64,000 nucleotides of DNA from Desulfovibrio cuneatus DSM 11391 (GTDB lineage: Bacteria > Desulfobacterota > Desulfovibrionia > Desulfovibrionales > Desulfovibrionaceae). The notes beneath the pieces are model-generated. The model saw nothing but the letters and a program-made list of their open reading frames with translations, did not search any database and was not told where the DNA came from. This document shows, piece by piece, positions 1 through 64,000 of this stretch (positions are counted from its first letter, which is position 1; each line of letters opens with the position of its first letter). The position numbers were made by a program, and so were the translations under genes. The stretch lies in NCBI RefSeq assembly GCF_000430005.1, contig NZ_AUCY01000011.1:62001-126000 (forward strand). Reading direction: 5' to 3'.

Positions 1-740
1 TGGGCCACCATGCCATCCATAAGTTGTGCATAATGGGCAGCAGGCCAGCGCCGCGTTTCCCTGCGGTGGGTGGCATCTATCGTAATGAAAAAGGGCTGGT
101 TCGGGGCTATGCGCGCGGGAAGGGGGCCAGTGGCTTGTTCCCGCCCTGGAAAAGGGGTGCAGGGCAGGCCGTATTCTGCAAGCATGGCCGCAGCAGTGTG
201 GCGTTCATCCTCTGTAAGAAACAGGCGGGGGCGTTCCCCTTGCCATTCCAGGCCAAGACCACGCAAAATACCTGCTTTTTGCCCGGCGCTGTAGCCTTCT
301 CCTTCCTCATACCAGTGGGTATACAGCGGGCGGGTGTACCATGGGGGCGGAAAGCTTAGGCGGATGGCAGCGCGGGAAAAGCCCACTACCCAACGGCAGC
401 GGGGAAGCTGCTGAAAGTCGATAACCATATCAAACCCGCTGGCTGCCACACTGCGGTAAAATGCTATTTCATGCCACAAGGTGGTGAGCTTTTTTTTGTC
501 TACCCCCCACAACGTGTGCAGGTATGGGTTGCCTTGCAGTACGGGCAGGCACTTTTTTTCTGTAAAATAATGCAGTTCCGCTTCAGGAAAACGGCGGTGC
601 AGCATTTCCACCGCAGGGGTGGAAAGCAATACGTCGCCAATTTGGCGCAACTGGCATAGCAAAATTCGCCGGGGTGGGTGCTGGAGCAAGGCAGGGGGCA
701 CGGGGCGTGCAGCAATATGGGCAGGAGCAGAATGGTTCAT
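1..740 (-). CDS. Glycosyltransferase family 9 (heptosyltransferase-like), partial
   Basis: Adds a heptose (or related sugar) to the LPS core from a nucleotide-activated donor on the cytoplasmic side; the role is known for the family and the exact acceptor is not. The reading frame is open from an ATG at 740 to the window edge, giving about 246 N-terminal residues; the C-terminus lies outside. Visible family signatures are RQIGDVLLSTPAVEML near residue 38, an alternating Rossmann-like N-domain, and the start of the donor-binding half (ITIDATHRRETRRWPAAHY, near residue 225), which corresponds to the usual HPGASWPTKRWP block. The start follows an in-frame upstream region with no strong Shine-Dalgarno. 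The neighbouring gmhB and a second GT9 at 4267-5346 support a heptose/LPS role. The HPG residues are replaced by IDATH, so donor specificity may differ. Confidence 0.85.
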   Translation of the reverse strand, partial: MNHSAPAHIAARPVPPALLQHPPRRILLCQLRQIGDVLLSTPAVEMLHRRFPEAELHYFTEKKCLPVLQGNPYLHTLWGVDKKKLTTLWHEIAFYRSVAASGFDMVIDFQQLPRCRWVVGFSRAAIRLSFPPPWYTRPLYTHWYEEGEGYSAGQKAGILRGLGLEWQGERPRLFLTEDERHTAAAMLAEYGLPCTPFPGREQATGPLPARIAPNQPFFITIDATHRRETRRWPAAHYAQLMDGMVA

Positions 741-865
741 GATGGCAGGCAGGGTTAAGGGGCGGTACGTTTGAATAGGATAGTACTGGAACCGGAACGA
801 TGCGTAAGCGCAAACAGTACCGGGGGTTGTACCGTGAAGCCCGGGGAAAGGCAATGAACTTCCGC

Positions 866-1034
866 TCCTGCGGCGGGAAAGATGCTCCGGCGGCATAGCC
901 GCCTACGCCCCGCCTTGTTGCTCGACTTGCTCCGCTTGGGCTTCGTTAAGATGAACAGTCAGCAAAGCTGTCTGTTCCCTCCGCCCTCGCTCCACGGCTC
1001 GCTACGCTCGCGACTGCCGTCGGCTTTAGGGAAG
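866..1034 (+). repeat. Interspersed repeat, family A copy
   Basis: The segment carries the module that reads GGCTTCGTTAAGATGAACAG, then CAGCAAAGCTGTCTGTTCCC, CTCGCTCCACGGCTCGCTAC and CGACTGCCGTCGGCTTTAGG. The same module recurs at 7827-7925 and 10930-11035 (reverse), 22926-23010, 23026-23118 and, in part, twice at 48977-49180. No protein family is recognisable in any frame. The left part, with the GGCGGCATAGCCGCC hairpin, matches the 49-kb copies better. Confidence 0.8.
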
Positions 1035-1131
1035 GCTCATAGGTTCACAGAAAAACAGAGAAACAAACCATGGAATGGGAGGAAGTGCTGGATTTTTTCG
1101 TTTGGCAAGGCGCAAGCTTTTTGAGAAGGTA

Positions 1132-1257
1132 GGAAACGCTCAGTTTTTTCGTTTGGCAAGGCGCAAGTTTTTTTCAAGAGGGGGGTGGGCTCTTTGGCCC
1201 TGCCCCCTCTTGAAAAAAACGTAGCAACGCCGCCAAAAGAAAAAAATGAGTGTTTCC
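1132..1257. repeat. 126-bp terminal-inverted-repeat element, copy 1
   Basis: The element begins GGAAACGCTCAGTTTTTTCG and ends with an imperfect inverse copy (GCCAAAAGAAAAAAATGAG then TGTTTCC). Inside is a long hairpin (TTTTTTCAAGAGGGGG pairing with CCCCCTCTTGAAAAAA) that could terminate transcription. It abuts the stop codon of the gene ending at 1258. Another element at 11687-11812 has exactly the same length. No ORF inside is credible. Confidence 0.8.
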
Positions 1258-2343
1258 TCAGGCGGAGCGCCAAATAGAGGCCGTATACCGCGCCACATCT
1301 ACAACGTCGCGTAGCCGTGGGTAATTATCCAGCCAGCGCGCGGGCGGGGCATATTCCACCGTGGGCACACCGTGCAACAACCGGGAACGCACAGCTTGTG
1401 CCATGTTAGTACGCCCAAGGCGTTCCAGCCCTGTGCAAAGCATTTCCAAACTTTCCTGGGGTTTTGGGGTAAACTGGCAGGCCCGTGCCACAAGCCTGTT
1501 GAACAGTTGGGGGCCTCCATGGCCTTCCACCTGTTGCTGGTGGCGGGCGGCTTCCAAAAAGCTGCGGGCCGCTTCCGTTGGGTTGCCTTCTTCCAGGTAG
1601 CTCACAGCTTCATGGGAAAATACGTTGCCTTGCAATAGCCGCTGGGGCAAGTTGGCGGCCACGTTTTCTGCCATGGCGGTGTCCCCTGCCCGCAGGGCAG
1701 AAGTGTAGGCCCGCAGCAGGGCGCGTTCCATACCCTTGGGGTCGTTGTGCATGCGGCATGTTTTTGCAAGGCCAAGCAGGGCAGGCACGTAGCCGGGGGT
1801 GCGGGCCAGGGCAAGTTCAAATTTATGGGCGGCTGCATCCACTTCGCCGCGTTGCAGCAGCTTCATGGCTTCCACATGCATGTCGGCTACGGTCATGGGC
1901 TTGCGTAGGGAACGCACGGCAGGCTTTGGCTGGGGCAGCAATGCCGGGCAGGAAGAACCTTTGCTTTGGCTTGCTGCCAGCAGGGCATCGCAGAGCGCTT
2001 CAAGGGTATAGGGGCGCTCCAGCATGGGAATGCCCGCGGCCTGCAAATGAGCCACAGTTTTGGGGCGGGAAGGAAAAACAAGTACCGGGGGGCGTGTACC
2101 CCTTTCCAGGTACAGGGCAGCCAGGGCATACCCAAGGGAGGTGTCGCCTGCATGCTCGTCGCACAAAATCAGGTCTGGCTGCGGCTTACTTGAGTCAGCC
2201 AAATGGGCCAGCAGCAAGTGCAATGTGCCCAGCACGGCAATGGGTGCCGTGCTAAGGCGGCGCAGGGCGGTAAGTTCTGTGCGTACAGCCCCTTCACCCC
2301 TGGCAAGAAACAACAGGCTGGGTAAACGCGGTATGGGGGGCAT
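1258..2343 (-). CDS. Receiver-like/TPR protein of unknown function
   Basis: A 361-residue protein in two parts. Residues 1-125 look like a degenerate response-regulator receiver: DLILCD fits the phospho-acceptor strand and MLERPYTLEALCDALL fits the C-terminal loop/helix. However, the N-terminal acidic pair is absent and the conserved lysine of the KP motif is arginine, so normal phosphorylation is doubtful. Residues 155-300 contain TPR-like helices (EAMKLLQRGEVDAAAHKFEL, ALLGLAKTCRMHNDPKGMERALL). Such proteins usually mediate protein contacts. No neighbouring histidine kinase is present. The ATG at 2343 follows a GGAGG-like sequence. The function is unknown; adapter or regulatory protein is an inference. 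Confidence 0.7.
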   Translation of the reverse strand: MPPIPRLPSLLFLARGEGAVRTELTALRRLSTAPIAVLGTLHLLLAHLADSSKPQPDLILCDEHAGDTSLGYALAALYLERGTRPPVLVFPSRPKTVAHLQAAGIPMLERPYTLEALCDALLAASQSKGSSCPALLPQPKPAVRSLRKPMTVADMHVEAMKLLQRGEVDAAAHKFELALARTPGYVPALLGLAKTCRMHNDPKGMERALLRAYTSALRAGDTAMAENVAANLPQRLLQGNVFSHEAVSYLEEGNPTEAARSFLEAARHQQQVEGHGGPQLFNRLVARACQFTPKPQESLEMLCTGLERLGRTNMAQAVRSRLLHGVPTVEYAPPARWLDNYPRLRDVVDVARYTASIWRSA

Positions 2344-2450
2344 AATTCCTCCGTAAAATATAGGCGCACAGAGAAAAGGTGCGCAACAACTTTCAGTGCA
2401 GAATCAAAGAAGATGCTTACTGAAAGGGAGATTCTTTGGGTAGGGCAGAG

Positions 2451-2489
2451 ACCCCCAATACTGCCATAGAGTCTGGCAGTATTGGGGGT
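2451..2489. terminator. Perfect 16-bp hairpin downstream of 2496-2942
   Basis: ACCCCCAATACTGCCA at 2451-2466 is followed by a 7-nt loop and its exact reverse complement at 2474-2489. It sits 7 bases beyond the stop of the minus-strand gene at 2496. There is no long T run on either side, so it could equally be a processing signal or mRNA-stabilising stem. Confidence 0.6.
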
Positions 2490-2495
2490 GCCCCC

Positions 2496-2942
2496 TTACC
2501 CTTTGGCAAAAGGAATTACTTTAGCCCGGTCTCGGTGTGGGCTAGGCATGCCAGCAACTTCCTGCATGGCGCCGTGGGTAAAGCCAGCTTCCACCGCTGT
2601 GGCGGTTTGTGTGGCAAAGCTTGTGCGGCAACTTGGGCAATAGCGTTCATGCCATTCACCGGAAAGCCGCATAAGGGAACCTTCCGTGTTATAGCAATGC
2701 GCGCAGAATGGCCCTTGCTTGATGCTGCCAGTGACAAGCCAGTAAAAAGTGCCATCAAAAAACAGGTTGCGCTCCAGGTACAGAATGTCTTCATATTCCT
2801 GAAGTTGCATTTTAAGGGTTGTGTTTTCATCGCAAATTGCCACATAGCGCCGTTGCAGCTCCATGAGCTGAGCCCGCGCCTCCTGTTCAAGGCCCTTCAT
2901 GAACAAGTCAAAAACGGTCTTGAATTTGTAATATTCAAGCAT
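2496..2942 (-). CDS. Coiled-coil protein with a zinc-ribbon-like CxxC pair
   Basis: A 148-residue protein, probably cytoplasmic, with no signal peptide or membrane segment. Residues 1-60 are helical and coiled-coil-like (ARAQLMELQRRYVAICDENT). Two cysteine pairs, CAHCYN (about residue 79) and YCPSC (about 100), are spaced like a zinc ribbon; a tRNA or nucleic-acid role is possible but not shown. The start is preceded by GGAGAGAGAG, a good ribosome-binding site. I do not recognise the family. A perfect hairpin follows the gene. Confidence 0.65.
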   Translation of the reverse strand: MLEYYKFKTVFDLFMKGLEQEARAQLMELQRRYVAICDENTTLKMQLQEYEDILYLERNLFFDGTFYWLVTGSIKQGPFCAHCYNTEGSLMRLSGEWHERYCPSCRTSFATQTATAVEAGFTHGAMQEVAGMPSPHRDRAKVIPFAKG

Positions 2943-3208
2943 AGCTCTCTCTCCATGAGTGCATCATAGCCGCCTTCCTTGGCGGCCTTACTAGTGTATT
3001 TCGGCATAAATACAGGAATCTTTAGCGTTAGTGTTGCATTCATGAAATACTCAGGGGAAAAGAAGGCACCATTGGCCCGGAGCCTGATTGTATAATGCTT
3101 TGCGCTTTCTCCGTTTTCAGGGTAAGCCCCTAGTACAGCCATGCTGTACCACGCTATGCGCCTGTATTTTGGGAGCAAAGGCGTTTACTTTATTTAAGGG
3201 GGTGTGCC

Positions 3209-3493
3209 ATGAGCGCCACAATTGAAGAACTTACCGTGAATTATGAAGAAGATGGCATTGAAGTAGTGAAAGAACTGGATAAGGCCGTGCTTAGCAAAGG
3301 GGCCTGGGCAACAGTTGTGTACCGCTACCAGCAGTGGGAAAAAGCAAAAGAAGCCTACAGCGAAGACAAATACGTTATTCGCCGTTACCAAAAGGTGGAT
3401 GGCATGTACCGGGTAAAGTCCAAGTTCAATATTTCCAGCAAAGATCAGGCCACCAAGCTGGTGGAAATTCTTTCTGGCTGGCTGCAAGGTTAG
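3209..3493 (+). CDS. Small conserved-type protein of unknown function
   Basis: A 94-residue acidic soluble protein with mixed alpha/beta character (MSATIEELTVNYEEDG at the start, SKDQATKLVEILSGWL at the end). It has no cysteine motif, signal sequence or membrane segment. The ATG follows AAGGGGGTG, a strong ribosome-binding site, and the codon use resembles its neighbours, so it is probably expressed. A short inverted repeat (GAGCAATT/AATTGCTC, 3493-3517) overlaps its stop and may act as a weak terminator. I do not recognise the function. Confidence 0.7.
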   Translation: MSATIEELTVNYEEDGIEVVKELDKAVLSKGAWATVVYRYQQWEKAKEAYSEDKYVIRRYQKVDGMYRVKSKFNISSKDQATKLVEILSGWLQG

Positions 3494-3661
3494 AGCAATT
3501 CCACGTTGCAATTGCTCGGTGGACGCAACGCATACACCCGCTGAGCGTTTCATTTTGTTATGTTATAACAGGTTATTACATTGGAATGCCAATGTGCTGC
3601 ATGGTCATTTGATGTATATTTTCAAAGTTAAACTGCTCTAAGGGAACGACAGGAAGGCCGC

Positions 3662-4270
3662 ATGCCGCGTATTGTTTCGTTGCTTTTAGACCGTGACGGC
3701 ACGGTGATTGAAGACAGGCACTACCTGAAAGACCCGCAAGGCGTTGCCGTGCTGCCCCATGTGGCACAGGCGCTTGCCGCCCTGCAAGCCACAGGGGTGC
3801 GGCTTTTTTTGGTGAGCAACCAGTCTGGCGTGGGCCGTGGGTATTTTACTGCGGCAGACGTGCTGGCCTGCAACCAGGCCCTGGCGGCGCAACTTGACCC
3901 CAGCGGGGTGCAGTTTGCTGATTCCGTGTTCTGCCCCCATGCGCCGGAACAGGACTGCACCTGCCGTAAGCCTAGTTCTGGCATGTGGGAAACCCTGCAA
4001 GCCCGCCATGGCCTTACCCCTGCCACCACTGTAATGGTGGGCGACAAGCCCGAAGACATGGCCTTTGCTGCCAATGCAGGCCTTGCCGGGCGTTTTTTGG
4101 TGGCAACGGGCAAAGGCCAAGCCACCATTGAGCGGTTTGGCCTGCAAGAGCAGTTGCAGCAGCACTCCTTTATTGCCCAGCCTGCCGCGCCAGAGTTGCC
4201 CCAGTATATTCTGGAAGACTTTTCCGCGCTGCCCCAAGCCATTGCCCTGCTGGAGGCCTTGCCTGCATGA
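3662..4270 (+). CDS. gmhB: D-glycero-D-manno-heptose-1,7-bisphosphate 7-phosphatase
   Basis: Removes the 7-phosphate from heptose bisphosphate during synthesis of ADP- or GDP-heptose for LPS in the cytoplasm. The 202-residue HAD protein has motif I LLLDRDGTVIED (residues 7-18), motif II LVSNQSGVGRGYF, the zinc loop CPHAPEQDCTCRKP (about residue 92) typical of GmhB, and motif IV VMVGDKPEDM. The length matches the family. The ATG has weak upstream spacing to AGGAAGG. The stop overlaps the ATG of the downstream heptosyltransferase (ATGA), so the two are translationally coupled. The anomer specificity (alpha or beta) cannot be read with certainty. Confidence 0.9.
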   Translation: MPRIVSLLLDRDGTVIEDRHYLKDPQGVAVLPHVAQALAALQATGVRLFLVSNQSGVGRGYFTAADVLACNQALAAQLDPSGVQFADSVFCPHAPEQDCTCRKPSSGMWETLQARHGLTPATTVMVGDKPEDMAFAANAGLAGRFLVATGKGQATIERFGLQEQLQQHSFIAQPAAPELPQYILEDFSALPQAIALLEALPA

Positions 4271-5346
4271 GTTCTTGCTCCGTAGCCTCTTTTGCAACGC
4301 CCCCGGCCCGTATTGGGGTGTGGAACACCGCCTTTCTGGGGGATGCCGTTCTTACCCTGCCCCTTATTCAAAGCCTTGCTCTTGCCTTTCCCCAGGCCAG
4401 CATTGATTTTTACGTGCGCGGCGGGCTGGCTTCCCTGTTTACAGGGCACCCGGCCTTGCGCCACGTTATTGCCTACGACAAACGCGGTTCTGCACGGGGT
4501 GGGGCAGGGGTTGTTGCCATGTGCCAGCAGGTGGCTGCACAGCACTACGATTTGTGGATAAGCCCGCACACCAGCCTGCGCAGCAGTGCCGTGGCCCTTG
4601 CCAGCCGCGCCCCTGTGCGGGTGGGCTATGCGGAAGCCACGCTTTCCCGCCTGTGCTACACCCACAGGGTAGGGCGCGGGTTTGGGCAGAAGCATGAAGT
4701 GGAGCGATTGCTGGCGCTTTTAGAGCCGCTGGGTGTGCCCCCTGCTTCTGTCTGGCCGGAGTTGCCCATTTCCCCTGCTGCCAGGGCAGAAGCTGAAGCA
4801 TGGTTTGCCGCTGTGCCGGGGCCGATTTTGGGCATGCACCCCGGCTCCACTTGGCCCACCAAGTGCTGGCCTGTGGAGTATTTTGCAGAGCTTGCCTGCA
4901 CGGCCTTGGAGGCGGGAGCTTCTGTGGTGCTGTTTGCCGGGAATGATGAAACGGATAAGACTAATGCCATTGAAGCGGCTGTGCGCCAGCGCATGGCGGA
5001 AGCCGCAGGACGGTGCTTTAACCTTGGGGGCAAGCTTGGCCTTGGGGTTTTGGGGGCGTATATTGGGCAGGTTTCGGCCTATGTGACCAATGATTCCGGC
5101 CCCATGCACCTGGCGTGGCCCCAGCGGGTGCCGGTGGTGGCGCTGTTTGGGCCTACGGATGCCAGCTTGGGGTTTGCCCCCAAGGGGGAGAGTGCGGTGG
5201 TTATGGGTGTGGAACTGCCGTGCAGGCCGTGTGGGCTGCATGGGGCAAAGGTGTGCCCGCAGGGGCACCATGGCTGCATGCGGCAGTTGTCCCCAGGGCT
5301 TGTGTGGGAGAGTGTGCAGGCGGCGCTGCTTGCTGGAGTGAAGTAG
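4267..5346 (+). CDS. LPS heptosyltransferase, GT9 family (WaaF-like)
   Basis: Transfers heptose to the inner core of LPS. This 359-residue protein has the GT9 N-domain (VWNTAFLGDAVLTLPLIQSL, near residue 18), the donor-binding block GMHPGSTWPTKCWPVEYF (about residue 196), TNDSGPMHLAW with the invariant DSGP (about 280) and ALFGPT. The cysteine-containing tail PCRPCGLHGAKVCPQGHHGC is common in heptosyltransferase II-type proteins. It overlaps gmhB by 4 bases, which supports a joint heptose assembly role. It is a different GT9 from the partial gene at the left edge. WaaF is the closest name, but WaaC/WaaQ types cannot be excluded. Confidence 0.88.
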   Translation: MSSCSVASFATPPARIGVWNTAFLGDAVLTLPLIQSLALAFPQASIDFYVRGGLASLFTGHPALRHVIAYDKRGSARGGAGVVAMCQQVAAQHYDLWISPHTSLRSSAVALASRAPVRVGYAEATLSRLCYTHRVGRGFGQKHEVERLLALLEPLGVPPASVWPELPISPAARAEAEAWFAAVPGPILGMHPGSTWPTKCWPVEYFAELACTALEAGASVVLFAGNDETDKTNAIEAAVRQRMAEAAGRCFNLGGKLGLGVLGAYIGQVSAYVTNDSGPMHLAWPQRVPVVALFGPTDASLGFAPKGESAVVMGVELPCRPCGLHGAKVCPQGHHGCMRQLSPGLVWESVQAALLAGVK

Positions 5347-5578
5347 GTTTTTTTCTACCCCCATTGCCACCGTCCTGACCTTCAGGTATCATCATATATA
5401 CGTTAATTTACTGCCCTGCATCGCTTACACACCGGGAGCCGTATGCGCCGCGAAGCATTCTCTTACAGCGTTTCCATTACTCCACTTGTTTTTTTGCTCT
5501 TCTTGTGTGCTGCATGCCGTTCGCCATTTTAGTCTAACATAACAAGCTCGTTATGAATAAATAAATGCAGGCAAAAAC

Positions 5579-6031
5579 ATGAGAAAATATATTCGCATAA
5601 CATTGTCACTTTTATGGGGAATACCCACCCCCTTCATACTAACCCGTAAAGAGTTCATTAGAAGAGCGCTGTATCTTTTTTTACTCCGCCTGCCTATAAG
5701 CAATGGCCTGGCAGATTTATATGCCTTACTTGCCAATGTAGACATTGAGGCGGATTTTCATAGCAATACATTATTAGTTGTCATCATGAGCTTACTGTCT
5801 TTTTTTCTTATACCTTACTTCACAATATTCAACTGCCGGGTGCGAGGTGCAGGTTTTCGCTTGTGCTACACCATTACTTTTTGTATGGGGTGTACCCTTT
5901 TATTTATTACGTATCATCTCCCATCTCAGTCAGGATTTTTGGGACACCTTTCTCAATTTATACTCCTCTTTATTCCCTATGCGATTTTGGCCCTGTTCAA
6001 AGATAAAGAACTTGCCCCTCTTAAAGAATAG
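5579..6031 (+). CDS. Small integral membrane protein, unknown
   Basis: A 150-residue hydrophobic protein with about four membrane segments (roughly residues 4-20, 63-80, 90-107 and 120-137) and a charged C-terminus. It is more AT-rich than the flanking LPS genes. It lies convergent to the first Rhs gene, with 77 bases between their ends. I do not recognise a family; the hydrophobic pattern is loosely DUF805-like. Because the Rhs tip next to it has no same-strand immunity gene, this protein could be its immunity factor, but the opposite orientation makes that speculative. Confidence 0.6.
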   Translation: MRKYIRITLSLLWGIPTPFILTRKEFIRRALYLFLLRLPISNGLADLYALLANVDIEADFHSNTLLVVIMSLLSFFLIPYFTIFNCRVRGAGFRLCYTITFCMGCTLLFITYHLPSQSGFLGHLSQFILLFIPYAILALFKDKELAPLKE

Positions 6032-6108
6032 AGTTGCACGGTAGCAACCATGCCGTTGCTGCTGTGCAACCCTTTTATCTTAATTTTACTTTAGGACGCA
6101 ACACGCGG

Positions 6109-7596
6109 TCATTTCTTATTTCTTTTATTCATTCGTTCTGGATACCCTTCATCAGGAAAATATCGTTTCCACATGCCGTTGGGATCTTGGTATCTATCCC
6201 CGTATTTTTTCCATAACTCATCTGCTTGTTCATTGTAGTCTTCAAGTTGTTGTCTGTCTTTTTTGGTTGCATTCCCTGCTTTGATTTTTTCTTCAAGAAT
6301 ACGAGAATTTTCTAAAACATGCGTAATGGCATGGTCTTCAGAGACTGAATCCGGGAAAAAAGGATCAGCTAGTGCGCCTCCTATCCGCTTTCCAATAAAC
6401 TTTTCAATCCAAGGTAAGGTTGCCAACCCCTGCGGGTCAACACAACTCACGGGGTCATCCACACAGTAGTCGTACAAATCAGCATCGCCGCGCAGGTCGC
6501 GGGCAGGGTCTTGGGCGGTGAAGCGTCCGGTTTGCGGGTCATAGTCGCGGTAGCCGAAGCGCACGAAGCCCGTGTGTTCATCCACCAGCCCGCCTGCAAA
6601 GCCGAGGGGAAAGGACAATTCCGGGAAGGAGTCACGCAGGACGTTGCCAAAGCTGTCGTAGGTGATTTCCTTCACCATGCGTCCGTCTTCCGTGCTTAAG
6701 GTGCGGATGCTGCCCACCTGGTCGGCCCCGATGTGCAGAAAAAGGCTGTCCGTAGCCTCTTGTGCTTGGAACATTGGTGAATAATAATCCAGATTACCGC
6801 GTTGAAAACGCTCCTTAATGAAGGCCGCCCCGGTGCCGCTGATGTATACTCCCGTGGGGACACGTTGCCCCTTGTACTGGAATGTGTAGCGGGTGTCCTG
6901 CATTACGTCGTAATATTCGTGCAATTGCAGTTGTTCGTGCCAGCGGTATTCCCCTACCAGCTGCCCTGACACGTGAATGCGCTCCGGCAGCTGGTTTTGC
7001 CCATATTCGTAGCGAACCTCAAACCCGGAAGGCAGGGTGACGTTATCCAGCCGGGTGTCGTCACCATAGCTGAAATAGGTGTTTTTGCCGTTTTCCTGCT
7101 TGCCGCGCAGAGTGCCAGAGGCGGTGTAGTAAAAGCGGGTGGCGTTTACTTCCACCAGTTGCCCCTCGTCATTGTAGGTGAATCTGCGCTGCCCGCCCCG
7201 GTGGCGCAAGGCCTCGGGCACGCGGTCGACAATGCGCTGGCCTTGGGCGTTGTAGGTATATTCCTCCGTTACCGCGCCGTTGCAACGCACCGTGGCAAGG
7301 TGCCCTATCGTATCATAAGTATACTCCCATCGGGTGCTTTCGTTAGGGGTATGTTCTTCCTTGTCCTCTATCTTGCCAAGGTGGTTTGTAGTGCAACGCA
7401 TGCGGAAAACGCTGGCACCATATCCTGCCTGCGGTGAACCAAACAACGACTGGCGCGGGGTAGTGCCTTGCCAACCTGCCGCTTGGGGGGGCATGAGGCC
7501 GGATGCCCCGGAAAGAAAGGTGCCGGAACTGCTGGCATTACCGTTGTTGCCAAACACAATTTCACGTAAAAATTCTTCGGTACCCATGGGGTGCAT
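6109..7596 (-). CDS. Short Rhs protein 1 with variable C-terminal tip
   Basis: A 495-residue YD-repeat protein. Residues 85-300 contain YD repeats (WEYTYDTIGHLATVRCNG, EEYTYNAQGQRIVDRVP). Residues 330-392 hold the conserved Rhs core end (FGYRDYDPQTGRFTAQDPAR, then DPVSCVDPQGL), after which the sequence diverges from the second copy. The approximately 105-residue tip (from ATLPWIEKFIGKRI) is charged and helical and resembles no toxin I know. Known Rhs tips are toxins encapsulated by the YD shell. This protein lacks an N-terminal PAAR or delivery domain. The ATG has a strong AGGAGG site. No immunity gene follows on the same strand. Confidence 0.85.
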   Translation of the reverse strand: MHPMGTEEFLREIVFGNNGNASSSGTFLSGASGLMPPQAAGWQGTTPRQSLFGSPQAGYGASVFRMRCTTNHLGKIEDKEEHTPNESTRWEYTYDTIGHLATVRCNGAVTEEYTYNAQGQRIVDRVPEALRHRGGQRRFTYNDEGQLVEVNATRFYYTASGTLRGKQENGKNTYFSYGDDTRLDNVTLPSGFEVRYEYGQNQLPERIHVSGQLVGEYRWHEQLQLHEYYDVMQDTRYTFQYKGQRVPTGVYISGTGAAFIKERFQRGNLDYYSPMFQAQEATDSLFLHIGADQVGSIRTLSTEDGRMVKEITYDSFGNVLRDSFPELSFPLGFAGGLVDEHTGFVRFGYRDYDPQTGRFTAQDPARDLRGDADLYDYCVDDPVSCVDPQGLATLPWIEKFIGKRIGGALADPFFPDSVSEDHAITHVLENSRILEEKIKAGNATKKDRQQLEDYNEQADELWKKYGDRYQDPNGMWKRYFPDEGYPERMNKRNKK

Positions 7597-8330
7597 ATTC
7601 TGCCTCCTGCCATAAATGGAAAACGATTACGCCGCAGTATTCACAACGAATACGCGGCAGTTGGTTTCCCCATAGCAGAAGGAAAAAAGTGTAGTAAGGC
7701 TTGGTTGTACGCTTATGACATACGGGAGAAGGGCGGGTGGAATAGCTGAGAGAGGGTGCGTGGAATAGCTGAGAGGAGGCGTGTACCGTACAAAACTACT
7801 CGCTATCTTTCCTAATGATGGTGGCGTGAATCTTCACTAAAGCCGACGGCAGTCGCGAGCGTAGCGAGCCGTGGAGCGAGGGCAGAGGGCGCGGGCAGCT
7901 TTGCTGCCTGTGCATCTCCACGAAGCCCGAGAGGAGAAGGTCGCGTCTTCGCCGCACCTTACAGGTAATTCTCCGCGTCACCCCCCACCCTACGTGCGCT
8001 TTGCTGCGCCCGACCACTCATGCGGAGTGCGGAACATTTTTGGGCCGCTTTCCGTTGCCGAGGCAATTACCTTGTGTGGCAAGGCTGTTGAGCCTCGCCT
8101 ATCCACTCTCTCCACCTCACCCATGCCCAGCACGGTGCCCTCCCGCGCGAATATATTTGTGCAGCGCCACGAGCGCAGCGAGTTAGCGGAACAAATCTAC
8201 CTGAGCGCGGACAGCGAGCCTAAACGGGGTCTTGGGGCAGAGCCCCAAGTGTGTGGGGGTGTCGGGGGGCCGCACAAGGGCCCCTCCGACCCAAGCGGAG
8301 CGGCAAACAAAACAAAAAACCACAAGCGGT
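7597..8330. repeat. Non-coding upstream copy shared by both Rhs genes
   Basis: About 730 bases upstream of rhs copy 1 are nearly identical to 10700-11430 upstream of copy 2. The segment includes the ribosome-binding site, a GGTGGAATAGCTGAGAG doublet, a reverse family A repeat (7827-7925) and a family B repeat (8142-8320). No protein is credible here. Together with the rhs core it forms a duplicated unit of about 1.9 kb. Confidence 0.8.
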
Positions 8331-8406
8331 TGCGGCGTCACGCCGCACAATCGATACGACTGCTGGCAGGAATTGTTATTTTCCCTTTACCACGATTTCT
8401 CCTCTA

Positions 8407-8937
8407 TTATTCCTCAGGGGGAGGAACATACAATTCTGGCTCTGTTTCCGGGATAATCTTGAACGTTTTAAGAATTTGCTCGTAGAGCTTTATATGTTTT
8501 GGTTGGCCCGTGTAAGAATAGTGCGCGTAATATATCATACTCATGATCTCTTCAGGATGTCGTGCCATTGCCCGAAGGGCATCAGGGCACACGTAGTAAA
8601 ACGAGAACATGCCCGCAACAGGGACTTTCTGGCAAGGTGCCACTTCTTGCAAAAAAACCACATCATCGGCAAAATCGTTGGGGACGCTGTCATCAAGCAT
8701 AGAGCGCCCTTCACCAATAACATTAATTTGTTCTTTTTTTAGGAATAAAACTATGCCGTGGTTGGGCCCGGCTGAATCCCGATCTCCACGGATAACACGT
8801 TTAATATTAATTGTATCATACTCAAACGAGTAGCAAAATGGAAAATTTTCATATACCTCCGTCTTCTTTTTTGCTTGGGCTGTATTTACCATTCCCAAGA
8901 GGCACACTATGGAAAGCACAACAGAAAATATTTTCAT
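8407..8937 (-). CDS. Exported candidate immunity protein for the Rhs tip
   Basis: A 176-residue protein with a clear Sec signal peptide (MKIFSVVLSIVCLLGMVNTA, cleavage after AQA near residue 22), so it acts in the periplasm. It has a cysteine pair and a proline/glutamate-rich end. Its ATG overlaps the stop of the muramidase-like tip (ATGA), and its AAAGGA ribosome-binding site lies inside that gene, so the two are translationally coupled. A periplasmic partner directly downstream of a peptidoglycan-hydrolase-like toxin is what an immunity protein would look like. No family is recognised, and the role is inferred from position and export. Confidence 0.7.
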   Translation of the reverse strand: MKIFSVVLSIVCLLGMVNTAQAKKKTEVYENFPFCYSFEYDTINIKRVIRGDRDSAGPNHGIVLFLKKEQINVIGEGRSMLDDSVPNDFADDVVFLQEVAPCQKVPVAGMFSFYYVCPDALRAMARHPEEIMSMIYYAHYSYTGQPKHIKLYEQILKTFKIIPETEPELYVPPPEE

Positions 8938-9320
8938 TTTGGTTTCCTTTTTATAATGGTCTTGTATTGATTACGAAGTTTTTCGTCGTATTTTGCATCT
9001 TCAGAATTATAGGCGTTGGGGCCATTGTGGCGCAAACCATGAATGAAAGCTTCCATGTTTTTACTGTCGCGTACCCGTTCTCCAAAGTTTTTTACCCAGT
9101 ATTCAACGCTTTTTCCGAGAGAAGAATAGGACAGATTACGTTTGCCAGCGTTGGTCACACCAAAAAGATTGTTTAGTCCAAAATTATGGTCATTAAGCCA
9201 ACTACTTTCGTGAGAAGCAAGTGCCATCAAGTAATCAGGGTCAATATTCAAATGATCAGCAGCCTCTTTGAGCATGTCGGCCAGCAAATAAAAGCGAGCA
9301 ACTTTATCGTCGACAGGCAT
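8934..9320 (-). CDS. Rhs tip, peptidoglycan hydrolase (lysozyme/GH73)-like, displaced by frameshift
   Basis: The 128-residue frame contains YLMALASHESSWLNDHNF and NNLFGVTNAGKRNLSY, which resembles glucosaminidase/lytic transglycosylase domains with a candidate catalytic glutamate in SHESSW. The frame stays open upstream of this ATG to about 9534 and reads naturally (GISHPFGAPHGQNARGKL, TSTPYSYNIREALQRATKGQ), so the domain probably once began at the DPQGL junction of the rhs gene. In the present sequence it is one frame off from rhs copy 2. If expressed alone, it would start at ATG 9320 without the Rhs shell. The target would be periplasmic peptidoglycan. Confidence 0.7.
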   Translation of the reverse strand: MPVDDKVARFYLLADMLKEAADHLNIDPDYLMALASHESSWLNDHNFGLNNLFGVTNAGKRNLSYSSLGKSVEYWVKNFGERVRDSKNMEAFIHGLRHNGPNAYNSEDAKYDEKLRNQYKTIIKRKPK

Positions 9321-10699
9321 TTTATCAACAATCTGCCCTTTTGTTGCACGCTGTAAGGCTTCACGAATATTATAGGAATAGGGGGTGCTTGTGAAGCTTT
9401 TACCTGGAGTTGTTTCAGAAGGCGCTTGTAATTTTCCTCTAGCATTTTGCCCATGTGGAGCACCAAAGGGGTGCGAAATACCTTTATGCGAAGCCCACCA
9501 GAGCTTGCTTCGGCCTCTGTAAATTCCAACCCCTGCGGGTCAATGCAACTCACGGGGTCATCCACGCAGTAGTCGTACAAATCAGCATCGCCGCGCAAGT
9601 CGCGGGCAGGGTCTTGGGCGGTGAAGCGTCCGGTTTGCGGGTCATAATCGCGGTAGCCGAAGCGGATAAAGCCTGTATGTTCATCCACCAGCCCGCCCGC
9701 AAAGCCAAGGGGGAACGACAATTCCGGGAAGGAATCGTGGAGCACATTGCCAAAGCTGTCGTAGGTGATTTCCTTCACCATGCGTCCGTCTTCTGTGCTC
9801 AGGGCGCGGATGCTGCCCACCTGGTCGGCCCCGATGTGCAGAAAAAGGCTGTCCGTAGCCCCTTGTGCTTGGAACATTGGTGAATAATAATCCAGATTAC
9901 CGCGTTGAAAGCGCTCCTTAATGAAGGCCGCCCCCGTGCCACTGATATGTACCCCGGTGGGCAGTCGTTGGCCCTTGTACTGGAATGTGTAGCGCGTGTC
10001 TTGCATAACATCGTAATACTCGTGCAATTGCAGTTGTCCGTGCCAGCGGTATTCTCCCACCAGCCGCCCCGATACGTGAATGCGCTCCGGCAGCAGGCTT
10101 TGCCCATATTCATAGCGCACCTCAAACCCGGAAGGCAGGGTGACGCTGTCCAGCCGAGTGTCGTCGCCGTAGCTGAAATAGGTGTTTTTGCCGTTTTCCT
10201 GCCTGCCGCGCAACGAGCCTGAAGCAGTGTACAAATAGCGGGTGGCGTTCACCTCTACCAATTGTCCTTCGTCATTGTAGGTGAACTGCCGCTGCCCGCC
10301 CCGGTGCCGTAAGGTATCGGGCACGCGGTCTGCAATGCGCTGACCTTGGGCGTTGTAGGTATATTCCTCCGTTACCGCGCCGTTGCAACGCACCGTGGCA
10401 AGGTGCCCGCCCGCGTCATAGGTATACTCCCAGCGGGTACTTTCATTGGGGGTGTGTTCTTCCTTGGCTTCTATCTTGCCATGCTGGTTGGTGGTGCAGC
10501 GCATGCGGAAGACGCTGACACCGGAACCTGCCTGCGGTGAATCAAGTAACGACCGACGCGGGGCATTGCCTTGCCAACCTGCCGCTTGGGGGGGCATGGG
10601 GCCGGATGCCCCGGAAAGAAGGGTGCCGGAACTGCTGGCATTACCGTTGTTGCCAAACACAATTTCACGTAAAAATTCTTCGGTACCCATGGGGTGCAT
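9248..10699 (-). CDS. Short Rhs protein 2, frameshifted at the core/tip junction
   Basis: A 483-residue YD-repeat protein almost identical to Rhs copy 1 through DPVSCIDPQGL (about residue 392), with the same start and ribosome-binding site. After this point the frame encodes an unlikely basic/hydrophobic tail (RIKVFRTPLVLHMGKMLEE). The biologically sensible tip is read in the neighbouring frame from the sequence TTGGAATTTAC; one extra G (TTGGGAATT) would join DPQGL directly to the hydrolase-like tip. Either the gene is mutated, the base call is wrong, or a frameshift is used. It lacks the N-terminal PAAR/delivery region, as does copy 1. Confidence 0.8.
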   Translation of the reverse strand: MHPMGTEEFLREIVFGNNGNASSSGTLLSGASGPMPPQAAGWQGNAPRRSLLDSPQAGSGVSVFRMRCTTNQHGKIEAKEEHTPNESTRWEYTYDAGGHLATVRCNGAVTEEYTYNAQGQRIADRVPDTLRHRGGQRQFTYNDEGQLVEVNATRYLYTASGSLRGRQENGKNTYFSYGDDTRLDSVTLPSGFEVRYEYGQSLLPERIHVSGRLVGEYRWHGQLQLHEYYDVMQDTRYTFQYKGQRLPTGVHISGTGAAFIKERFQRGNLDYYSPMFQAQGATDSLFLHIGADQVGSIRALSTEDGRMVKEITYDSFGNVLHDSFPELSFPLGFAGGLVDEHTGFIRFGYRDYDPQTGRFTAQDPARDLRGDADLYDYCVDDPVSCIDPQGLEFTEAEASSGGLRIKVFRTPLVLHMGKMLEENYKRLLKQLQVKASQAPPIPIIFVKPYSVQQKGRLLIKCLSTIKLLAFICWPTCSKRLLII

Positions 10700-11430
10700 A
10701 TTCTGCCTCCTGCCATAAATGGAAAACGATTACGCCGCAGTAGTCCCAACGAATACGCGGCAGTTGTTTTCCCCATAGCAGAAGGAGGCGAGTGTGGTAA
10801 GGCTTGGTTGTACGCTTATGACATACGGGAGAGGGGCGGGTGGAATAGCTGAGAGAGGGTGCGTGGAATAGCTGAGAGGAGGCGTGTACCGTACAAAACT
10901 ACTCGCTATCTTTCCTAATGATGGTGGCGTGAATCTTCACTAAAGCCGACGGCAATCGCGAGCGTAGCGAGCCGTGGAGCGAGGGCAGAGGGCGCGGGCA
11001 GCTTTGCTGCCTGTGCATCTCCACGAAGCCCGAGAGGAGAAGGTCGCGTCTTCGCCGCACCTTACAGGTAATTCTTCGCGTCACCCCCACCCTCCGTGCG
11101 CTTTGCTGCGCCCGCCTACTCATGGGAAGTGCGGTACACTTTTTCACCGCTTCCCGCCTGTGAGGCAATTACCTTGCTTGGCAAGGCTGTTGAGCCTCGC
11201 CTACCCACTCCCTCCACCTCACCCTCGCTTGGCACGGTGGTTTCCCGCGCGAATATATTTGTGTAGCGCCACGAGCGCAGCGAGTTAGCGGAACAAATCT
11301 ACCTGAGCGCGGACAGCGAGTCTAAACGGGGTCTTGGGGCAGAGCCCCTAGTGTGTGGGGGTGTCGGGGGGCCGCACAAGGGCCCCTCCGACCCAAGCGG
11401 AGCGGCAAACAAAACAAAAAACAACAGGCT
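10700..11430. repeat. Second copy of the Rhs upstream unit
   Basis: This near-identical counterpart of 7597-8330 includes a reverse family A repeat (10930-11035) and a family B repeat (11243-11420). Differences are scattered substitutions and short indels, more frequent at the outer end. No gene is visible. Confidence 0.8.
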
Positions 11431-11595
11431 GTTGCGGCGGTAGGCCGCACAAAATGACTAAATACCTAAAAATACTGGATCCCTGCCTTTGCAGGGATGG
11501 CGGTGCCGGGGCTGGTGCGGCGGCACGCCGCACAATCTCGCTCTCTCCCCCTCTATTCCTTCTCCCCCCTTTCCCCCATCCCCTTCTCCAAACAA

Positions 11596-11626
11596 AAAGC
11601 CGCCCCCCAATGCGGGGGCGGCTCTC
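11596..11626. terminator. Strong GC-rich hairpin
   Basis: GCCGCCCCC pairs with GGGGGCGGC around a 6-nt loop, preceded by AAAAA and followed by a T-rich stretch (TCTCTGTCTTT). It lies between the Rhs upstream unit and nrfA. The orientation of use is unclear. Confidence 0.55.
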
Positions 11627-11686
11627 TGTCTTTACTGTATTCTGCTGAAGCGTAAAACCTGTGAAGTTATGAGCAAAGTTGCTTTT

Positions 11687-11812
11687 GGAAACGCTCAGTT
11701 GTTTCGTTTGGAAAGGCACGAGCGTTTCTTGAAGCAGGAGTGGACTCTTCCGTCCTCGACTGCTTCAAGAAACGTGAAGTAACGCAGCCAAATGGAATAA
11801 ATCAGCGTTTCC
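11687..11812. repeat. 126-bp terminal-inverted-repeat element, copy 2
   Basis: It begins GGAAACGCTCAGTTGTTTCG and ends CCAAATGGAATAAATCAGCG then TTTCC, the imperfect inverse. An internal hairpin (GTTTCTTGAAGCAG / CTGCTTCAAGAAAC) is present. It ends 10 bases beyond the stop codon of nrfA, so it may serve as that operon's terminator. Confidence 0.8.
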
Positions 11813-11822
11813 TCAGCAACCC

Positions 11823-13439
11823 TTACTTCGCACTCACGTTAGCAGGCACCGCCGGGGCATCCCCCTTGGGCAAACGTTCCTGCAAGTGCCACACACGCTC
11901 TGCCTTTGGCAGGGGTGTCAGGTACTTTGTCCATATATGCTTCTGGAGGTTTTCCGGCTCCATCTGCATTTTGCGCGTCCATTCAAGAATGGGGGGCACA
12001 AGGGTGTGAATGTCGCCTTCCAGGGTTTTACCAATGCCAAAGTTGGTGGCTGCCATGGCAGCGTTCACGGCATTTTGGCTGTACTGTTGCGACTTCGCCA
12101 GGGTATCCAGAGCTTTCACAGGGTTGTGGAAGCCAACGCTGTTTTCAGCGGAAACGTAATCCCAGAAGAACTGGCCTTTACGTACCCACTCACGGGCTTC
12201 TGCCATGAGCTGGTCGTAGTTGGCGGCTTTTTCCCCAGTCCATTCAGAAGCCTGACGCACCGCTTCATGAGCCTTCACGGAAAGGTCCTGTGCGGTCATA
12301 AGCTGATCGTAGGTCTTTTTCTGGGTGGCTTCCACGCGGCCACGCAGGTAGGCCGGGGTTTTATCGGCGTGGCAGTTGCCGCAGGTGTCACGAATCATTT
12401 CATCGTTACGCAGCGGGGAAGTCCACAGGTGGCTGGATATCTTCTTTTTGCCATCCACGCGCTTGTAGGGCATGTGGCAGTCTGCACAGCTTACGCCAGC
12501 CGCACCGTGGGGGCCGTCGCCCCAGGTTTCAAACTCTGGGTGCTGGGCTTTAAGCATGCGGGTTTTGGAAACAGGGTGAGTCCAGTCTGCAAAACTGTCG
12601 AACCCGCCCTGGGCGTTTTTGGGGCCTTTATCCATGTAGTATTCATACATGTCGTCAGGGTTTTTACCATTGGCCCAGGGGAACTTGGGCTTCTTGTTGG
12701 GGCCGTGGTCTTTTTCCATGAAATAGTATTCCACGTGGCACTGGCCGCACACATAGCCGCGCATTTCGTTGCGTGTTGCCTTGGTCCAGTCAATGCCTTG
12801 TTCTGCCAGGGCTTCCTTCAGCGGAATGCTGGTAATGACCAGTTCCATTGTTTTAGGATCGTGGCAGTTGGCACAGCCAATGGTTTGGTCTTTCATGCTG
12901 ATTTTGTCAGTGGTACGAAAATCATGAAAGTTCATGCTCCAGAATTTGTCGTCGCCGTATTCGGCAACCCATTCTGGAATTTTTGGGGTTTTACAGTTCC
13001 AGCAGGTGGCAGGCAAGCCAGCGCTTTCACTGTAGTTGTTAATACGGTCAATTTCCAGAATGTCTTGAATACCGTAAGTGTGCCCGCGTGCTTCGTTGTA
13101 TTCAAAGCTGAAGGGGTAGCCCAGCCACAGGTTTTTCAGGTAAGGCTGCGCAGCCTGTTTGAAGCCCTTGGGCAGTGGGTTCACGTTGTCGTTTTTACGA
13201 AACGGAATGGAGCCCTTGAAGCGGGTCATGGTTTTTTCGTCAGACTGGTTGTTCATCTGGTACGATTCAAAGTGCAACGGAAACTCTTTGCCAAAGGCAG
13301 AGTTGCGCGTTTCATTGGCAGCAAGGCCAGTTTTGTAGGTGGGGGTAACGGGCGGCTTGATTTCTGAACGGCTTGCGGCGGCAAAAAGCAGCACGCCTAC
13401 GCCACACAGCCCGGCGAAAAGAAGTATGCGCTTATTCAT
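11823..13439 (-). CDS. nrfA: Ammonia-forming cytochrome c nitrite reductase, catalytic subunit
   Basis: Reduces nitrite to ammonium with six electrons in the periplasm. The 538-residue precursor starts with a hydrophobic signal/anchor (MNKRILLFAGLCGVGVLLFA). Five heme sites are visible in order: the catalytic lysine-ligated CWNCK (about residue 170), then CANCH, CGQCH, CADCH and CGNCH. The length and the CWNCK motif are diagnostic of NrfA. Its start overlaps the end of nrfH by 8 bases, so they form an nrfHA operon, as known in deltaproteobacteria. An inverted-repeat element follows directly. Confidence 0.97.
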   Translation of the reverse strand: MNKRILLFAGLCGVGVLLFAAASRSEIKPPVTPTYKTGLAANETRNSAFGKEFPLHFESYQMNNQSDEKTMTRFKGSIPFRKNDNVNPLPKGFKQAAQPYLKNLWLGYPFSFEYNEARGHTYGIQDILEIDRINNYSESAGLPATCWNCKTPKIPEWVAEYGDDKFWSMNFHDFRTTDKISMKDQTIGCANCHDPKTMELVITSIPLKEALAEQGIDWTKATRNEMRGYVCGQCHVEYYFMEKDHGPNKKPKFPWANGKNPDDMYEYYMDKGPKNAQGGFDSFADWTHPVSKTRMLKAQHPEFETWGDGPHGAAGVSCADCHMPYKRVDGKKKISSHLWTSPLRNDEMIRDTCGNCHADKTPAYLRGRVEATQKKTYDQLMTAQDLSVKAHEAVRQASEWTGEKAANYDQLMAEAREWVRKGQFFWDYVSAENSVGFHNPVKALDTLAKSQQYSQNAVNAAMAATNFGIGKTLEGDIHTLVPPILEWTRKMQMEPENLQKHIWTKYLTPLPKAERVWHLQERLPKGDAPAVPANVSAK

Positions 13440-13902
13440 CAGCAGCCATCCTTTTTGCTAGAGGGGTTCGTGTTTTGTGCGGCACAGACCGGTGGCAGTC
13501 TACGCAGTAGGGTTTGCTATCCATAGCCACTTTTGAAACCGTTACACCGTGGCAGCGAATGCAGTTTTCCTGCACAACGTCTTTGGTGTTGGGGTTGGCG
13601 TGGATAACGTCAGCAACTCGTTGGAAGCTGTTGTGAAAAATGTCGCGTGTTCCGGCTTCGGCCTTGAACACAAGTTTTTGTGCGAGAGAGGCAGGTGCGT
13701 GGCATTCGTTACAGGCAAGCTTGGCATGAATGCTTTGCGAGTGCGTCCAGGCAGCTTCAGACATAACGTGGCAGCTTCCGCAGAACTCCGCCTGGTCTGT
13801 GGTTTTCATGCCAAAAGCGGCAAAGCCCACAACCAAGGCCCCCACAAGCACGCTGGTGGCTACAAGCCATCGTGTGTTTTTTGGTGTGGTGTCTTGCTTC
13901 AT
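13432..13902 (-). CDS. nrfH: NrfH membrane-anchored tetraheme quinol dehydrogenase
   Basis: Oxidises menaquinol and feeds NrfA. The 156-residue protein has one N-terminal membrane anchor (residues 12-32, WLVATSVLVGALVVGFAAFG) and four CxxCH sites: CGSCH, CNECH, CIRCH and CVDCH. I use the ATG at 13902 (MKQDTTPKNT), which follows TTTGGAGAAACT, rather than the in-frame ATG 18 codons upstream. Length and heme count match NapC/NrfH proteins. It overlaps nrfA by 8 bases. Menaquinol as donor fits the men operon in this window. Confidence 0.95.
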   Translation of the reverse strand: MKQDTTPKNTRWLVATSVLVGALVVGFAAFGMKTTDQAEFCGSCHVMSEAAWTHSQSIHAKLACNECHAPASLAQKLVFKAEAGTRDIFHNSFQRVADVIHANPNTKDVVQENCIRCHGVTVSKVAMDSKPYCVDCHRSVPHKTRTPLAKRMAADE

Positions 13903-14249
13903 AGTTTCTCCAAAGGTGCAAGAAAGTGTTGGAAATGATAAAATACGGTTCTCCACCTCCTTTGTTCTCTATTTCATTATCACAACTACAACAATGAACT
14001 AGGGTGTTCGTAGTAGGGATATGAGCCTAAAAACGACCTTTAATACAATACGTTTATGGTTGTATTTATTTGTGCTGGTCGTAAGGCTGATTCCTGTGTT
14101 AGGGTATTCGTGTGTGTTTTAGACGTGGGGCCAATGTTTAATGTCAATGCTTTTGCTGAATGTTTTAGCGATGTTTTTGCAGTTTTTTGTGAAATTCTGT
14201 CATGCGCATTGCCACCATAATCCTCTGCCGGATACCATTGGGAAGAGCT

Positions 14250-15737
14250 ATGAATAGCAAACTAAAAAGTTATGAAATGACGCATTCTGATGAAGATAAT
14301 TTGTCAGAAAAAAATGACAATTGGGCAAAGCCTGACTCTGGAACAGGCATGAATACAGGGCCTAAGCAAGTGAAAAAAGCCTCATGGTGGTTATTGCTGC
14401 CAGGTGTTTTGGCGGTGCTATTGCTTGGGGCGCACTACTTTCGGCAAAGTGATGACGGCATGGTGGTGTTTTGCCTTGCCTGCCTTGGCTTACTTTTACG
14501 CCGCATAACGTGGGGGGCATTGGCCCTTGCCGGGGTGTTGGGCTTTGGGGCGTGGGAGTGGGTGGTAACAGCCCAGCGCCTGGTGGGCATGCGCCTTGCC
14601 ATGGGGAAACCGTTTGTGCGCGGCGCGGGAATTCTTGCCGGGGTGGCTGTGTTTACGCTGCTGGCAGGTGTGTTGTGCTGGCGCTATGCCAAAGCCATAC
14701 AAGGCCGGAAAGAGCAGGGCAGCCTGCACGCAAAGGGGGCAGCGCCACATGCATATATTTCGGCAGTACAGGCCGTAGCGTTTTTGGGCACAGCGTTCTT
14801 ACTGGGGTGGCTGCGGTGGCGTTTGCCAAACCTTGTGCCCCTGTTGGCAGACCGCTTCTTTCCGGGCATGGGCATGGTGCAGGTGGCCGGGGCTGCGTGG
14901 TATGCTGCCTGGGTGGCAGGGCTGTTGTGCCAGCCCGCTAAAGCAGGGAGGGTGCGGCGGCGGCTGTGGTGGCTGTTTTGTTCGGTGTTTTTTGCCCAGT
15001 TTGCTCTGGGGTTGGCAGGGTTTTCCACTTTCCTCATGACAGGGGCGCTGCACCTGCCCATTCCCGGCATGATTCTGTTTGGCCCCATTTTTCGTGGGGG
15101 CGGGCTGTTCATGGTGTTTTTGCTGCTGTTTTCTCTGATGCTGCTGGGCAGCGCGTGGTGTAGCCACCTGTGTTATTTTGGCGGGTGGGACGCCCTTGCC
15201 ACCAATAAGCAACGCATACAGCCCCTTTCGCTATTTTGGCAGCGGGCTGTGCGTTTTGGGCGGCCTGTGGTGGGGCTTTTGGGGGTGGCTGTGGCCCTTG
15301 GCTTGCGGGTGCTGGGGGTTGAGGCCTATGTAGCCGCCATGGCAGGAGTGTTGTTTGGTGTGGTGGGGCTGGGGATTACGCTGCTCTTTTCCCGCCGCTA
15401 CGGCCTTATGCTGCATTGCACGGCTTATTGCCCCATTGGGCTTATTGCCAACGTGGTCGGGCGTGTTTCGTTCTGGCGGGTGCGCGTTGTGCCGGAACGC
15501 TGCACCGGGTGCGGTGTGTGTGAACGGGTGTGCCGCTATGCCGCCTTAAGCCCGGTAGAGCGAGCGAACGGGCGCAGTGGCTTTCGCTGTTCCCTGTGCC
15601 GCGACTGCCTGGGGGCGTGCCCCCATGGGGCGTTGAGGCTGGGGTGCTTTGGGCTTACCCATGAGCTGGCAACGGCGCTGTTTGTGGTGTTGGTAACTGT
15701 GCTGCATGTGGTGTTTTTATGCACAGCACGCGTGTAA
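14250..15737 (+). CDS. Polytopic membrane polyferredoxin (NapH/NosR-like)
   Basis: An approximately 495-residue membrane iron-sulfur protein, presumably moving electrons between the quinone pool and periplasmic or cytoplasmic partners. It has about ten membrane segments, the membrane cysteine motifs WCSHLCYFGGW and CTAYCPIGL seen in NapH/NosR relatives, and two C-terminal 4Fe-4S sites (CTGCGVCERVC, CSLCRDCLGAC). I start at ATG 14250 after GGGAAGAG; an ATG at 14202 is also possible. It is divergent from nrfHA, with about 350 bases between the two starts. A role in nitrite respiration or a related redox chain is inferred. Confidence 0.8.
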   Translation: MNSKLKSYEMTHSDEDNLSEKNDNWAKPDSGTGMNTGPKQVKKASWWLLLPGVLAVLLLGAHYFRQSDDGMVVFCLACLGLLLRRITWGALALAGVLGFGAWEWVVTAQRLVGMRLAMGKPFVRGAGILAGVAVFTLLAGVLCWRYAKAIQGRKEQGSLHAKGAAPHAYISAVQAVAFLGTAFLLGWLRWRLPNLVPLLADRFFPGMGMVQVAGAAWYAAWVAGLLCQPAKAGRVRRRLWWLFCSVFFAQFALGLAGFSTFLMTGALHLPIPGMILFGPIFRGGGLFMVFLLLFSLMLLGSAWCSHLCYFGGWDALATNKQRIQPLSLFWQRAVRFGRPVVGLLGVAVALGLRVLGVEAYVAAMAGVLFGVVGLGITLLFSRRYGLMLHCTAYCPIGLIANVVGRVSFWRVRVVPERCTGCGVCERVCRYAALSPVERANGRSGFRCSLCRDCLGACPHGALRLGCFGLTHELATALFVVLVTVLHVVFLCTARV

Positions 15738-15740
15738 GGG

Positions 15741-15835
15741 GAACGCTGATGTGGGGTTCCAAGGGCATCATGCCCTTGGCGGAGGGGTTTGGGGAGGCAG
15801 GGCCTCCCCAAAGTAGAATGTAATAATATCAATTA
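15741..15835. repeat. Double-hairpin repeat, family C copy
   Basis: CCAAGGGCATCATGCCCTTGG and TTGGGGAGGCAGGGCCTCC/CCAA are two strong hairpins in tandem. The same pair occurs in reverse order and orientation at 38866-38930, and the second hairpin alone at 50353-50376. Here the element lies between two convergent genes and could terminate both. Confidence 0.75.
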
Positions 15836-15849
15836 GGAAATTGTCTATT

Positions 15850-16356
15850 TCAGCATTTCGCCAGCATCTCTTTAAAAAACGCCTGTGCTGCGGCAAAGTC
15901 TTGTGCATCGGGGTGGGTAGCGGCAACGGCGATGCGCTCTCGGCGCTCCTCTGTCATGGGGTGGCGTTGTTGTTCCTTGGGTCGGGCGGCTTGCCGGGCA
16001 AGGTGGGCCGGGTCAATTTTGCCCTGGCACAGGAACACGCCAAGGGTAGGGTGGGGAGCCACGGCTTCTAAGGCACGCTGGCGCACTTTGTCGGCATGGG
16101 GGGAGTCTGTGTAGGCCCCAAGGGTGCCAAACAGGCCCACGGTGCATGCTTCAATGCGGCGCATGTAGGCAAGCATGGCAGGGTCCGGCCCGCCAAGGGT
16201 GACCCAAAAACCAAGGCACAGCAAGTCATAGCCGTGCGGGGCTGGGGCTTCTTGTACAGGCAGCAGGGCGGTGCCTGCGGGCATAATGGCGTGAATGGCC
16301 TGGGCCACGGCACGGGTATTGCCAGTTTTGCTGGAATACACCACAAGGCAACGCAT
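15850..16356 (-). CDS. Flavodoxin-like protein
   Basis: A 168-residue single-domain FMN electron carrier. The FMN phosphate loop is SSKTGNTRAVAQAI (residues 7-20), followed by YDLLCLGFWVTLGGPDP and a GLFGTLGAY strand, which fit flavodoxin loops. A C-terminal stretch (KIDPAHLARQAARPKEQQRH) is longer than in the minimal family and resembles flavodoxin-fold BilS-type proteins. The start is ATG 16356 (MRCLVVYSSK); the in-frame ATG 33 codons earlier would add a non-conserved tail. It is monocistronic. The redox partner is unknown. Confidence 0.85.
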   Translation of the reverse strand: MRCLVVYSSKTGNTRAVAQAIHAIMPAGTALLPVQEAPAPHGYDLLCLGFWVTLGGPDPAMLAYMRRIEACTVGLFGTLGAYTDSPHADKVRQRALEAVAPHPTLGVFLCQGKIDPAHLARQAARPKEQQRHPMTEERRERIAVAATHPDAQDFAAAQAFFKEMLAKC

Positions 16357-16556
16357 AGGTATCTCGTTTATTGTAATGAAGGGAAAATGCCCTGTAAGGG
16401 GGCAGGCTGGTGAAATGGCAGTTGTCAGAGGGGTGTGGAGAATGCTATATTCCACGGCACATCAGAAGTGTTTTCTGCTACTTCTTTCATACAGCATTTT
16501 TTCCATGCGGGAAAGGGGCTTTTTCTCTTTTGCCCTGTACCCCATAAGGCACGCAT

Positions 16557-17477
16557 ATGCTTTACAGGCTCTCCTCCCTTTTTGATTTGTTGCACCATAT
16601 GTGGGAACATCCACGTTCAGAACGTTTGCAGGCTTCTGTGCTTATTTGCCTGTTTATACTTGGTTTTTTGGGAATTCAACTGAACCGCTGGGGGCTTTTG
16701 GCTTTTTTGCCACCAGATATTCTGACCCAGGTGCCCCTCAGTCATTTTCAGGCAGTGCATTTGGCGTTTTCCATGCTGCTGTTTTTGGAAGTTATGGGGC
16801 TCATTTTTGCTATACCCTATTCCATTTCACGGGCCATTGCCAAGCAGTTGGAAATTCTTGCCCTTATCTTGCTGCGCAATGCGTTCAAGGAGCTTACCTA
16901 TTTCCACGACCCCATGGACTTTGCCCTGGACCAGGTGGTGGTGCCGCGCATTGTGGTAAGCAGTGTGGGGGCGCTTTTGGTATTTTGCTGCTTGGGCATT
17001 TACAGCCGCATGCCACGCTTTCACAATTCCATGCCCCCCCAGGAAGTTATGCGTTATGTAATGTGGAAAAAAATGCTTTCCCTGGGGCTTATAGTGGCCG
17101 TGGCCTACCTTGTAGCGCTGAAATTTATCAGCTTTTTGGCAGTCATGTTCCCGGAAGTGACCATGCTTGCTACCCTGAAAGCTAAGGAAACAACCCCGGC
17201 GTTTTTTGAAAACGTGTACACCATTCTCATTTTTGCCGATATTTTGATGGTGCTGGTGGCACAGCGCTTTCTGCCCAATTTTCAGGCGCTGTTCCGCAAC
17301 TCAGGCTATGTTATTGCCACACTGCTTATGCGTATTTCTTTTGCTGCCCCTGCGTATTTCGACACCATTGTGGGGGTTATTGCCGCAGGCTATGCCCTGT
17401 TACTTACCTGGGCTGTGTCTGCCATGTTTCAACGCAATGAAGGTGAAAAAACATCACATTCTCCACCTTCTGGGTAA
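16557..17477 (+). CDS. Polytopic membrane protein, unknown
   Basis: A 306-residue integral membrane protein with about seven hydrophobic segments (for example LQASVLICLFILGFLGIQLN near residue 25 and VPRIVVSSVGALLVFCCLGI near 128) and a short polar tail. No cofactor or catalytic motif is visible. The sequence has normal codon use for the region and is probably expressed. It is divergent from the flavodoxin, with 200 bases between the starts. I do not recognise the family. Confidence 0.7.
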   Translation: MLYRLSSLFDLLHHMWEHPRSERLQASVLICLFILGFLGIQLNRWGLLAFLPPDILTQVPLSHFQAVHLAFSMLLFLEVMGLIFAIPYSISRAIAKQLEILALILLRNAFKELTYFHDPMDFALDQVVVPRIVVSSVGALLVFCCLGIYSRMPRFHNSMPPQEVMRYVMWKKMLSLGLIVAVAYLVALKFISFLAVMFPEVTMLATLKAKETTPAFFENVYTILIFADILMVLVAQRFLPNFQALFRNSGYVIATLLMRISFAAPAYFDTIVGVIAAGYALLLTWAVSAMFQRNEGEKTSHSPPSG

Positions 17478-17742
17478 TAGCCCCGTAGGCAGCAACACTA
17501 TTTTGTCAAATCCCCTTTTTTTTATTGACTGTTGGTCAAGTTGCGCTTAATAAAGATGAAATCCATCAGGGCGCGTTTTGAGTTGCCACAAAAGCACTCA
17601 AGAGCAGCGGCCTTCACCACCAGCAATACAATTTCATGCATACAGCCAAGCCTTATCAATTTTTCTGCCACATTATTGGGCAAAAGGTGCTTTTCTTGGG
17701 TCACACCCTGGAAAGCACCTTTTCTTTTTATGGGAGGGTTTG

Positions 17743-18534
17743 ATGAAAGCATCTGAAATTATTAAAGTTATAGAAAAAACGGCCCCCCTGGGCGGCCAGG
17801 CCCCCTGGGATGCAAGCGGCGTGCAGGTGGCTGCCCTAATGGACAATGTTACCCACGTGGGGGTGGCTTTGGACCCTTCATGGGCAACTGTGCAGGCGGC
17901 CCGCGCCGCTGGGGTGGACTTTTTGTTTACCCACCACCCGCTTTCCATGAAGCCGCGCTTTCCAAACCAGGCCGACGACTACCTGCGTATTCTTAGCCTG
18001 CTGCTTGGCGGGGCGAGCTGGCTTTACAGCGCCCATACTTCGCTGGATGTAAACCCGGAAGGCCCGGTGTGCTGGCTGGCCCAGGCCCTTGGGTTGGTGC
18101 AGCTTACAGTGCTTGAACCTACTGCCCCTGCCACAGCGGAACGCCCCACCCAGGGCTTTGGCTTTGTAGGAGAACTGCCCGCCCCGCTGGAATATGCCGT
18201 GTTTGCTGCGCAGCTAGGCACAGTGCTTGGGCGGCAGCAGTGGCAAGCCAGTGGACCACAGCCTAAAACCGTGCGCCGGGTGGCCTGTTGCCCCGGTTCA
18301 GGCAGCAGCCTTGCCCTGGAGGCAAAGCAACTTGGTGCAGATGTTTTTATTACGGGCGACATTAAATACCATGCCGCCCTGGAAGCCCCTTTGCGCATGT
18401 TGGATGTAGGGCATTTTTTGCTGGAAGAAGAAATGATGCGCCGGTTTGCCCAGCAGCTTGGCGTTGAACTTGCTGTTCCAGTAAGCTTTTTCCCCGCGGT
18501 TGACCCACTGCAACAGGAACGAGTGGCAGAGTAA
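17743..18534 (+). CDS. Nif3-like dinuclear metal centre protein
   Basis: A 263-residue member of the NIF3/GTP cyclohydrolase I type 2 family, which forms hexamers with two metals per site; the biochemical role is unsettled. Motifs are WDASGVQVA, DFLFTHHPLS (metal-binding HHP), YSAHTSLDV (second metal histidine) and the C-terminal GDIKYHAALEA and GHFLLEEEMM with the remaining ligands. The start at 17743 follows a GGGAGGG ribosome-binding site; the open frame upstream is not conserved-looking. Directly downstream is a coiled-coil zinc-ribbon gene, an order common for these two families. Confidence 0.9.
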   Translation: MKASEIIKVIEKTAPLGGQAPWDASGVQVAALMDNVTHVGVALDPSWATVQAARAAGVDFLFTHHPLSMKPRFPNQADDYLRILSLLLGGASWLYSAHTSLDVNPEGPVCWLAQALGLVQLTVLEPTAPATAERPTQGFGFVGELPAPLEYAVFAAQLGTVLGRQQWQASGPQPKTVRRVACCPGSGSSLALEAKQLGADVFITGDIKYHAALEAPLRMLDVGHFLLEEEMMRRFAQQLGVELAVPVSFFPAVDPLQQERVAE

Positions 18535-18733
18535 GCTGCTGGCACACGAGCAGGCCGCAGCATAGCAAAGGGCAAGAGCCCAGTAAATTTTCCCACACCC
18601 TGCGTTTTTACGTTGAGTGTGGGGTGCAGGCCGCACGATGTGCGGTGTGTACAGGAACATTCCCGTGTGGAGTGTTCACCCCGCCGGGCGGTTGCCTGGC
18701 GCAGGAAACCTTTGTGGCCAGGAGGAAATCCAC

Positions 18734-19477
18734 TTGAGCATTTATTTGAACCAAATTCGCCAGCTTATTACCTTGCAAAAGGTTGATGACGAAATTTATG
18801 TCCTTGATAAAGAACTGAAGGCTGCCCCCCAGGAATTGGAAGCCTTGCGCGCCCGCTTTGCTGAAGTGCAGGCCCGCCGTGAGCGCCAGAACGAAAAAAT
18901 GGAGCACCTGCACGAGCAGGAAAAACGCCTTGGCATTGAAATTGAAGACGATTCTGCCCGTATTCGCAAAAGTAAAAGCAAGCTGATGCAGGTTGCTAAT
19001 AGCAAGGAATACCACGCTATGGTGCGGGAAATGGATTCACTGGAAAAAGTGAACCGTGACCGGGAAGAAGAAAAAACCTTGTTGATTGAAGAGCTTACCC
19101 TGCAACGAGGTCTTAAGGAAGAAGTAGAAACGGAATTTGCTGCCGTGCAGGACGAACTGCAACGCTGCGAAGCTGGCCTGGAAGCGCGTGTTTCCAAATG
19201 CCAGACAGTGCGCAGCGGACTGGTGCAGCGCCGCACGGAAGTGAGCAAAGACGTGCCCATGCCTGTGTTTACCCGCTATGAATTTATTCGGGAACGCCTG
19301 GACCACCCGGTGATTGTTTCTGTGGTGAACCGCGTATGCGGTGGCTGCCACATTGCCATTCCGCCCCAGGCCTATATTGAACTGCAAAAAGGCACCCAAA
19401 TTCTTTCCTGCCCCAACTGCCAGCGCCTTGTGTTTTGGCAGGAGCATTTTGAGCCGACCCAAAAGGCCGAAGAATAA
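18734..19477 (+). CDS. Coiled-coil protein with C4 zinc ribbon (DUF164-like)
   Basis: A 247-residue protein with a long antiparallel coiled coil (about residues 5-175, with heptads such as SKSKLMQVANSKEYHAMVRE) and a C-terminal C4 zinc ribbon (CGGCH about residue 202, CPNCQ about 226). The family is widespread and often follows Nif3; a role in nucleic-acid or ribosome processes is suggested, not proven. The most likely start is TTG 18734, 7 bases after AGGAGGAAA; no ATG is close. The gene ends just upstream of rnpB. Confidence 0.85.
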   Translation: MSIYLNQIRQLITLQKVDDEIYVLDKELKAAPQELEALRARFAEVQARRERQNEKMEHLHEQEKRLGIEIEDDSARIRKSKSKLMQVANSKEYHAMVREMDSLEKVNRDREEEKTLLIEELTLQRGLKEEVETEFAAVQDELQRCEAGLEARVSKCQTVRSGLVQRRTEVSKDVPMPVFTRYEFIRERLDHPVIVSVVNRVCGGCHIAIPPQAYIELQKGTQILSCPNCQRLVFWQEHFEPTQKAEE

Positions 19478-19538
19478 ACCGTAGAATAACTCTGGTTGTG
19501 CCCTTGTATTTACTGAGGGCACATAAAAGCCATTGCCA

Positions 19539-19946
19539 GGGGCCGTGTCCTGGCTGAAAGCGGAACGGACCATCGCCGCGGGAATGGGGGAAACCCTTGC
19601 ACCGGGGAGGAAAGTCCGGGCTCCACAGGGCAAAATGCTGGGTAACGCCCAGGGGGGGAAACCCTCGGAGAGTGCCACAGAAAGTAAACCGCCCCGGAAA
19701 TTTCCGGTGGTAAGGGTGAAACGGTGGGGTAAGAGCCCACCAGTTGCCGTGGCAACACGGTAAGCTAGGAAAACCCCGTTGGGAGCAAGATCAAATAGGA
19801 GAGCGCTTGAGGCCTGCCCGGCTGAAGCTCTCGGGTAGATTGCTTGAGGCTGCGGGAGACCGTAGCCCTAGAGGAATGATGGTCACCCCGCTTGCGGGAG
19901 ACAAAACCCGGCTTATAGTTCCGCTTTCAGCCAGGGCACGGCCCGT
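19539..19946 (+). ncRNA. rnpB: RNase P RNA, class A
   Basis: Catalytic RNA that trims tRNA 5' ends. Conserved blocks are present in order: GAGGAAAGTCCGGGCTCCAC, then CAGAAAGTAAACCGCC, GGGTGAAACGGTGGGGTAAG, the GAGCAAGATCAAATAGGA region, AGAGGAATGATGGTCAC and ACAAAACCCGGCTTAT. The ends pair in a long P1 stem (CTGGCTGAAAGCGGAAC with GTTCCGCTTTCAGCCAG, extending outward to GGGCCGTG/CACGGCCC). Exact mature ends are estimated. Confidence 0.96.
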
Positions 19947-19953
19947 GGTTGTA

Positions 19954-19990
19954 GAAAAAGACGTACCTTGTTATGGGGTGCGTCTTTTTT
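19954..19990 (+). terminator. Terminator of rnpB
   Basis: GAAAAAGACGTACC pairs with GGGGTGCGTCTTTTTT, a hairpin ending in a T run 8 bases beyond the RNase P RNA. Confidence 0.75.
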
Positions 19991-20035
19991 ATGGGGATGG
20001 TACATCAGATTTTGAAGGGAAGGTGGCGTAAGAGG

Positions 20036-20250
20036 TTGTGCGGCGTGCCGCCGCGCCAGCCTGTTGTTTCTTGTTTTGTTTGCCGCTCCGCTAAGGGTTA
20101 GGGGGCCCTTGTGCGGCCCCCTAACAACCCCACACCCACGGGGTTGCACCCCGTGACCCTGCTAGGTTTCGGCCCGCGCTTTGACTATTTGTTTCCTGCC
20201 TCGCTACGCTCGGGACGCAAACAAATAGAACCGCGCGGGGAGAACACCGT
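20036..20250 (-). repeat. Family B repeat, inverted partial copy
   Basis: Reverse-orientation relative of the element at 20976-21148. It shares TTGTTTTGTTTGCCGCTCCG, GGGGGCCCTTGTGCGGCCCC, a GGGGTTGCACCCC hairpin, the CTCGCTACGCTCG motif and a TTTGTTT...AAACAAATAG pairing near GCGCGG. No ORF is credible. Confidence 0.7.
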
Positions 20251-20468
20251 GCAGGGTATGAATGAGGGGCTCTTATCTATTACGCATTATGATAAAAGTT
20301 GTACCACATAAGGTACGCGCTTTACTGACGGGAAGCGGTGTAAAAGTGTACTGAACTGCGCATGAGTGACGGGGCGCAACAAAGCGCGCTGAGGACGGGG
20401 GAGACTAAGAGAATTATCTGTAAGGTGCGGCGAAGCGCCGCGTCATTTTGTGATAGCAATGCCCCTTT

Positions 20469-20956
20469 GCGGCACAGCTCGTGCGTGTCTTTAGCTGCAT
20501 CAGACGAGTTTACCCATAGCACCACCAGCGTATGTGCGCTTTGCTGCGCCCACTTACCCATGCGAAGTACGGTAGATTTTATCAGCACTGTTTTGCAGAG
20601 GGGCGATTACCTTTTGCGGCACAGCTTGTGCGTGTCCTTAGCTGTATTAGACGAGTTTACCCATAGCACCACCAGCGTATGTGCGCTTTGCTGCGCCCAC
20701 TTACCCATGCGAAGTGCGGTATATTTTATCAGCACTGCTTTGCAGAGGGGCGATTACCTTTTGCGGCACAGCTTGTGCGTGTCCTTAGCTGCATCAGACG
20801 AGTTTACCCATAGCACCACCAGCGTATGTGCGCTTTGCTGCGCCCACTTACCCATGCGAAGTACGGTAGATTTTATCAGCACTGTTTTGCAGAGGGGCGA
20901 TTACCTTTTGCGGCACAGCTTGTGCGTGTCCTTAGCTGTATTAGACGCGCTTACCC
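20469..20956 (+). repeat. 147-bp tandem repeat, about 3.3 copies
   Basis: Copies start at 20469, 20616, 20763 and 20910 (partial) with the word GCGGCACAGCT, at exactly 147-base spacing. Identity between copies is very high and only scattered bases change. Because 147 is a multiple of three, one frame stays open across the array with a 49-residue period, but the predicted peptide is cysteine/histidine-rich and not protein-like. The array is flanked by family B repeats in opposite orientations. Confidence 0.9.
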
Positions 20957-20975
20957 ATAACTTGTACAGTGATAT

Positions 20976-21148
20976 CCCGCGCGAATATATTTGTTCGTGT
21001 TACGAGCGTAGCGAGTAAGCAGAACAAATATACTGAGCGCGAGCCACAGGCTTAGCGGGTCTTGGGGCGCAGCCCCAAGCGCGTGGGGTTGTTAGGGGGC
21101 CGCGCGAGGGCCCCCTGACCCAAGCGGAGCGGCAAACAAAACAAGAAA
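20976..21148 (+). repeat. Family B repeat
   Basis: Starts CCCGCGCGAATATATTTGTT, which pairs with AACAAATATACTGAGCGCG, then GGTCTTGGGGCGCAGCCCCA and a GGGGGCCGCGCGAGGGCCCCC hairpin, ending ACCCAAGCGGAGCGGCAAAC. Other copies lie at 8142-8320 and 11243-11420. Confidence 0.8.
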
Positions 21149-21153
21149 AGAGG

Positions 21154-21302
21154 AATGGTGTGGCGCATGCGCCGCAACACCCCTCTGGCGAATCGGATGA
21201 ATAATAAAAATGAGAAATGGTGTGGCGCATGCGCCGCAACCCCCCTCTGGCGAATCAGATGAATAAAGAGAAAAAATTAATGGTGTGGCGCATGCGCCGC
21301 AA
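21154..21302 (+). repeat. Three spaced copies of a palindromic 24-mer
   Basis: AATGGTGTGGCGCATGCGCC GCAA appears at 21154, 21216 and 21279, separated by similar spacers (CCCTCTGGCGAATCGGATGA). The core GCGCATGCGC is self-complementary. This lies just beyond the terminator of the gntP operon. Confidence 0.8.
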
Positions 21303-21324
21303 AAAAAGTGAATCAGAAATACCC

Positions 21325-21360
21325 AAAAAAGGGGGCACACCGCAGTGCGCCCCCTTTTTA
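21325..21360 (-). terminator. Terminator of the gntP operon
   Basis: AAAAAAGGGGGCACA pairs with TGCGCCCCCTTTTTA around a short loop, 25 bases past the gntP stop; A and T runs on both sides allow use in both directions. Confidence 0.8.
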
Positions 21361-21384
21361 GTTCCGTAACGGAACTCCCTCACA

Positions 21385-22800
21385 TTACATCAAAAACATA
21401 TCGGTAATAATAAGAATGGTACACCCCACAGCCCAGCACAGGGTAGTGGTTACGGACCACACCCGAATTTGCTGGCGCACGTCCACCACGCCCAGGATGC
21501 GGTTTACCACCCAGTAGTAGCTGTCGTTAAAGTACGAGAAAATGAACGCCCCGGTGCAGCAGGCCAGTGCCCCAAGGGTGGGGTTCAGCCCCAACGTTGC
21601 CGCCATGGGTGCCACAATGGAAGCCGATGTGGTAATAGCCACGGTGCCAGAACCCTGTACAAGGCGCACAATGGTGGCAATGGCCAGGGGCAGTACCACG
21701 GCAGGCAAGCTCATGCCGGCAATTAGGCGTGCTACGTGGTCGCCTGCACCGCTGTCGCGCAGCACCATGCCCAGCGCACCGCCGCCGCCGGTAACCAGCA
21801 GAATAATGCCTGCCTGCTTTACAGACTGGTCCATGCTGGTAACCACTTCTTCCCGGGTCATGTTGCGGGTAAGGCCGTAAGCAGCAATAACAAGACCAAA
21901 GCCCACAGCCACCACAGGGTTGCCAAGGCCATCCACCAAGTTCATGAAGGTGGCAAAAGGCATGCCCAAAATGGTTTCCGGTTTAATTGCGCCTGCCCCG
22001 CCATACAGCGCTTTCGTGGCGGTACCCAGCAGAATGAGCACCACAGGCACCAGAATGGGAGCAAAGCTCATAAAGGCAGAAGGCAGGTTTTCGTCTTTTG
22101 AAGAGTGCAGCCAGTTGCCGCCTGCACCAATGGCGTAAGGCTGGTCCACAAAGCCTTCGCTGCCATCCGGGGCAGGCAGACGGAAGATTTTTTTGCCAAT
22201 ATATTTGGCATAGCCAATGGAAACAAAAGTCAGGGGAATAGCCAGCAATGCCCCGTAAAGAATCATGGAGCCAAGGGGCACCTGAAACTGGGCTGCCGCA
22301 AACACCGGGCCAGGGGTGGGGGGAATAAGGTGGTGGGTAATAACCAGGCCAGCGGCCAGGGCCACACCCAGGGTAATTAGGCTTTTGCCTGTGGCGCGTG
22401 AAATGGCCTTGGCAAGAGGGGAAAGAATAACAAAGCCAGAGTCGCAAAAAATAGGAATGGACACCAAAAAGCCTGTGGTGGCCAGGGCAATTTCTTCACG
22501 CCCCTTGCCGAATAGCCGCAAGAATACCTGGGCCATGCGTTTTGCCGCGCCAGACTGTTCAAACAGCGCACCCATCATAATACCAAAGCCAATAATAATA
22601 CCAATGCTGCCAAGGGTACCACCAAAGCCTTTGGTAACAGAGGCCATGACCGCGCCAAACTGCATGCCCCCCACAACCCCGGTGGTGATGGCGGCAATAA
22701 TGAGCGCCGGGAAGGCGTGAATACGGGTGTACAGAATGAGCACCACCAACAGGGTTATACCTGCCAGAAGCCCCAAAATCATTTGTGTACCTTGTTCCAT
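21385..22800 (-). CDS. GntP-family sugar-acid permease
   Basis: A 471-residue inner-membrane proton symporter for gluconate-type acids with about 12-14 membrane segments. Family motifs include GFGIMMGALFEQSGAAKRMA, VSIPIFCDSGFVILSPLAKA and HHLIPPTPGPVFAAAQF. The start is ATG 22800 (MEQGTQMILG) after CAGGAGTGACAGT; the 26 upstream in-frame codons are not conserved-looking. It is the last gene of the minus-strand cluster with a DeoR regulator, a DUF1537 kinase and a PdxA-like dehydrogenase, so its substrate is probably a four-carbon acid (threonate or erythronate). A repeat element separates it from the dehydrogenase gene. Confidence 0.9.
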   Translation of the reverse strand: MEQGTQMILGLLAGITLLVVLILYTRIHAFPALIIAAITTGVVGGMQFGAVMASVTKGFGGTLGSIGIIIGFGIMMGALFEQSGAAKRMAQVFLRLFGKGREEIALATTGFLVSIPIFCDSGFVILSPLAKAISRATGKSLITLGVALAAGLVITHHLIPPTPGPVFAAAQFQVPLGSMILYGALLAIPLTFVSIGYAKYIGKKIFRLPAPDGSEGFVDQPYAIGAGGNWLHSSKDENLPSAFMSFAPILVPVVLILLGTATKALYGGAGAIKPETILGMPFATFMNLVDGLGNPVVAVGFGLVIAAYGLTRNMTREEVVTSMDQSVKQAGIILLVTGGGGALGMVLRDSGAGDHVARLIAGMSLPAVVLPLAIATIVRLVQGSGTVAITTSASIVAPMAATLGLNPTLGALACCTGAFIFSYFNDSYYWVVNRILGVVDVRQQIRVWSVTTTLCWAVGCTILIITDMFLM

Positions 22801-22882
22801 ACTGTCACTCCTGAAAAGTTCGTTGTGCCGTAAAGGCATTTTATACTTGCCCAGCCTTGTTGCGGGCACAGCATGCAACTAT

Positions 22883-23214
22883 GGAAACGCTGATTTATTC
22901 CGTTTGGCGACTTTCTTCCGCTTGGGCTTCGTTGAGATGAACAGCCAGCAAAGCTGTCTGTTCCCTCCGCCCTCGCTCCACGGCTCGCTATGCTCGCGAC
23001 TGCCGTCTTCCTTTCTCCACTCGGGCTTCGTTGAAATGAACAGCCAGCAAAGCTGTCTGTTCCCTCCGCCCTCGCTCCACGGCTCGCTATGCTCGCGACG
23101 GCCGTCGGCTTTAGGGAATCAACCCAAGACGGAATTGTCACTTTTGCTTCAAAAAAAGCTCGCGCACAGGGCCTGTGTCCCCGACCTTGCCAAACGAAAT
23201 AACTGCGCGTTTCC
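22883..23214. repeat. Terminal-inverted-repeat element, 332-bp copy
   Basis: Ends are GGAAACGCTGATTTATTCCG and the inverse form TTGCCAAACGAAATAACTGC then GCGTTTCC. Two family A modules (22926-23010, 23026-23118) are nested inside. It lies between the dehydrogenase and permease genes of one operon. Confidence 0.8.
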
Positions 23215-23247
23215 CAAAGGCTATTTAATCAGTCTTCGCTATAAAAA

Positions 23248-24252
23248 TTAGGAAGCACTGTGGCCTTTAAAATTGGGGGCATACAAAGCCGCAAGGCGAA
23301 TGGCTTCCACCATGCTCACAGCGCTGGCCTTGCCTGTTCCGGCAATGTCAAACGCGGTGCCGTGGTCCACGGAAGTACGTAAAAATGGCATGCCAATGGT
23401 CAGGGAAATGGTGCGCTCAAAATCCACCATCTTGGTGGCAATGTGCCCCTGGTCGTGGTACAGGGAAAGTACTGCGTCCCAAGCGCCTTTCAGGGCAAAG
23501 TGGAACACGGAATCTGCGGGTTTTGGCCCCACAACCTTAATGCCTGCCACCTGGGCTTCCATAATGGCGGGCAAAATTTCGCGGTCTTCTTCATCACCAA
23601 ACAGGCCATGTTCCCCGCAGTGGGGGTTTAACCCTGCCACGGCAAGGGAAGGATTTTCAATGCCCAGCGTTTGCAGTGCTTCATTGCACAGGGTAATGTA
23701 GCGTCCAACCCGTTCTTTGGTTATGGCCTTGCACGCGTCTATAAGGGAAAGGTGGCGGGTAAGGAAAAACACGCGCAAACCAAGCACCTGAAACATGGTA
23801 AGCGGTTCTTTGGTGCCGGAAAGGTCGCCCAGAATTTCCGTATGCCCAATGTAAGGCACGTTGGCAGCCTTGAGGGATTCCTTGTTGATGGGGGTGGTGG
23901 CAAGTGCATCCACAGTACCACTCATGGCAAGTTCCACCGACTTTTTGATGTACTCAAACGCGGCATTGCCGCACTGGGCCTGCACTTGGCCGTAAGTAAA
24001 AGTACCCATGTCCATGTTGTTCATGTCCAGCAGGTTCAGCACGCCTTCCTTAATGCCGGAAAGGTTTTCCTTTACCAGGTTCACAGGCAGGTTCACTTTG
24101 GCAATGGCTGCGGCCTTTTGCATAACGGCCTTGTTGCCCACCACCACCACGCGGGCGGCATTTTTTACTACAGGGTCTGCCAGTGCTGCTGCCAGAATTT
24201 CCGGGCCAACCCCTGCCGGGTCACCCATGGGAACACAAATTAACGGTTTCAT
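23248..24252 (-). CDS. pdxA2: PdxA-like four-carbon sugar-acid 4-phosphate dehydrogenase
   Basis: A 334-residue NAD-dependent, metal-dependent dehydrogenase. PdxA proper acts on 4-hydroxythreonine phosphate in pyridoxal synthesis; paralogues beside DUF1537 kinases oxidise threonate or erythronate 4-phosphate and decarboxylate it to dihydroxyacetone phosphate. Motifs are [12 protein letters not shown] at the N-terminus, [19 protein letters not shown] (metal histidine), [12 protein letters not shown] and LSLYHDQGH. The start ATG 24252 lies one base after the kinase stop, so translation is coupled. Context favours the catabolic role over vitamin B6 synthesis; the substrate stereochemistry is not determined. 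Confidence 0.88.
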
Positions 24253-24253
24253 T

Positions 24254-25609
24254 TTACACCTGCCCTTTACGTTTTTTTGTCGATATTTTGGTGAACAAAT
24301 AGTCAACACAATGCACCAGGCTTTCTTTGTCGCCTACAAACCCGCCCTTGGTTACCATGGGCAAGTCCGGGAAATCACCATGAATCACCCTGCCGTAAAC
24401 AGCAAGGGGCAACACTTCGTCACGCACGCTAAACCCCCTGGCGGAAAGGTGTTCAATGGCACTTACTGTAACTTCGCCGCCGGAAGTGTAGAGGCCCCCA
24501 ATGCGTAGGGAAGGGGTGGCAAGGGCCTCTCGCACAATGGTGGAAAGCCCACTGGTTATGTCTTCGGAAATCTGACTGGGGGTTTTGCCCATTTTTTGGG
24601 CCATGCCTTCAAGGGAAAATACATCTTCTGCCTTGGCTGCCGTACACACGCCAAGCACAGCCGCATCTTGCGGGGCGTGTTGCAGTTCTTGCAGTACCCT
24701 GGCCACTTCCGCAGCCCGCTCCTGTGGGGCGGAAAGCAGGGCAGGCACATTGACGGCGCAAAAATAACACGGGTGGGTTACATGCAAATATTCCATTTGC
24801 ATACGTGTTAATTGCGTTGTGCTGCCAATGGCGCAGAAAATACGGTTCTCAAATTCGTCGCGCAAGGACTTTATCTTAACAGCGGCAAGTTCCGCTGTAA
24901 AAGGCCCAGGGTCCACTGCCAGCACAGGAAAAGGCACTTCCCCCAAGGCCGCGGCAATAACGGCAATGTCGTCGTCAGTCACTGCGTCGCACACTACAAT
25001 GCGGCTTCCCTTCGCCACGGTGGCTTGCACCGCAGCGCGCACGGCATCTGCCCCGGCCAGCACCGTTTCCAGGGGCACCGTGCCCATGGGCAGGGCTGTT
25101 TGGCGGCGAATAATTTTTACCACAGCCGTGTCAAACAGCGGGGTGGCAGAATCTTTGGCAATGGGGGAGCATTCCAGCGGCACACCATGCACAATAAGGT
25201 AGCCACCCACAGCAATACGCCCGGAAGATGGGTAGGAAGGCACCACCACGGCCACATGGGGGGGCTGCGCTGGGCCATTTTTTTGGGCAAATACAGCGTC
25301 CAGGGCGGCAAGGGCAGCCTCAATTTCTGCCCCCACGTTGCCACGCAAGGTGCTGTCTATACGCTTGGCCGTTACAACGGGCGCTTCCGCAGCCAGGGTG
25401 CTTACTGCGGCATACACAGCGTCATAGGCTTCCTGCTGACGCAACAGGCGGCTATCCGCGCTCATGGCAACGGCTGTATAGTCTTTAAAAAATTCTGGCG
25501 ACCATGCTGCAAGGCTTAAGCACGTGGCGCTTTGAAAGCCCTTGGCGGTTAACAGGGCACCGTTTGCGTTGGCACCTGTCAGGTCGTCTGCAATAACCGC
25601 TATTTTCAT
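24254..25609 (-). CDS. Four-carbon acid sugar kinase (DUF1537 family)
   Basis: Phosphorylates a four-carbon acid sugar (D-threonate, L-threonate or D-erythronate in characterised relatives) with ATP. The 451-residue protein begins [20 protein letters not shown], the hallmark of the family, with [19 protein letters not shown] (about residue 85) as substrate-binding block and the C-terminal nucleotide-binding domain ([17 protein letters not shown], about residue 375). I chose ATG 25609, preceded by AAGGAATCTAT. It is coupled to the PdxA-like gene by a one-base gap and lies downstream of the DeoR regulator. Confidence 0.9.
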
Positions 25610-25704
25610 ATAGATTCCTTTGTTACTTTCTTCTGAAAAATCTGAAGTACAAGCCGCATGCAGCAAAAAATACATTAAGGGGGCAGTTGATTAAGTGACA
25701 TTCT

Positions 25705-25737
25705 GGAAACGCTCAGTCTTTTGTTTGGCAGCGCTTC
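25705..25737. repeat. Single end of the inverted-repeat element
   Basis: GGAAACGCTCAGTCTTTTGT followed by TTGGCA matches the left end of the elements at 1132 and 11687. It is truncated against the deoR gene end, 33 bases long. Confidence 0.6.
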
Positions 25738-26625
25738 CTAGGCAATGCGCAGTTGCACCCCAGTTGTGAGCAACCCCTTGCGGGTGGCGGCAGGCAGGCC
25801 GCTGTCTGTAATCACCTCGGTGAAGCCTGTCAGGTCTGCCACGTGCCATGGGCTGTAGTTGGCATATTTGGTGCTGTCCACCAGCAAAATGCTGGCTTCT
25901 GCGCTATGCATCATGCGTTGCTTGAGGCTCATTTTTTCGCGCGAGCTGGTGGTTACCCCCCGTTGTGCATCCCACACGTTGGTGCCAATAAAGGCCAGGG
26001 AGGCGTGCACAGAGCCGAGCATGGTCAGGGAAGATGCGTCTATGCAGGAAAGGCTTACGGGGTCGATGGTGCCGCCAGTCACATGTACTGTGGTTTGTGG
26101 ATGCGGGGCCAGCACAAGGGCAATTTGCAAATCGTTGGTAACCACCGTAAGCCGCCGCCCGGCCAAAAGGCGGGCCAGTTCCAGGGTGGTGGTGCCAGCG
26201 TCAAGTACCAGGCAGGTATCTTCCTGCACCAGTTGGGCCGCAGCACGGGCAATGGCCTGCTTGGCAGCAAGCATGTGGGTGGCTTTGTGGGAGTAGGGGA
26301 TGTCGTGCGGCTGGAAGTTGCGAGGCACAGCCCCACCCCAGGTTGTTTGCAAAAAATTTTGTTGTTCCAGCACTTTCAGGTCACGTCGAATGGTCATCAT
26401 GGAAGTGCCAAGGGCTTTTGCAAGCTCCCGCGTGTGTACTGCCCCGCGTTGCTGAATAAGCTGGGCCATTCTTTGCCGCCGTTGTTCAGGCAGCAAAGGG
26501 TCTTGGCATGTGGGAACAAGAGCGTGGAACGGCTCTCCTTCTCCCTTGGGGGCGGAAGCCTGTTCACCACGTACAGGATGCGATATGGCATGTGCGGGGG
26601 TGCTGGAATGTTCCATGTTGTTCAC
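25738..26625 (-). CDS. DeoR-family transcriptional regulator
   Basis: A 295-residue sugar-phosphate-responsive repressor. After a non-conserved approximately 45-residue N-terminal extension, the helix-turn-helix (RRQRMAQLIQQRGAVHTREL, GTSMMTIRRDLKVLEQQ) is followed by the DeoR C-terminal domain with DAGTTTLELARLLAGR, VTNDLQIALVLA and TGGTID. It is the first gene of the minus-strand catabolic cluster and probably controls it, with the phosphorylated four-carbon acid as a plausible inducer (inference). The start may be either of two close ATGs (MNNM). The N-terminal extension is rich in proline and glycine and could be untranslated. Confidence 0.88.
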   Translation of the reverse strand: MNNMEHSSTPAHAISHPVRGEQASAPKGEGEPFHALVPTCQDPLLPEQRRQRMAQLIQQRGAVHTRELAKALGTSMMTIRRDLKVLEQQNFLQTTWGGAVPRNFQPHDIPYSHKATHMLAAKQAIARAAAQLVQEDTCLVLDAGTTTLELARLLAGRRLTVVTNDLQIALVLAPHPQTTVHVTGGTIDPVSLSCIDASSLTMLGSVHASLAFIGTNVWDAQRGVTTSSREKMSLKQRMMHSAEASILLVDSTKYANYSPWHVADLTGFTEVITDSGLPAATRKGLLTTGVQLRIA

Positions 26626-26771
26626 TTTTCCCGTAAAATGCGTAATTTTATGTTGCTTTATGTGCTTTGTTGTTTCAATTCCATGCAGTCATAAAAAAGT
26701 CAAGTGGTTTATTGTCCATTGTGGCGCAACAAAATTAAGCGCATAAAAGAAACCATATGATCCTAAAACAG

Positions 26772-26803
26772 CAAAGCCCCCGCATGTGGCGGGGGCTTTG
26801 GTT
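26772..26803 (-). terminator. Terminator downstream of paaK
   Basis: AAAGCCCCCGC pairs with GCGGGGGCTTT around a short loop. It lies 21 bases beyond the paaK stop and can also serve transcripts from the opposite side. Confidence 0.75.
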
Positions 26804-26823
26804 CAGCGTAAATCAGCGTTTCC

Positions 26824-28131
26824 CTAAGACTCGTTGCGGCGGTCAAACACCCTTTGTGCCTTCCCTTCAGAACGTTGCAAGCTGCGTGGCTGCACCAGGC
26901 GCACCTTCACCGTAATGTTCAGGAAGTCCTTGATGGCTTTTTGGAGCCTGCGTTCATATTCCAGCATAACGCGCACTTCGTCAGAAGCAAACATGCCTTC
27001 AGTAATTTCCACCCGTACTTCCATGTGGTCCAGGTTTTCCAGCCGGCTCACTTCAATTTCATAATGCGGGGCAATGCCTTCTTCCTGCACCAAAATGGCC
27101 TCAATCTGCTGCGGGTATACGTTTACCCCACGAATAATCAGCATGTCGTCGGAGCGGCCAATAATGCGGCCCATGCGCACATGGGTTCTGCCACATATGC
27201 AGGGAGTATAATCAAGGGTGGTAATATCGCGGGTACGGTAACGCAGCAGCGGAATACCTTCTTTGGTCAGGGTGGTAATAACCAGCTCGCCTGTTTCGCC
27301 GGGGGGCAGGGGGCGCCCTGTGGCAGGGTCAATAATTTCCGGCAGGAAGTGGTCTTCAAAAATATGCATGCCGCATTTTGCTTCCAGGCATTCCTGCGCC
27401 ACTCCCGGCCCCATTACTTCAGAAAGGCCGTAAATATTCAGAGCGTCAATGCCCAGTTTGGTTTCAATTTCCTGGCGCATTTCTTCTGTCCAGGGTTCTG
27501 CACCAAACACGCCAACGCGCAGGGGTAAATCGCGAATGTCTATGCCTTCGTCCATGCCTACCTCATGCAAGTACATGGCATAGGAAGGGGTGCAGGTAAT
27601 GCCTGTGGCACCAAAGTCGCGCATAAGCTGTACCTGGCGCTTGGAACTGCCGCCAGACATGGGAATTACCGTGGCCCCCAGGTGCTCTACCCCGTAGTGC
27701 ACGCCAAGCCCGCCAGTGAACAGGCCGTAGCCGTAGGCGTTATGGATAAAGTCGGCAGGGCCGAGCCCGGCAGCGCACAGGCAGCGGGCCATGAGTTCGC
27801 CCCAGTTGTGTACGTCGCGCTTGGTGTAGCCAACCACAGTGGCGCGCCCCGTGGTTCCACTGGAAGCATGGAGGCGTACAATGGTTTCACGCGGTACCGC
27901 AAACATGCCAAAGGGGTAGCCGCTGCGTAGGTGCTGTTTTTCCGTAAAGGGCAAGCGGGCAAGGTCTTTCAAGGAGCGTACGTCCCCCGGCTTCACGCCG
28001 CATTCATCAAACGCCTGGCGGTAGTAGGGTACGTTGGCATACAGGCGCTCGCACAGGTTTTGCAGGCGCTTTAATTGCAGGGCTTCCAGTTCATCGCGGG
28101 GAAGCATTTCCTTATCTATGTCAAACATCAT
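26824..28131 (-). CDS. paaK: Phenylacetate-CoA ligase-type adenylate-forming enzyme
   Basis: Activates an aryl acid (phenylacetate in the type enzyme) with ATP and CoA, in the cytoplasm. The 435-residue length is typical. The ATP-binding motif [19 protein letters not shown] is near residue 88, [12 protein letters not shown] near 208, [12 protein letters not shown] near 236, and [20 protein letters not shown] near 330. No paa catabolic genes are nearby, so it probably works in scavenging or fermenting aryl acids, as in many anaerobes. The gene is monocistronic with a good terminator. Substrate range is not readable from sequence. Confidence 0.92.
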
Positions 28132-28627
28132 GGGTGTTTCTCCTCACGAAACTCTTCCACCAGGAAGGCGGGAACAAGGGGCAAAAAAGGAACCACTGCG
28201 TACAGAGCGTTCCCAAAAAATGCAGGGCCGCTTGGCTGCAATAGTGTGCCTTATGGCGGTATCAGGGTCAATAACTTTCCTTTGCAAAAATAGCCCACCC
28301 CACCTATTTCCTTCATTATCCAGCTATAATGCCTCTGCGCTTCATACTGCACCTCTAAATATACAGGTTCTGGTCTGTAAATCATCAAAACACCTCCCCC
28401 GGCATCCTTTTTTTGCCCTGCCACCGCTTGTGCCCCGGCGGCAGATGCGCTACACTGCTATGGGTGTTTTTACCAAACCGCCACAACAGCACCCGGCCAT
28501 GGGCACGGGCCATGCCTTTATGCCCCCCATGGCAATGGTTGGGCCTTACATCCCATGCATTCTAGGGGCAAAAGCCCATGCCTTTATACAGGCATAACCG
28601 TTTACCTTCCGCAGCATAAGGAACGTC
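28132..28627. other. Intergenic region between divergent paaK and nhaC
   Basis: A 496-base space upstream of two divergent genes. It should hold both promoters, but I see no clear -35/-10 pair, operator or RNA structure beyond a small ATGCC/GGCAT stem near 28578. No gene is supported. Confidence 0.5.
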
Positions 28628-30037
28628 ATGACGAGCACACAGCGTAAACCTTCCCTTTTATGGGCCATTCTTACCTTTTGCCTGCCTATTGGCATTATTT
28701 TGTACGGCACGGTTTGGATGACCATTCGCCCCCCTGTGCTGCCCCTGCTGGCAGCCATTGCTGTGGCTGGTTGCATGTGCCTGAAAAACCCCTTCTTTCC
28801 TAACGGGTATACCTGGGAAGAATTGCAGGGAGGCATGTTTGAAGCCCTTGGGCGCATTCAAATTGCCATAGCTATTTTGTTGCTGGTGGGCATGATTATT
28901 GCCGCCTGGCTTGCTTCCGGCACCATTCCTGCCATTATTTACTGGGGGCTTAAACTTATTGCTCCGCAGCATTTTTTGCTTTCAGCCCTGTTCCTTTGTT
29001 CGGTTTCTTCCCTTGCCACGGGCACTTCTTTTGGCACCATGGGTACCCTTGGTGTTGCCCTGCTGGGTGTGGGCACGGCCCTCGGCTTTTCCCCTGCCAT
29101 GACAGTGGGTGCCATTGTTTCCGGTGCCTACCTGGGGGATAAAATGTCTCCCGTGTCTGATTCCACCAACATCACCGCCAGTATATGTGAAGTGCCGCTG
29201 TTCCAGCACATTGCTTCCATGATGTGGACAACCGTGCCCGCTTTTGTTGTGGCAGCGGTTTTGTATACTCTTCTTGGGGCGGGGCACGCCCCCACCGGGG
29301 CAGAACAAAGCAACCTGCTGCCCTTGCTGGAAGGTATTGAAAAATCGTTTCCCCTTTCCCCAGTGGTGTTTCTGCCACCTGTTCTTATGATTAGCCTGGC
29401 CCTTATGCGTATGCCAGTACTGCCCACCATGCTGGCCTGCCTTGTTTCCGCCATTGGTATTGCCATGTTTTATGGTGTCCCCCTGGAAAGCCTGGCAAAA
29501 AGCATGACCACAGGCTACAAGGCCTCCACCGGGTTGGCCGGGCTTGATACGCTGCTCTCCCGCGGGGGGCTTATGAGCATTATGCCCACAGTGTTGCTGC
29601 TGTGTTCCGGCGTGGCGTTTGGGGGCATTCTTGAGCGGGCCAAAATACTGGCAGTATTGTTGGACGCCATGCTGGCAGGGGCGCATTCCGCCTTGCGCCT
29701 GGTGGGTTCCACCCTGCTGGCAGCCTATATTATTCTGCTGGGTACTGGCAGCCAAATGCTGGCAGTTATTGTGCCGGGCCGTGCCTTTTTACAGCCTTTT
29801 CGCAAGGCAGGCATAAATCCGCTGGTACTTTCCCGCACGTGTGAAGACGCGGGCACTATTGGCTGCCCCCTGGTGCCCTGGAGCGTCCACGCCTTCTATA
29901 TTCTGGGAGTGCTTGGGGTAAGCGCCTATGAATTTGCTCCGTACGCTTTTTTAAACATTTCGGTCCCCGTGTTTTCCCTGCTGTGTGCCGCTACTGGCAT
30001 TGGCATGTGGAAAAAGCCTGTACCCAAGAAAAAGTAA
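28628..30037 (+). CDS. nhaC: NhaC-family Na+/H+ antiporter
   Basis: A 469-residue inner-membrane sodium/proton (or malate-lactate type) antiporter with about 11-12 membrane segments. Family signatures include SSLATGTSFGTMGTLGVALL (about residue 125), GAIVSGAYLGDKMSPVSDST (about 160) and ECxxxG-like CEDAGTIGCPLVPWSVHAFY near residue 398. The ATG follows TAAGGAACGTC. Adjacent genes do not point to a particular substrate. Charged C-terminal tail (KKPVPKKK). Confidence 0.9.
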   Translation: MTSTQRKPSLLWAILTFCLPIGIILYGTVWMTIRPPVLPLLAAIAVAGCMCLKNPFFPNGYTWEELQGGMFEALGRIQIAIAILLLVGMIIAAWLASGTIPAIIYWGLKLIAPQHFLLSALFLCSVSSLATGTSFGTMGTLGVALLGVGTALGFSPAMTVGAIVSGAYLGDKMSPVSDSTNITASICEVPLFQHIASMMWTTVPAFVVAAVLYTLLGAGHAPTGAEQSNLLPLLEGIEKSFPLSPVVFLPPVLMISLALMRMPVLPTMLACLVSAIGIAMFYGVPLESLAKSMTTGYKASTGLAGLDTLLSRGGLMSIMPTVLLLCSGVAFGGILERAKILAVLLDAMLAGAHSALRLVGSTLLAAYIILLGTGSQMLAVIVPGRAFLQPFRKAGINPLVLSRTCEDAGTIGCPLVPWSVHAFYILGVLGVSAYEFAPYAFLNISVPVFSLLCAATGIGMWKKPVPKKK

Positions 30038-30203
30038 CTGAAGCTTGCCCTTTGGCCTTTTTGGGGGCTATAGTTTTTGGCGCGCTTTCCAAAGATTTTT
30101 GCCCCGTTGCATGAAGCAGGGCAGAAAACGGAAAAAGACCGCACAAATTGCCTGAATGAAATAATGCAGCGTTTCCATACCATATAACCCCGGTAACTTT
30201 GCC

Positions 30204-30668
30204 ATGCAGCACCCCATACACACACCAGCCTTTTGGCAAGGTATACGTACCATTGCCATTGTTGGGGCCAAAGACAAACCGCACAGCGATGTGGACAGAG
30301 TGGGCCGTTACCTTATTGCTGCCGGGTTTACCGTTATTCCTGTTCACCCTGCCCGTAAGGAAGTGTGGGGCCTGCCCGCCTACCCAACCCTGTTGGAAGT
30401 GCAGGAGCAAGTTGACATGGTAAACCTGTTCCGCGCCCCGCAATATTGCCTTGACCACGCACAGGAAGTGTTGCGTATGTCTAACCGGCCCAAGGTATTC
30501 TGGATGCAGCTTGGCATTAGCAACAGTGCTGTGCCCCCGCTGTTAACACCGCATTCTATTGTGGTGGTGGAAAACCGTTGCTCCATGGTGGTGCATGCCG
30601 AAGCCACCGGGGGCCGTGCTGCCCCGCATGGGGCGTTTGCCATTGATGCCATGAAAAAACCGAGTTAA
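30204..30668 (+). CDS. CoA-binding (Rossmann) protein, YccU-like
   Basis: A 154-residue single CoA-binding domain. The nucleotide motif TIAIVGAKDKPHSDVDRVGR (residues 16-35), FTVIPVHPARKEVWG and VFWMQLGISNS fit the family, related to the N-domain of ADP-forming acyl-CoA synthetases. The function of the free domain is unknown; a CoA-responsive or regulatory role is inferred. A one-ended copy of the intergenic repeat (GGAAACGCTCAT) begins immediately after the stop at 30669, and another (TGCAGCGTTTCC) precedes the gene at about 30164. Confidence 0.85.
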   Translation: MQHPIHTPAFWQGIRTIAIVGAKDKPHSDVDRVGRYLIAAGFTVIPVHPARKEVWGLPAYPTLLEVQEQVDMVNLFRAPQYCLDHAQEVLRMSNRPKVFWMQLGISNSAVPPLLTPHSIVVVENRCSMVVHAEATGGRAAPHGAFAIDAMKKPS

Positions 30669-30806
30669 GGAAACGCTCATTTCACAGGACAACAAGGTGT
30701 TTGGTATAGTACCTTGTATTTACAGTATATAACGACACGCTACGCGGATGCCCGCCACGCGTCCACCGGGTAACAGCAAAATGCGTTGCCCCCCATAAGG
30801 AGTAGC

Positions 30807-31250
30807 ATGTCTTCCCAATTTTCCTGTAAATGCTGCGGCCACTGTTGCGAAGGTAAAGGTGGCATTGTTATGAGCCGAAAAGACAGAGAACGGCTTGCCG
30901 CCCACCTGGGCCTTTCCGTGGAAGTGATGATTGCCCAATACGGCGAACACGCTAATGGAAAAGTACGGCTGCAAGTGGGCAGCAATGAAAAATGCGTGTT
31001 CTTTGTGGAGGGCACCGGGTGTGGCGTGCATGTTGCCAAGCCAGATATTTGCCGTGCCTGGCCCTTTTTTCGTGGTAACCTGCTGGACCCTGAAAGCCTT
31101 GCCCTGGCCAAAGATTTTTGCCCCGGCATTCCTGCCAGCATGGGCTTTGAAGCCTTTCAGGCAGAGGGACTTGCCTACCTGCGCAATGAAGGCCTGAGCA
31201 CAACCGAACAAGACGCACCGCGGGCTTTGTTTATTGAAGATTTGGAATAG
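30807..31250 (+). CDS. YkgJ-family cysteine cluster protein
   Basis: A 147-residue protein likely binding a metal or Fe-S cluster. The N-terminal CKCCGHCCEGKGG (residues 7-19) with a later CGVHVAKPDICRAWPFF block is the hallmark of the YkgJ/CxxCxxCC family. The start at ATG 30807 follows AAGGAGTAGC. The J-domain gene downstream is 39 bases away on the same strand, so the two may be co-transcribed. Biochemical role unknown; assembly or maturation of metalloproteins is a guess. Confidence 0.85.
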   Translation: MSSQFSCKCCGHCCEGKGGIVMSRKDRERLAAHLGLSVEVMIAQYGEHANGKVRLQVGSNEKCVFFVEGTGCGVHVAKPDICRAWPFFRGNLLDPESLALAKDFCPGIPASMGFEAFQAEGLAYLRNEGLSTTEQDAPRALFIEDLE

Positions 31251-31289
31251 CTTGATTACATACAATATGCCGTAAAAAGGAACGTCCAC

Positions 31290-32285
31290 ATGACCTTGAA
31301 AGAGTGCTACGCAACACTCAAGCTGCCTGAAGGCACACCTCTGGATGAAGTTAAAAGCGCCTACCGTAAGTTGGCGTTTTCCTTGCATCCAGACCTGAAC
31401 CCTGATGTGCCCAACGCTGGCAAGCTGTTTCAGCAGTTGAATGAAGCGTATGTGACCCTTTCTGCCAAGCTGGAACAAAAGCGCCCCATGGGTGAGCGCA
31501 AAGCCCAAAGCGCCAGCAGCCGGGCAGAGGACGATTCCGTAAAAGCCAAAGTGTGGCAAGAATTTACCAAGGCCAAGGCCAAGGCAGATGCCGCCAGGGC
31601 TAAAGCCCAGGAAGAGGCAAAACGTGCCAAAGAACGGGAAGCTGCAAAAGCCAGAGCCGCGGAACAGGCTGGCTGGAATGCCCAGGCAGGCCCCAAAACA
31701 CGGGAAGAAGCCCACCGTGCCTATGTAAAGGCTGGCACCCCGCGCCATGAAGCATGGGAAAACGGGGCTGATGATTTTGCCCCGGAACAGCAGGCCCACC
31801 GGGAAGAAGTACTGCGCGATATTTTGAACGACGACTTTGCCCGGCGGGTATTTTCAGACATTTACAGCCATATTGAGCAGGAGCGGCTGCACGCCCCAAG
31901 CCAGCCTAAAACTGCGCATACAGGCGGCAGGCCTGGGGCCAAACAACCTCCCAATGGGCACACACGGGTGCAGCCCGCACAGCCCCCTAAGCCAGGCCAA
32001 CGGGTGCGCAGGGTACATGCCGAAAACGGCTTTTTAGGTAAGGTTTCTGGCTGGCTGCGCAAGCAAATAGATGACCAGCAAACCATTCGGCTGCCCAAAG
32101 AGCAATTGATGCCCGGTGCCAAGGTACGGCTGCAAATTCAGCACGGCCTGCTCGGAGAGGTGGAAACAGTGGAAGTTGTGCTGCCGCCTGAATTTACCCC
32201 GGAAAAGGCCATTCGCCTGCGGGGCATGGGGCGCAGGCTGGGCAACTGGAGCGGCGACCTTTACGTTCGCATTGAGCCCATGTAA
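31290..32285 (+). CDS. J-domain co-chaperone (DnaJ/CbpA-type)
   Basis: Stimulates Hsp70 (DnaK) ATPase and delivers clients. The 331-residue protein has an N-terminal J domain (residues 3-60) with the essential HPD (SLHPDLNPDVPN), then an alanine/lysine-rich charged linker (residues 75-135) that looks coiled-coil, and a C-terminal beta domain resembling the DnaJ client-binding fold (LMPGAKVRLQIQHGLLGEVE, RGMGRRLGNWSGDLYVRI). It has no zinc finger or G/F-rich region, unlike DnaJ. ATG preceded by AAAAGGAACG. Confidence 0.85.
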   Translation: MTLKECYATLKLPEGTPLDEVKSAYRKLAFSLHPDLNPDVPNAGKLFQQLNEAYVTLSAKLEQKRPMGERKAQSASSRAEDDSVKAKVWQEFTKAKAKADAARAKAQEEAKRAKEREAAKARAAEQAGWNAQAGPKTREEAHRAYVKAGTPRHEAWENGADDFAPEQQAHREEVLRDILNDDFARRVFSDIYSHIEQERLHAPSQPKTAHTGGRPGAKQPPNGHTRVQPAQPPKPGQRVRRVHAENGFLGKVSGWLRKQIDDQQTIRLPKEQLMPGAKVRLQIQHGLLGEVETVEVVLPPEFTPEKAIRLRGMGRRLGNWSGDLYVRIEPM

Positions 32286-32629
32286 TACTGTGCATCGTTG
32301 CTCTGCACGTTTTACCCCCTGTGGGCGCCAGTCACCCTGTTGTGCTGTGGGGGGGGAGGGCTTGTTATTGCTGCCTAAGCCCTTTCCTGCAACATAAGAC
32401 TGAAAGAAGTAGTTTCCTGCATGGCTCCATGTTGTACAGCAGGCGGGCATTCTTCTGCTGTTGATGGACGTATGGCAGTGTATTTTTTTTGTTTGCATGA
32501 AATAATTCGTAAAAATATCATTTCTGGCTGGTAGGGGACTTAACTTTTTAGCAGACTAGCCGATTATATTGGTAAATTATTACTATCTGCTACGAGAGTA
32601 GCTTTTCATTCAATACCAGGAAGTGTGTT
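32286..32629. other. Intergenic region upstream of the chemoreceptor
   Basis: A 344-base spacer that becomes AT-rich towards the chemoreceptor start. I see no gene, tRNA or clear promoter match. Confidence 0.4.
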
Positions 32630-34711
32630 ATGACCATCCGCTTTAAAATGCTCATGGCCTTTATTCTGACAACCGTGCTTACGGTGGCGGTTATTGGTTC
32701 ACTCGTGTTTGTCAACTTCCGTACCTATGCCTTGGGGGCTTTTAGTGAAGAAGCCACCGGGCAGTTACGCCGTATTGATGACATTATCAAGGTGTATATG
32801 GATAGTGCCGCCAACACCGTGCGCCACATGGCTACTATGCCAGAACTGCGAGAAGGTTTGGGGCGCCTTACCCCTATAACTGGTGCGACAAAAGACACTT
32901 TGGTTGACAGGCCAACGTTGACCCCACAAGGCCAAAAAATATTTGATCTTTTTTCCATGTTAGCCAAGCCTAACCCCGCTTATGAACTTGTGTATGCCGG
33001 CTTTAAAGATGCAGGCCTTGTTATATTCCCAGGTGTGACGCTGCCAGCAGGCTATGACCCACGTACCCGCGAATGGTTTACCACAGGTATGCAAAGTTCC
33101 GCAGAGGTAAGCTTTACCCAGCCGTATGTTTCATCCACCAAAATGGTAGTGCTCAGCGTTATGCACCGGGTAAGGGACGCTGCGGGTGCGGCCATTGGCG
33201 TGGCTTCGGTTGATTTTAACCTGCAAACCCTTACCAAGGCCCTAAGTGATATGCGCTTTGGCAACACTGGGTACGTTATGGTGTTTGATGGAAAAGGAAC
33301 CCTGCTGGTGGACAAGAATAACCAGGGTAACATTGGGAAAACCATTGCAGAATTGAATAGCCCGTTGTTACACCGTATAGGCTCCATGCAGGAAGGTCGC
33401 TTTGAAGCAGAAATAAGCGGCACAACGCATGTTGTGCAGGTGTATGTTTCTTCCACAACCGGGTGGAAGCTTGTAGTGCTGCGTGAACAAGGCGAAGTGC
33501 TTGCCGGGGCCGTTCAGTCTAGCCTTAACGTTCTGTATGCCGGGCTTGGTATGCTGTTGCTGGTAAGCGGACTTGCCTTTTTTATTGCCCGTTCCATTGC
33601 CCGGCCCATTAGCGTGTTGGTTGAAGCTTCAAGCCAGGTAGCCGGGGGGAATTTAACAGCTCTCCCTGTTGAACGGTTCACGGGCGAAGTGGGGCAGTTG
33701 CAACATAGCCTTGAAAGTATGATAGGCAGCCTTGGCGAGCTTATTAGCACTTCACAAACCAAAACTGCGGAAGCAGAAGAACAAACGCAGAAAGCCGCAC
33801 AAGCCCTTGAACAGGCCCGTGAAGCAGGTGAAAAAGCCGAACATGCCCGGCGCGATGGGATGTTGCAGGCAGCAGGCCAGCTTGAGAATATTGTTCAAAA
33901 AATTGGTGAAGCCACTGTTAACCTTGAACAAAGCATAAATGTCACCAACAACGGCCTTGTGCGCCAGGTAAGCATTATTACCGAAACAGCCAGTTCCATG
34001 GATGAAATGAGCGCCTCTGTGACGGAAGTGGCAAAAAATGCTTCTGATGCTTCAGGAAATGCACAACAAGGCAGCAAAGAAGCCAGTTCCGGTAAGCAGA
34101 ACATGACAATGGTGGTTAAGGGCATTAACGATGTGCAAAACAAGGCTGGGCATGTGCAGCAAAGCCTGGATGCACTTGGCGAACAGGCAAACTCCATTGG
34201 CAGGGTTATGGGTATTATTCTGGACATTGCAGACCAGACCAACCTGCTGGCGCTGAACGCAGCCATTGAAGCGGCCCGCGCTGGGGAGGCCGGACGCGGT
34301 TTTGCCGTGGTAGCCGATGAAGTGCGCAAACTGGCTGAAAAAACAACACAGGCCACGCAGGAAGTGGGGCAAACCGTAAGTGGTATTCAAACTGGTACGC
34401 AAGACAGCAGGCACCACATGCAAGAAGCTGAAAGCGCCATTGTGCGTACCATTACCAACGTAACGGAAGCAGAAGAACGCCTGGACCATATTGCAGCGGC
34501 CATTGAAAGCACTGCCGGGCAACTGCACTTCATCGCATCTGCTGCGGAAGAGCAGGCAGCAACCAGCCATAGTGTGGCCAGAAACAGCGCCACCATTCAA
34601 ACCATGATTTATGAAGATACTGAGAATCTTGCCAATTGTATGAAGCTGATTGATACCATGAAGGGCAATGCCAAGGAACTTGCACAGCTCGTTGCTGATT
34701 TGAAAAAATAG
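32630..34711 (+). CDS. Methyl-accepting chemotaxis protein with Cache sensor
   Basis: A 693-residue transmembrane chemoreceptor. The first membrane helix is at about residues 7-29, a periplasmic dCache-type ligand domain spans about 35-285 ([44 protein letters not shown]), the second helix is at about 300-322, then HAMP and a long signalling coiled coil. The hairpin tip ([20 protein letters not shown], about residue 535) contacts CheA/CheW. Such Cache domains often bind amino acids or carboxylates; the ligand is unknown. It lacks a C-terminal CheR-docking pentapeptide. A terminator follows. Confidence 0.93.
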
Positions 34712-34747
34712 ATTCCCCAGGTACCCCTATTCAGGGAATCCTTCAAA

Positions 34748-34783
34748 AAAAACGCCATGAGTGTGCACAACTCATGGCGTTTC
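34748..34783. terminator. Bidirectional terminator
   Basis: AAACGCCATGAG pairs with CTCATGGCGTTT around TGTGCACAA, with A-rich and T-rich flanks, between the convergent chemoreceptor and fdhB genes. Confidence 0.8.
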
Positions 34784-34823
34784 CTTATTTCGTCTTCTCT
34801 ATTTTCTCTTTCTTCTTACCAAC

Positions 34824-35543
34824 TTACAACCCCAGCACCTTCCGCCTGCTAACCCCTGCCACCAGTGGGCCATTGTGTTTGAACACTCTGCCGGAGTCTG
34901 CCACCATATACCCGTGGTAGTACTGCGGTGGCTGTTCACACAGGTACAGCACGCGCACGGCTTCGGAATCTGCCAGCAGGGCAGTGGGGGTGCGTTGCTG
35001 CACTTCTTGCAACCGTTGCAGGGCAAGGCGCATCATGGTATCGCGGTCGCCAAAGTGCATGGTGTCGGTAGGGCAAGTTTGCACACAGGCGGGCTGCATG
35101 CCTTGTTGCACCCTGTCTATGCACATGTTGCATTTATAGATGCGCCCTGTGGCAGCGTCCAGCCGGGGAATATCGTAAGGGCATGCCTCGCGCACCATGC
35201 GGTAATCCACCTTGGCGGTCTTTTCCGTATACAGCACGGCCCCGGTGGCTTCGTCCTGGAGTATTGCCCCTGGCAGTTGGGCGTCTGCCGCCATTTTGCA
35301 GGAAGGTACAAGGCAGTGCCTGCACTGTTCAGGAAAGAACAGCCATTTAAGCACGCCATCTACTTCCACTTCATTAAAGCGCACAAGCTTGAAGGTTTGG
35401 GCGTTAAGGTCCGGCGGGTTTTGGTAGGAACCCGTGTTGCTGGTTTCCGTGTAGCCGTTATTTTTCCACTGCTTGCAGGCTGCCTGGCAACCCCGGCAGG
35501 CTGTGCAGCGTGTTTGGTCTATGAAAAAGGTTTTTCCGTTCAT
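34824..35543 (-). CDS. fdhB: Formate dehydrogenase iron-sulfur (beta) subunit
   Basis: Carries electrons from FdhA through four 4Fe-4S clusters to a periplasmic or membrane acceptor. The 239-residue protein has CTACRGCQAACKQW (residues 12-25), CRHCLVPSCKM (about 75), CPYDIP, and CNMCIDRVQQGMQPACVQTC (about 137), the usual 16-cysteine layout of this family. No signal peptide is seen, so it would be exported with FdhA by the Tat system. The start is ATG 35543 (MNGKTFF), after AAGGATATACCC. It lies 54 bases downstream of fdhA. Confidence 0.93.
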   Translation of the reverse strand: MNGKTFFIDQTRCTACRGCQAACKQWKNNGYTETSNTGSYQNPPDLNAQTFKLVRFNEVEVDGVLKWLFFPEQCRHCLVPSCKMAADAQLPGAILQDEATGAVLYTEKTAKVDYRMVREACPYDIPRLDAATGRIYKCNMCIDRVQQGMQPACVQTCPTDTMHFGDRDTMMRLALQRLQEVQQRTPTALLADSEAVRVLYLCEQPPQYYHGYMVADSGRVFKHNGPLVAGVSRRKVLGL

Positions 35544-35597
35544 GGGTATATCCTTATTCGGTATGGCGTTGAACGCGCTTTTTTCGTGCAAATCACA

Positions 35598-38500
35598 CTA
35601 CAGCTTACGCACGTTCACCATAAACGCTTTGGTTTCCGGAATGCCGGTGTTGGGGTCGCCTACAGAAGGGGTGAGTACGTTGGCGGAATCGTTGCCGCTA
35701 CCGGGTTTTTGGCCCCAGGCAAACTGCCAGGGCAGGCCCACTTCATGCACTGTTTCCCCCATAATCTGCATGGGCTTTATGCGCGGGGTCACCAGGGCCA
35801 CCACCTGCACGTTGCCTCGAATGGATTCCATTGCCACCCGTTCTCCGTTTTCAATGCCCAGTTCTGCGGCCAGTTCACGGCTTATTTCGCAAAAACCTTC
35901 AGGCTGCATTTCCTTCAGCCACGGGGTGTTGCGGGTCATGGTGCCAGACTGCCACTGCTCCGTTACCCTGTATGTGGTGCACACGTAAGGGAAGCGCTTG
36001 TCGCGCACGGCCTTTTCTTCCCCCTTGAAGGTAACGGCCACGGGGTTCACCCGCTGGCCGGAAAGGGGGTTGTGGTCCAGGGGGCTTTCAAAGGGTTCAT
36101 AGTGCTCCGGCAGGGGGCCATCCACCCGGCCAGGGCCAAACAACTGCCCGCGGCCTTCACGCACCATAATAAAGGGCAGGCGCTCCCCTGGGGGCCATGC
36201 GCCATCGGGCACGTCGCCGCTCCATTTTTTGCCGTCCCAGGTAATAACGGGGCGGGTGGGGTCCAGGGGGTTGCCCTGGGCATCTACACTGGCGCGGTTG
36301 TAAAGAATACGGCGGTTGGCAGGCCAGGCAAACGTCCAGTTGGGATACAGGCCAATGCTTTTTTGCTGCTCTGTTTGGGTGGGGTTGCGCCGGGCCATAA
36401 GGTTGCCTGCTTCGGTAACGCTGCCGGAAAAAATCCAGCAGCCGCAGCTTGTGCTGCCGTCGTCTTTCAGGGCGGCAAAACCCGGCACTTGCTGCCCGGC
36501 CTTAAAGGTCACATCGCCTACGGTGGTGTCTTTTAAAAACTGCCCGTTAAGGCGTTTTGCCACTTTTTCGGCGCTGTAGGCCTTGTTTTCCCGGTAGTCG
36601 GTGTCCAGTTGCAAAATGGGTTCAGGGAAGGTTCCACCCTGTTCTTTATACAGGGCGCGTATGGCATCATACATGTCCAGCATAATGTCACCATCGCTGC
36701 GGGAGTCGCCCAGTGGGTCTGCCCCCTTGTGGCGCCACTGCATCCAGCGGCCGGAGTTGATGACAGAACCGTCTTTTTCCACACTCATGGCGGCAGGCAG
36801 GAAAAACACTTCGGTGTTAATGTCTGCCGGGTTCATGCCAGGGCCTTTCCAGAACTCTGTGCTTTCGTTGTGGAACAGGTTTACCGCCACCATCCAGTCC
36901 AGGGTAGCAAGGGCCTTGCGGTTTTTGTTGGCGTTGGCACCCCCGGCACAGGGGTTTTGCCCCCACACAAAAGCGCCGGTAAAACCGCCTTCCATCATGC
37001 GGTGAAACAGGTTCAGCCATTCGTAGTCGGTTATTTTGGTATCTTCCAGTTTGGGCAGGTAACTATAGGCTGTTTCTAGTTCTGCCTTGGGGTACAGCGA
37101 CTTTAAGTAGGAAGCGATGTATTTGGGGGTGTTGTTCCACCAGTTGGCGCTTTTGGGGTCTTTGGTAATGGGGGTGCCCAGTTTTATGTAGTCTGCCAGG
37201 GTGGGGGCAGAAACCTTGGGTATGGGCAGGTAGCCGGGCAGGTTGTCTGCCAGCAGGGCAATGTCGGTTGTGCCTTGCACGTTGGATTCACCGCGCAGCG
37301 CGTTTACCCCGCCCCCGGCAATGCCAATGTTGCCCAACAGCAACTGCACCATGGAAAGGGCGCGAATGTTCTGCACGCCCACGGTGTGCTGGCACTGGCC
37401 CATGGCGTACATTATGGTTCCAGCCTTGTCTGGCCTGCCCGTGGCCCCAAAGGTGTTCCACAGTTGCAGCAAGGTTTCCTGGGGAATGCCTGTTACGTTG
37501 GAAGCCATTTCCGGCGTGTAGCGGCTGTAGTGGCGCTTCATTACCTGGAACACGCACTGGGGGTCTTGCAGGGTGGGGTCTTTCTGGCTAACGCCTTCGC
37601 CTTCTGTGGCAAAGCCCCACTTGGCCCTGTCGTATTTATTGGTTGCCTCGTCAAAACCGCTGAACAAGCCGTCTTCAAACCCGTACCCCGGCCCCACAAT
37701 GTAGGAGGCGTTGGTGTTGGCCACCACATAGTCTTTGGAATACAGCTCGTTATCCAGAATGTGGAGAATCATGCCACCCCAGAAGGCAAGGTCGGAACCG
37801 GAGCGAATGTGGGCGTGCATGTCTGCCTTGGCAGATGTGCGGGTAAAACGTGGGTCCACGTGAATAAGCTTGGCCCCGCGTTGCATGGCCTTGGTTACCC
37901 AGCGGAAGGAAATGGGATGTGTTTCTGCGGCGTTGCTGCCCATAATAAGCACCACGTCGCTGTTTTTCAGGTCAATCCAGTGGTTCGTCATTGCACCGCG
38001 TCCGAAGGACTCTGCCAGAGCCCCTACAGTAGAACTGTGTCAGATGCGGGCATGGCTTTCAATATAGACCATGCCTAACGAGCGTAAAATTGCCTGGTAC
38101 AGCCAGCCTTCTTCCGTGTCTAGCGCAGCAGAACCTACAGAGGCAATGGCGGTGGTGCGGTTTACGGTTTGGCCCTTGGCGTTTTTGGTTTCAAAGCCTT
38201 TGTCGCGGGTGTCTTTAATTTTTTGGGCAATGCGCGGCAAGGCCCAGTCCCAGCTTTTTTCTTCCCACTGGCTGCTGCCGGGGGCACGGTACAGCACGGA
38301 AGTAACCCGGCGGGGGTTTTCCGTTGTTTGCCACATGCTGGCCCCTTTGGGGCACAGGGTGCCACCGTTGGTGGGGTGGTCCGGGTCGCCTTCAATGTTT
38401 ATGGCGCGTTTGGTTTGCGGGTTGGACCACACCAAAATGCCGCAGCCCACGGCACAGTAACAGCATATGGAAGTGGTAATGGTGGCTTTGTCCAGCTTGA

Positions 38501-38606
38501 AGGCTTCTGTCTGCTGGGCTGCCCGGGAAAGGTTTATGCCAAGGCCGCCAAAGGCGCTTACTGCCCCCCCGGCCACCATTGCTTGTATAAAGGTACGACG
38601 TTTCAT
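35598..38606 (-). CDS. fdhA: Formate dehydrogenase catalytic (alpha) subunit, selenocysteine-containing
   Basis: Oxidises formate to CO2 at a bis-MGD Mo/W centre in the periplasm. The frame begins at ATG 38606 after AAAGGAAGGC with a Tat signal (MKRRTFIQAMVAGGAVSAF). The 4Fe-4S motif CCYCAVGCGILV and the molybdopterin domain follow. An in-frame TGA at 38042-38040 (residue 189) occurs exactly in the family's ARI-U-HSSTVGALAESFG motif, so it is read as selenocysteine. The product continues through SNAAETHPISFRW, to 1002 residues. FdhB follows. Reading the TGA as a stop would wrongly split the gene at 38040 and 37991. Confidence 0.95.
38005..38042 (-). promoter_or_regulatory. UGA(Sec) codon and SECIS-like hairpin
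   Basis: UGA at 38042-38040 is followed 16 bases later by GGGCTCT-GGC-AGAGTCC (38023-38007), a 7-bp stem with a GG-containing apical loop, the form recognised by SelB in bacterial formate dehydrogenase mRNAs. Confidence 0.8.
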
Positions 38607-38632
38607 AATGCCTTCCTTTGTAATTATTCTAT

Positions 38633-38836
38633 GGAAACGCTGATTTATTCCGTTTTGCGGCGTTGCTTCACTTTTTTTGAAACAGTCGAGGACGGAAGAG
38701 TTGACTCGGCCCGTCCTGGGCCTCGGCCTTCGACTCCCGCCCTTCGGGCAGTTCCCAATTCCGCTTTCCTGAAGAATTGTCACTCCTGCTTCAAAAAAAG
38801 CTAGCGCCTTGCCAAACGAAATAACTGCGCGTTTCC
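38633..38836. repeat. Terminal-inverted-repeat element, 204-bp copy
   Basis: Ends GGAAACGCTGATTTATTCCG and AACGAAATAACTGCGCGTTTCC (inverse, 22 bases). Interior matches the 11687 copy in reverse (CAGTCGAGGACGGAAGAG) and the 22883 copy (AAGAATTGTCACT, TTCAAAAAAAGCT). It lies 26 bases upstream of the fdhA start codon, so it must be transcribed in the fdhA leader or contain its promoter. Confidence 0.8.
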
Positions 38837-38865
38837 ATAATGCCAGTTAATAAGTGTGTCTCTAT

Positions 38866-39030
38866 TACTTGGGGAGGCTCTGCCTCCCTAATACCCACCG
38901 CCAAGGGCATGATGCCCTTGGAACCCGCATCAACGTTTACGTTTTCGCACAGCGAAAACGCAAACGTAAATGGGGGTCAAGGGGAATCATTCCCCTTGCA
39001 GGGGGTATGGGGGACAGCGTCCCCCAACCA
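38866..39030. repeat. Array of five hairpins (family C)
   Basis: In order: TTGGGGAGGCTCTGCCTCCC, CCAAGGGCATGATGCCCTTGG, TTTACGTTTTCGC/GCGAAAACG-C-AAACG, CAAGGGGAATCATTCCCCTTG and GGGGGACAGCGTCCCCC. The first two reproduce 15741-15835 in inverse orientation. The array fills the space between the end of the cytochrome operon and the fdhA leader and probably ends or attenuates transcription. Confidence 0.75.
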
Positions 39031-39041
39031 AACGCAAAAAA

Positions 39042-40784
39042 TCAGTCGTTCCCTATGTGGCAGGCGCGGCACTGAATGGGGCCACTGGCTTTACCCTGGC
39101 TACGCATTTCCAGGTGGCAGGGCTGGCAGCCCCGCACGGCACCGTGGAAGGCATTGCGGAACAACAACGGGTCTTCCGGGCTTACGCCGGGGCCAGGCAG
39201 CTTGCTGTGGCATCCTTCCTGGGCACAGGCCAGGGGCTTGCCGTCTACAAAACCTGTGTGGTGGCAGCTTTTGCAATCCAGGCGGGCATGCCCGGCATGG
39301 GGGAACACGGCACGTGGCCGGGTGAACACAGCCCCCTGTGGTGCGGTAATGCTGCGGGTGGGCAGTTCCACAATGGGGTGGTGCATGGAAACGTCCATGG
39401 GGGTGTTGTGGCACACGGCACAGTTACCAAAGGCCCCAAAGGGAGCAGCCACCTGCTGGTGCTGCACGGGGGGAATGTTGCTGCGGTTGCGGCCAAAGGG
39501 ATTTTCCGCTGGGTACAGGGCGTGGGGGGCACCGTGGCAGGTGCTGCACCGCAGTTGCCCGGAGTCGTCCACAGAATTGGAGAACAGGGCCTTTTCATCT
39601 TTGGTCCACTTGTTGAAGGCCGAGGCCGTTTCAGTGGAAGGCTTGGTGGTAAAGTCGTGGCAGCTTGCGCATGAGGGCATGTTCACCCGGGGAATGCGCG
39701 GAGCTATTTTATCCTGCGTGCTGGCAAGGCGCGGGGCAATGGCCCCGGCAAGGCGCTGGGCAGCGGCTTTGCCCGCACTGCTTTCGTGGTTCAGCAGGGA
39801 AATGGCGTGGTCTTCCAGAAAGCCATGGCAGCGGGTACAGTCCAGCCCTTTGGCGGCGTGCAGGTCGTTGGCAAACCAGGTAACACTTTGCGGGCCGGAA
39901 GGGTGGCAGGAGGCGCAGGCCTCAGCCCCTTGTTTGCCCATGTAGGCGGCATGCCAGCCGTGAATGGCGGCGGAAAGGTTCAGCCCGGTGTTGTTTTCCA
40001 GGCTGTGGCAGCTTGTACAGTTAATGGGGTTGCCAGCAGCCGCTTGGGCCGCAAGCTGGGTATTGTTAATGCGGTCATGCACACGCAAAATGTCGCCTGC
40101 GGTGGCGGTGTCCATGCCAGCCCGGCCTTCAACCCGCCACTCGCCCGTATGGCAGTTTTTACAGCCCATTTCGGTGGACATGGGCAACACGGTGCGGGTG
40201 GTGGCCAGCACTGTGCCTGATTTATCCACGGCTTCCACCGTTACCAGGGGGTAGGGGGTGAAGCTGCCCTTGCCACTGTAGGGCATGGCGGGAATAACCG
40301 GAGTGGTGAACACGCTCACATCCCCTTCCTTCAGGGTAAAGGTGCCCGTGCGGGGCAAGGGGTTGCCGCTTGCGTCCTGCAAGGGGCCTTGCGGGGAAAT
40401 GTCCAGGCTGTAACGGAGGGTTATGTCCTTGTCCGCCACGGCAAGGTCTGGGCCACGGTGAATAAGCTGTGCTTCCAGCACGGTGCCGGGTGGCAGCAGG
40501 CTCCAGGCCGGAGTGGGGTCGATAATTTGGGTAAGGCCGTTTTTGCTCCACACCGAAAGCACATACTGGCTGCTGGCGGGGTCAAAGGGCGGAATGGTAA
40601 CTGCTTCAGCATCATAGTCTTTATTTTGGTCTTGCTTTGGGGGGGCAGTGGCCTTTTGTAAGGCATTTTCTGGTACCGGGGGCACGGAGGCAGGGCCAGA
40701 CCACAGCGAAGCCCCGAAAAAGACCAGGCTGAGGGTGACCCCGGCAATCCACAGGGGATAGAGATAAGAGGATTTTTTGCTCAT
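39042..40784 (-). CDS. Multiheme c-type cytochrome, about 11 hemes
   Basis: A 580-residue exported electron carrier. It starts at ATG 40784 with a signal/anchor (YPLWIAGVTLSLVFFGASLW). Residues 60-215 are heme-free and beta-rich. Then come ten CxxCH motifs (CKNCH, CTSCH, CASCH, CTRCH, CASCH, CSTCH, CAVCH, CKSCH, CQPCH, CRACH) and one CX4CH (CAQEGCH), the latter typical of cytochrome c3-like domains. The last four sites form a class III-like module. It is the final gene of an operon with two quinol-oxidase-like membrane proteins, so it probably receives quinol electrons. The terminal acceptor is unknown. Confidence 0.9.
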   Translation of the reverse strand: MSKKSSYLYPLWIAGVTLSLVFFGASLWSGPASVPPVPENALQKATAPPKQDQNKDYDAEAVTIPPFDPASSQYVLSVWSKNGLTQIIDPTPAWSLLPPGTVLEAQLIHRGPDLAVADKDITLRYSLDISPQGPLQDASGNPLPRTGTFTLKEGDVSVFTTPVIPAMPYSGKGSFTPYPLVTVEAVDKSGTVLATTRTVLPMSTEMGCKNCHTGEWRVEGRAGMDTATAGDILRVHDRINNTQLAAQAAAGNPINCTSCHSLENNTGLNLSAAIHGWHAAYMGKQGAEACASCHPSGPQSVTWFANDLHAAKGLDCTRCHGFLEDHAISLLNHESSAGKAAAQRLAGAIAPRLASTQDKIAPRIPRVNMPSCASCHDFTTKPSTETASAFNKWTKDEKALFSNSVDDSGQLRCSTCHGAPHALYPAENPFGRNRSNIPPVQHQQVAAPFGAFGNCAVCHNTPMDVSMHHPIVELPTRSITAPQGAVFTRPRAVFPHAGHARLDCKSCHHTGFVDGKPLACAQEGCHSKLPGPGVSPEDPLLFRNAFHGAVRGCQPCHLEMRSQGKASGPIQCRACHIGND

Positions 40785-40886
40785 GGCGTATCCTTGGCAG
40801 GTTATAGAAAACACTGGTTCTGTCACTATTGGAGCGCAGGGTGGGCTACCAGGGTAACCCACGTGCGATAACTCTCAGTATTGCTA

Positions 40887-42209
40887 TTAATGGGCTGGGA
40901 ACATCTGGCTTAAGTAAAAAGCCAGGGCCCTGCGTTCTTCCGGGGTGCCAAAAAAGGGAGGCATGTACAGGTTCAGCCTGCCTTGGCCAGCCAACAGGGC
41001 ATCAATGCCAGCCATGCCACGCCCGGCAACACGCGGGGCAATGTTCAGCATGGGGCCACCCAGCCCGTGGCAGGAACCACATTGCTGGGCAAACAGGAAA
41101 CGCCCGGCCTGCATGCTGCCTTCTGCTGTGGCAAGGTCGTGGTTGCCTGCCCAGGGTGAAAGCGCCCCTTGGCGGTTCATGCGTTCGCCTTCTTCCAGGG
41201 GAATGTCGTTGGAATAGATTTTTCCGTAAATAACATACGGCCTGCGCGCGGTTTCACGCACCCACTCAAAGGCCCCGAGCTGGGCAAGGGAAAGCCCCAA
41301 TACCACCAGCACCAGCGCCATGCGGGCGGGGGCTGGCAAGCGGTGTAGTACCAGCAGTAACACCACTGCTGCCAGCAGCAGCAAGGGCGTAACCACCATG
41401 AACAGTTCCACAAAGGGACGAATGTCTGCATTGCCGCGTTGCAGGGCAGGAGGCAGGGAAAAGCCAGGGCCAAAACCCGGCAGGGCTGCTGCATACCACA
41501 CAGCAGAAGCGGCCAGCACAAGGAAGGAACCCACCACCCACACTGCGCTCCAGCGCAGCATGCGTTCCCGCGTGGGGGCACCTTTAATGCCAAGTGCCGT
41601 AACCATGCCAAACAGCCCTGCAAGCATCAGGGAGTTGGCAAAGCGGTACACAAGGGCAGGCCAGAAGGTGGGGTTGAGTATGCCTGTCCAGAAATCTTCC
41701 GGCCCGGCCCATTCCCCCGGCGTAAGCATAAAGCTGACAACCCCGTTAATGGCCACCAAGGAAAGAAAGGCAAAGGCAGCATACATCCAGCCCAGGGTCA
41801 TGTGGTCTTTGGGGCGCATGCGGCCTTGCAGGCACAGGGAAAAGGTGGCGGCATACAGGAGCAGGGCTACAATTTCCCCAAGAAAAAAAGCCCATTCGCT
41901 GGCCCAGGCATACATGAAGTTGCTCACCAGAAAGGACACTGCCGTGGGGGAAACCAGGGCGGTAACCATCCATATGCCCACCCCGGAAAGGCCACCAAAC
42001 ACCATGGTGACCAGCAGGAAAAATTTGGTGTGCTTTTGCACCCACTGTAATATTTCCGGGTTATTTTCACGGTGGCCTTTTGCTTCAGCAAACGTCAGCA
42101 AAAAGCCGCCGCCCACAGCTATTTGCGCCACAAAAATGTGCAGCACGGCAATAATGGCAATGAGCAGGCCGCCGTTAATATACGGTATTTCAAGTGCAGG
42201 AAAGTTCAT
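40887..42209 (-). CDS. CydA-like membrane protein fused to cytochrome c
   Basis: A 440-residue membrane protein with about nine helices and a C-terminal mono-heme cytochrome c domain (CGSCHGLGG near residue 378, axial methionine probably in YMPPFFG). The N-terminal half resembles cytochrome bd subunit I: a histidine in the first helix (HIFVAQIAVGGG) and ASEWAFFLGEIVALLLYAAT. Known relatives pair quinol oxidation with periplasmic cytochromes rather than necessarily reducing oxygen. The start ATG 42209 lies 2 bases from the stop of the upstream gene, indicating tight coupling. Whether it has oxidase activity cannot be told. Confidence 0.8.
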   Translation of the reverse strand: MNFPALEIPYINGGLLIAIIAVLHIFVAQIAVGGGFLLTFAEAKGHRENNPEILQWVQKHTKFFLLVTMVFGGLSGVGIWMVTALVSPTAVSFLVSNFMYAWASEWAFFLGEIVALLLYAATFSLCLQGRMRPKDHMTLGWMYAAFAFLSLVAINGVVSFMLTPGEWAGPEDFWTGILNPTFWPALVYRFANSLMLAGLFGMVTALGIKGAPTRERMLRWSAVWVVGSFLVLAASAVWYAAALPGFGPGFSLPPALQRGNADIRPFVELFMVVTPLLLLAAVVLLLVLHRLPAPARMALVLVVLGLSLAQLGAFEWVRETARRPYVIYGKIYSNDIPLEEGERMNRQGALSPWAGNHDLATAEGSMQAGRFLFAQQCGSCHGLGGPMLNIAPRVAGRGMAGIDALLAGQGRLNLYMPPFFGTPEERRALAFYLSQMFPAH

Positions 42210-42211
42210 GT

Positions 42212-43306
42212 TTATGCCTCCTTGGTATGTTGCGGTTGCGCCGCAGAAGGCGTGCTATAGGCCCTGGCACAAAGACGTAAGGCCCAAAAGATACCCGCAA
42301 AAGTGCCCAGGACGCTGACAAGGAACAGCACAAGCACACTTGGTGGCACGGCATATTCCGGGGGCATGGAACCGGCCTGAACCCCCATAAGCACAAACTG
42401 GCGTAGCAGCGCGCGCACGGCCACCATGGTGGCCACCAAAAAAGCGGCCACGCCAACGGTTTGCCATACTTTGGCCCGCAGGCTTAACCACACCCCAAGG
42501 CCCATGCCAAGCCCAAGGAAAGTATACAAGGCATGAATGGCAGGAGTTGTGAGTAAAAAATGTTGTTGCTGCGGTGTAAGGGAGAAAAAGTACCAGGTGC
42601 CCACGGCAAGTTGCCCCAGGGTGGCATGGCGGAACCAGGCAAGCCCTTGGGTAATGGCAGGTTCTTGCCCGGCAATGCCTTTATTTTGGCGCAGGGTCGC
42701 AAGCCCGGCAAGGCACAAGCCACCCACAGCCATACAGGCAAGCAAGGAGTGCAGAAAGCGCGGTACCACAGTGCCTGCCCCGGCAAGCAGCAGGGCACTG
42801 GCCCGTTCCGGCAACCAATTTGGCCACACTTGCGGGTTAAGCACCAGGGCCGCGTTGGCGGTTAAAATAAATGCGGTAAGCAGCAACAGGCAGGTAGCAA
42901 TACCCAGCACAAACCTGCGGCCATTTTCCTTTGCTGCGGCAAGGTACAGGCCGTAATAGGCCATCATTACCAGCAGCATTATTCCAAGCCACCACACTGA
43001 CTGGATAATGGAACCGCTATAAAAAAAACGGCCATACAGAACCTGTAAAAACAGCAGGGGCGGTACAGCAAGGTTTACCGTAAGGGCCACGCCTTTTGGC
43101 AGCATGGGCAGGCTATCTTCCAGGTTTTGGCGCACCGCAGCATGGGGGCTGCGCCAGCGCAGCACTGCCAGCAGTAATGTACCCACAAGCGCATTCATAA
43201 GAAGAAGGTGGGCGGTAAAGGTAATAAAGCTTAATACCTCTATCCAGCCAGCAGGGCCGGGTATGGGGGCAGCATAGGGCAAAAATGCCTGTATACCTTG
43301 AGTCAT
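42212..43306 (-). CDS. Polytopic membrane subunit of the cytochrome complex
   Basis: A 364-residue integral membrane protein with about nine helices. The start is ATG 43306 (MTQGIQAFLPYAAP) after AAAGGAAACTACC. A histidine in the first helix (FITFTAHLLLMNALVGTLLL) and others in later helices (FLHSLLACMAVGG) could bind heme b. It resembles the N-terminal part of the downstream CydA-like protein in topology and probably forms a heterodimer with it. No soluble domain is present. First gene of the three-gene operon; promoter not identified. Confidence 0.75.
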   Translation of the reverse strand: MTQGIQAFLPYAAPIPGPAGWIEVLSFITFTAHLLLMNALVGTLLLAVLRWRSPHAAVRQNLEDSLPMLPKGVALTVNLAVPPLLFLQVLYGRFFYSGSIIQSVWWLGIMLLVMMAYYGLYLAAAKENGRRFVLGIATCLLLLTAFILTANAALVLNPQVWPNWLPERASALLLAGAGTVVPRFLHSLLACMAVGGLCLAGLATLRQNKGIAGQEPAITQGLAWFRHATLGQLAVGTWYFFSLTPQQQHFLLTTPAIHALYTFLGLGMGLGVWLSLRAKVWQTVGVAAFLVATMVAVRALLRQFVLMGVQAGSMPPEYAVPPSVLVLFLVSVLGTFAGIFWALRLCARAYSTPSAAQPQHTKEA

Positions 43307-43998
43307 GGTAGTTTCCTTTATCGTGTTGCGAGAGGAAGGGACAAAAGAGGGAAAACAAAGTGCTTGGTGGGGGAATAGGGGGCTTAGACAAAATCCCATG
43401 CGCACTGGGCAAAAATTCTTATGACGACAATTCTGCCGGACAGCGGAATGAAATGGGGAACTACGCGCCCCCGCTGCAAAGCGGGGCACAGGATGTAGCA
43501 AGTCAAATCGGCTGTAGGTGAGCATTGCTCGCCGTTAAGCGACTATTTCACATGTGGTATGCTCGGAAGAGGCAACCACACAATGTGATGAGTCAGGTAA
43601 CGTGGGTGTTGTTCCGCTATGGAACAAGAGGGGCGACTGCGCAGTGTGGCTATGCCAGTGCTGACAATGGGCTTCAGGACATTGTGTATAGCTGGTGGTA
43701 TTTTATACCAGTATAGGTACGTGTGGTCAATGGCTGGTTTGCGTTGTTTTATATGTATGCGGTAATCTGCATACATGCACGAGGCCTGAAAATTATTGTA
43801 CCCCAACGTTGTACTATAATAGGAGTAATGATCATATTGTGCTAAATAGCACAACAGCGCACAGGGTTTCAGTCACAACGTGCACTCAATTGGGAGGGAA
43901 AAACAGTAGGCAGTGTGACTTTGGTCGTTTGCTTAGGCCGACTCCGGTATACTAATTCAGGCAGTATTACCTTAGAATGGGCATAATGCGGCAGAGAT
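43307..43998. other. Long intergenic region, no gene recognised
   Basis: About 690 bases upstream of the cytochrome operon. It contains a CCCCGC/GCGGGG stem near 43470 and an ATGTATGC/GCATACAT stem near 43752. The composition is lower in GC than the genes. No ORF, tRNA or known riboswitch is convincing. Confidence 0.45.
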
Positions 43999-44027
43999 AA
44001 AAAAAACCCCGGCGAACCGGGGTTTTT
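43999..44027. terminator. Terminator of the RNA-binding protein gene
   Basis: AAAAAAACCCCGG pairs with CCGGGGTTTTT around CGAA, 43 bases beyond the gene end at 44071; usable in both directions. Confidence 0.85.
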
Positions 44028-44070
44028 ACTTCAAGCAGTTTGGAAGGTTTGCGCAAAACTGCGCCAGTTG

Positions 44071-44337
44071 CTAGTAGCGGGGCTGGCGGGGAGCTTTGGG
44101 CTGTGCTTCGTTAACTTTCAGGCTACGGCCGTCCATGGTGGAGCCGTCAAGTGCCTGAATAGCAGCAGGAGCATCGGCAGCAGCCATTTCTACAAAACCG
44201 AAGCCACGGGCGCGGCCCGTTTCACGGTCAGAAACCAGATTTACGGAATTCACAGTACCGTACTGGGAAAAGAGATTACGAACTTGATCTTCCGTTGCCG
44301 ACCAGGGCAGGTTGCCCACATAAATAGACTTGCTCAC
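44071..44337 (-). CDS. RNA-binding protein with one RRM domain
   Basis: An 88-residue RNA chaperone-type protein of the glycine-rich/cold-inducible Rbp group. RNP2 is SIYVGNLPW (residues 3-11) and RNP1 is RARGFGFVEM (about residues 43-52), both intact. The start is most likely GTG 44337 (VSKSIYVGN) after ACGAGG; the ATG 23 codons upstream would add an unrelated peptide. The basic proline-rich tail QPKAPRQPRY is short. It is monocistronic with a strong terminator. Role in RNA structure or stress is inferred from family. Confidence 0.92.
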   Translation of the reverse strand: MSKSIYVGNLPWSATEDQVRNLFSQYGTVNSVNLVSDRETGRARGFGFVEMAAADAPAAIQALDGSTMDGRSLKVNEAQPKAPRQPRY

Positions 44338-44623
44338 AAAAAACCTCGTGAAAAAAAAGTTTTGCACATGACGTTTCGCATCCATATGCAAAACAAGTAT
44401 GTACAAGAAGGTTCGTTTATATCAAGGAAGTTTTATCATGGCAAGAAAAAAATGAAAAAAATATTTAATAGTTACTTCGTTCAGGTGACCAGGTGTGTCT
44501 TGATATCAATATAACATTGCAGCCCAAGGCATATGTGAACTTTTTTTGTATTGCTGTGCCATTCGGGGCTGTTGCCGCCAGAGTAAAAAAACGAGGTGCA
44601 AAGGGATTAAGGCAGCATTCTCT

Positions 44624-45976
44624 TTAGAATGACCAGGCGATACCAACGGAAACAAGGTCCTGGTTGTACTTGTATATGTCACTGTTGGAATTGTTTTGTA
44701 TGCGCTGATAGCTTGTTTCAATTTTCCAGGCAGCCGTAATATTATAGTTCAGGCTAACTCCCATGCGCACGCGTTCTTCTTCACGTTTTTCAAGGTCCAG
44801 GATAGTTGCGGGGCCTTTGTAGTAGTCTTTGCCATAGGCAACAAAAGGGCCGAATTCAAACCCCTTGGGAAGGCGGAACATCAGGTTTGCCGAAGCTTCC
44901 CAGCCATGGGAGGAATAATCGTTAATTTTTGCCATGCCATTGGTGTATTTGCCGCCCAGCATAAATTCGTGTTGGCTGTTACTGCCAAAAAAAAAGCGGC
45001 CATACAAACCAGCGTTACTGTACAACCCGTTTTTTGTTCTGTCGCGTGCGTAGTCGCGCTTGTCTATTCCGCCGCGGGCAATAACTTGCACTTTGGGGCT
45101 AACAGCATAGGCATACATAAGTTCCGGGCCTGTGCTCCAAATATGGGAATACAGTTCATAATCAAACGCTTCTGCCTTAACACGTATGTCCCATAGGCTA
45201 CGCTGGCCAAGGCGGCGCAGCCCTGCCGCCCCCCGTGCCCAAAGGGAGCTTCTGGTGCTGCTGTGGCGCAGTTTGTTGCTTGTGTTTCCCCGTGAGAAAA
45301 TTTGTAAATCGCTTACAATGTACCATGGGCTGTTTTGCCCCATGCGCCAACTGTAATCCAGCATGGCTCCTGCGTAGCCCGCAAACGACTCTATATGCTT
45401 TGCATTGGGAAATTCGATGTTCCAGTTGCCAAGCATCATTTTGTTGGAAGCAGGGCCCTGGTTGGCGTTGGAGTCGTACATGGCCCCTAAACGCACGTTG
45501 CCGTGCAGTTGGTGGCGGCTTACCTGGTTTGACCAGGCCTTGATTTTGGCCGCATCTGCTGCCGGGTCTGTTCCGGCCCGGGCCTGTTTTTGTTCCATGG
45601 CCAACAGGGCATTTGTGGTGTCGCCAAGAACAACGTACACTTGGGCAAGCTCGTCATAAAGCGTAGCTTCAGCGGGGAACACTTCCAGCACCCGTTCATA
45701 GGCCATAATGGCCTGGTTCAACCGTTGTGAACCCACAGCAGAACGGGCCAGGCCCAGGTTTACTTCCGGGTCGGCAGGGTATTGGCGCAGAAGTTGGGTA
45801 TATTCTGCATACGCTTCCATAAACTTACCTTGCTGCAGCAAGCTGGCCGCTTCTGCCTTGGCTGCTTGCTCGCTAAGCCCTTGGAGGGAAGCCGCAGCAT
45901 GTGCTTCAGCCATAGAGCACAGCAAAGCCGTGCACAAAATGAGACTGAAGAAGTAAGAACGGAGTACCTGTACCAT
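44624..45976 (-). CDS. SlaM/DUF560-like outer-membrane protein with TPR domain
   Basis: Surface lipoprotein assembly modifiers move lipoproteins to the cell surface. The 450-residue precursor starts at ATG 45976 with a signal peptide (RSYFFSLILCTALLCSMAEA), has TPR-like helices (residues 30-140; AAKAEAASLLQQGKFMEAYA, NQAIMAYERVLEVFPAEATL), then a beta-barrel of about 290 residues ending in aromatic AWSF, typical for barrel insertion. It is downstream of a FecR-domain gene in the same direction. The client is not known; the neighbour is a candidate. Confidence 0.75.
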   Translation of the reverse strand: MVQVLRSYFFSLILCTALLCSMAEAHAAASLQGLSEQAAKAEAASLLQQGKFMEAYAEYTQLLRQYPADPEVNLGLARSAVGSQRLNQAIMAYERVLEVFPAEATLYDELAQVYVVLGDTTNALLAMEQKQARAGTDPAADAAKIKAWSNQVSRHQLHGNVRLGAMYDSNANQGPASNKMMLGNWNIEFPNAKHIESFAGYAGAMLDYSWRMGQNSPWYIVSDLQIFSRGNTSNKLRHSSTRSSLWARGAAGLRRLGQRSLWDIRVKAEAFDYELYSHIWSTGPELMYAYAVSPKVQVIARGGIDKRDYARDRTKNGLYSNAGLYGRFFFGSNSQHEFMLGGKYTNGMAKINDYSSHGWEASANLMFRLPKGFEFGPFVAYGKDYYKGPATILDLEKREEERVRMGVSLNYNITAAWKIETSYQRIQNNSNSDIYKYNQDLVSVGIAWSF

Positions 45977-46168
45977 GAAAACCTCTAAGCCCTTATGCAT
46001 CAATCGGAATTTATGTGTAGAGGATACCAGATTAATTTGGAAAAGCAAAGCAGTACGGGGGTACTCTAAAACAGCAAAAGGCAAAATACAGTAAGTATTT
46101 TGCCTTTTGGTATAACTTGTGTGTCGTTTTGAATTTTGGTCGGTGTTCAGCCCATGCCCTGAAAAAAC

Positions 46169-47557
46169 TTATGGGGTTATGTTTTGGGTAGATTCGAATG
46201 ATCCGGAAGAACGAGTATTTCCTGTAAATGTGGCATCGTAAATACCGGTTACGGAATTTCCGTTCACTAAATCTGTCCAGGAATTATTGTTTGCCTGGAG
46301 GCGTGCCGAGCCGGGGATTAACATTTTCGTAACCCCGTTCACCAAGGCAGAACCTGTGAAGCCAGTTAAGGCAACTGAATCAGTCGGAGTGAAGCGGCCA
46401 CCACTCCCCCCTGTAAGGGTCATGGACTTGCTTCCGTCATTCATGTGCATATTGCCGTTTGTCGCTGCACCCGTGCTCAAGTTGAAGTCAAAGGAGAATG
46501 TTCCCTGTGTCCCTGTGGCAAACAGGTTGCCACTTCCGGCAGTGAGTGAGCCTGATACTATGCCTTGCGTTGGCCGTGGCACCGGGATGGGTGTTGGGGG
46601 TGGTGTTGGGCCAGGGGGTGGTGTTGGGCCAGGGGGTGGTGTTGGGTCAGGGGGTGGTGTTGGGTCAGGGGTGGGTGTTGGGCCAGGGGTGGGTGTTGAA
46701 TTTTGGTTGTCGTTTTTGGGCTGCAACTTTTCACTGAGGGCAGCAAAAGTGGCTGCGCTGTTGTTTTGCGTTGCCGTGGTGCTGCTTGCCAATGCACTGT
46801 TTGGGCCAGCGCCGCCGCCTGTGCTGGCAGAAGTGGATGAGCTAAGGCCACCCCCGGTGGAGGAAGCCACAGCGCCAGCGCTGCCGCCGGAATCACCGCT
46901 GCCAGAAGAAGAGTCGCCGGAGCCAGAACCAGACTGGGAGGCAGAAGATGACTTGGTGGGGGTTGCCCCGCCCACTTCGGCTTCAATGGCTTTTAGGTCT
47001 GCCGGGGTAATGACCGAAGGGGTAAGGTTGGAACTGGCAGCTTTAAAGCCACGCGGCACAACCACATCGTTCAAATATACGGTTTTCAGGGTGCTTTCCA
47101 CAAAAACCGCTGTGTTGCCCTGGCGGCTGTTAATGGTAAGCACTGTGCCACGAATCCCCACGGTGGCTTCCGGCGTGGTTACCGTAAAGCCCAAGGGGTT
47201 TTGTTCCACTATTTTGCCAGTAATAACACGGGCCATGCCTTCCAGAATATGGGCCTTAAAAACTGGTTTTTTGCCGTCAGCGGCAAAGTCCTGCATTTGC
47301 AGGCGGGCATTTGGGCCAATGGTTACGGTTGTATCGTCTTCAAAAAAAATCTGCACTTTTCCGGTGGCGGCTGTTACAATGGTGTCACCACGCTCAACCC
47401 CTGCTTTCAAGGCTAACGGAACTTTACTTCCGCTACGTTCCGCAAAGGCTTCACCCTTCAAGGAAATTACTGTTCCCACGGGGCCTGCAAAGCAAGCACC
47501 CGCAGTAAACAGGAATAACGCAAGGCCCAAAATGCAGGAGTGTATGTTCTTGTACAT
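46169..47557 (-). CDS. Exported FecR-domain protein with proline-rich linker and beta-rich C-domain
   Basis: A 462-residue precursor with a signal peptide (ILGLALFLFTAGACFA). A FecR-like beta domain occupies about residues 27-170 (GDTIVTAATGKVQIFFEDDT, TPEATVGIRGTVLTINSRQG). A serine/glycine-rich spacer and a PTPPPG/PTPPPD hexapeptide linker (about residues 288-325) follow, then a 130-residue beta-rich domain (TFSFDFNLSTGAATNGNMHM) that might be a small barrel. FecR domains here are extracytoplasmic, not sigma regulators. Its position upstream of a SlaM-like gene suggests it is cargo or partner. Confidence 0.75.
   Translation of the reverse strand: MYKNIHSCILGLALFLFTAGACFAGPVGTVISLKGEAFAERSGSKVPLALKAGVERGDTIVTAATGKVQIFFEDDTTVTIGPNARLQMQDFAADGKKPVFKAHILEGMARVITGKIVEQNPLGFTVTTPEATVGIRGTVLTINSRQGNTAVFVESTLKTVYLNDVVVPRGFKAASSNLTPSVITPADLKAIEAEVGGATPTKSSSASQSGSGSGDSSSGSGDSGGSAGAVASSTGGGLSSSTSASTGGGAGPNSALASSTTATQNNSAATFAALSEKLQPKNDNQNSTPTPGPTPTPDPTPPPDPTPPPGPTPPPGPTPPPTPIPVPRPTQGIVSGSLTAGSGNLFATGTQGTFSFDFNLSTGAATNGNMHMNDGSKSMTLTGGSGGRFTPTDSVALTGFTGSALVNGVTKMLIPGSARLQANNNSWTDLVNGNSVTGIYDATFTGNTRSSGSFESTQNITP
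46590..46699. repeat. 18-bp tandem repeat encoding the proline-rich linker
   Basis: Units of GGTGGTGTTGGGCCAGGG and variants repeat about six times inside the FecR-domain gene. Each codes for a hexapeptide (PTPPPG or PTPPPD), and unit number may vary by slippage. Confidence 0.8.
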
Positions 47558-47800
47558 AAATCCTTCCTTATGGCTATGTTTTGGTAAAATACCAAAAAAG
47601 CACTTCCTAAACTCTACTTGTTATATAGGCTCGCAGTGGGAAAAGGTCAACTAAAAGATGGATACAATAGGAAGGAATTAAATTTTGCCTCATGCACTGT
47701 AAGGAAAACAGCCAGTGCAGAACGGATAAGTAGCGTAAGCGGCATTGTGTTCTTCCTCAATATATTATTGCCATTATGTAGCGCTTTCCCTTGGCGGATC

Positions 47801-48892
47801 CTAGTTTACCTTGCTCTGTGTGGCAAGGGTTTGGCAGGCAAGTTGCTTCAGGGCAGTTCTGTCTATTTTTCCACTGGCCTGTGTGCGGGGCAAGGCAGGC
47901 ACCACCACGAAATGTTTTGGTCGCATGTGCGGGTGCAGGGGGGCGGCAACGGCCTGTTGGTTCACAGGTTGTTCACTTACCAGCACCAGCACTTCCCCCA
48001 GTTGGGCGTGGGGGCAGGCGGTAACGGCAAAGGATGTGCCCAGCACCGGGTGCAGCAGGGCTTCAACTTCTTCAAGTTGCACTTTAAGCCCGCCGCACAG
48101 GGCAATGTTGTCGCTTCGCCCATGAATGGTGAAGCTGCCGTCCTCATGCAGGGTGACAATGTCGTTGGTTTCCAGTTCCTGTGGGCACACTTGTGGGGCA
48201 TGCAGGGCCAGGGTGCCCCTGGCTGTTTGCCACACCCTTACCCCCGTGAGGGGGGTGTACCCTGTTTGCTGGCAAGGCCCATTGATGCGGCGCAGGGCAA
48301 TGTGCGAAAGGGTTTCTGTCATGCCGTAGGTGGCCCAGGCCTGCCCCGGAAAATGGGTAAGCGCAGTAACAAGCTCATGCGGCACAGGGCCGCCCCCCAC
48401 AAGTAAATGGCGCACAGCATACAGGTGTGTGCGCGCATGTGGGTTTTGCAGGCCGTTGTGTACTTGCAAGGGCACCATGGCGGCAAGGTCTATGGTGCCG
48501 TAATGTTCCAGCATGGGGGTGCCGGAAACCGGGGCAACATGCAGGTTCAGCCCGGCCTGAATGGCCCGTACAATCATCATTTTTCCGGCAATGTACTGGG
48601 GGGAAAGGCAAAGCAAGGCAGTGTGCCCTTTGTGCAGGCCAAGGTGCGCACAGGTTATGGCGGCGCTGTGCAGCATACGGCTTTTTTCTGCCACCAGCAG
48701 TTTTGGTGTACCTGTGGAACCGGAGGTGTGCAGGGTAAGGCTTGGAGCAGGGGCAAACCATTGCTGCAAGAACAGCGCAAGCTCTTTATGCTGGGCAGAG
48801 CGCCAGGCAATATCTGGCAGGGCTTTTGGGGAAAAGGCACTTGCCGGGTAGGTTGTGCCTTCAATGGTTATGCACGCGGGACTGTGGGCCAA
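47801..48892 (-). CDS. menE: O-succinylbenzoate-CoA ligase, short form
   Basis: Activates o-succinylbenzoate with CoA in menaquinone synthesis. The AMP-binding motif TSGSTGTPKLLVAEKSRM is near residue 50, LCLSPQYIAGKMMIVRAIQA near 94, YGMTETLSHIALR near 185 and the hinge/lysine region GRSDNIALCGGLKV near 260; ASGKIDR is at the end. I choose TTG 48892, nine bases after AAAGGAG; the frame continues to an ATG at 49042, but those codons lie in repeat DNA. At about 363 residues it is about 90 shorter than the E. coli type and resembles Bacteroidetes MenE. Last gene of the men operon. Confidence 0.88.
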   Translation of the reverse strand: MAHSPACITIEGTTYPASAFSPKALPDIAWRSAQHKELALFLQQWFAPAPSLTLHTSGSTGTPKLLVAEKSRMLHSAAITCAHLGLHKGHTALLCLSPQYIAGKMMIVRAIQAGLNLHVAPVSGTPMLEHYGTIDLAAMVPLQVHNGLQNPHARTHLYAVRHLLVGGGPVPHELVTALTHFPGQAWATYGMTETLSHIALRRINGPCQQTGYTPLTGVRVWQTARGTLALHAPQVCPQELETNDIVTLHEDGSFTIHGRSDNIALCGGLKVQLEEVEALLHPVLGTSFAVTACPHAQLGEVLVLVSEQPVNQQAVAAPLHPHMRPKHFVVVPALPRTQASGKIDRTALKQLACQTLATQSKVN

Positions 48893-48976
48893 GGGGGGGG
48901 ACTCCTTTTCTTCCGCTCGAAAGTATTGCACATGAATGTATTGGTTGTAATTGGGGGACTCTGTTCCCCTGCCGAC

Positions 48977-49180
48977 CTTCTTCCGTTCCAGCGGCGGGGT
49001 ACATGCTTTGGCGGCGTAGCCGCCTGCGCCCCGCCTTGTCACTCCACGGCTCGCTACGCTCGCGACTACCGTCTACCTTTTTCCGTTCCAGCGGCGGGGT
49101 ACATGCTTTGGCGGCGTAGCCGCCTGCGCCCCGCCTTGTCACTCCATGGCTCGCTACGCTCGCGACTACCGTCAGTTTTA
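48977..49180 (+). repeat. Two tandem 103-bp repeats (family A relatives) inside the men operon
   Basis: TTCCGTTCCAGCGGCGGGGT begins copies at 48982 and 49081. Each contains GGCGGCGTAGCCGCC and CTCGCTACGCTCGCGACTAC, followed after the second copy by TTTTAGGGAAGG. They separate menC from menE and supply the spurious upstream codons of menE. Confidence 0.85.
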
Positions 49181-49229
49181 GGGAAGGCGTATGCGTAAGA
49201 TGTGAATAAAATATCTGATGCGCAGATAT

Positions 49230-50330
49230 TTACATACTGCTGCAATAACTTTTCAAAGTTGTTGGGCAGGTGCTGTACGGGCAAAGCTGTTGCATGTGCG
49301 TAGGGGAGAACCAGAGTGTATCCTGCTGCACCGCAAGGCCAAAGGGCAGGTTGTTGGTATACAGCAAGCCAGTGCCAAGGCCCTGGGGCAGGGTGGGGGC
49401 AAGGGTTGCGCACCATTGGGCAATGGCGTTTAGGCCGATGTTGGATTCCAGGGCCGAAGTGAGCCACCAGCCCACGCCATGTTTTGCGGCAAGGTCAAGC
49501 CACTGGCGGGTGCCGTGCAGGCCGCCGTGCAAGCTGGGTTTAAGCACAAGGTATTGCGGCGCAACCGTGCGTAAAAGTTCTTCCTTTTCCGCCAGGGTTG
49601 TCAGGCCAATAAGCTCTTCATCCAGGGCAATGGGCAGGGGTGTGTTGGCGGTAAGGGCCGCAAGGGCCTCCCACTGGCCTTTGGCAATGGGCTGTTCAAT
49701 GGAATGGAGGTGAAATTCAGCAAGGCGGCTGAGCTTTTCCGGCGCTTCTGCCGGGCTGAAGGCCCCGTTGGCGTCCACCCGAATGGTAATATCGCTGGGG
49801 CTGAAGGCTGCACGAATATGGCGCAACAGGGCCAGCTCGCGTGAAAAGTCAAGGGCCCCGATTTTCAGCTTGATGCACCGAAAGCCCTGGGCCAGTTTGG
49901 CTTCAATTTGTTGCAGCATGTAGGGGTAGTCGCCCATCCATACCAGCCCGTTTATGGGTATGCCTGCCTCGCTCCTGGCAAAAGCCGTGGGCCACAGGGC
50001 AAAACTGCTTGCCTGTAAATGCTGCAAGGCGGTTTCCAGCCCAAACAGGATGGAAGGTGTTTTTTCCAGGGTCGTATGGGTGAGCTGCCCTGTGCGGGCA
50101 AGGGTGGTGCAGGCCTGGTGCAGGGCTGTTTCATAATCTTTGGGGGGCAGGGCGTCGCAACTCAGGCCGGGCAGGGGGGCGCACTCCCCAATGCCGCTTT
50201 GTCCGGCAGCGTTGGTGAGTACAACATACCACACCGTGTGGGTGTGCATAACCCCGCGTGAAGTGCCCGCTGGCCTGTGAAACACCAGGGTGCGGGGAAT
50301 AATGGAAAATGTGTAGTGGGAATTTTGCAT
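49230..50330 (-). CDS. menC: o-Succinylbenzoate synthase
   Basis: Dehydrates SHCHC to o-succinylbenzoate. This 366-residue enolase-superfamily enzyme shows the N-terminal capping domain (HRPAGTSRGVMHTHTVWYVV, GIGECAPLPGLSCD), then KLKIGALDF with the catalytic KxK lysine near residue 172, metal ligands in RVDANGAF, HSIEQPI and LPIALDEELIG, and the second lysine in LVLKPSLHGG. The PAGTSRG and GIGECAPLPGLS wording is typical of Bacteroidetes-type MenC (my recollection of the family). Upstream is menB. Confidence 0.93.
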   Translation of the reverse strand: MQNSHYTFSIIPRTLVFHRPAGTSRGVMHTHTVWYVVLTNAAGQSGIGECAPLPGLSCDALPPKDYETALHQACTTLARTGQLTHTTLEKTPSILFGLETALQHLQASSFALWPTAFARSEAGIPINGLVWMGDYPYMLQQIEAKLAQGFRCIKLKIGALDFSRELALLRHIRAAFSPSDITIRVDANGAFSPAEAPEKLSRLAEFHLHSIEQPIAKGQWEALAALTANTPLPIALDEELIGLTTLAEKEELLRTVAPQYLVLKPSLHGGLHGTRQWLDLAAKHGVGWWLTSALESNIGLNAIAQWCATLAPTLPQGLGTGLLYTNNLPFGLAVQQDTLWFSPTHMQQLCPYSTCPTTLKSYCSSM

Positions 50331-50352
50331 AATGAATGTGATTGGTTATTAT

Positions 50353-50376
50353 TGGGGAGGCAGAGCCTCCCCAAGT
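50353..50376. repeat. Hairpin repeat of family C between menC and menB
   Basis: TTGGGGAGGCAGAGCCTCC then CCAA, a 10-bp perfect stem, recurs at 15790-15812 and 38872-38891. In this position it lies in an operon and could cause partial termination or protect mRNA ends. Confidence 0.65.
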
Positions 50377-50411
50377 AAGTGCAACAATTTCGACTTTTGC
50401 ACTTCTCTCTC

Positions 50412-51233
50412 TTAAGGAAACTTGGGGAAGCGGGAAAAGTCGGGCTTGCGTTTTTCCAGAAAGGCTTTTTTGCCTTCTTGTGCTTCTTCTGTGAGGTAAT
50501 AGAGCAGGGTGGCATTGCCTGCCAGTTCTTGCAGGCCTGCTTGGCCATCCAGTTCCGCGTTCAGGCCAAGTTTAAGCATGCGCAGGGCCATGGGGCTGTG
50601 GCACAGCATTTCTTTGGCCCACTGCACCACTTCATCTTCAAGGCGTTCAAAGGGTACCACGGCGTTCACAAGGCCCATTTCCAGGGCTTGCTGCGCAGAA
50701 TATTGGCGGCATAAAAACCATATTTCCCGTGCTTTTTTCTGGCCCACCACCCGGGCAAGGTAGGAAGAACCGAACCCGGCATCAAAGCTGCCCACTTTGG
50801 GGCCGGTTTGTCCGAAAATGGCGTTTTCAGAAGCAATGGAAAGGTCACACAAAACGTGCAGCACGTGCCCCCCGCCAATGGCAAAGCCGTTAACCATGGC
50901 AATAACAGGCTTTGGCAGTGAGCGAATTTGCTTTTGCACATCAAGAATATTCAGGCGCGGTATGCCATTGGCGTCTATATAGCCCCCGTGCCCCTTCACA
51001 TTCTGGTCGCCCCCGGCGCAAAAGGCTTTGTCGCCAGCGCCAGTAAGCACCACCACTCCAATTTCCGGTGTTTCCCGGCAAATGTGCAAGGCTTCACTTA
51101 TTTCACGGGAGGTGAGGGGGGTAAAGGCGTTGCGGTAGCGTGGACGGTTGATAGTTATTTTGGCAATACCTTCATAAAAGTCGAAAAAGATTTCTTCAAA
51201 CGTTTTGATTTGTTTCCATTCTCGTGTGCTCAT
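50412..51233 (-). CDS. menB: 1,4-Dihydroxy-2-naphthoyl-CoA synthase
   Basis: Cyclises o-succinylbenzoyl-CoA in menaquinone synthesis. The 273-residue crotonase-family enzyme has [17 protein letters not shown], the oxyanion-hole segments [20 protein letters not shown] (residues 65-84) and [20 protein letters not shown], and the MenB-specific [18 protein letters not shown]. The C-terminus has the [13 protein letters not shown] tail seen in MenB. It sits 12 bases after the menD stop, which argues for co-transcription. Confidence 0.95.
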
Positions 51234-51245
51234 AGGGTAGTCCTT

Positions 51246-52886
51246 TTATGCAGGGCTTGGTTTGCTGTGCGGCACCAACACTTCAAGCAGCATGGGTGCG
51301 TTGTGGGCGCTGGTAAATTCGGGCAATTGCGCCGCAAGGGTTTCTGCGCATTGTGCGTGCATGTAGGTGCAGCCTGCGGCCATTGCCCATGGTTTGCCTT
51401 GCCGGGTGTGTTGGGCTGCAATATAGGGGTCTAACATGCTGGATTTTTCCAGCCCCGGCAAGGCATAAAAAATGCCCCCGCACCCGTTGTTCATGAGTAA
51501 AATACGCAGGTTGGCAGGCGGGGTGCACAGGGCCAGGGCGTTGATATCATACAAAAAACTAAGGTCGCCAATGAGCAGGAAGGTAAGCCCTTCATGCACG
51601 CTGGCATAGCCAATGGCGGTGGAAATGGCCCCTTCAATACCACTGGTGCCACGGTTGCACAGCACTTCCACCCCTGGGGGCAGGGCAAAACACTGGGCTT
51701 GGCGCACACTGGAACTGTTGGCAAGGTGCAGGGCGCTGCCTTGCGGTAATTGGGCCAGCATAGCCCCCACGGCATCCTTTTCTCCCCAGGTTTTAGAGTT
51801 TTGGCCCGTGCATTGGGCGGGTGCTGTGCAAAGGCTTTTAGCCTGGTTGTGCCAGTGCTGCATAAAGGGTGGCAAGGCGCTTTGGGCCGGAAGCTGGCTG
51901 GTGAGCTCTTGCCAGAAGGTGTGCAGCGGTACCTGCACCACACGGGTAAGCGCCTGGAACAGGTCAATGACGGCGCCGGAGGGGGAAATGTGCCAGTGGG
52001 CCTTGGGGGGGTGTGTGCGTAAAAACTGCTTCAGGTGCTTGGAAACAATGTGCCCGCCGCAGGTCACCAGCAGTTCCGGGGCAAGGCCCGGCAGGTCGTT
52101 TTTGGGTGTGCTTGCCAGCAGTTGGTCGAAGCTGCCAAGGGCTGTGCCCGGCAGGTTGGCAAGGTGTTCCCCCAGTAACACACTGCTTTGCCCGGCGGCA
52201 TGCAGCAAGGGGGCAAGGGTGTGGTTTTGGGGCAGTTGCCCCACTACCACCATGCGCTTTTCATATTGCAGCCATTGTGCGCCTATGCCGGGCAGGGCAT
52301 GCGATTGAGTGTGCACATATTCCATGGGGGCAAAGGGTGGCAGGGCCGGGGCGGAAAAGTTGAACAGCGGTTCGGAAAGAGGAATATTTACATGCACAGG
52401 GCCATTGTGGGCAAGGGCAAGCAGGGCTTCATGCAGCAGGCGGCGGCAAAACCATTCGTCTTCCGGCACGTGTACTTCTGGCAGGTGCACTGATTTATGG
52501 GTGATGCTGGCAAACAGGTTCACCTGGGGCAGTGTTTGCCCGTCCATTTGGCCTATCCAGGCGGGGGAGCGGTCAGCAGAAAGCACCAGCAGGGGGAGTT
52601 CCTGGTAAAACGCTTCGGCAATGGCTGGCCCATAATTGAGCAAGGCCGTGCCGGAAGTGCAGCAAATGGCCACAGGCTGGCGCAGTTTCTGGATAAGCCC
52701 CAAGGCAAAATAGGCGGCGCTGCGTTCATCCACCACGCTGTGGGCGCAAAAAAAGGGGTCTATGGCCAGGGTATGCACCAAGGGGGCATTGCGCGCACCA
52801 GGGGAGAGCACTACATGCCGTATGTTATAGGCTTTCAGCGCAGCAGCGGTGAGCAATACGTTTTTTTTGGTGGAATACATGGGCAT
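51246..52886 (-). CDS. menD: SEPHCHC synthase (thiamine-diphosphate enzyme)
   Basis: Joins isochorismate and 2-oxoglutarate using thiamine diphosphate. The 546-residue length matches MenD. Motifs are LSPGARNAPLVHTL and VVDERSAAYFALGLIQ at the N-terminus, CCTSGTALLNYGPAIAEAFY, and the C-terminal cofactor-binding GDLSFLYDINAL with NNGCGGIFYALPG. ATG 52886 is preceded by AAGGAACCATGCCC. A one-ended intergenic repeat (GGAAACGCTGATTTATTCCG) lies between it and menF. Confidence 0.95.
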   Translation of the reverse strand: MPMYSTKKNVLLTAAALKAYNIRHVVLSPGARNAPLVHTLAIDPFFCAHSVVDERSAAYFALGLIQKLRQPVAICCTSGTALLNYGPAIAEAFYQELPLLVLSADRSPAWIGQMDGQTLPQVNLFASITHKSVHLPEVHVPEDEWFCRRLLHEALLALAHNGPVHVNIPLSEPLFNFSAPALPPFAPMEYVHTQSHALPGIGAQWLQYEKRMVVVGQLPQNHTLAPLLHAAGQSSVLLGEHLANLPGTALGSFDQLLASTPKNDLPGLAPELLVTCGGHIVSKHLKQFLRTHPPKAHWHISPSGAVIDLFQALTRVVQVPLHTFWQELTSQLPAQSALPPFMQHWHNQAKSLCTAPAQCTGQNSKTWGEKDAVGAMLAQLPQGSALHLANSSSVRQAQCFALPPGVEVLCNRGTSGIEGAISTAIGYASVHEGLTFLLIGDLSFLYDINALALCTPPANLRILLMNNGCGGIFYALPGLEKSSMLDPYIAAQHTRQGKPWAMAAGCTYMHAQCAETLAAQLPEFTSAHNAPMLLEVLVPHSKPSPA

Positions 52887-52904
52887 GGTTCCTTACTTTT
52901 CTAG

Positions 52905-52942
52905 GGAAACGCTGATTTATTCCGTTTGGCAAGGCAAGTGTT
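52905..52942. repeat. One-ended inverted-repeat element between menD and menF
   Basis: GGGAAACGCTGATTTATTCC then GTTTGGCAAGG equals the left end of the elements at 22883 and 38633. The right end is missing; the menF coding sequence begins here. Confidence 0.65.
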
Positions 52943-54061
52943 TCATTGCGCGTGCAGCAGGGAAAGCAGGGTGTGTATCTTCGCTTCTGTTTCCTGCCAT
53001 TCTGCGTGTAGCTGTGAAGCCGCCAGCAACCCCCCGCCAGCGAACAGGGCAATTTCTTCTGCCATAATGCGCATGCAGCGCAGGGTAACATACAGCCCGG
53101 TGGGGCCTTTGGGGTTAAGCCAGCCGGAAAAGCCGGAATAGTACAGCCTTTGGTATTGTTCGTGCTGCAAAATGAATTGGTAGGCTTCTTCTTTGGGCAT
53201 GCCGCACACAGCCGGGGTGGGGTGCAGGCTGGCCAGCAGGTCGCCCAGGGGGCTTTCCGGCGGCAGGGAAAAGCGAAACGCTGTTTTTAAGTGGGCCAGT
53301 GCCCCGGCAATAACGGTGCAGGGCTCGCTTTCCTGAATATTGTGGCCATAGGCGGCAAGGCGCTGGCGCATATATTGGGTTACAAGGGCTTGTTCGTGTC
53401 TGTTCTTTTCGTCCCATTGCAGGGGGGTGGTGCTGTTTTCCATGGCAATGGTGCCTGCAAGGGCCACCGTTTCCCACTGGGGGCCCTGCTTTACCAACAG
53501 CATTTCCGGGGTGCTGGCAAGCCATGCCCCGCTGGTGGGGGTATACACCAGCATGACAAAGGCGGTGGGGTAGGCTTTGCATGCTTTTTGAAAAAACAGG
53601 CCAGGGGAAAAAGCCGCAGGGCGGGGGTGCGTTGCCGCGCGTGAAAGCACCAGTTTTTGGTACTGCCCACTGTGCACTGCCTGCAAAAACGTGGCAAAGG
53701 CCTGCTCATAGTGGGCAAAGCTGTTGGCTGTTACTTTGGGGCAGGCTACAGGGGAAGGGGCCGTGCGCGGAGGCTGGTTGGATATGGCCTGAATATGGGT
53801 TTGGGCATGGGCAATGCATGGTGCTTCCCCTTGCACCACAACATCGGGGCGCAGCAGCAACAAAGGGGTGGCAGGGGTTATGGCAAATGGGGCGAACACA
53901 TAGCCTGTTTGCCCGTTAAGTTCTGCAAAGCTGTGCAGGCACTCATGCCCGCCGTTATGCTGCATAACAAGGGTGGGGTGCGCCGCTTCAGGCTGGCGGA
54001 ACAGGGCAAAGCTTGTGTTGCTTGCGATGAGGCTGTCAAAAACGCGGTAATCAGCCACCAT
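52943..54061 (-). CDS. menF: Isochorismate synthase
   Basis: Converts chorismate to isochorismate, the first committed step to menaquinone. The 372-residue protein of the chorismate-utilising family shows LVLSRAATHP, STPEMLLVKQG, LAGTIAMENSTTPLQWDEKN, HPTPAVCGMPKEEAYQFI and SGFSGWLNPKG in the expected order. It lacks the glutamine amidotransferase half found in anthranilate synthase. Its ATG overlaps the end of the upstream hotdog gene by 11 bases. The shorter N-terminal half fits the MenF rather than PabB type. Confidence 0.92.
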   Translation of the reverse strand: MVADYRVFDSLIASNTSFALFRQPEAAHPTLVMQHNGGHECLHSFAELNGQTGYVFAPFAITPATPLLLLRPDVVVQGEAPCIAHAQTHIQAISNQPPRTAPSPVACPKVTANSFAHYEQAFATFLQAVHSGQYQKLVLSRAATHPRPAAFSPGLFFQKACKAYPTAFVMLVYTPTSGAWLASTPEMLLVKQGPQWETVALAGTIAMENSTTPLQWDEKNRHEQALVTQYMRQRLAAYGHNIQESEPCTVIAGALAHLKTAFRFSLPPESPLGDLLASLHPTPAVCGMPKEEAYQFILQHEQYQRLYYSGFSGWLNPKGPTGLYVTLRCMRIMAEEIALFAGGGLLAASQLHAEWQETEAKIHTLLSLLHAQ

Positions 54062-54488
54062 AAGGCACGGCCTTGCTGGGAATAATGGCGTTGGTCACAC
54101 GTACCGAAGAAATAAGTTTGTCTGTTTGCAGGGAATATACGTCCACATTCCACACGTGGGAAGATTTTCCCTTGTGCAGCAGTGTGGCCCTTGCTTCCAC
54201 CGTTTCCCCCATGCTGGCGGAATGCATGTGGCTTGCGCTTACCTGCATGCCCACGCAGCGTGCATCCTTTGCGCATAGCAACAAGGAACCGGCCCCGGCT
54301 ATTGTTTCCGCCAGGGCAATGGTGGCCCCGCCATGCAGCTTGCCAAAAGGCTGGCATGTTCTGGCATCAACAGGCATGGTGGCGTGCAGGCAGTTTTCAT
54401 CTGCCTTGGTAAACACAATGCCAAGGCTTTGCATAAGGGTGCCCTGTGACTGCTGGTTAAGGGCGCTGACAAACTGCTCGTGTTTCAT
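54051..54488 (-). CDS. menI: Hotdog-fold thioesterase, probable DHNA-CoA hydrolase
   Basis: Releases dihydroxynaphthoate from CoA (inferred from context). The 145-residue PaaI/MenI-type protein has FGKLHGGATIALAETIAGAG (about residues 47-66, with the catalytic glutamate in AETIA) and SASHMHSASMGETVEARATL. Start ATG 54488 (MKHEQFVSAL) is preferred over the ATG 28 codons upstream. First gene of the men operon. It could also act on other aryl thioesters. Confidence 0.82.
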   Translation of the reverse strand: MKHEQFVSALNQQSQGTLMQSLGIVFTKADENCLHATMPVDARTCQPFGKLHGGATIALAETIAGAGSLLLCAKDARCVGMQVSASHMHSASMGETVEARATLLHKGKSSHVWNVDVYSLQTDKLISSVRVTNAIIPSKAVPYGG

Positions 54489-54821
54489 ATATAAATGGGG
54501 GGTAAGTGTTAAGGGCAGTGAAGCATTTGCCGTGGCTAAAAAGGGGGGTGCATTGCCGTTGCCTAGGAACAACTACCCGAATTTGAGCAATTTTACAATG
54601 CAATCCATTGAGCAATACAAGGGCATAGCAACGTGGCGTGTTGTGTGCTTTTTCAGGTATATTCCATTCTGCCATGCAGGGGCCAACGCTTATTCAAGCC
54701 ATAGTCTTACGTATTGCGTATCCTGAATTGACAAAAGTGCGTAAGGCTCATATGTTTCATTTCGCAAACTTTTACCAAGGATATTTTATGATTAACTCAG
54801 TGGATAGTGTTCGTTACGCCT

Positions 54822-54871
54822 AGCAAGAGCTATTGCGTAACAGAATAGTTTTTTAGGCAATAGCTCTTGCT
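54822..54871. promoter_or_regulatory. Perfect 15-bp inverted repeat (hairpin) upstream of the CD3324-like gene
   Basis: AGCAAGAGCTATTGC at 54822-54836 is matched by GCAATAGCTCTTGCT at 54857-54871 around a 20-nt AT-rich loop. Just before it, an 11-codon frame (MINSVDSVRYA, 54788-54823) follows AAGGATATTTT. This looks like a leader peptide and attenuator, or a terminator with a T-rich loop, but the evidence is only structural. Confidence 0.5.
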
Positions 54872-54901
54872 CGATCCTGATACAAAATTAGGAGGAGCTT
54901 A

Positions 54902-55174
54902 ATGAGCTATAAAAAAGCAAACGATGTATTGCCGCATGATTTGTTGCATGCGGTGCAGCAGTATATAGACGGCGAATATATTTATATTCCACGCAAGGCA
55001 GACAACAAGTTGCCGTGGGGTACATATACAGAGACAAAGAAGGATATTCAGGCAAGGAACAGGGAAATTCTAGCCAAACGTCTGGCTGGTAGCTCTGTTG
55101 TTGAATTGTCCGAGCAGTATTTTTTGTCCATAAAGGCTATATACAAAATACTTAGTACCGTTAAGAGCGGCTAA
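54902..55174 (+). CDS. CD3324-family DNA-binding-like protein
   Basis: A 90-residue protein beginning MSYKKANDVLPHDLLHAVQQ and containing DGEYIYIPRKADNKLPWG and a C-terminal helix-turn-helix-like segment (VVELSEQYFLSIKAIYKILS). This matches what I know of the CD3324 family, mostly found in Firmicutes. The ATG follows AGGAGGAGCTT. It is a probable small transcription factor, acquired horizontally (inference). A terminator follows. Confidence 0.8.
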   Translation: MSYKKANDVLPHDLLHAVQQYIDGEYIYIPRKADNKLPWGTYTETKKDIQARNREILAKRLAGSSVVELSEQYFLSIKAIYKILSTVKSG

Positions 55175-55179
55175 TCTGC

Positions 55180-55215
55180 AAGCGCCCTGATAGATATCTG
55201 GGCGCTTTCTTTTTT
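55180..55215 (+). terminator. Terminator after the CD3324-like gene
   Basis: AAGCGCCC pairs with GGGCGCTT around TGATAGATATCT, followed by TTCTTTTTTC. Confidence 0.85.
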
Positions 55216-55320
55216 CTGAAAATAGAAGTGGAATGTATAATGCTTACAGTTCTAGTATAGTGTGCGATGCACTTATTCGTCATGGCTGAAAAAAATGACA
55301 GTGAACTCAAAGGAGCATCT

Positions 55321-55887
55321 ATGCCACTCAATATCACTATCCGAAGCACAACAGTTGACGATCTTGTCACTATTACGGATGTGCACACCCTAGGCTTCGG
55401 CTATGAAAAGGAAGCCCGTCTTACCGCTGCGCTGCTCGCAGACGCAACCGCCACCCCCACCGTCTCATTGCTCGCTCTGCATGATGGAGCACCCGTGGGG
55501 CACATCCTCTTTACCCGTGTCCGTCTGAACGGCAGAGATGACCCACTATTGCATATTCTGGCTCCTTTGGCTGTCACGCCGGAATATCAACGGAAAGGAG
55601 TGGGCGGCGCTTTGATCCGAAATGGAATCGAAAAACTTCGCAGCATGGGCTCTAAGCTCGTTTTTGTGCTGGGACACAAAGAATATTACCCTCGCCACGG
55701 TTTTACACTGCACGCGTTACGCCATGGCTATCAGCCACCATATCCAATTCCTGAAGAGAATAGCGCTTACTGGATGTTTCAGCCTCTTACTCCCGAAGCC
55801 GTAAATATTGAAACAGGAATACTCCAATGCGCTGATGCTCTGCACCACCCCGCCCATTGGCGCGACGACGGTGGTGCAGAAATATGA
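55321..55887 (+). CDS. GNAT-family N-acetyltransferase
   Basis: A 188-residue acetyl-CoA-dependent acyltransferase. The CoA-binding block is LAVTPEYQRKGVGGALIRNG (about residues 83-102; Q/RxxGxG/A), with VGHILFTRV as the preceding strand and GHKEYYPRHGF as the C-terminal motif seen in the YhbS-like subgroup. The start is ATG 55321, after AAAGGAGCATCT. Substrate unknown. It is flanked by other accessory genes. Confidence 0.9.
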   Translation: MPLNITIRSTTVDDLVTITDVHTLGFGYEKEARLTAALLADATATPTVSLLALHDGAPVGHILFTRVRLNGRDDPLLHILAPLAVTPEYQRKGVGGALIRNGIEKLRSMGSKLVFVLGHKEYYPRHGFTLHALRHGYQPPYPIPEENSAYWMFQPLTPEAVNIETGILQCADALHHPAHWRDDGGAEI

Positions 55888-56025
55888 CTGCGCCTGTTCT
55901 TTTTCCTTACACAGGTATGCGAGTGCTTCTAGAATAGACTGGTTTTACAAGTTTCCCCAGAATATTGAGGAGCAATGAAGCCAGTGGCAAATTTATTACA
56001 CAATTTAGAAAAAAGGAGTTTTCCA

Positions 56026-56772
56026 GTGGATATCCCACGTATTTACAACATTACCGAAAGTGCTCACCGCATCCACAACCCGTTTACGCCAGAAAAGTAC
56101 GCTACGCTCGGCAGGGTATTGCGCCTGAAGCCAGAAACTCGCGTGCTTGACCTTGGCAGCGGTTCCGGCGAGATGCTATGCACCTGGGCTCGCGATTACA
56201 AAATCACTGGCACTGGCATTGATATGAGCCAATTATTCTCCGAGCAAGCGATACTTCGTGCTCAAGATCTGGGAGTTGCCGACCAGGTAAACTTTATCCA
56301 TGGAGACGCTGCTGGTTATGTCGCCGTTGAAAAGGTTGGCGTAGCTGCCTGCGTTGGGGCAACATGGATTGGTGGCGGAGTGGCCGGGACCATCGAACTA
56401 CTGGCAAAAAGCCTCAGCCCGGAGGGCATCATCCTCATTGGCGAGCCTTACTGGCTACAGTTGCCACCATCAGAAGACGTTGCCAAGGGATGCTGCGCCA
56501 ATTCTATTTCCGATTTTCTTGTGCTTCCGGAGCTTATCGCGTCTTTCGGCGACCTCGGCTACGACGTTGTGGAAATGGTTCTGGCAGATCAGGAAGGCTG
56601 GGACAGATACGAGGCGGCCAAGTGGCTCACCATGCGTAACTGGCTCAAAGAGAATCCTGACGACGATTTTGCGAAAGAAGTTCGTGCGCAACTAACCTCA
56701 GAACCAAAACGCTACGCCACGTATACGCGTGCATACCTTGGATGGGGCGTGTTCGCGCTGATGGCGCGGTGA
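56026..56772 (+). CDS. SAM-dependent methyltransferase
   Basis: A 248-residue class I methyltransferase. Motif I is VLDLGSGSGEML (about residue 42), preceded by SAHRIHNPFTPEKYATLGRV, followed by GTGIDMSQLFSEQA and NFIHGDAAGYVAVEK. CVGATWIGGGVAGTIELLAK and ILIGEPYW fit small-molecule methyltransferases. The best start is GTG 56026 seven bases after AAAAGGAG; an in-frame ATG lies 17 codons upstream. The substrate is unknown. Confidence 0.85.
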   Translation: MDIPRIYNITESAHRIHNPFTPEKYATLGRVLRLKPETRVLDLGSGSGEMLCTWARDYKITGTGIDMSQLFSEQAILRAQDLGVADQVNFIHGDAAGYVAVEKVGVAACVGATWIGGGVAGTIELLAKSLSPEGIILIGEPYWLQLPPSEDVAKGCCANSISDFLVLPELIASFGDLGYDVVEMVLADQEGWDRYEAAKWLTMRNWLKENPDDDFAKEVRAQLTSEPKRYATYTRAYLGWGVFALMAR

Positions 56773-56885
56773 GAGCAAGTAGTGACAGCGGCGGAGCAAA
56801 AGAGGGGAAATACGTGCTGTATGGGGCATGAGTAATGGAGGAGTTTTTAAGGAAATGGAATTCTTAACGAATAAGTGGTGCTCAC

Positions 56886-56938
56886 TTGACATTTGTAAGT
56901 ATACTTACTATATGTACACTTACTATATGTACACTTAC
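56886..56938 (+). promoter_or_regulatory. Probable MarR operator/promoter region
   Basis: TTGACA at 56886 could be a -35 box. A perfect palindrome GTAAGTATACTTAC (56895-56908) and two direct copies of TATATGTACACTTAC (56909-56923 and 56924-56938) follow it, consistent with autoregulation of the marR gene that starts at 56990. Confidence 0.65.
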
Positions 56939-56989
56939 GTTATGGATGCTTGGCATCGGCTTCTCATTTGGTAAACACGGCGAGGTGAC

Positions 56990-57454
56990 ATGGGTTTTTC
57001 TTCAAAATATACACCAAACGCAGACGCGTCTTTAGGGTTTGCCTTTATCAGAGCATATAACCTTTGGCATGCCGAGATAAAACGCAGCTTGCTTCCCCAT
57101 GGCATAACGCACCCGCAGTTTGTTTTTCTCGCGTGCACGGGCTTTTTGTTACAGAAGGAAGAGCCTGTGACCCAGGCCATGATTGCGGGTTTTTCTGACA
57201 TGGATGCCATGACTGTTTCCCAAGTAGCAACTCTTCTTGAAAGAAAACACTTCATTGAAAGGAAGCCGCACCCCACAGACACAAGGGCAAAGTCGATCCG
57301 CTTGACGGAAAAAGGAAGCAAGGTGCTGCAAAAGACCCTGCCCATTGTTGAAAACGTTGATCAAACGTTTTTTTCCCCATTAGGGAAGCGCCAAAAGCTT
57401 CTCTTGCAAATGCTCCTGGAACTGACAACACTTTCTGACACAGCACAATTATAA
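56990..57454 (+). CDS. MarR-family transcriptional regulator
   Basis: A 154-residue winged-helix dimer. Recognition helix MDAMTVSQVATLLERKHFIE (about residues 71-90) and wing RKPHPTDTRAKSIRLTEKG (about 91-109) are the family's signatures, with a conserved DxR in the wing. It is followed 11 bases later by an SRPBCC-fold protein it probably regulates. Strong operator-like repeats lie upstream. The inducer is unknown, but MarR/SRPBCC pairs often respond to hydrophobic compounds (inference). Confidence 0.9.
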   Translation: MGFSSKYTPNADASLGFAFIRAYNLWHAEIKRSLLPHGITHPQFVFLACTGFLLQKEEPVTQAMIAGFSDMDAMTVSQVATLLERKHFIERKPHPTDTRAKSIRLTEKGSKVLQKTLPIVENVDQTFFSPLGKRQKLLLQMLLELTTLSDTAQL

Positions 57455-57464
57455 AGGATGATAT

Positions 57465-57875
57465 ATGTTTTACTGGTCATGCGAAGCAACAGCAACGACA
57501 ACTGCCACACCAGAACAAATATGGAATTTGTGGACAAACCTGGACTCCTGGCCACAATGGGACACCGACGTGGCTTGGGCGAAACTTGAAACCTCATTTG
57601 TGCAAGGTGCATACTTCCGCATGAAGCCAACAAATGGTCCGGCAATGCGCTGTTTGTTGCAGGAAGTGACCCATTTGCATTCGTTCAGCACGCTTTCCCG
57701 GCTACCACTGACAAAGGTGTCCTTTACACATGTCTTTTCAGAAGGCACCCTTTGCCATAAGGTTGAAATGCGGGGCTGGCTTACACCGCTATTCAAACAA
57801 TTGTTTGGCTATAAGATAGAGAAGGAACTGTCTTCGGTTGTCAGGAGCCTGGCTGTACTGGCTGAAGGCTCATAA
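57465..57875 (+). CDS. SRPBCC-family (polyketide cyclase/START-like) protein
   Basis: A 136-residue protein with a hydrophobic ligand-binding fold: ATPEQIWNLWTNLDSWPQWD at the N-terminus and a long C-terminal helix (FKQLFGYKIEKELSSVVRSL). It is 11 bases downstream of marR with its own RBS (AAAGGATGAT). Probably co-transcribed. Function unknown; lipid-like or aromatic ligand binding is inferred from fold. Confidence 0.8.
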   Translation: MFYWSCEATATTTATPEQIWNLWTNLDSWPQWDTDVAWAKLETSFVQGAYFRMKPTNGPAMRCLLQEVTHLHSFSTLSRLPLTKVSFTHVFSEGTLCHKVEMRGWLTPLFKQLFGYKIEKELSSVVRSLAVLAEGS

Positions 57876-57889
57876 ATGTATTTGGGTCA

Positions 57890-58195
57890 TGACTATCATG
57901 GCGCAACTTTCTGGTATTGACAGGTAGTTTTAAGTAGTTAATAGTCCTACAGAGAGGTTTAAGCCATGCAACAACATAGAGCAACAACACCTGCTTCTGT
58001 AAAACTCCCCAACCCTTTGCGCGAGCGGATCAAAAATCTTGCCGATGCCAGGAATTAATCCGCACACGCCATTATGCTGCAAGCCATAGAAAATTATGTT
58101 GAGCGGGAAGAGAAACGTGAAGCACTTTGAGACTACAGGAGAAATCTCTCTGTCTTCTCTTTTGTCCATTGCTATGGTCCTTAACGACCTTGAGG
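57890..58195 (+). pseudogene. Chimeric remnant of parD-like antitoxin joined to hipB-like fragment
   Basis: From about 57890 the sequence matches 62115-62350 (promoter TTGACAGGTAGTTTTAAG and antitoxin start at 57966), but codon CAA has become TAA (GGAATTAATCCGCAC at about 58055), so the antitoxin is truncated. After GAGAAACGTGAAGCACTT it jumps to sequence matching the hipB gene (GAGACTACAGGAGAAATC, near 63103) and ends in its middle. So it is a deletion derivative of the 62-63 kb locus, not functional. Confidence 0.85.
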
Positions 58196-58207
58196 CCTTC
58201 ACTAAAA

Positions 58208-58576
58208 TTAATGAACTGATGTGACTGCCTGGAGCGCTTTTTCCAATGCCTCCCACGATTCTGCAACCTCTCCAGCCTTGCGGCAGATGTATTTGCCGAA
58301 CAACTGGACAAGTGGACGAATAAACCGGGGACGGTGAAACTGATAACATACCCGCAAAATTTCTTGACGCGAAAATGGTTCCTGCCTGCCCTTGTTGGTC
58401 ACGCGCAGCAAGGACATTCCGGGAGCGACTATCTCAAAATAAGCACGCTTTATTTCGCCATTAACGGTGAATTGTTCTGCGGCTAGCAACGCCGCCACAC
58501 TTTCAGCGGAAGCATGTTCAAAAAGCATGGATAGGTTTATCCAGAGATTCTGTTCTCTTTCGGTGACTCTGTTCAA
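58208..58576 (-). CDS. Unknown protein
   Basis: A 122-residue, mostly helical soluble protein (VTEREQNLWINLSMLFEHAS at the start, KAGEVAESWEALEKALQAV at the end) with a middle beta segment (NGEIKRAYFEIVAPGMSLLR). No known motif. It lies 45 bases downstream of a CPBP protease gene on the same strand and may be the last gene of the tetR-mipA-CPBP cluster. Its end borders the chimeric remnant. The real extent is uncertain. Confidence 0.55.
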   Translation of the reverse strand: MNRVTEREQNLWINLSMLFEHASAESVAALLAAEQFTVNGEIKRAYFEIVAPGMSLLRVTNKGRQEPFSRQEILRVCYQFHRPRFIRPLVQLFGKYICRKAGEVAESWEALEKALQAVTSVH

Positions 58577-58621
58577 AGCGGTTCTCCTTGCAATGGCCGG
58601 ATTCCGGCGTTGCGTTTGTCA

Positions 58622-59443
58622 TCAAGCGAGTGTCGGTCTTGTCGCGAAGAAAAAATCTGTATCTTTCCAAATAATGACAGCTGCGACAGCGGTGCATACC
58701 ACTGTGACCAGACACTTTGTCTCATTTGTCACCATAAAAAGTTCAGACGAGAGCACGGCTGACACATGAAAGATGATGGCCAGCGGGATACTTCTGTCGT
58801 TTCTGAAATACAACCAGTTGGTGATGATCGTCAGCGGCACAACGCTGACGAAGAAATTGAATGCAAACAAAGGATTTTCGGCAAACAGGCGGTAGTGGTA
58901 GTACCCCTTGATGAAAAACAACGGCAGATGCCACAGCGACCAGAGAATGCCGAAAAGTATGGCTGAGTTGAAAATGTTGCCGCACTTGTGTTGCAGGCTG
59001 TCTATGCCGTAACTGCTCCAACCAAGTTCCTCGATTGCTGGCGCGAGAAAAATGATAATAAGACTGAAAAGTGGGCTGCCTTCCATCACTCCAATGGAAG
59101 GAGACAATCGTAACTGGCTGAGTGACTGCCCTATAAGCGGAGAGAGTAAAATGGCAACTACTATGACAGCGGGAACCAGCAAAACAGCCACCAGCCAGAA
59201 ACGTAGGGGAGTGTGACAAAATCGGAACATCCTCTGCCGGATGTCCTGCCGCAATATGCCAGGACCTGAAAAGAAAAACGCAGCGACAGCAGGCCCAAAC
59301 AGGCCGAGCAGCATCAAAACGCCAATCATCACTTCACCGTTTTGCCGGTGGCTATAGTAAGCGGCGCTAAACCAGAAGCACCAACTTAAGGCAAATGCAC
59401 AGGTAAAAAAGCCAACTGGCCTGTATACAACATGTTTGGACAT
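58622..59443 (-). CDS. CPBP-family intramembrane metalloprotease
   Basis: A membrane-embedded glutamic/metal endopeptidase homologue of 273 residues (from ATG 59443) with about eight helices. Motifs are APAIEELGWSSYGIDSLQ (EExxxR-like motif 1, with W at the usual place), LWSLWHLPLFF (motif 2) and FHVSAVL (motif 3). I use the second of two identical MSKHVVYR starts; the upstream copy (59509) comes from a 66-base duplication and would add 22 residues. It is downstream of a MipA-like gene. Substrate unknown. Confidence 0.85.
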   Translation of the reverse strand: MSKHVVYRPVGFFTCAFALSWCFWFSAAYYSHRQNGEVMIGVLMLLGLFGPAVAAFFFSGPGILRQDIRQRMFRFCHTPLRFWLVAVLLVPAVIVVAILLSPLIGQSLSQLRLSPSIGVMEGSPLFSLIIIFLAPAIEELGWSSYGIDSLQHKCGNIFNSAILFGILWSLWHLPLFFIKGYYHYRLFAENPLFAFNFFVSVVPLTIITNWLYFRNDRSIPLAIIFHVSAVLSSELFMVTNETKCLVTVVCTAVAAVIIWKDTDFFFATRPTLA

Positions 59444-59521
59444 ACTTTCCTTCTTGCGCGAAGCACGGGGGTTTACTTCCAAAAGCCTGTATACAACATG
59501 TTTGGACATACTTTCCTTCTT
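59419..59521. repeat. Direct duplication of the CPBP translation start
   Basis: A 37-base segment (GCCTGTATACAACATGTTTG, then GACATACTTTCCTTCTT) occurs at 59419 and again at 59485, 66 bases apart. It contains the ribosome-binding site AAGGAAAG and the first codons of the CPBP gene, so the gene has two tandem, in-frame starts. Confidence 0.85.
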
Positions 59522-59571
59522 TGTGGCGTGTAATTCACCGTTATTACTAGAGAAAAAAAAGAAACACCGAA

Positions 59572-60366
59572 TTAGTAGCTCCAGGAGAGTGATATGCCCG
59601 TGGTGCTTTGGTCGGCGGACCCTTTTTTTACCAGTGGAGAATCAGCGGCAGGCCCAGTGAGTCTTTTGTATTCATAAAAGACGCCCAGGTTGTAATACTC
59701 AAAAAAGGTATAGTTTAATGCGGGTTTGATGCTGACGTGTTTGATACCGCCGTCGGGGCTGTAACGGTCATATCCTGAACGCTGGCTTTGTTTCCCGGTA
59801 ATGCCGAAAAACTGTTTGTTATACTCGGAGTCGGCAAACTGGGCCGAAGCCTGCAGTGCAAAGGAAAGGTTTGTGATAAGAGGCTGGTTGTATGTCAGGC
59901 TCACATCGGCAGTAAACCCCTTGGCATCGCCCAGGTCGTGCAGCGCTGTTACCTCTGCCCCCAGGCGTTGGTGGAATTGCCAGTTAAAAAACGCGCCAGC
60001 TTCAACGCCGCCATCGACATCGCCCAATCCTTTGAGAAGGTCACTGGCGTTCTCTTTGCGCCCAAATCGATAGGTAAGTACCGGACCCGCAGTGATCGTT
60101 GGAGTAGAGATGATGTTAACTCCAGCGCCTTTCAGCGTGGAGATGAAGAAGTATTTGTTGCTGTATTCAATCAGGGGAAAGGGCATGACCTTATAGGAAT
60201 CCGCACCTTCGAACTCTGGCATGACAATGCCAGCAGCTCCTATGGAAATGTGGTGGTCAAGCCCGTCACTGGAGGAGGTGTTTTCTTGCGCGTGGACTGG
60301 TGCCGTAAACAGGAGAAATAACAAAAAAGAAGAAAAGAACGGTCGAAATAATGTAAAACACTTCAC
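59572..60366 (-). CDS. MipA/OmpV-family outer-membrane protein
   Basis: A 264-residue beta-barrel protein. Start GTG 60366 (VKCFTLFRPF) after AAAGAGG gives a good signal peptide ending near VHAQEN; a 40-codon-longer ORF overlaps the tetR gene and is less likely. The barrel has SIGAAGIVMPEFEGADSYKV near the N-terminus and ends in GISLSWSY with a C-terminal aromatic residue. MipA-like proteins act as cell-wall scaffold partners or porins. It lies 22 bases after tetR, so it is likely controlled by it. Confidence 0.85.
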   Translation of the reverse strand: MKCFTLFRPFFSSFLLFLLFTAPVHAQENTSSSDGLDHHISIGAAGIVMPEFEGADSYKVMPFPLIEYSNKYFFISTLKGAGVNIISTPTITAGPVLTYRFGRKENASDLLKGLGDVDGGVEAGAFFNWQFHQRLGAEVTALHDLGDAKGFTADVSLTYNQPLITNLSFALQASAQFADSEYNKQFFGITGKQSQRSGYDRYSPDGGIKHVSIKPALNYTFFEYYNLGVFYEYKRLTGPAADSPLVKKGSADQSTTGISLSWSY

Positions 60367-60388
60367 AATAGCCTCTTTAGCTGGAATA

Positions 60389-61045
60389 TTACCTGTTGAC
60401 ACCTCCTTTACGCTGCAGTTGCTCTTCATACCGTGCATGAATGTAGCTGAAGCTGCCCTTTTCAACACCAAGGAGGGTTTCCGCAATTATTGAGAATGCC
60501 TTTGCTTTTTCCAGAAGTTCCTCTGGTTGCCAGGGAAATATCGTTTCATCCAGCAAGAACTCCGAAGCGGCAAGCAAAAACTCCACTTTTTCTTGTGGTT
60601 GCTCTGTTTTGAATGTTCCTTCACGTACTCCTTGCTGTACAATTTCCGTCATAATCGGTGAAAGCCGCAGCACAGAAGCTACCATGCTCTTTTGGTGCAT
60701 TTCCGCATTGTTTACCTGATGCGATTCGGCAACCATCTTGTCTTTATGTGATGTATCGCGCCCTTCACCGGTGATAAGGCGGTACATTTTTTCATGCGCT
60801 GTCAAGCTTGCGTTATCAGCAATAGCTTTTGCCGATGCAATTTCCTTGTTGATTAATCTGTCAACAATGGCGTCCATAACCTCTTCTTTGGACTTGAAGT
60901 AGTGGTAGAACGTTCCCTTTGCTACGTTAACGGCCTCGATAATGTCGTTAATGGTGGTCTTGTTGTATCCTTTGCTGGCAAACAACGATTCAGCGGTATC
61001 AAGAAACTCATTCAGCCGCTCACCGTGTTCTTTAACGATACGCAT
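60389..61045 (-). CDS. TetR-family transcriptional regulator
   Basis: A 218-residue repressor. HTH residues 22-48 (NKTTINDIIEAVNVAKGTFY, HYFKSKEEVMDAIVDRLIN) are typical. The rest is the helical ligand domain. Start ATG 61045 (MRIVKEHG) after GAGGTATGT. The gene is first in a minus-strand group with mipA and CPBP genes. A palindrome over its promoter suggests self-repression. Confidence 0.9.
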   Translation of the reverse strand: MRIVKEHGERLNEFLDTAESLFASKGYNKTTINDIIEAVNVAKGTFYHYFKSKEEVMDAIVDRLINKEIASAKAIADNASLTAHEKMYRLITGEGRDTSHKDKMVAESHQVNNAEMHQKSMVASVLRLSPIMTEIVQQGVREGTFKTEQPQEKVEFLLAASEFLLDETIFPWQPEELLEKAKAFSIIAETLLGVEKGSFSYIHARYEEQLQRKGGVNR

Positions 61046-61064
61046 ACATACCTCACCACACCTC

Positions 61065-61112
61065 ACTGACCGACGGTCAGTCAGTAATAGCGCATTACAA
61101 ATTATGAGTCAA
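61065..61112 (-). promoter_or_regulatory. tetR promoter with overlapping operator
   Basis: On the minus strand, TTGACT (61112-61107) and TATTAC (61089-61084) are 17 bases apart. The palindrome ACTGACCG-A-CGGTCAGT (61065-61081) sits just downstream of the -10 box, the position of a typical TetR-family operator. Confidence 0.75.
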
Positions 61113-61203
61113 GTGACCCGTTATAAAAATGAAAGACTCAGAACACTTACTGCTCCTTGTGCATATTTCATCATAGTATGGCCCGTCTGTACATCCTGAA
61201 AAA

Positions 61204-61233
61204 GAGACTGCCCCGGTTATTCGGGGCAGCTAA
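61204..61233 (-). terminator. Terminator-like hairpin
   Basis: CTGCCCCGG-TTATT-CGGGGCAG is preceded (plus strand) by AAAAAGAGA. It is usable for the remnant gene ending at 61238. Confidence 0.7.
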
Positions 61234-61237
61234 TACT

Positions 61238-61370
61238 ATTTATTTCCTGATTTACCAGCACACTCAGGCCAGCCCGTGCAACCGCAAAAGTCATAGCCAC
61301 CTGTGCCGTTTTTGCTGGAGGATTCGAGAATAAGCAGTTTTGCACATATGACATTTCCTTGTGGAGGCCG
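61238..61370 (-). pseudogene. C-terminal remnant of a zinc-ribbon-type protein
   Basis: The minus-strand frame reads RPPQGNVICAKLLILESSSK, then NGTGGYDFCGCTGWPEC and a stop at 61238. The CxC/PEC wording resembles C-terminal topoisomerase-type zinc fingers. There is no start codon and the upstream frame is closed at 61371, so only the tail of a gene remains. A terminator follows. Confidence 0.55.
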
Positions 61371-61425
61371 TCATGCAGCGCTGGGTTGGGGCGTAAGGCC
61401 CGCAGGAATTTGCCGTAAACCGGAT

Positions 61426-61671
61426 TTATACTTTCATCTTGTGGGCAGTGATTATCGTATAGCTATGGGCATTCACGGTTATTCTGCAATCTCCTACCTC
61501 TGCATACCAGTTCTTCCCTTTTCTGGTGATAGAGCAATGAGGGGCACAAATGGCTTGCTTGCACCAATCAACAACATCCCATGTGTCTAAATGCAGGTTC
61601 GTTTTGATCCGCTCCATGCCCAGTTTGGTTGTGTGCAGTTTGTCTAGATGGAGAAGTAATTCATTTTTCAT
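61426..61671 (-). CDS. DUF3781-family protein
   Basis: An 81-residue protein beginning MKNELLLHLDKLHTTKLGME and containing DVVDWCKQAICAPHCSITRK and VNAHSYTIITAHK, which matches the DUF3781 family, found mainly in Firmicutes and human-gut bacteria. No function is known. Start ATG 61671 is preferred over the ATG 16 codons upstream. It is separate from the remnant at 61238. Confidence 0.8.
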   Translation of the reverse strand: MKNELLLHLDKLHTTKLGMERIKTNLHLDTWDVVDWCKQAICAPHCSITRKGKNWYAEVGDCRITVNAHSYTIITAHKMKV

Positions 61672-61795
61672 AAAAGCCACGCTGCTAAAATTCAATGTTT
61701 GGTTGGGTAGTATTACCATATTTATAGATGCAATGAAATCCTATTACATGGCAGACCTATTTCCCACCTTGGGAATGCAATTTTTCTCAAAAGAA

Positions 61796-61843
61796 AACTC
61801 CCATTTCGTTGTATGCCAAGGCATTTGAAACGAAATGGGAGTT
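61796..61843. terminator. Perfect 15-bp inverted repeat
   Basis: AACTCCCATTTCGTT at 61796-61810 is matched by AACGAAATGGGAGTT at 61829-61843. It stands next to the tRNA 3' end remnant and may be a bidirectional terminator of the vanished tRNA or of an element. Confidence 0.6.
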
Positions 61844-61858
61844 CTTGGAATCAATTTT

Positions 61859-61881
61859 TGGCGGAGAGGGTGGGATTCGAA
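61859..61881 (-). mobile_element. tRNA-Ser 3'-end remnant, probable attachment site
   Basis: On the minus strand it begins TTCGAATCCCACCCTCTCC and ends GCCA: half a T-arm plus the acceptor stem and CCA of a serine-type tRNA whose 5' part is absent. Such 3' ends are left as att sites when elements integrate into tRNA genes. The following 200 bases are AT-rich. No integrase is in the window. Confidence 0.7.
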
Positions 61882-62144
61882 ATATAAATATAATAATTTG
61901 AAATAATTAGTAAAAATATTTCATAATTTAAAAATCTTCTTTTTTGTACCCAAAAGTATACACAAAACTTTTGAGTGTGTGGTTTCGAATACCGTGGCAC
62001 AACGATTTTATGACTTTTCATTGTCCAAATAAATTTGTTACTGGACAGTGACGCCCATTTTGTCTTGAGGCAAGAAGAACGCATAACTCTCTGTTCTGCA
62101 ATGATAAATACAAATTTCGACTATCATGGTGCAACTTTCTGATG

Positions 62145-62172
62145 TTGACAGGTAGTTTTAAGTAGTTAATAG
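62145..62172 (+). promoter_or_regulatory. Promoter of the ParDE-like operon
   Basis: TTGACA (62145-62150) and TAATAG (62167-62172) are spaced 16 bases. The same sequence is preserved in the remnant at 57917. Confidence 0.7.
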
Positions 62173-62193
62173 TCCTACAGAGAGGTTTAAGCC

Positions 62194-62487
62194 ATGCAAC
62201 AACATATACCAACAACACCTGCTTCTGTAAAACTTCCCAACCCTTTGCGAGAGCGGATCAAGAATCTTGCCGACGCCAGGAATCAATCCGCACACGCCAT
62301 TATGCTGCAAGCCATAGAGAACTACGTCGAGCGGGAAGAGAAACGTGAAGCACTTCGCCAGGAAGCCAAGGCAGCACATGAGCATTATGTGCAAACTGGC
62401 CTGCATTTGACCAACGCAGAAGTTGTAGAATGGATGGATAAGATTATCCAGGGCGAAACGGTGCCCATGCCCAAATGCCATATCTAG
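62194..62487 (+). CDS. ParD/CopG-type antitoxin
   Basis: A 97-residue ribbon-helix-helix antitoxin. N-terminal SVKLPNPLRERIKNLADARN and QSAHAIMLQAIENYVERE form the DNA-binding and dimer module; the C-terminal HLTNAEVVEWMDKIIQG binds the toxin. It overlaps the toxin gene by 13 bases, as usual for such pairs. The ATG follows GAGAGG. A decayed copy exists at 57966. Confidence 0.85.
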   Translation: MQQHIPTTPASVKLPNPLRERIKNLADARNQSAHAIMLQAIENYVEREEKREALRQEAKAAHEHYVQTGLHLTNAEVVEWMDKIIQGETVPMPKCHI

Positions 62488-62783
62488 TCCATTGGACAAG
62501 CGATGCATCTGCCGGGCTGGAAAAGGCTTACCTGTTCCTGGCGGACAAAAGTGAAGAGGCGGCAGTCGGCGCAATCAAGGCCATTCGAGAAAAGGTGTTG
62601 CTCTTAGAGCAGTTCCCCAATGCTGGCCGTCCTGCGGATGATATGGAACCGGAATGCCGGGAACTGCTCGTTCCCTTTGGTGGTGCCGGATACGTGCTTG
62701 TTTACGAAGTGCTGGGCAACTCGGTTTACATTCTGGCGCTGAAGCATCAGAAAGAAGCCGGGTATTACGAAGCTGGCAGTTGA
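62475..62783 (+). CDS. ParE/RelE-type toxin
   Basis: A 102-residue protein of the ParE/RelE superfamily, which act on gyrase or mRNA. VHWTSDASAGLEKAYLFLAD, LLLEQFPNAGRPADDMEPEC and ILALKHQKEAGY are the family landmarks, with the C-terminal basic strand. Its partner is the preceding ribbon-helix-helix antitoxin. ParE rather than RelE is inferred from the FPNAGRPA block. Confidence 0.85.
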   Translation: MPYLVHWTSDASAGLEKAYLFLADKSEEAAVGAIKAIREKVLLLEQFPNAGRPADDMEPECRELLVPFGGAGYVLVYEVLGNSVYILALKHQKEAGYYEAGS

Positions 62784-62956
62784 GGTGACCTCCATGAGGC
62801 AGAATGCTTGCGAGAAATACTGAGCCTATGCAATAGAGCTTGATCCTACGGTTTTTGAAATACACATACAAATTTTATACAGTTGAGGTCATAAGAGAGG
62901 ATTGCAATCGTCTCGTATTTTAGCTATTATGGCAAAAATTAATAATAAGAGCTCAT

Positions 62957-63268
62957 ATGCTAGACGAAAATCTTAAAACACCACAAGAAGTTCGCCGTGA
63001 CATTGCTGCTAGGGCGCAAGCTCGGCGTCTCGCGCTCAATATAAGCCAAACGGAACTGGCAGCGCGGAGCGGTGTCTCCCTTGGTTCTGTGAAGCGCTTT
63101 GAGACTACGGGAGAAATCTCTCTGTCTTCTCTTTTGTCCATTGCAATGGTTCTTAACGACCTTGAGGCCTTTACGGAATTATTCAGCCCTCCACGCCGGG
63201 AGAATCTGTTCACACTGGAAGGCCCCACAACCCGCAAACGAGCCCGGAGAAAACGCCATGAATCTTGA
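62957..63268 (+). CDS. hipB: HipB-like antitoxin (XRE family)
   Basis: A 103-residue helix-turn-helix antitoxin. ISQTELAARSGVSLGSVKRF (about residues 29-48) is the XRE DNA-binding core. The gene overlaps hipA by 11 bases. Fragments of the same sequence survive in the remnant at 58128. It should repress the operon and block HipA. Confidence 0.85.
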   Translation: MLDENLKTPQEVRRDIAARAQARRLALNISQTELAARSGVSLGSVKRFETTGEISLSSLLSIAMVLNDLEAFTELFSPPRRENLFTLEGPTTRKRARRKRHES

Positions 63269-64000
63269 CGTTCATTTGCATTCCCATGGTGAACGCCGCT
63301 ATGTGGGTAAACTTGCTGCACAAGCCCCGCAGTCCAGCCAAAGAGGGCGAATCCTTTTTCAATATGCGCCAGAATTCATTGACTCAGGTATCAGTATCTC
63401 GCCGTTCAAGCTTCCTCTCAGCCCGGAGGTCAAGGAAGACTCCAAACGTACCTTTGACGGTCTGTTCGGTGTATTTAATGACAGTCTGCCGGACGGCTGG
63501 GGGTTGCTTCTGCTGGACAGGGCTTTACGTAAAAAGGGATCGTCCATGCAGGCCTGTCTGCCCTTGCAACGCCTTGCCATGGTGGGGACGCATGGAATGG
63601 GGGCACTCGAATATACCCCCGCCCCGGAAATTATAGAGGTCAAGGCAGATGAGGCTGTTTCTGTGGCGGAATTGGATGCCCTGGCTGAAGAGTCTCTCCG
63701 AGTTTTGCGTGATGCGCCCGTGGATGCGGGACAGTTGGACAGGCTCATACAACTTAACGGCTCATCCGCCGGGGCCAGGCCAAAAATTTTGGTGAACGTC
63801 TCGGAGGAGTACCGCATTGTTCCCCAAGGAGCTGGGGAACCCTGGATTATTAAATTCCGCTCAGCGCATGAAGCACCGGACACAGGGCTGGTTGAATATG
63901 CTTACTCCATCGCAGCCAGAGAGGCCGGGCTTGATATGCCCGAGACGCATCTCTTCCCGTCCGAGGCCACAGCGGGCTACTTTGGCGTCAAGCGCTTTGA
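63258..64000 (+). CDS. hipA: HipA-type serine/threonine kinase toxin, partial
   Basis: The frame is open from ATG 63258 to the window edge (about 247 codons). FGVFNDSLPDGWGLLLLDRA, RLAMVGTHGMGALEYTP, SSAGARPKILV (the ATP/Ser-loop region) and EPWIIKFRSAHEAPDTGLVE are typical of the HipA N-domain and kinase core start. HipA kinases phosphorylate glutamyl-tRNA synthetase or similar targets. The catalytic aspartate region lies beyond the edge. It overlaps hipB by 11 bases. Confidence 0.9.
   Translation, partial: MNLDVHLHSHGERRYVGKLAAQAPQSSQRGRILFQYAPEFIDSGISISPFKLPLSPEVKEDSKRTFDGLFGVFNDSLPDGWGLLLLDRALRKKGSSMQACLPLQRLAMVGTHGMGALEYTPAPEIIEVKADEAVSVAELDALAEESLRVLRDAPVDAGQLDRLIQLNGSSAGARPKILVNVSEEYRIVPQGAGEPWIIKFRSAHEAPDTGLVEYAYSIAAREAGLDMPETHLFPSEATAGYFGVKRF

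Follow-up and report, generated by a model that had tools for sequence, protein, structure and literature searches.

A putative quinol-independent cytochrome bd-type oxygen reductase with an 11-heme cytochrome, encoded beside a formate dehydrogenase in Desulfovibrio cuneatus

According to a 2021 review, all characterised cytochrome bd enzymes are quinol oxidases, and an enzyme with another donor was still to be found (PMC8509429). In two of the three bd families the quinol site is missing, and the donor is probably cytochrome c or another molecule (PMC8509429, PMC10839748). A stretch of 64,000 nucleotides from Desulfovibrio cuneatus DSM 11391, hereafter called the window, encodes a CydA-like protein next to a multiheme cytochrome and a formate dehydrogenase. 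This locus raises the question of which way electrons run through such a module: from quinol to cytochromes, as a first-pass annotation had proposed, or from cytochromes to O2. Here, we will describe the parts of the locus, their distribution among relatives, and the readings that they allow.

The locus and its surroundings

The module consists of three genes, B, A and C, followed on the same strand by FdhA and FdhB (Table 1). The first-pass annotation had described three proteins at 39042–43306, and all were recovered exactly there, as were a CGSCH motif near the C-terminus of one CydA-like protein (A residues 377–381) and ten CxxCH sites plus one CX4CH in C. The fdhAB genes that it had seen downstream of C are likewise real, and the reading frame of FdhA continues across an internal TGA (38040–38042) that encodes its selenocysteine. 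The view that the module goes beyond a simple bd oxidase also stands, and so does that of one multi-subunit electron-transfer module.

Table 1. Features of the locus, with positions in the window
Feature	Position	Strand	Description
B	42212..43306	minus	364 aa membrane subunit, bd-subunit-like
A	40887..42209	minus	440 aa CydA-like subunit, C-terminal cytochrome c
Class I-type cytochrome c domain of A	40899..41126	minus	residues 362–437, PF13442 E 5.6e-7
C	39042..40784	minus	580 aa 11-heme periplasmic cytochrome, N-terminal signal/anchor
Heptaheme core of C	39351..40637	minus	about residues 50–478
Tetraheme cytochrome c3 domain of C	39045..39338	minus	residues 483–580, PF02085 E 8.7e-17
C–fdhA intergenic region	38607..39041	minus	26-nt inverted repeat at 38923–38977
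FdhA	35598..38606	minus	Tat-exported (MKRRTFIQ) formate dehydrogenase catalytic subunit, selenocysteine residue 189
FdhB	34824..35591	minus	iron-sulfur subunit

Co-transcription of C and fdhA is unproven, because a 435-bp gap containing the inverted repeat lies between them; this spacing is about 1.3 kb in one related locus (L034) and about 350 bp in the other loci of the same type. Promoter and terminator scans of the gap stayed at chance level and gave no confident hit, and no RNA families were found in the region.

Several other features of the window were recorded. Menaquinone genes (MenE/MenC/MenB/MenD-like; 47801–52886, minus) lie upstream of the module on the same strand, with a 100-bp unit present twice (97%; 48975–49173) overlapping the start of the MenE-like reading frame. 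A repeated 99-bp unit at 22911–23106 looks similar to it, and a 147-bp tandem repeat (3.4 copies, 95% matches) occupies 20466–20959. At 44624–47557 (minus), a SlipAM/TPR outer-membrane protein is encoded beside a protein that has a FecR domain and a proline repeat of low complexity, and the two may form a surface-export pair. Just past fdhB, on the opposite strand, is a chemotaxis receptor with a dCache sensor (32630–34711, plus).

Subunits A and B

Subunit A has the CydA fold that forms the core of the cytochrome bd superfamily. It matches PF01654 (E 3e-7), a profile built from 14 homologues matches the solved Geobacillus CydA (5doq_A), and bd-oxidase chains take the top 20 places in a fold search with its structural model (mean pLDDT 79). 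Eight transmembrane (TM) helices are predicted with the positive loops inside, which would place both ends of the protein, and hence the cytochrome c domain, in the periplasm. Within this domain, M416 is invariant and likely serves as the distal heme ligand.

In a profile alignment to canonical CydAs, H19, E99 and E107 correspond to H24, E105 and E112 of A, while the alignment to 5doq_A pairs H21 with H24 and the EVGRQPW motif (containing E445, E. coli numbering) with E319..R322. H24, E105, E112 and E319 are invariant in 14 proteins of the A family, and R322 is invariant in the family as well. By these alignments, A holds counterparts of the residues for the two-heme active site and the proton path (H19, E99, E107 and E445). 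Whether H19 or E99 ligates heme d is disputed (PMC8509429); counterparts of both candidates are kept in A.

The features of quinol oxidation are missing. There is no room for a Q-loop in A, as only about 20 residues separate TM6 and TM7 in the model, and alignment to canonical CydAs reveals no counterpart of the quinol Lys/Glu pair, which is invariant (K250 and E255) in canonical CydAs, both that of this genome and those of relatives. In E. coli CydA, E445, H186 and M393 are heme ligands. The b558 histidine (H184; the H186 position) aligns with an invariant arginine in A, R189, and no invariant His or Met that could stand for the second b558 ligand (M393) occurs between residues 190 and 330. 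A canonical CydAB quinol oxidase was therefore rejected, since A has neither the Q-loop residues nor the b558 ligands: it shares the fold and the high-spin heme ligands with CydA, but carries an added cytochrome c domain, and the sequence of its partner B does not identify it as CydB. The quinol-to-cytochrome direction put forward by the first-pass annotation is not supported by this pattern. With the quinol features lost and the residues of the O2-reducing heme pair kept, electrons would instead run from cytochromes to O2.

Both membrane proteins had been called CydA-like at first. This holds for A by Pfam, profile and fold, whereas B, which has no Pfam or NCBIfam match, is better termed bd-subunit-like. 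A profile of B matches A with 95.7% probability and, across four genomes, also finds A (E 1e-8 to 9e-5), and in a fold search bd chains, from CydA as well as CydB, account for the 17 best matches of B (best E 1.5e-3); a search of solved structures with the B profile found nothing. B is thus distantly homologous to A and folds like a bd subunit. Its invariant residues include H33 and H186, together with W and R residues, and the two histidines could bind a heme.

When the lists were compared one by one, the 28 genomes with A, out of 59 related ones, proved to be exactly those with B. The two genes are unlinked in Desulfonema magnum and in two relatives, with one copy of each present, and one Desulfobacterales clade (L060, L061, L066, L080, L081, L091, L104 and L105) has a fused form of A without adjacent B; B was located elsewhere in all three genomes of this clade that were checked (L060, L066 and L091). 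Because they occur in the same genomes, even where unlinked, B looks like an obligate partner of A. Neither A nor B occurs in any of the 14 other genomes of the source genus (several of them incomplete), yet they are present in many other genera of the order, a patchy distribution that suggests loss or transfer.

The 11-heme cytochrome and the formate dehydrogenase

The CxxCH motifs of C start at residues 208, 256, 290, 316, 372, 413, 455, 504, 553 and 572, with the CX4CH at 520. In the heptaheme core, all seven CxxCH motifs and eight further histidines are invariant in 13 homologues, so these motifs are not a matter of chance. The core is homologous to the C-terminal half of a fused protein found in relatives, where the common form consists of B and one protein of ~880 aa that joins A to the heptaheme (eight CxxCH in total). 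This fused form occurs in Desulfobacterota and a few other phyla, and separate genes for A and the heptaheme are seen in one Desulfovibrionaceae clade (by a quick tree of A, in which L035 is labelled 'fused' solely owing to an early contig end). Since the two are fused into one protein in most relatives examined, the heptaheme is tied to A. For the named genomes, a scan with a single protein gave no confirmed match, while a query with an alignment did find homologues.

The remaining four hemes of C belong to a class III cytochrome c (c3) domain, as its motifs (CKSCHH, CAQEGCH, CQPCH and CRACH) show the CxxCHH and CX4CH spacing of that class along with the PF02085 match. Descent of this domain from a formate dehydrogenase c3 subunit was considered and set aside, because the one c3 found near an fdh locus (L183/L223) is not its nearest relative in a weakly supported c3 tree. 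The C-terminal c3 extension is found in the window, in Desulfovibrio sp. A2, in Nitratidesulfovibrio oxamicus and in two Desulfovibrio metagenome-assembled genomes (L034 and L038), and one further Nitratidesulfovibrio contig ends ahead of the c3 region. The split, c3-extended form of the window is rarer than the fused form.

Downstream of C, fdhAB follows on the same strand in each of the five full-length c3-extended loci, and in no other of the 98 loci examined. These fdhAB genes share about 70% identity (fdhA about 72% to that of the window), and other FdhAs in ten genomes reach at most 62% identity to the FdhA of the window, which matches formate dehydrogenase-N alpha. No membrane or cytochrome subunit gene follows fdhB, nor does the window hold a separate c3 subunit gene beside fdhAB; the c3 is a domain of C. 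With an FdhAB that lacks its own cytochrome subunit and a c3 domain on C, we propose a path from formate via FdhAB to the c3 domain. Electron sharing between fdhAB and the module, suspected from the start, is plausible. In Desulfovibrio, FdhABC3 combines a selenocysteine FdhA, an FdhB and a tetraheme c3-type acceptor in one cluster, with the c3 as a separate small subunit. The window has the same set, but its c3 forms part of an 11-heme protein linked to a bd-like reductase.

The association of the c3 extension with fdhAB is suggestive and not statistically strong, as it may represent only one or two independent events by ancestry. This also feeds a competing explanation, in which the reductase draws on a general periplasmic c3/hydrogenase pool, while fdhAB is a neighbour by inheritance with no specific link. 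Most relatives have the enzyme without fdhAB, among them the closest by A (G031, 65% identity), which has neither the c3 domain nor a nearby fdhAB, so the enzyme can do without the formate link; that the c3 domain is not closest in the tree to the c3 found near an fdh locus fits this explanation as well. Against it, wherever a locus allowed a judgement, the c3 domain and fdhAB were either both present or both absent, and the FdhAB of the window has no cytochrome subunit of its own. We consider a pool-fed reductase possible though doubtful, an estimate that overlaps with our preferred explanation because the O2-reductase part is common to both.

Oxygen, donors and electron flow

In Desulfobacterota, the neighbours of the enzyme include a Roo-type flavodiiron protein (nine loci), rubrerythrin, desulfoferrodoxin and canonical cydAB. 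Five desulfoferrodoxin genes were seen, compared with about 0.4 expected in 1.3 Mb of flank (an expectation derived from 56 matches in 59 genomes, mostly of 2–4 Mb, with the density measured in a different order), and most of these loci share one arrangement. One island, in L041, L044 and L054, runs from desulfoferrodoxin, cydA, cydB and a Roo-like flavodiiron protein to B and the fused A, and rubrerythrin also occurs in the islands of L041 and L054. No O2-defence genes lie beside the copy in the window, and elsewhere they belong mostly to one repeated Desulfobacterales arrangement. In Desulfovibrionales, no desulfoferrodoxin adjoins the enzyme, the genes being on other contigs or far away, so the argument draws on Desulfobacterales and two Roo-bearing Desulfovibrionaceae loci. 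The excess of such neighbours supports an O2 role without proving it. A canonical CydAB is also encoded in the source genome (G000:C59); B-A-C is thus not its sole O2 sink, and a quinol-based O2 route exists alongside.

The quinol direction could be rescued if B, or the A–B interface, oxidised menaquinol and passed electrons to the c hemes, with acceptors in the periplasm or outside the cell. A quinone-binding subunit of the NrfD/PsrC type (2vpw_C, probability 1.00, E 0.08) is among the fold matches of B, which keeps invariant H33, H186, W and R residues and may have a quinone site. However, bd chains rank above NrfD-like chains for B, while A is missing the known quinol site and b558 and has invariant O2-site residues, making a quinol:cytochrome oxidoreductase of this kind rather unlikely. 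The heme-pair logic would serve equally well for another small molecule, such as nitric oxide, nitrite or peroxide, and the hosts are anaerobes. The O2-defence genes near relatives speak against this, and the clusters recurring in at least four loci, part of which were identified, included no recognisable gene for NO or nitrite, so we regard a substrate other than O2 as quite improbable. A bc-type quinol:cytochrome c oxidoreductase was rejected, as A, B and C have no cytochrome b or Rieske Pfam match.

Taken together, A, B and C are probably subunits of a bd-superfamily oxygen reductase that works independently of quinol, resembles OR-C most and is fed by FdhAB. Secondary sources and residues were the basis for the likeness to OR-C, and the fused cytochrome c domain, a mark of OR-C, points there. 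The OR-C and OR-N families (Murali, Gennis and Hemp 2021), as described in PMC10839748, PMC8509429 and PMC12342949, share with the module the core helices with a two-heme active site, the missing quinol site and a likely cytochrome c donor. The module differs from them by its split heptaheme-plus-c3 cytochrome, a B without a Pfam model and the adjacent fdhAB. We would thus see it as a variant of the predicted, biochemically unproven non-quinol kind of bd enzyme, with an apparently new split heptaheme-plus-c3 arrangement.

In the proposed mechanism, the soluble, periplasmic FdhAB would oxidise formate, and the c3 domain of C, replacing a separate cytochrome subunit, would take its electrons. 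If C carries its full set of hemes and forms a complex with A and B, its heptaheme core could hand electrons to the cytochrome c domain of A, which would feed the heme b/d pair from the periplasm. The two high-spin hemes of A would then reduce O2, with no quinone involved and with protons drawn from the cytoplasm via E112 (the E107 counterpart). Since electrons would enter from the periplasmic side and protons from the cytoplasmic side, removal of O2 would also be energy-conserving. As a whole, this amounts to a self-contained, quinone-free formate:O2 oxidoreductase, in which FdhAB, a c3-heptaheme wire and a cytochrome c-fed bd-type site conserve energy; we offer it tentatively, at somewhat less than even confidence.

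Cytochrome c-fed oxygen reduction has a precedent in a sulfate reducer: the cc(b/o)o3 oxidase of Desulfovibrio vulgaris receives its electrons from cytochrome c553 (PMC4383621), but that oxidase is of the heme-copper type, with a fold unrelated to the bd-like A. Desulfovibrio oxidises formate and H2 with O2 and conserves energy from O2 reduction (PMC4383621). Passages found in open papers on D. alaskensis genetics and extracellular electron transfer do not describe the complex. Desulfovibrio has long been reported to take up O2 in the periplasm with formate or H2, and the module is a candidate enzyme for this activity. If the proposal is true, this bd-type enzyme would be the first with a demonstrated donor other than quinol, and because a single cluster encodes the donor enzyme, the wire, the cytochrome c and the active site, the question of a non-quinol bd enzyme becomes testable.
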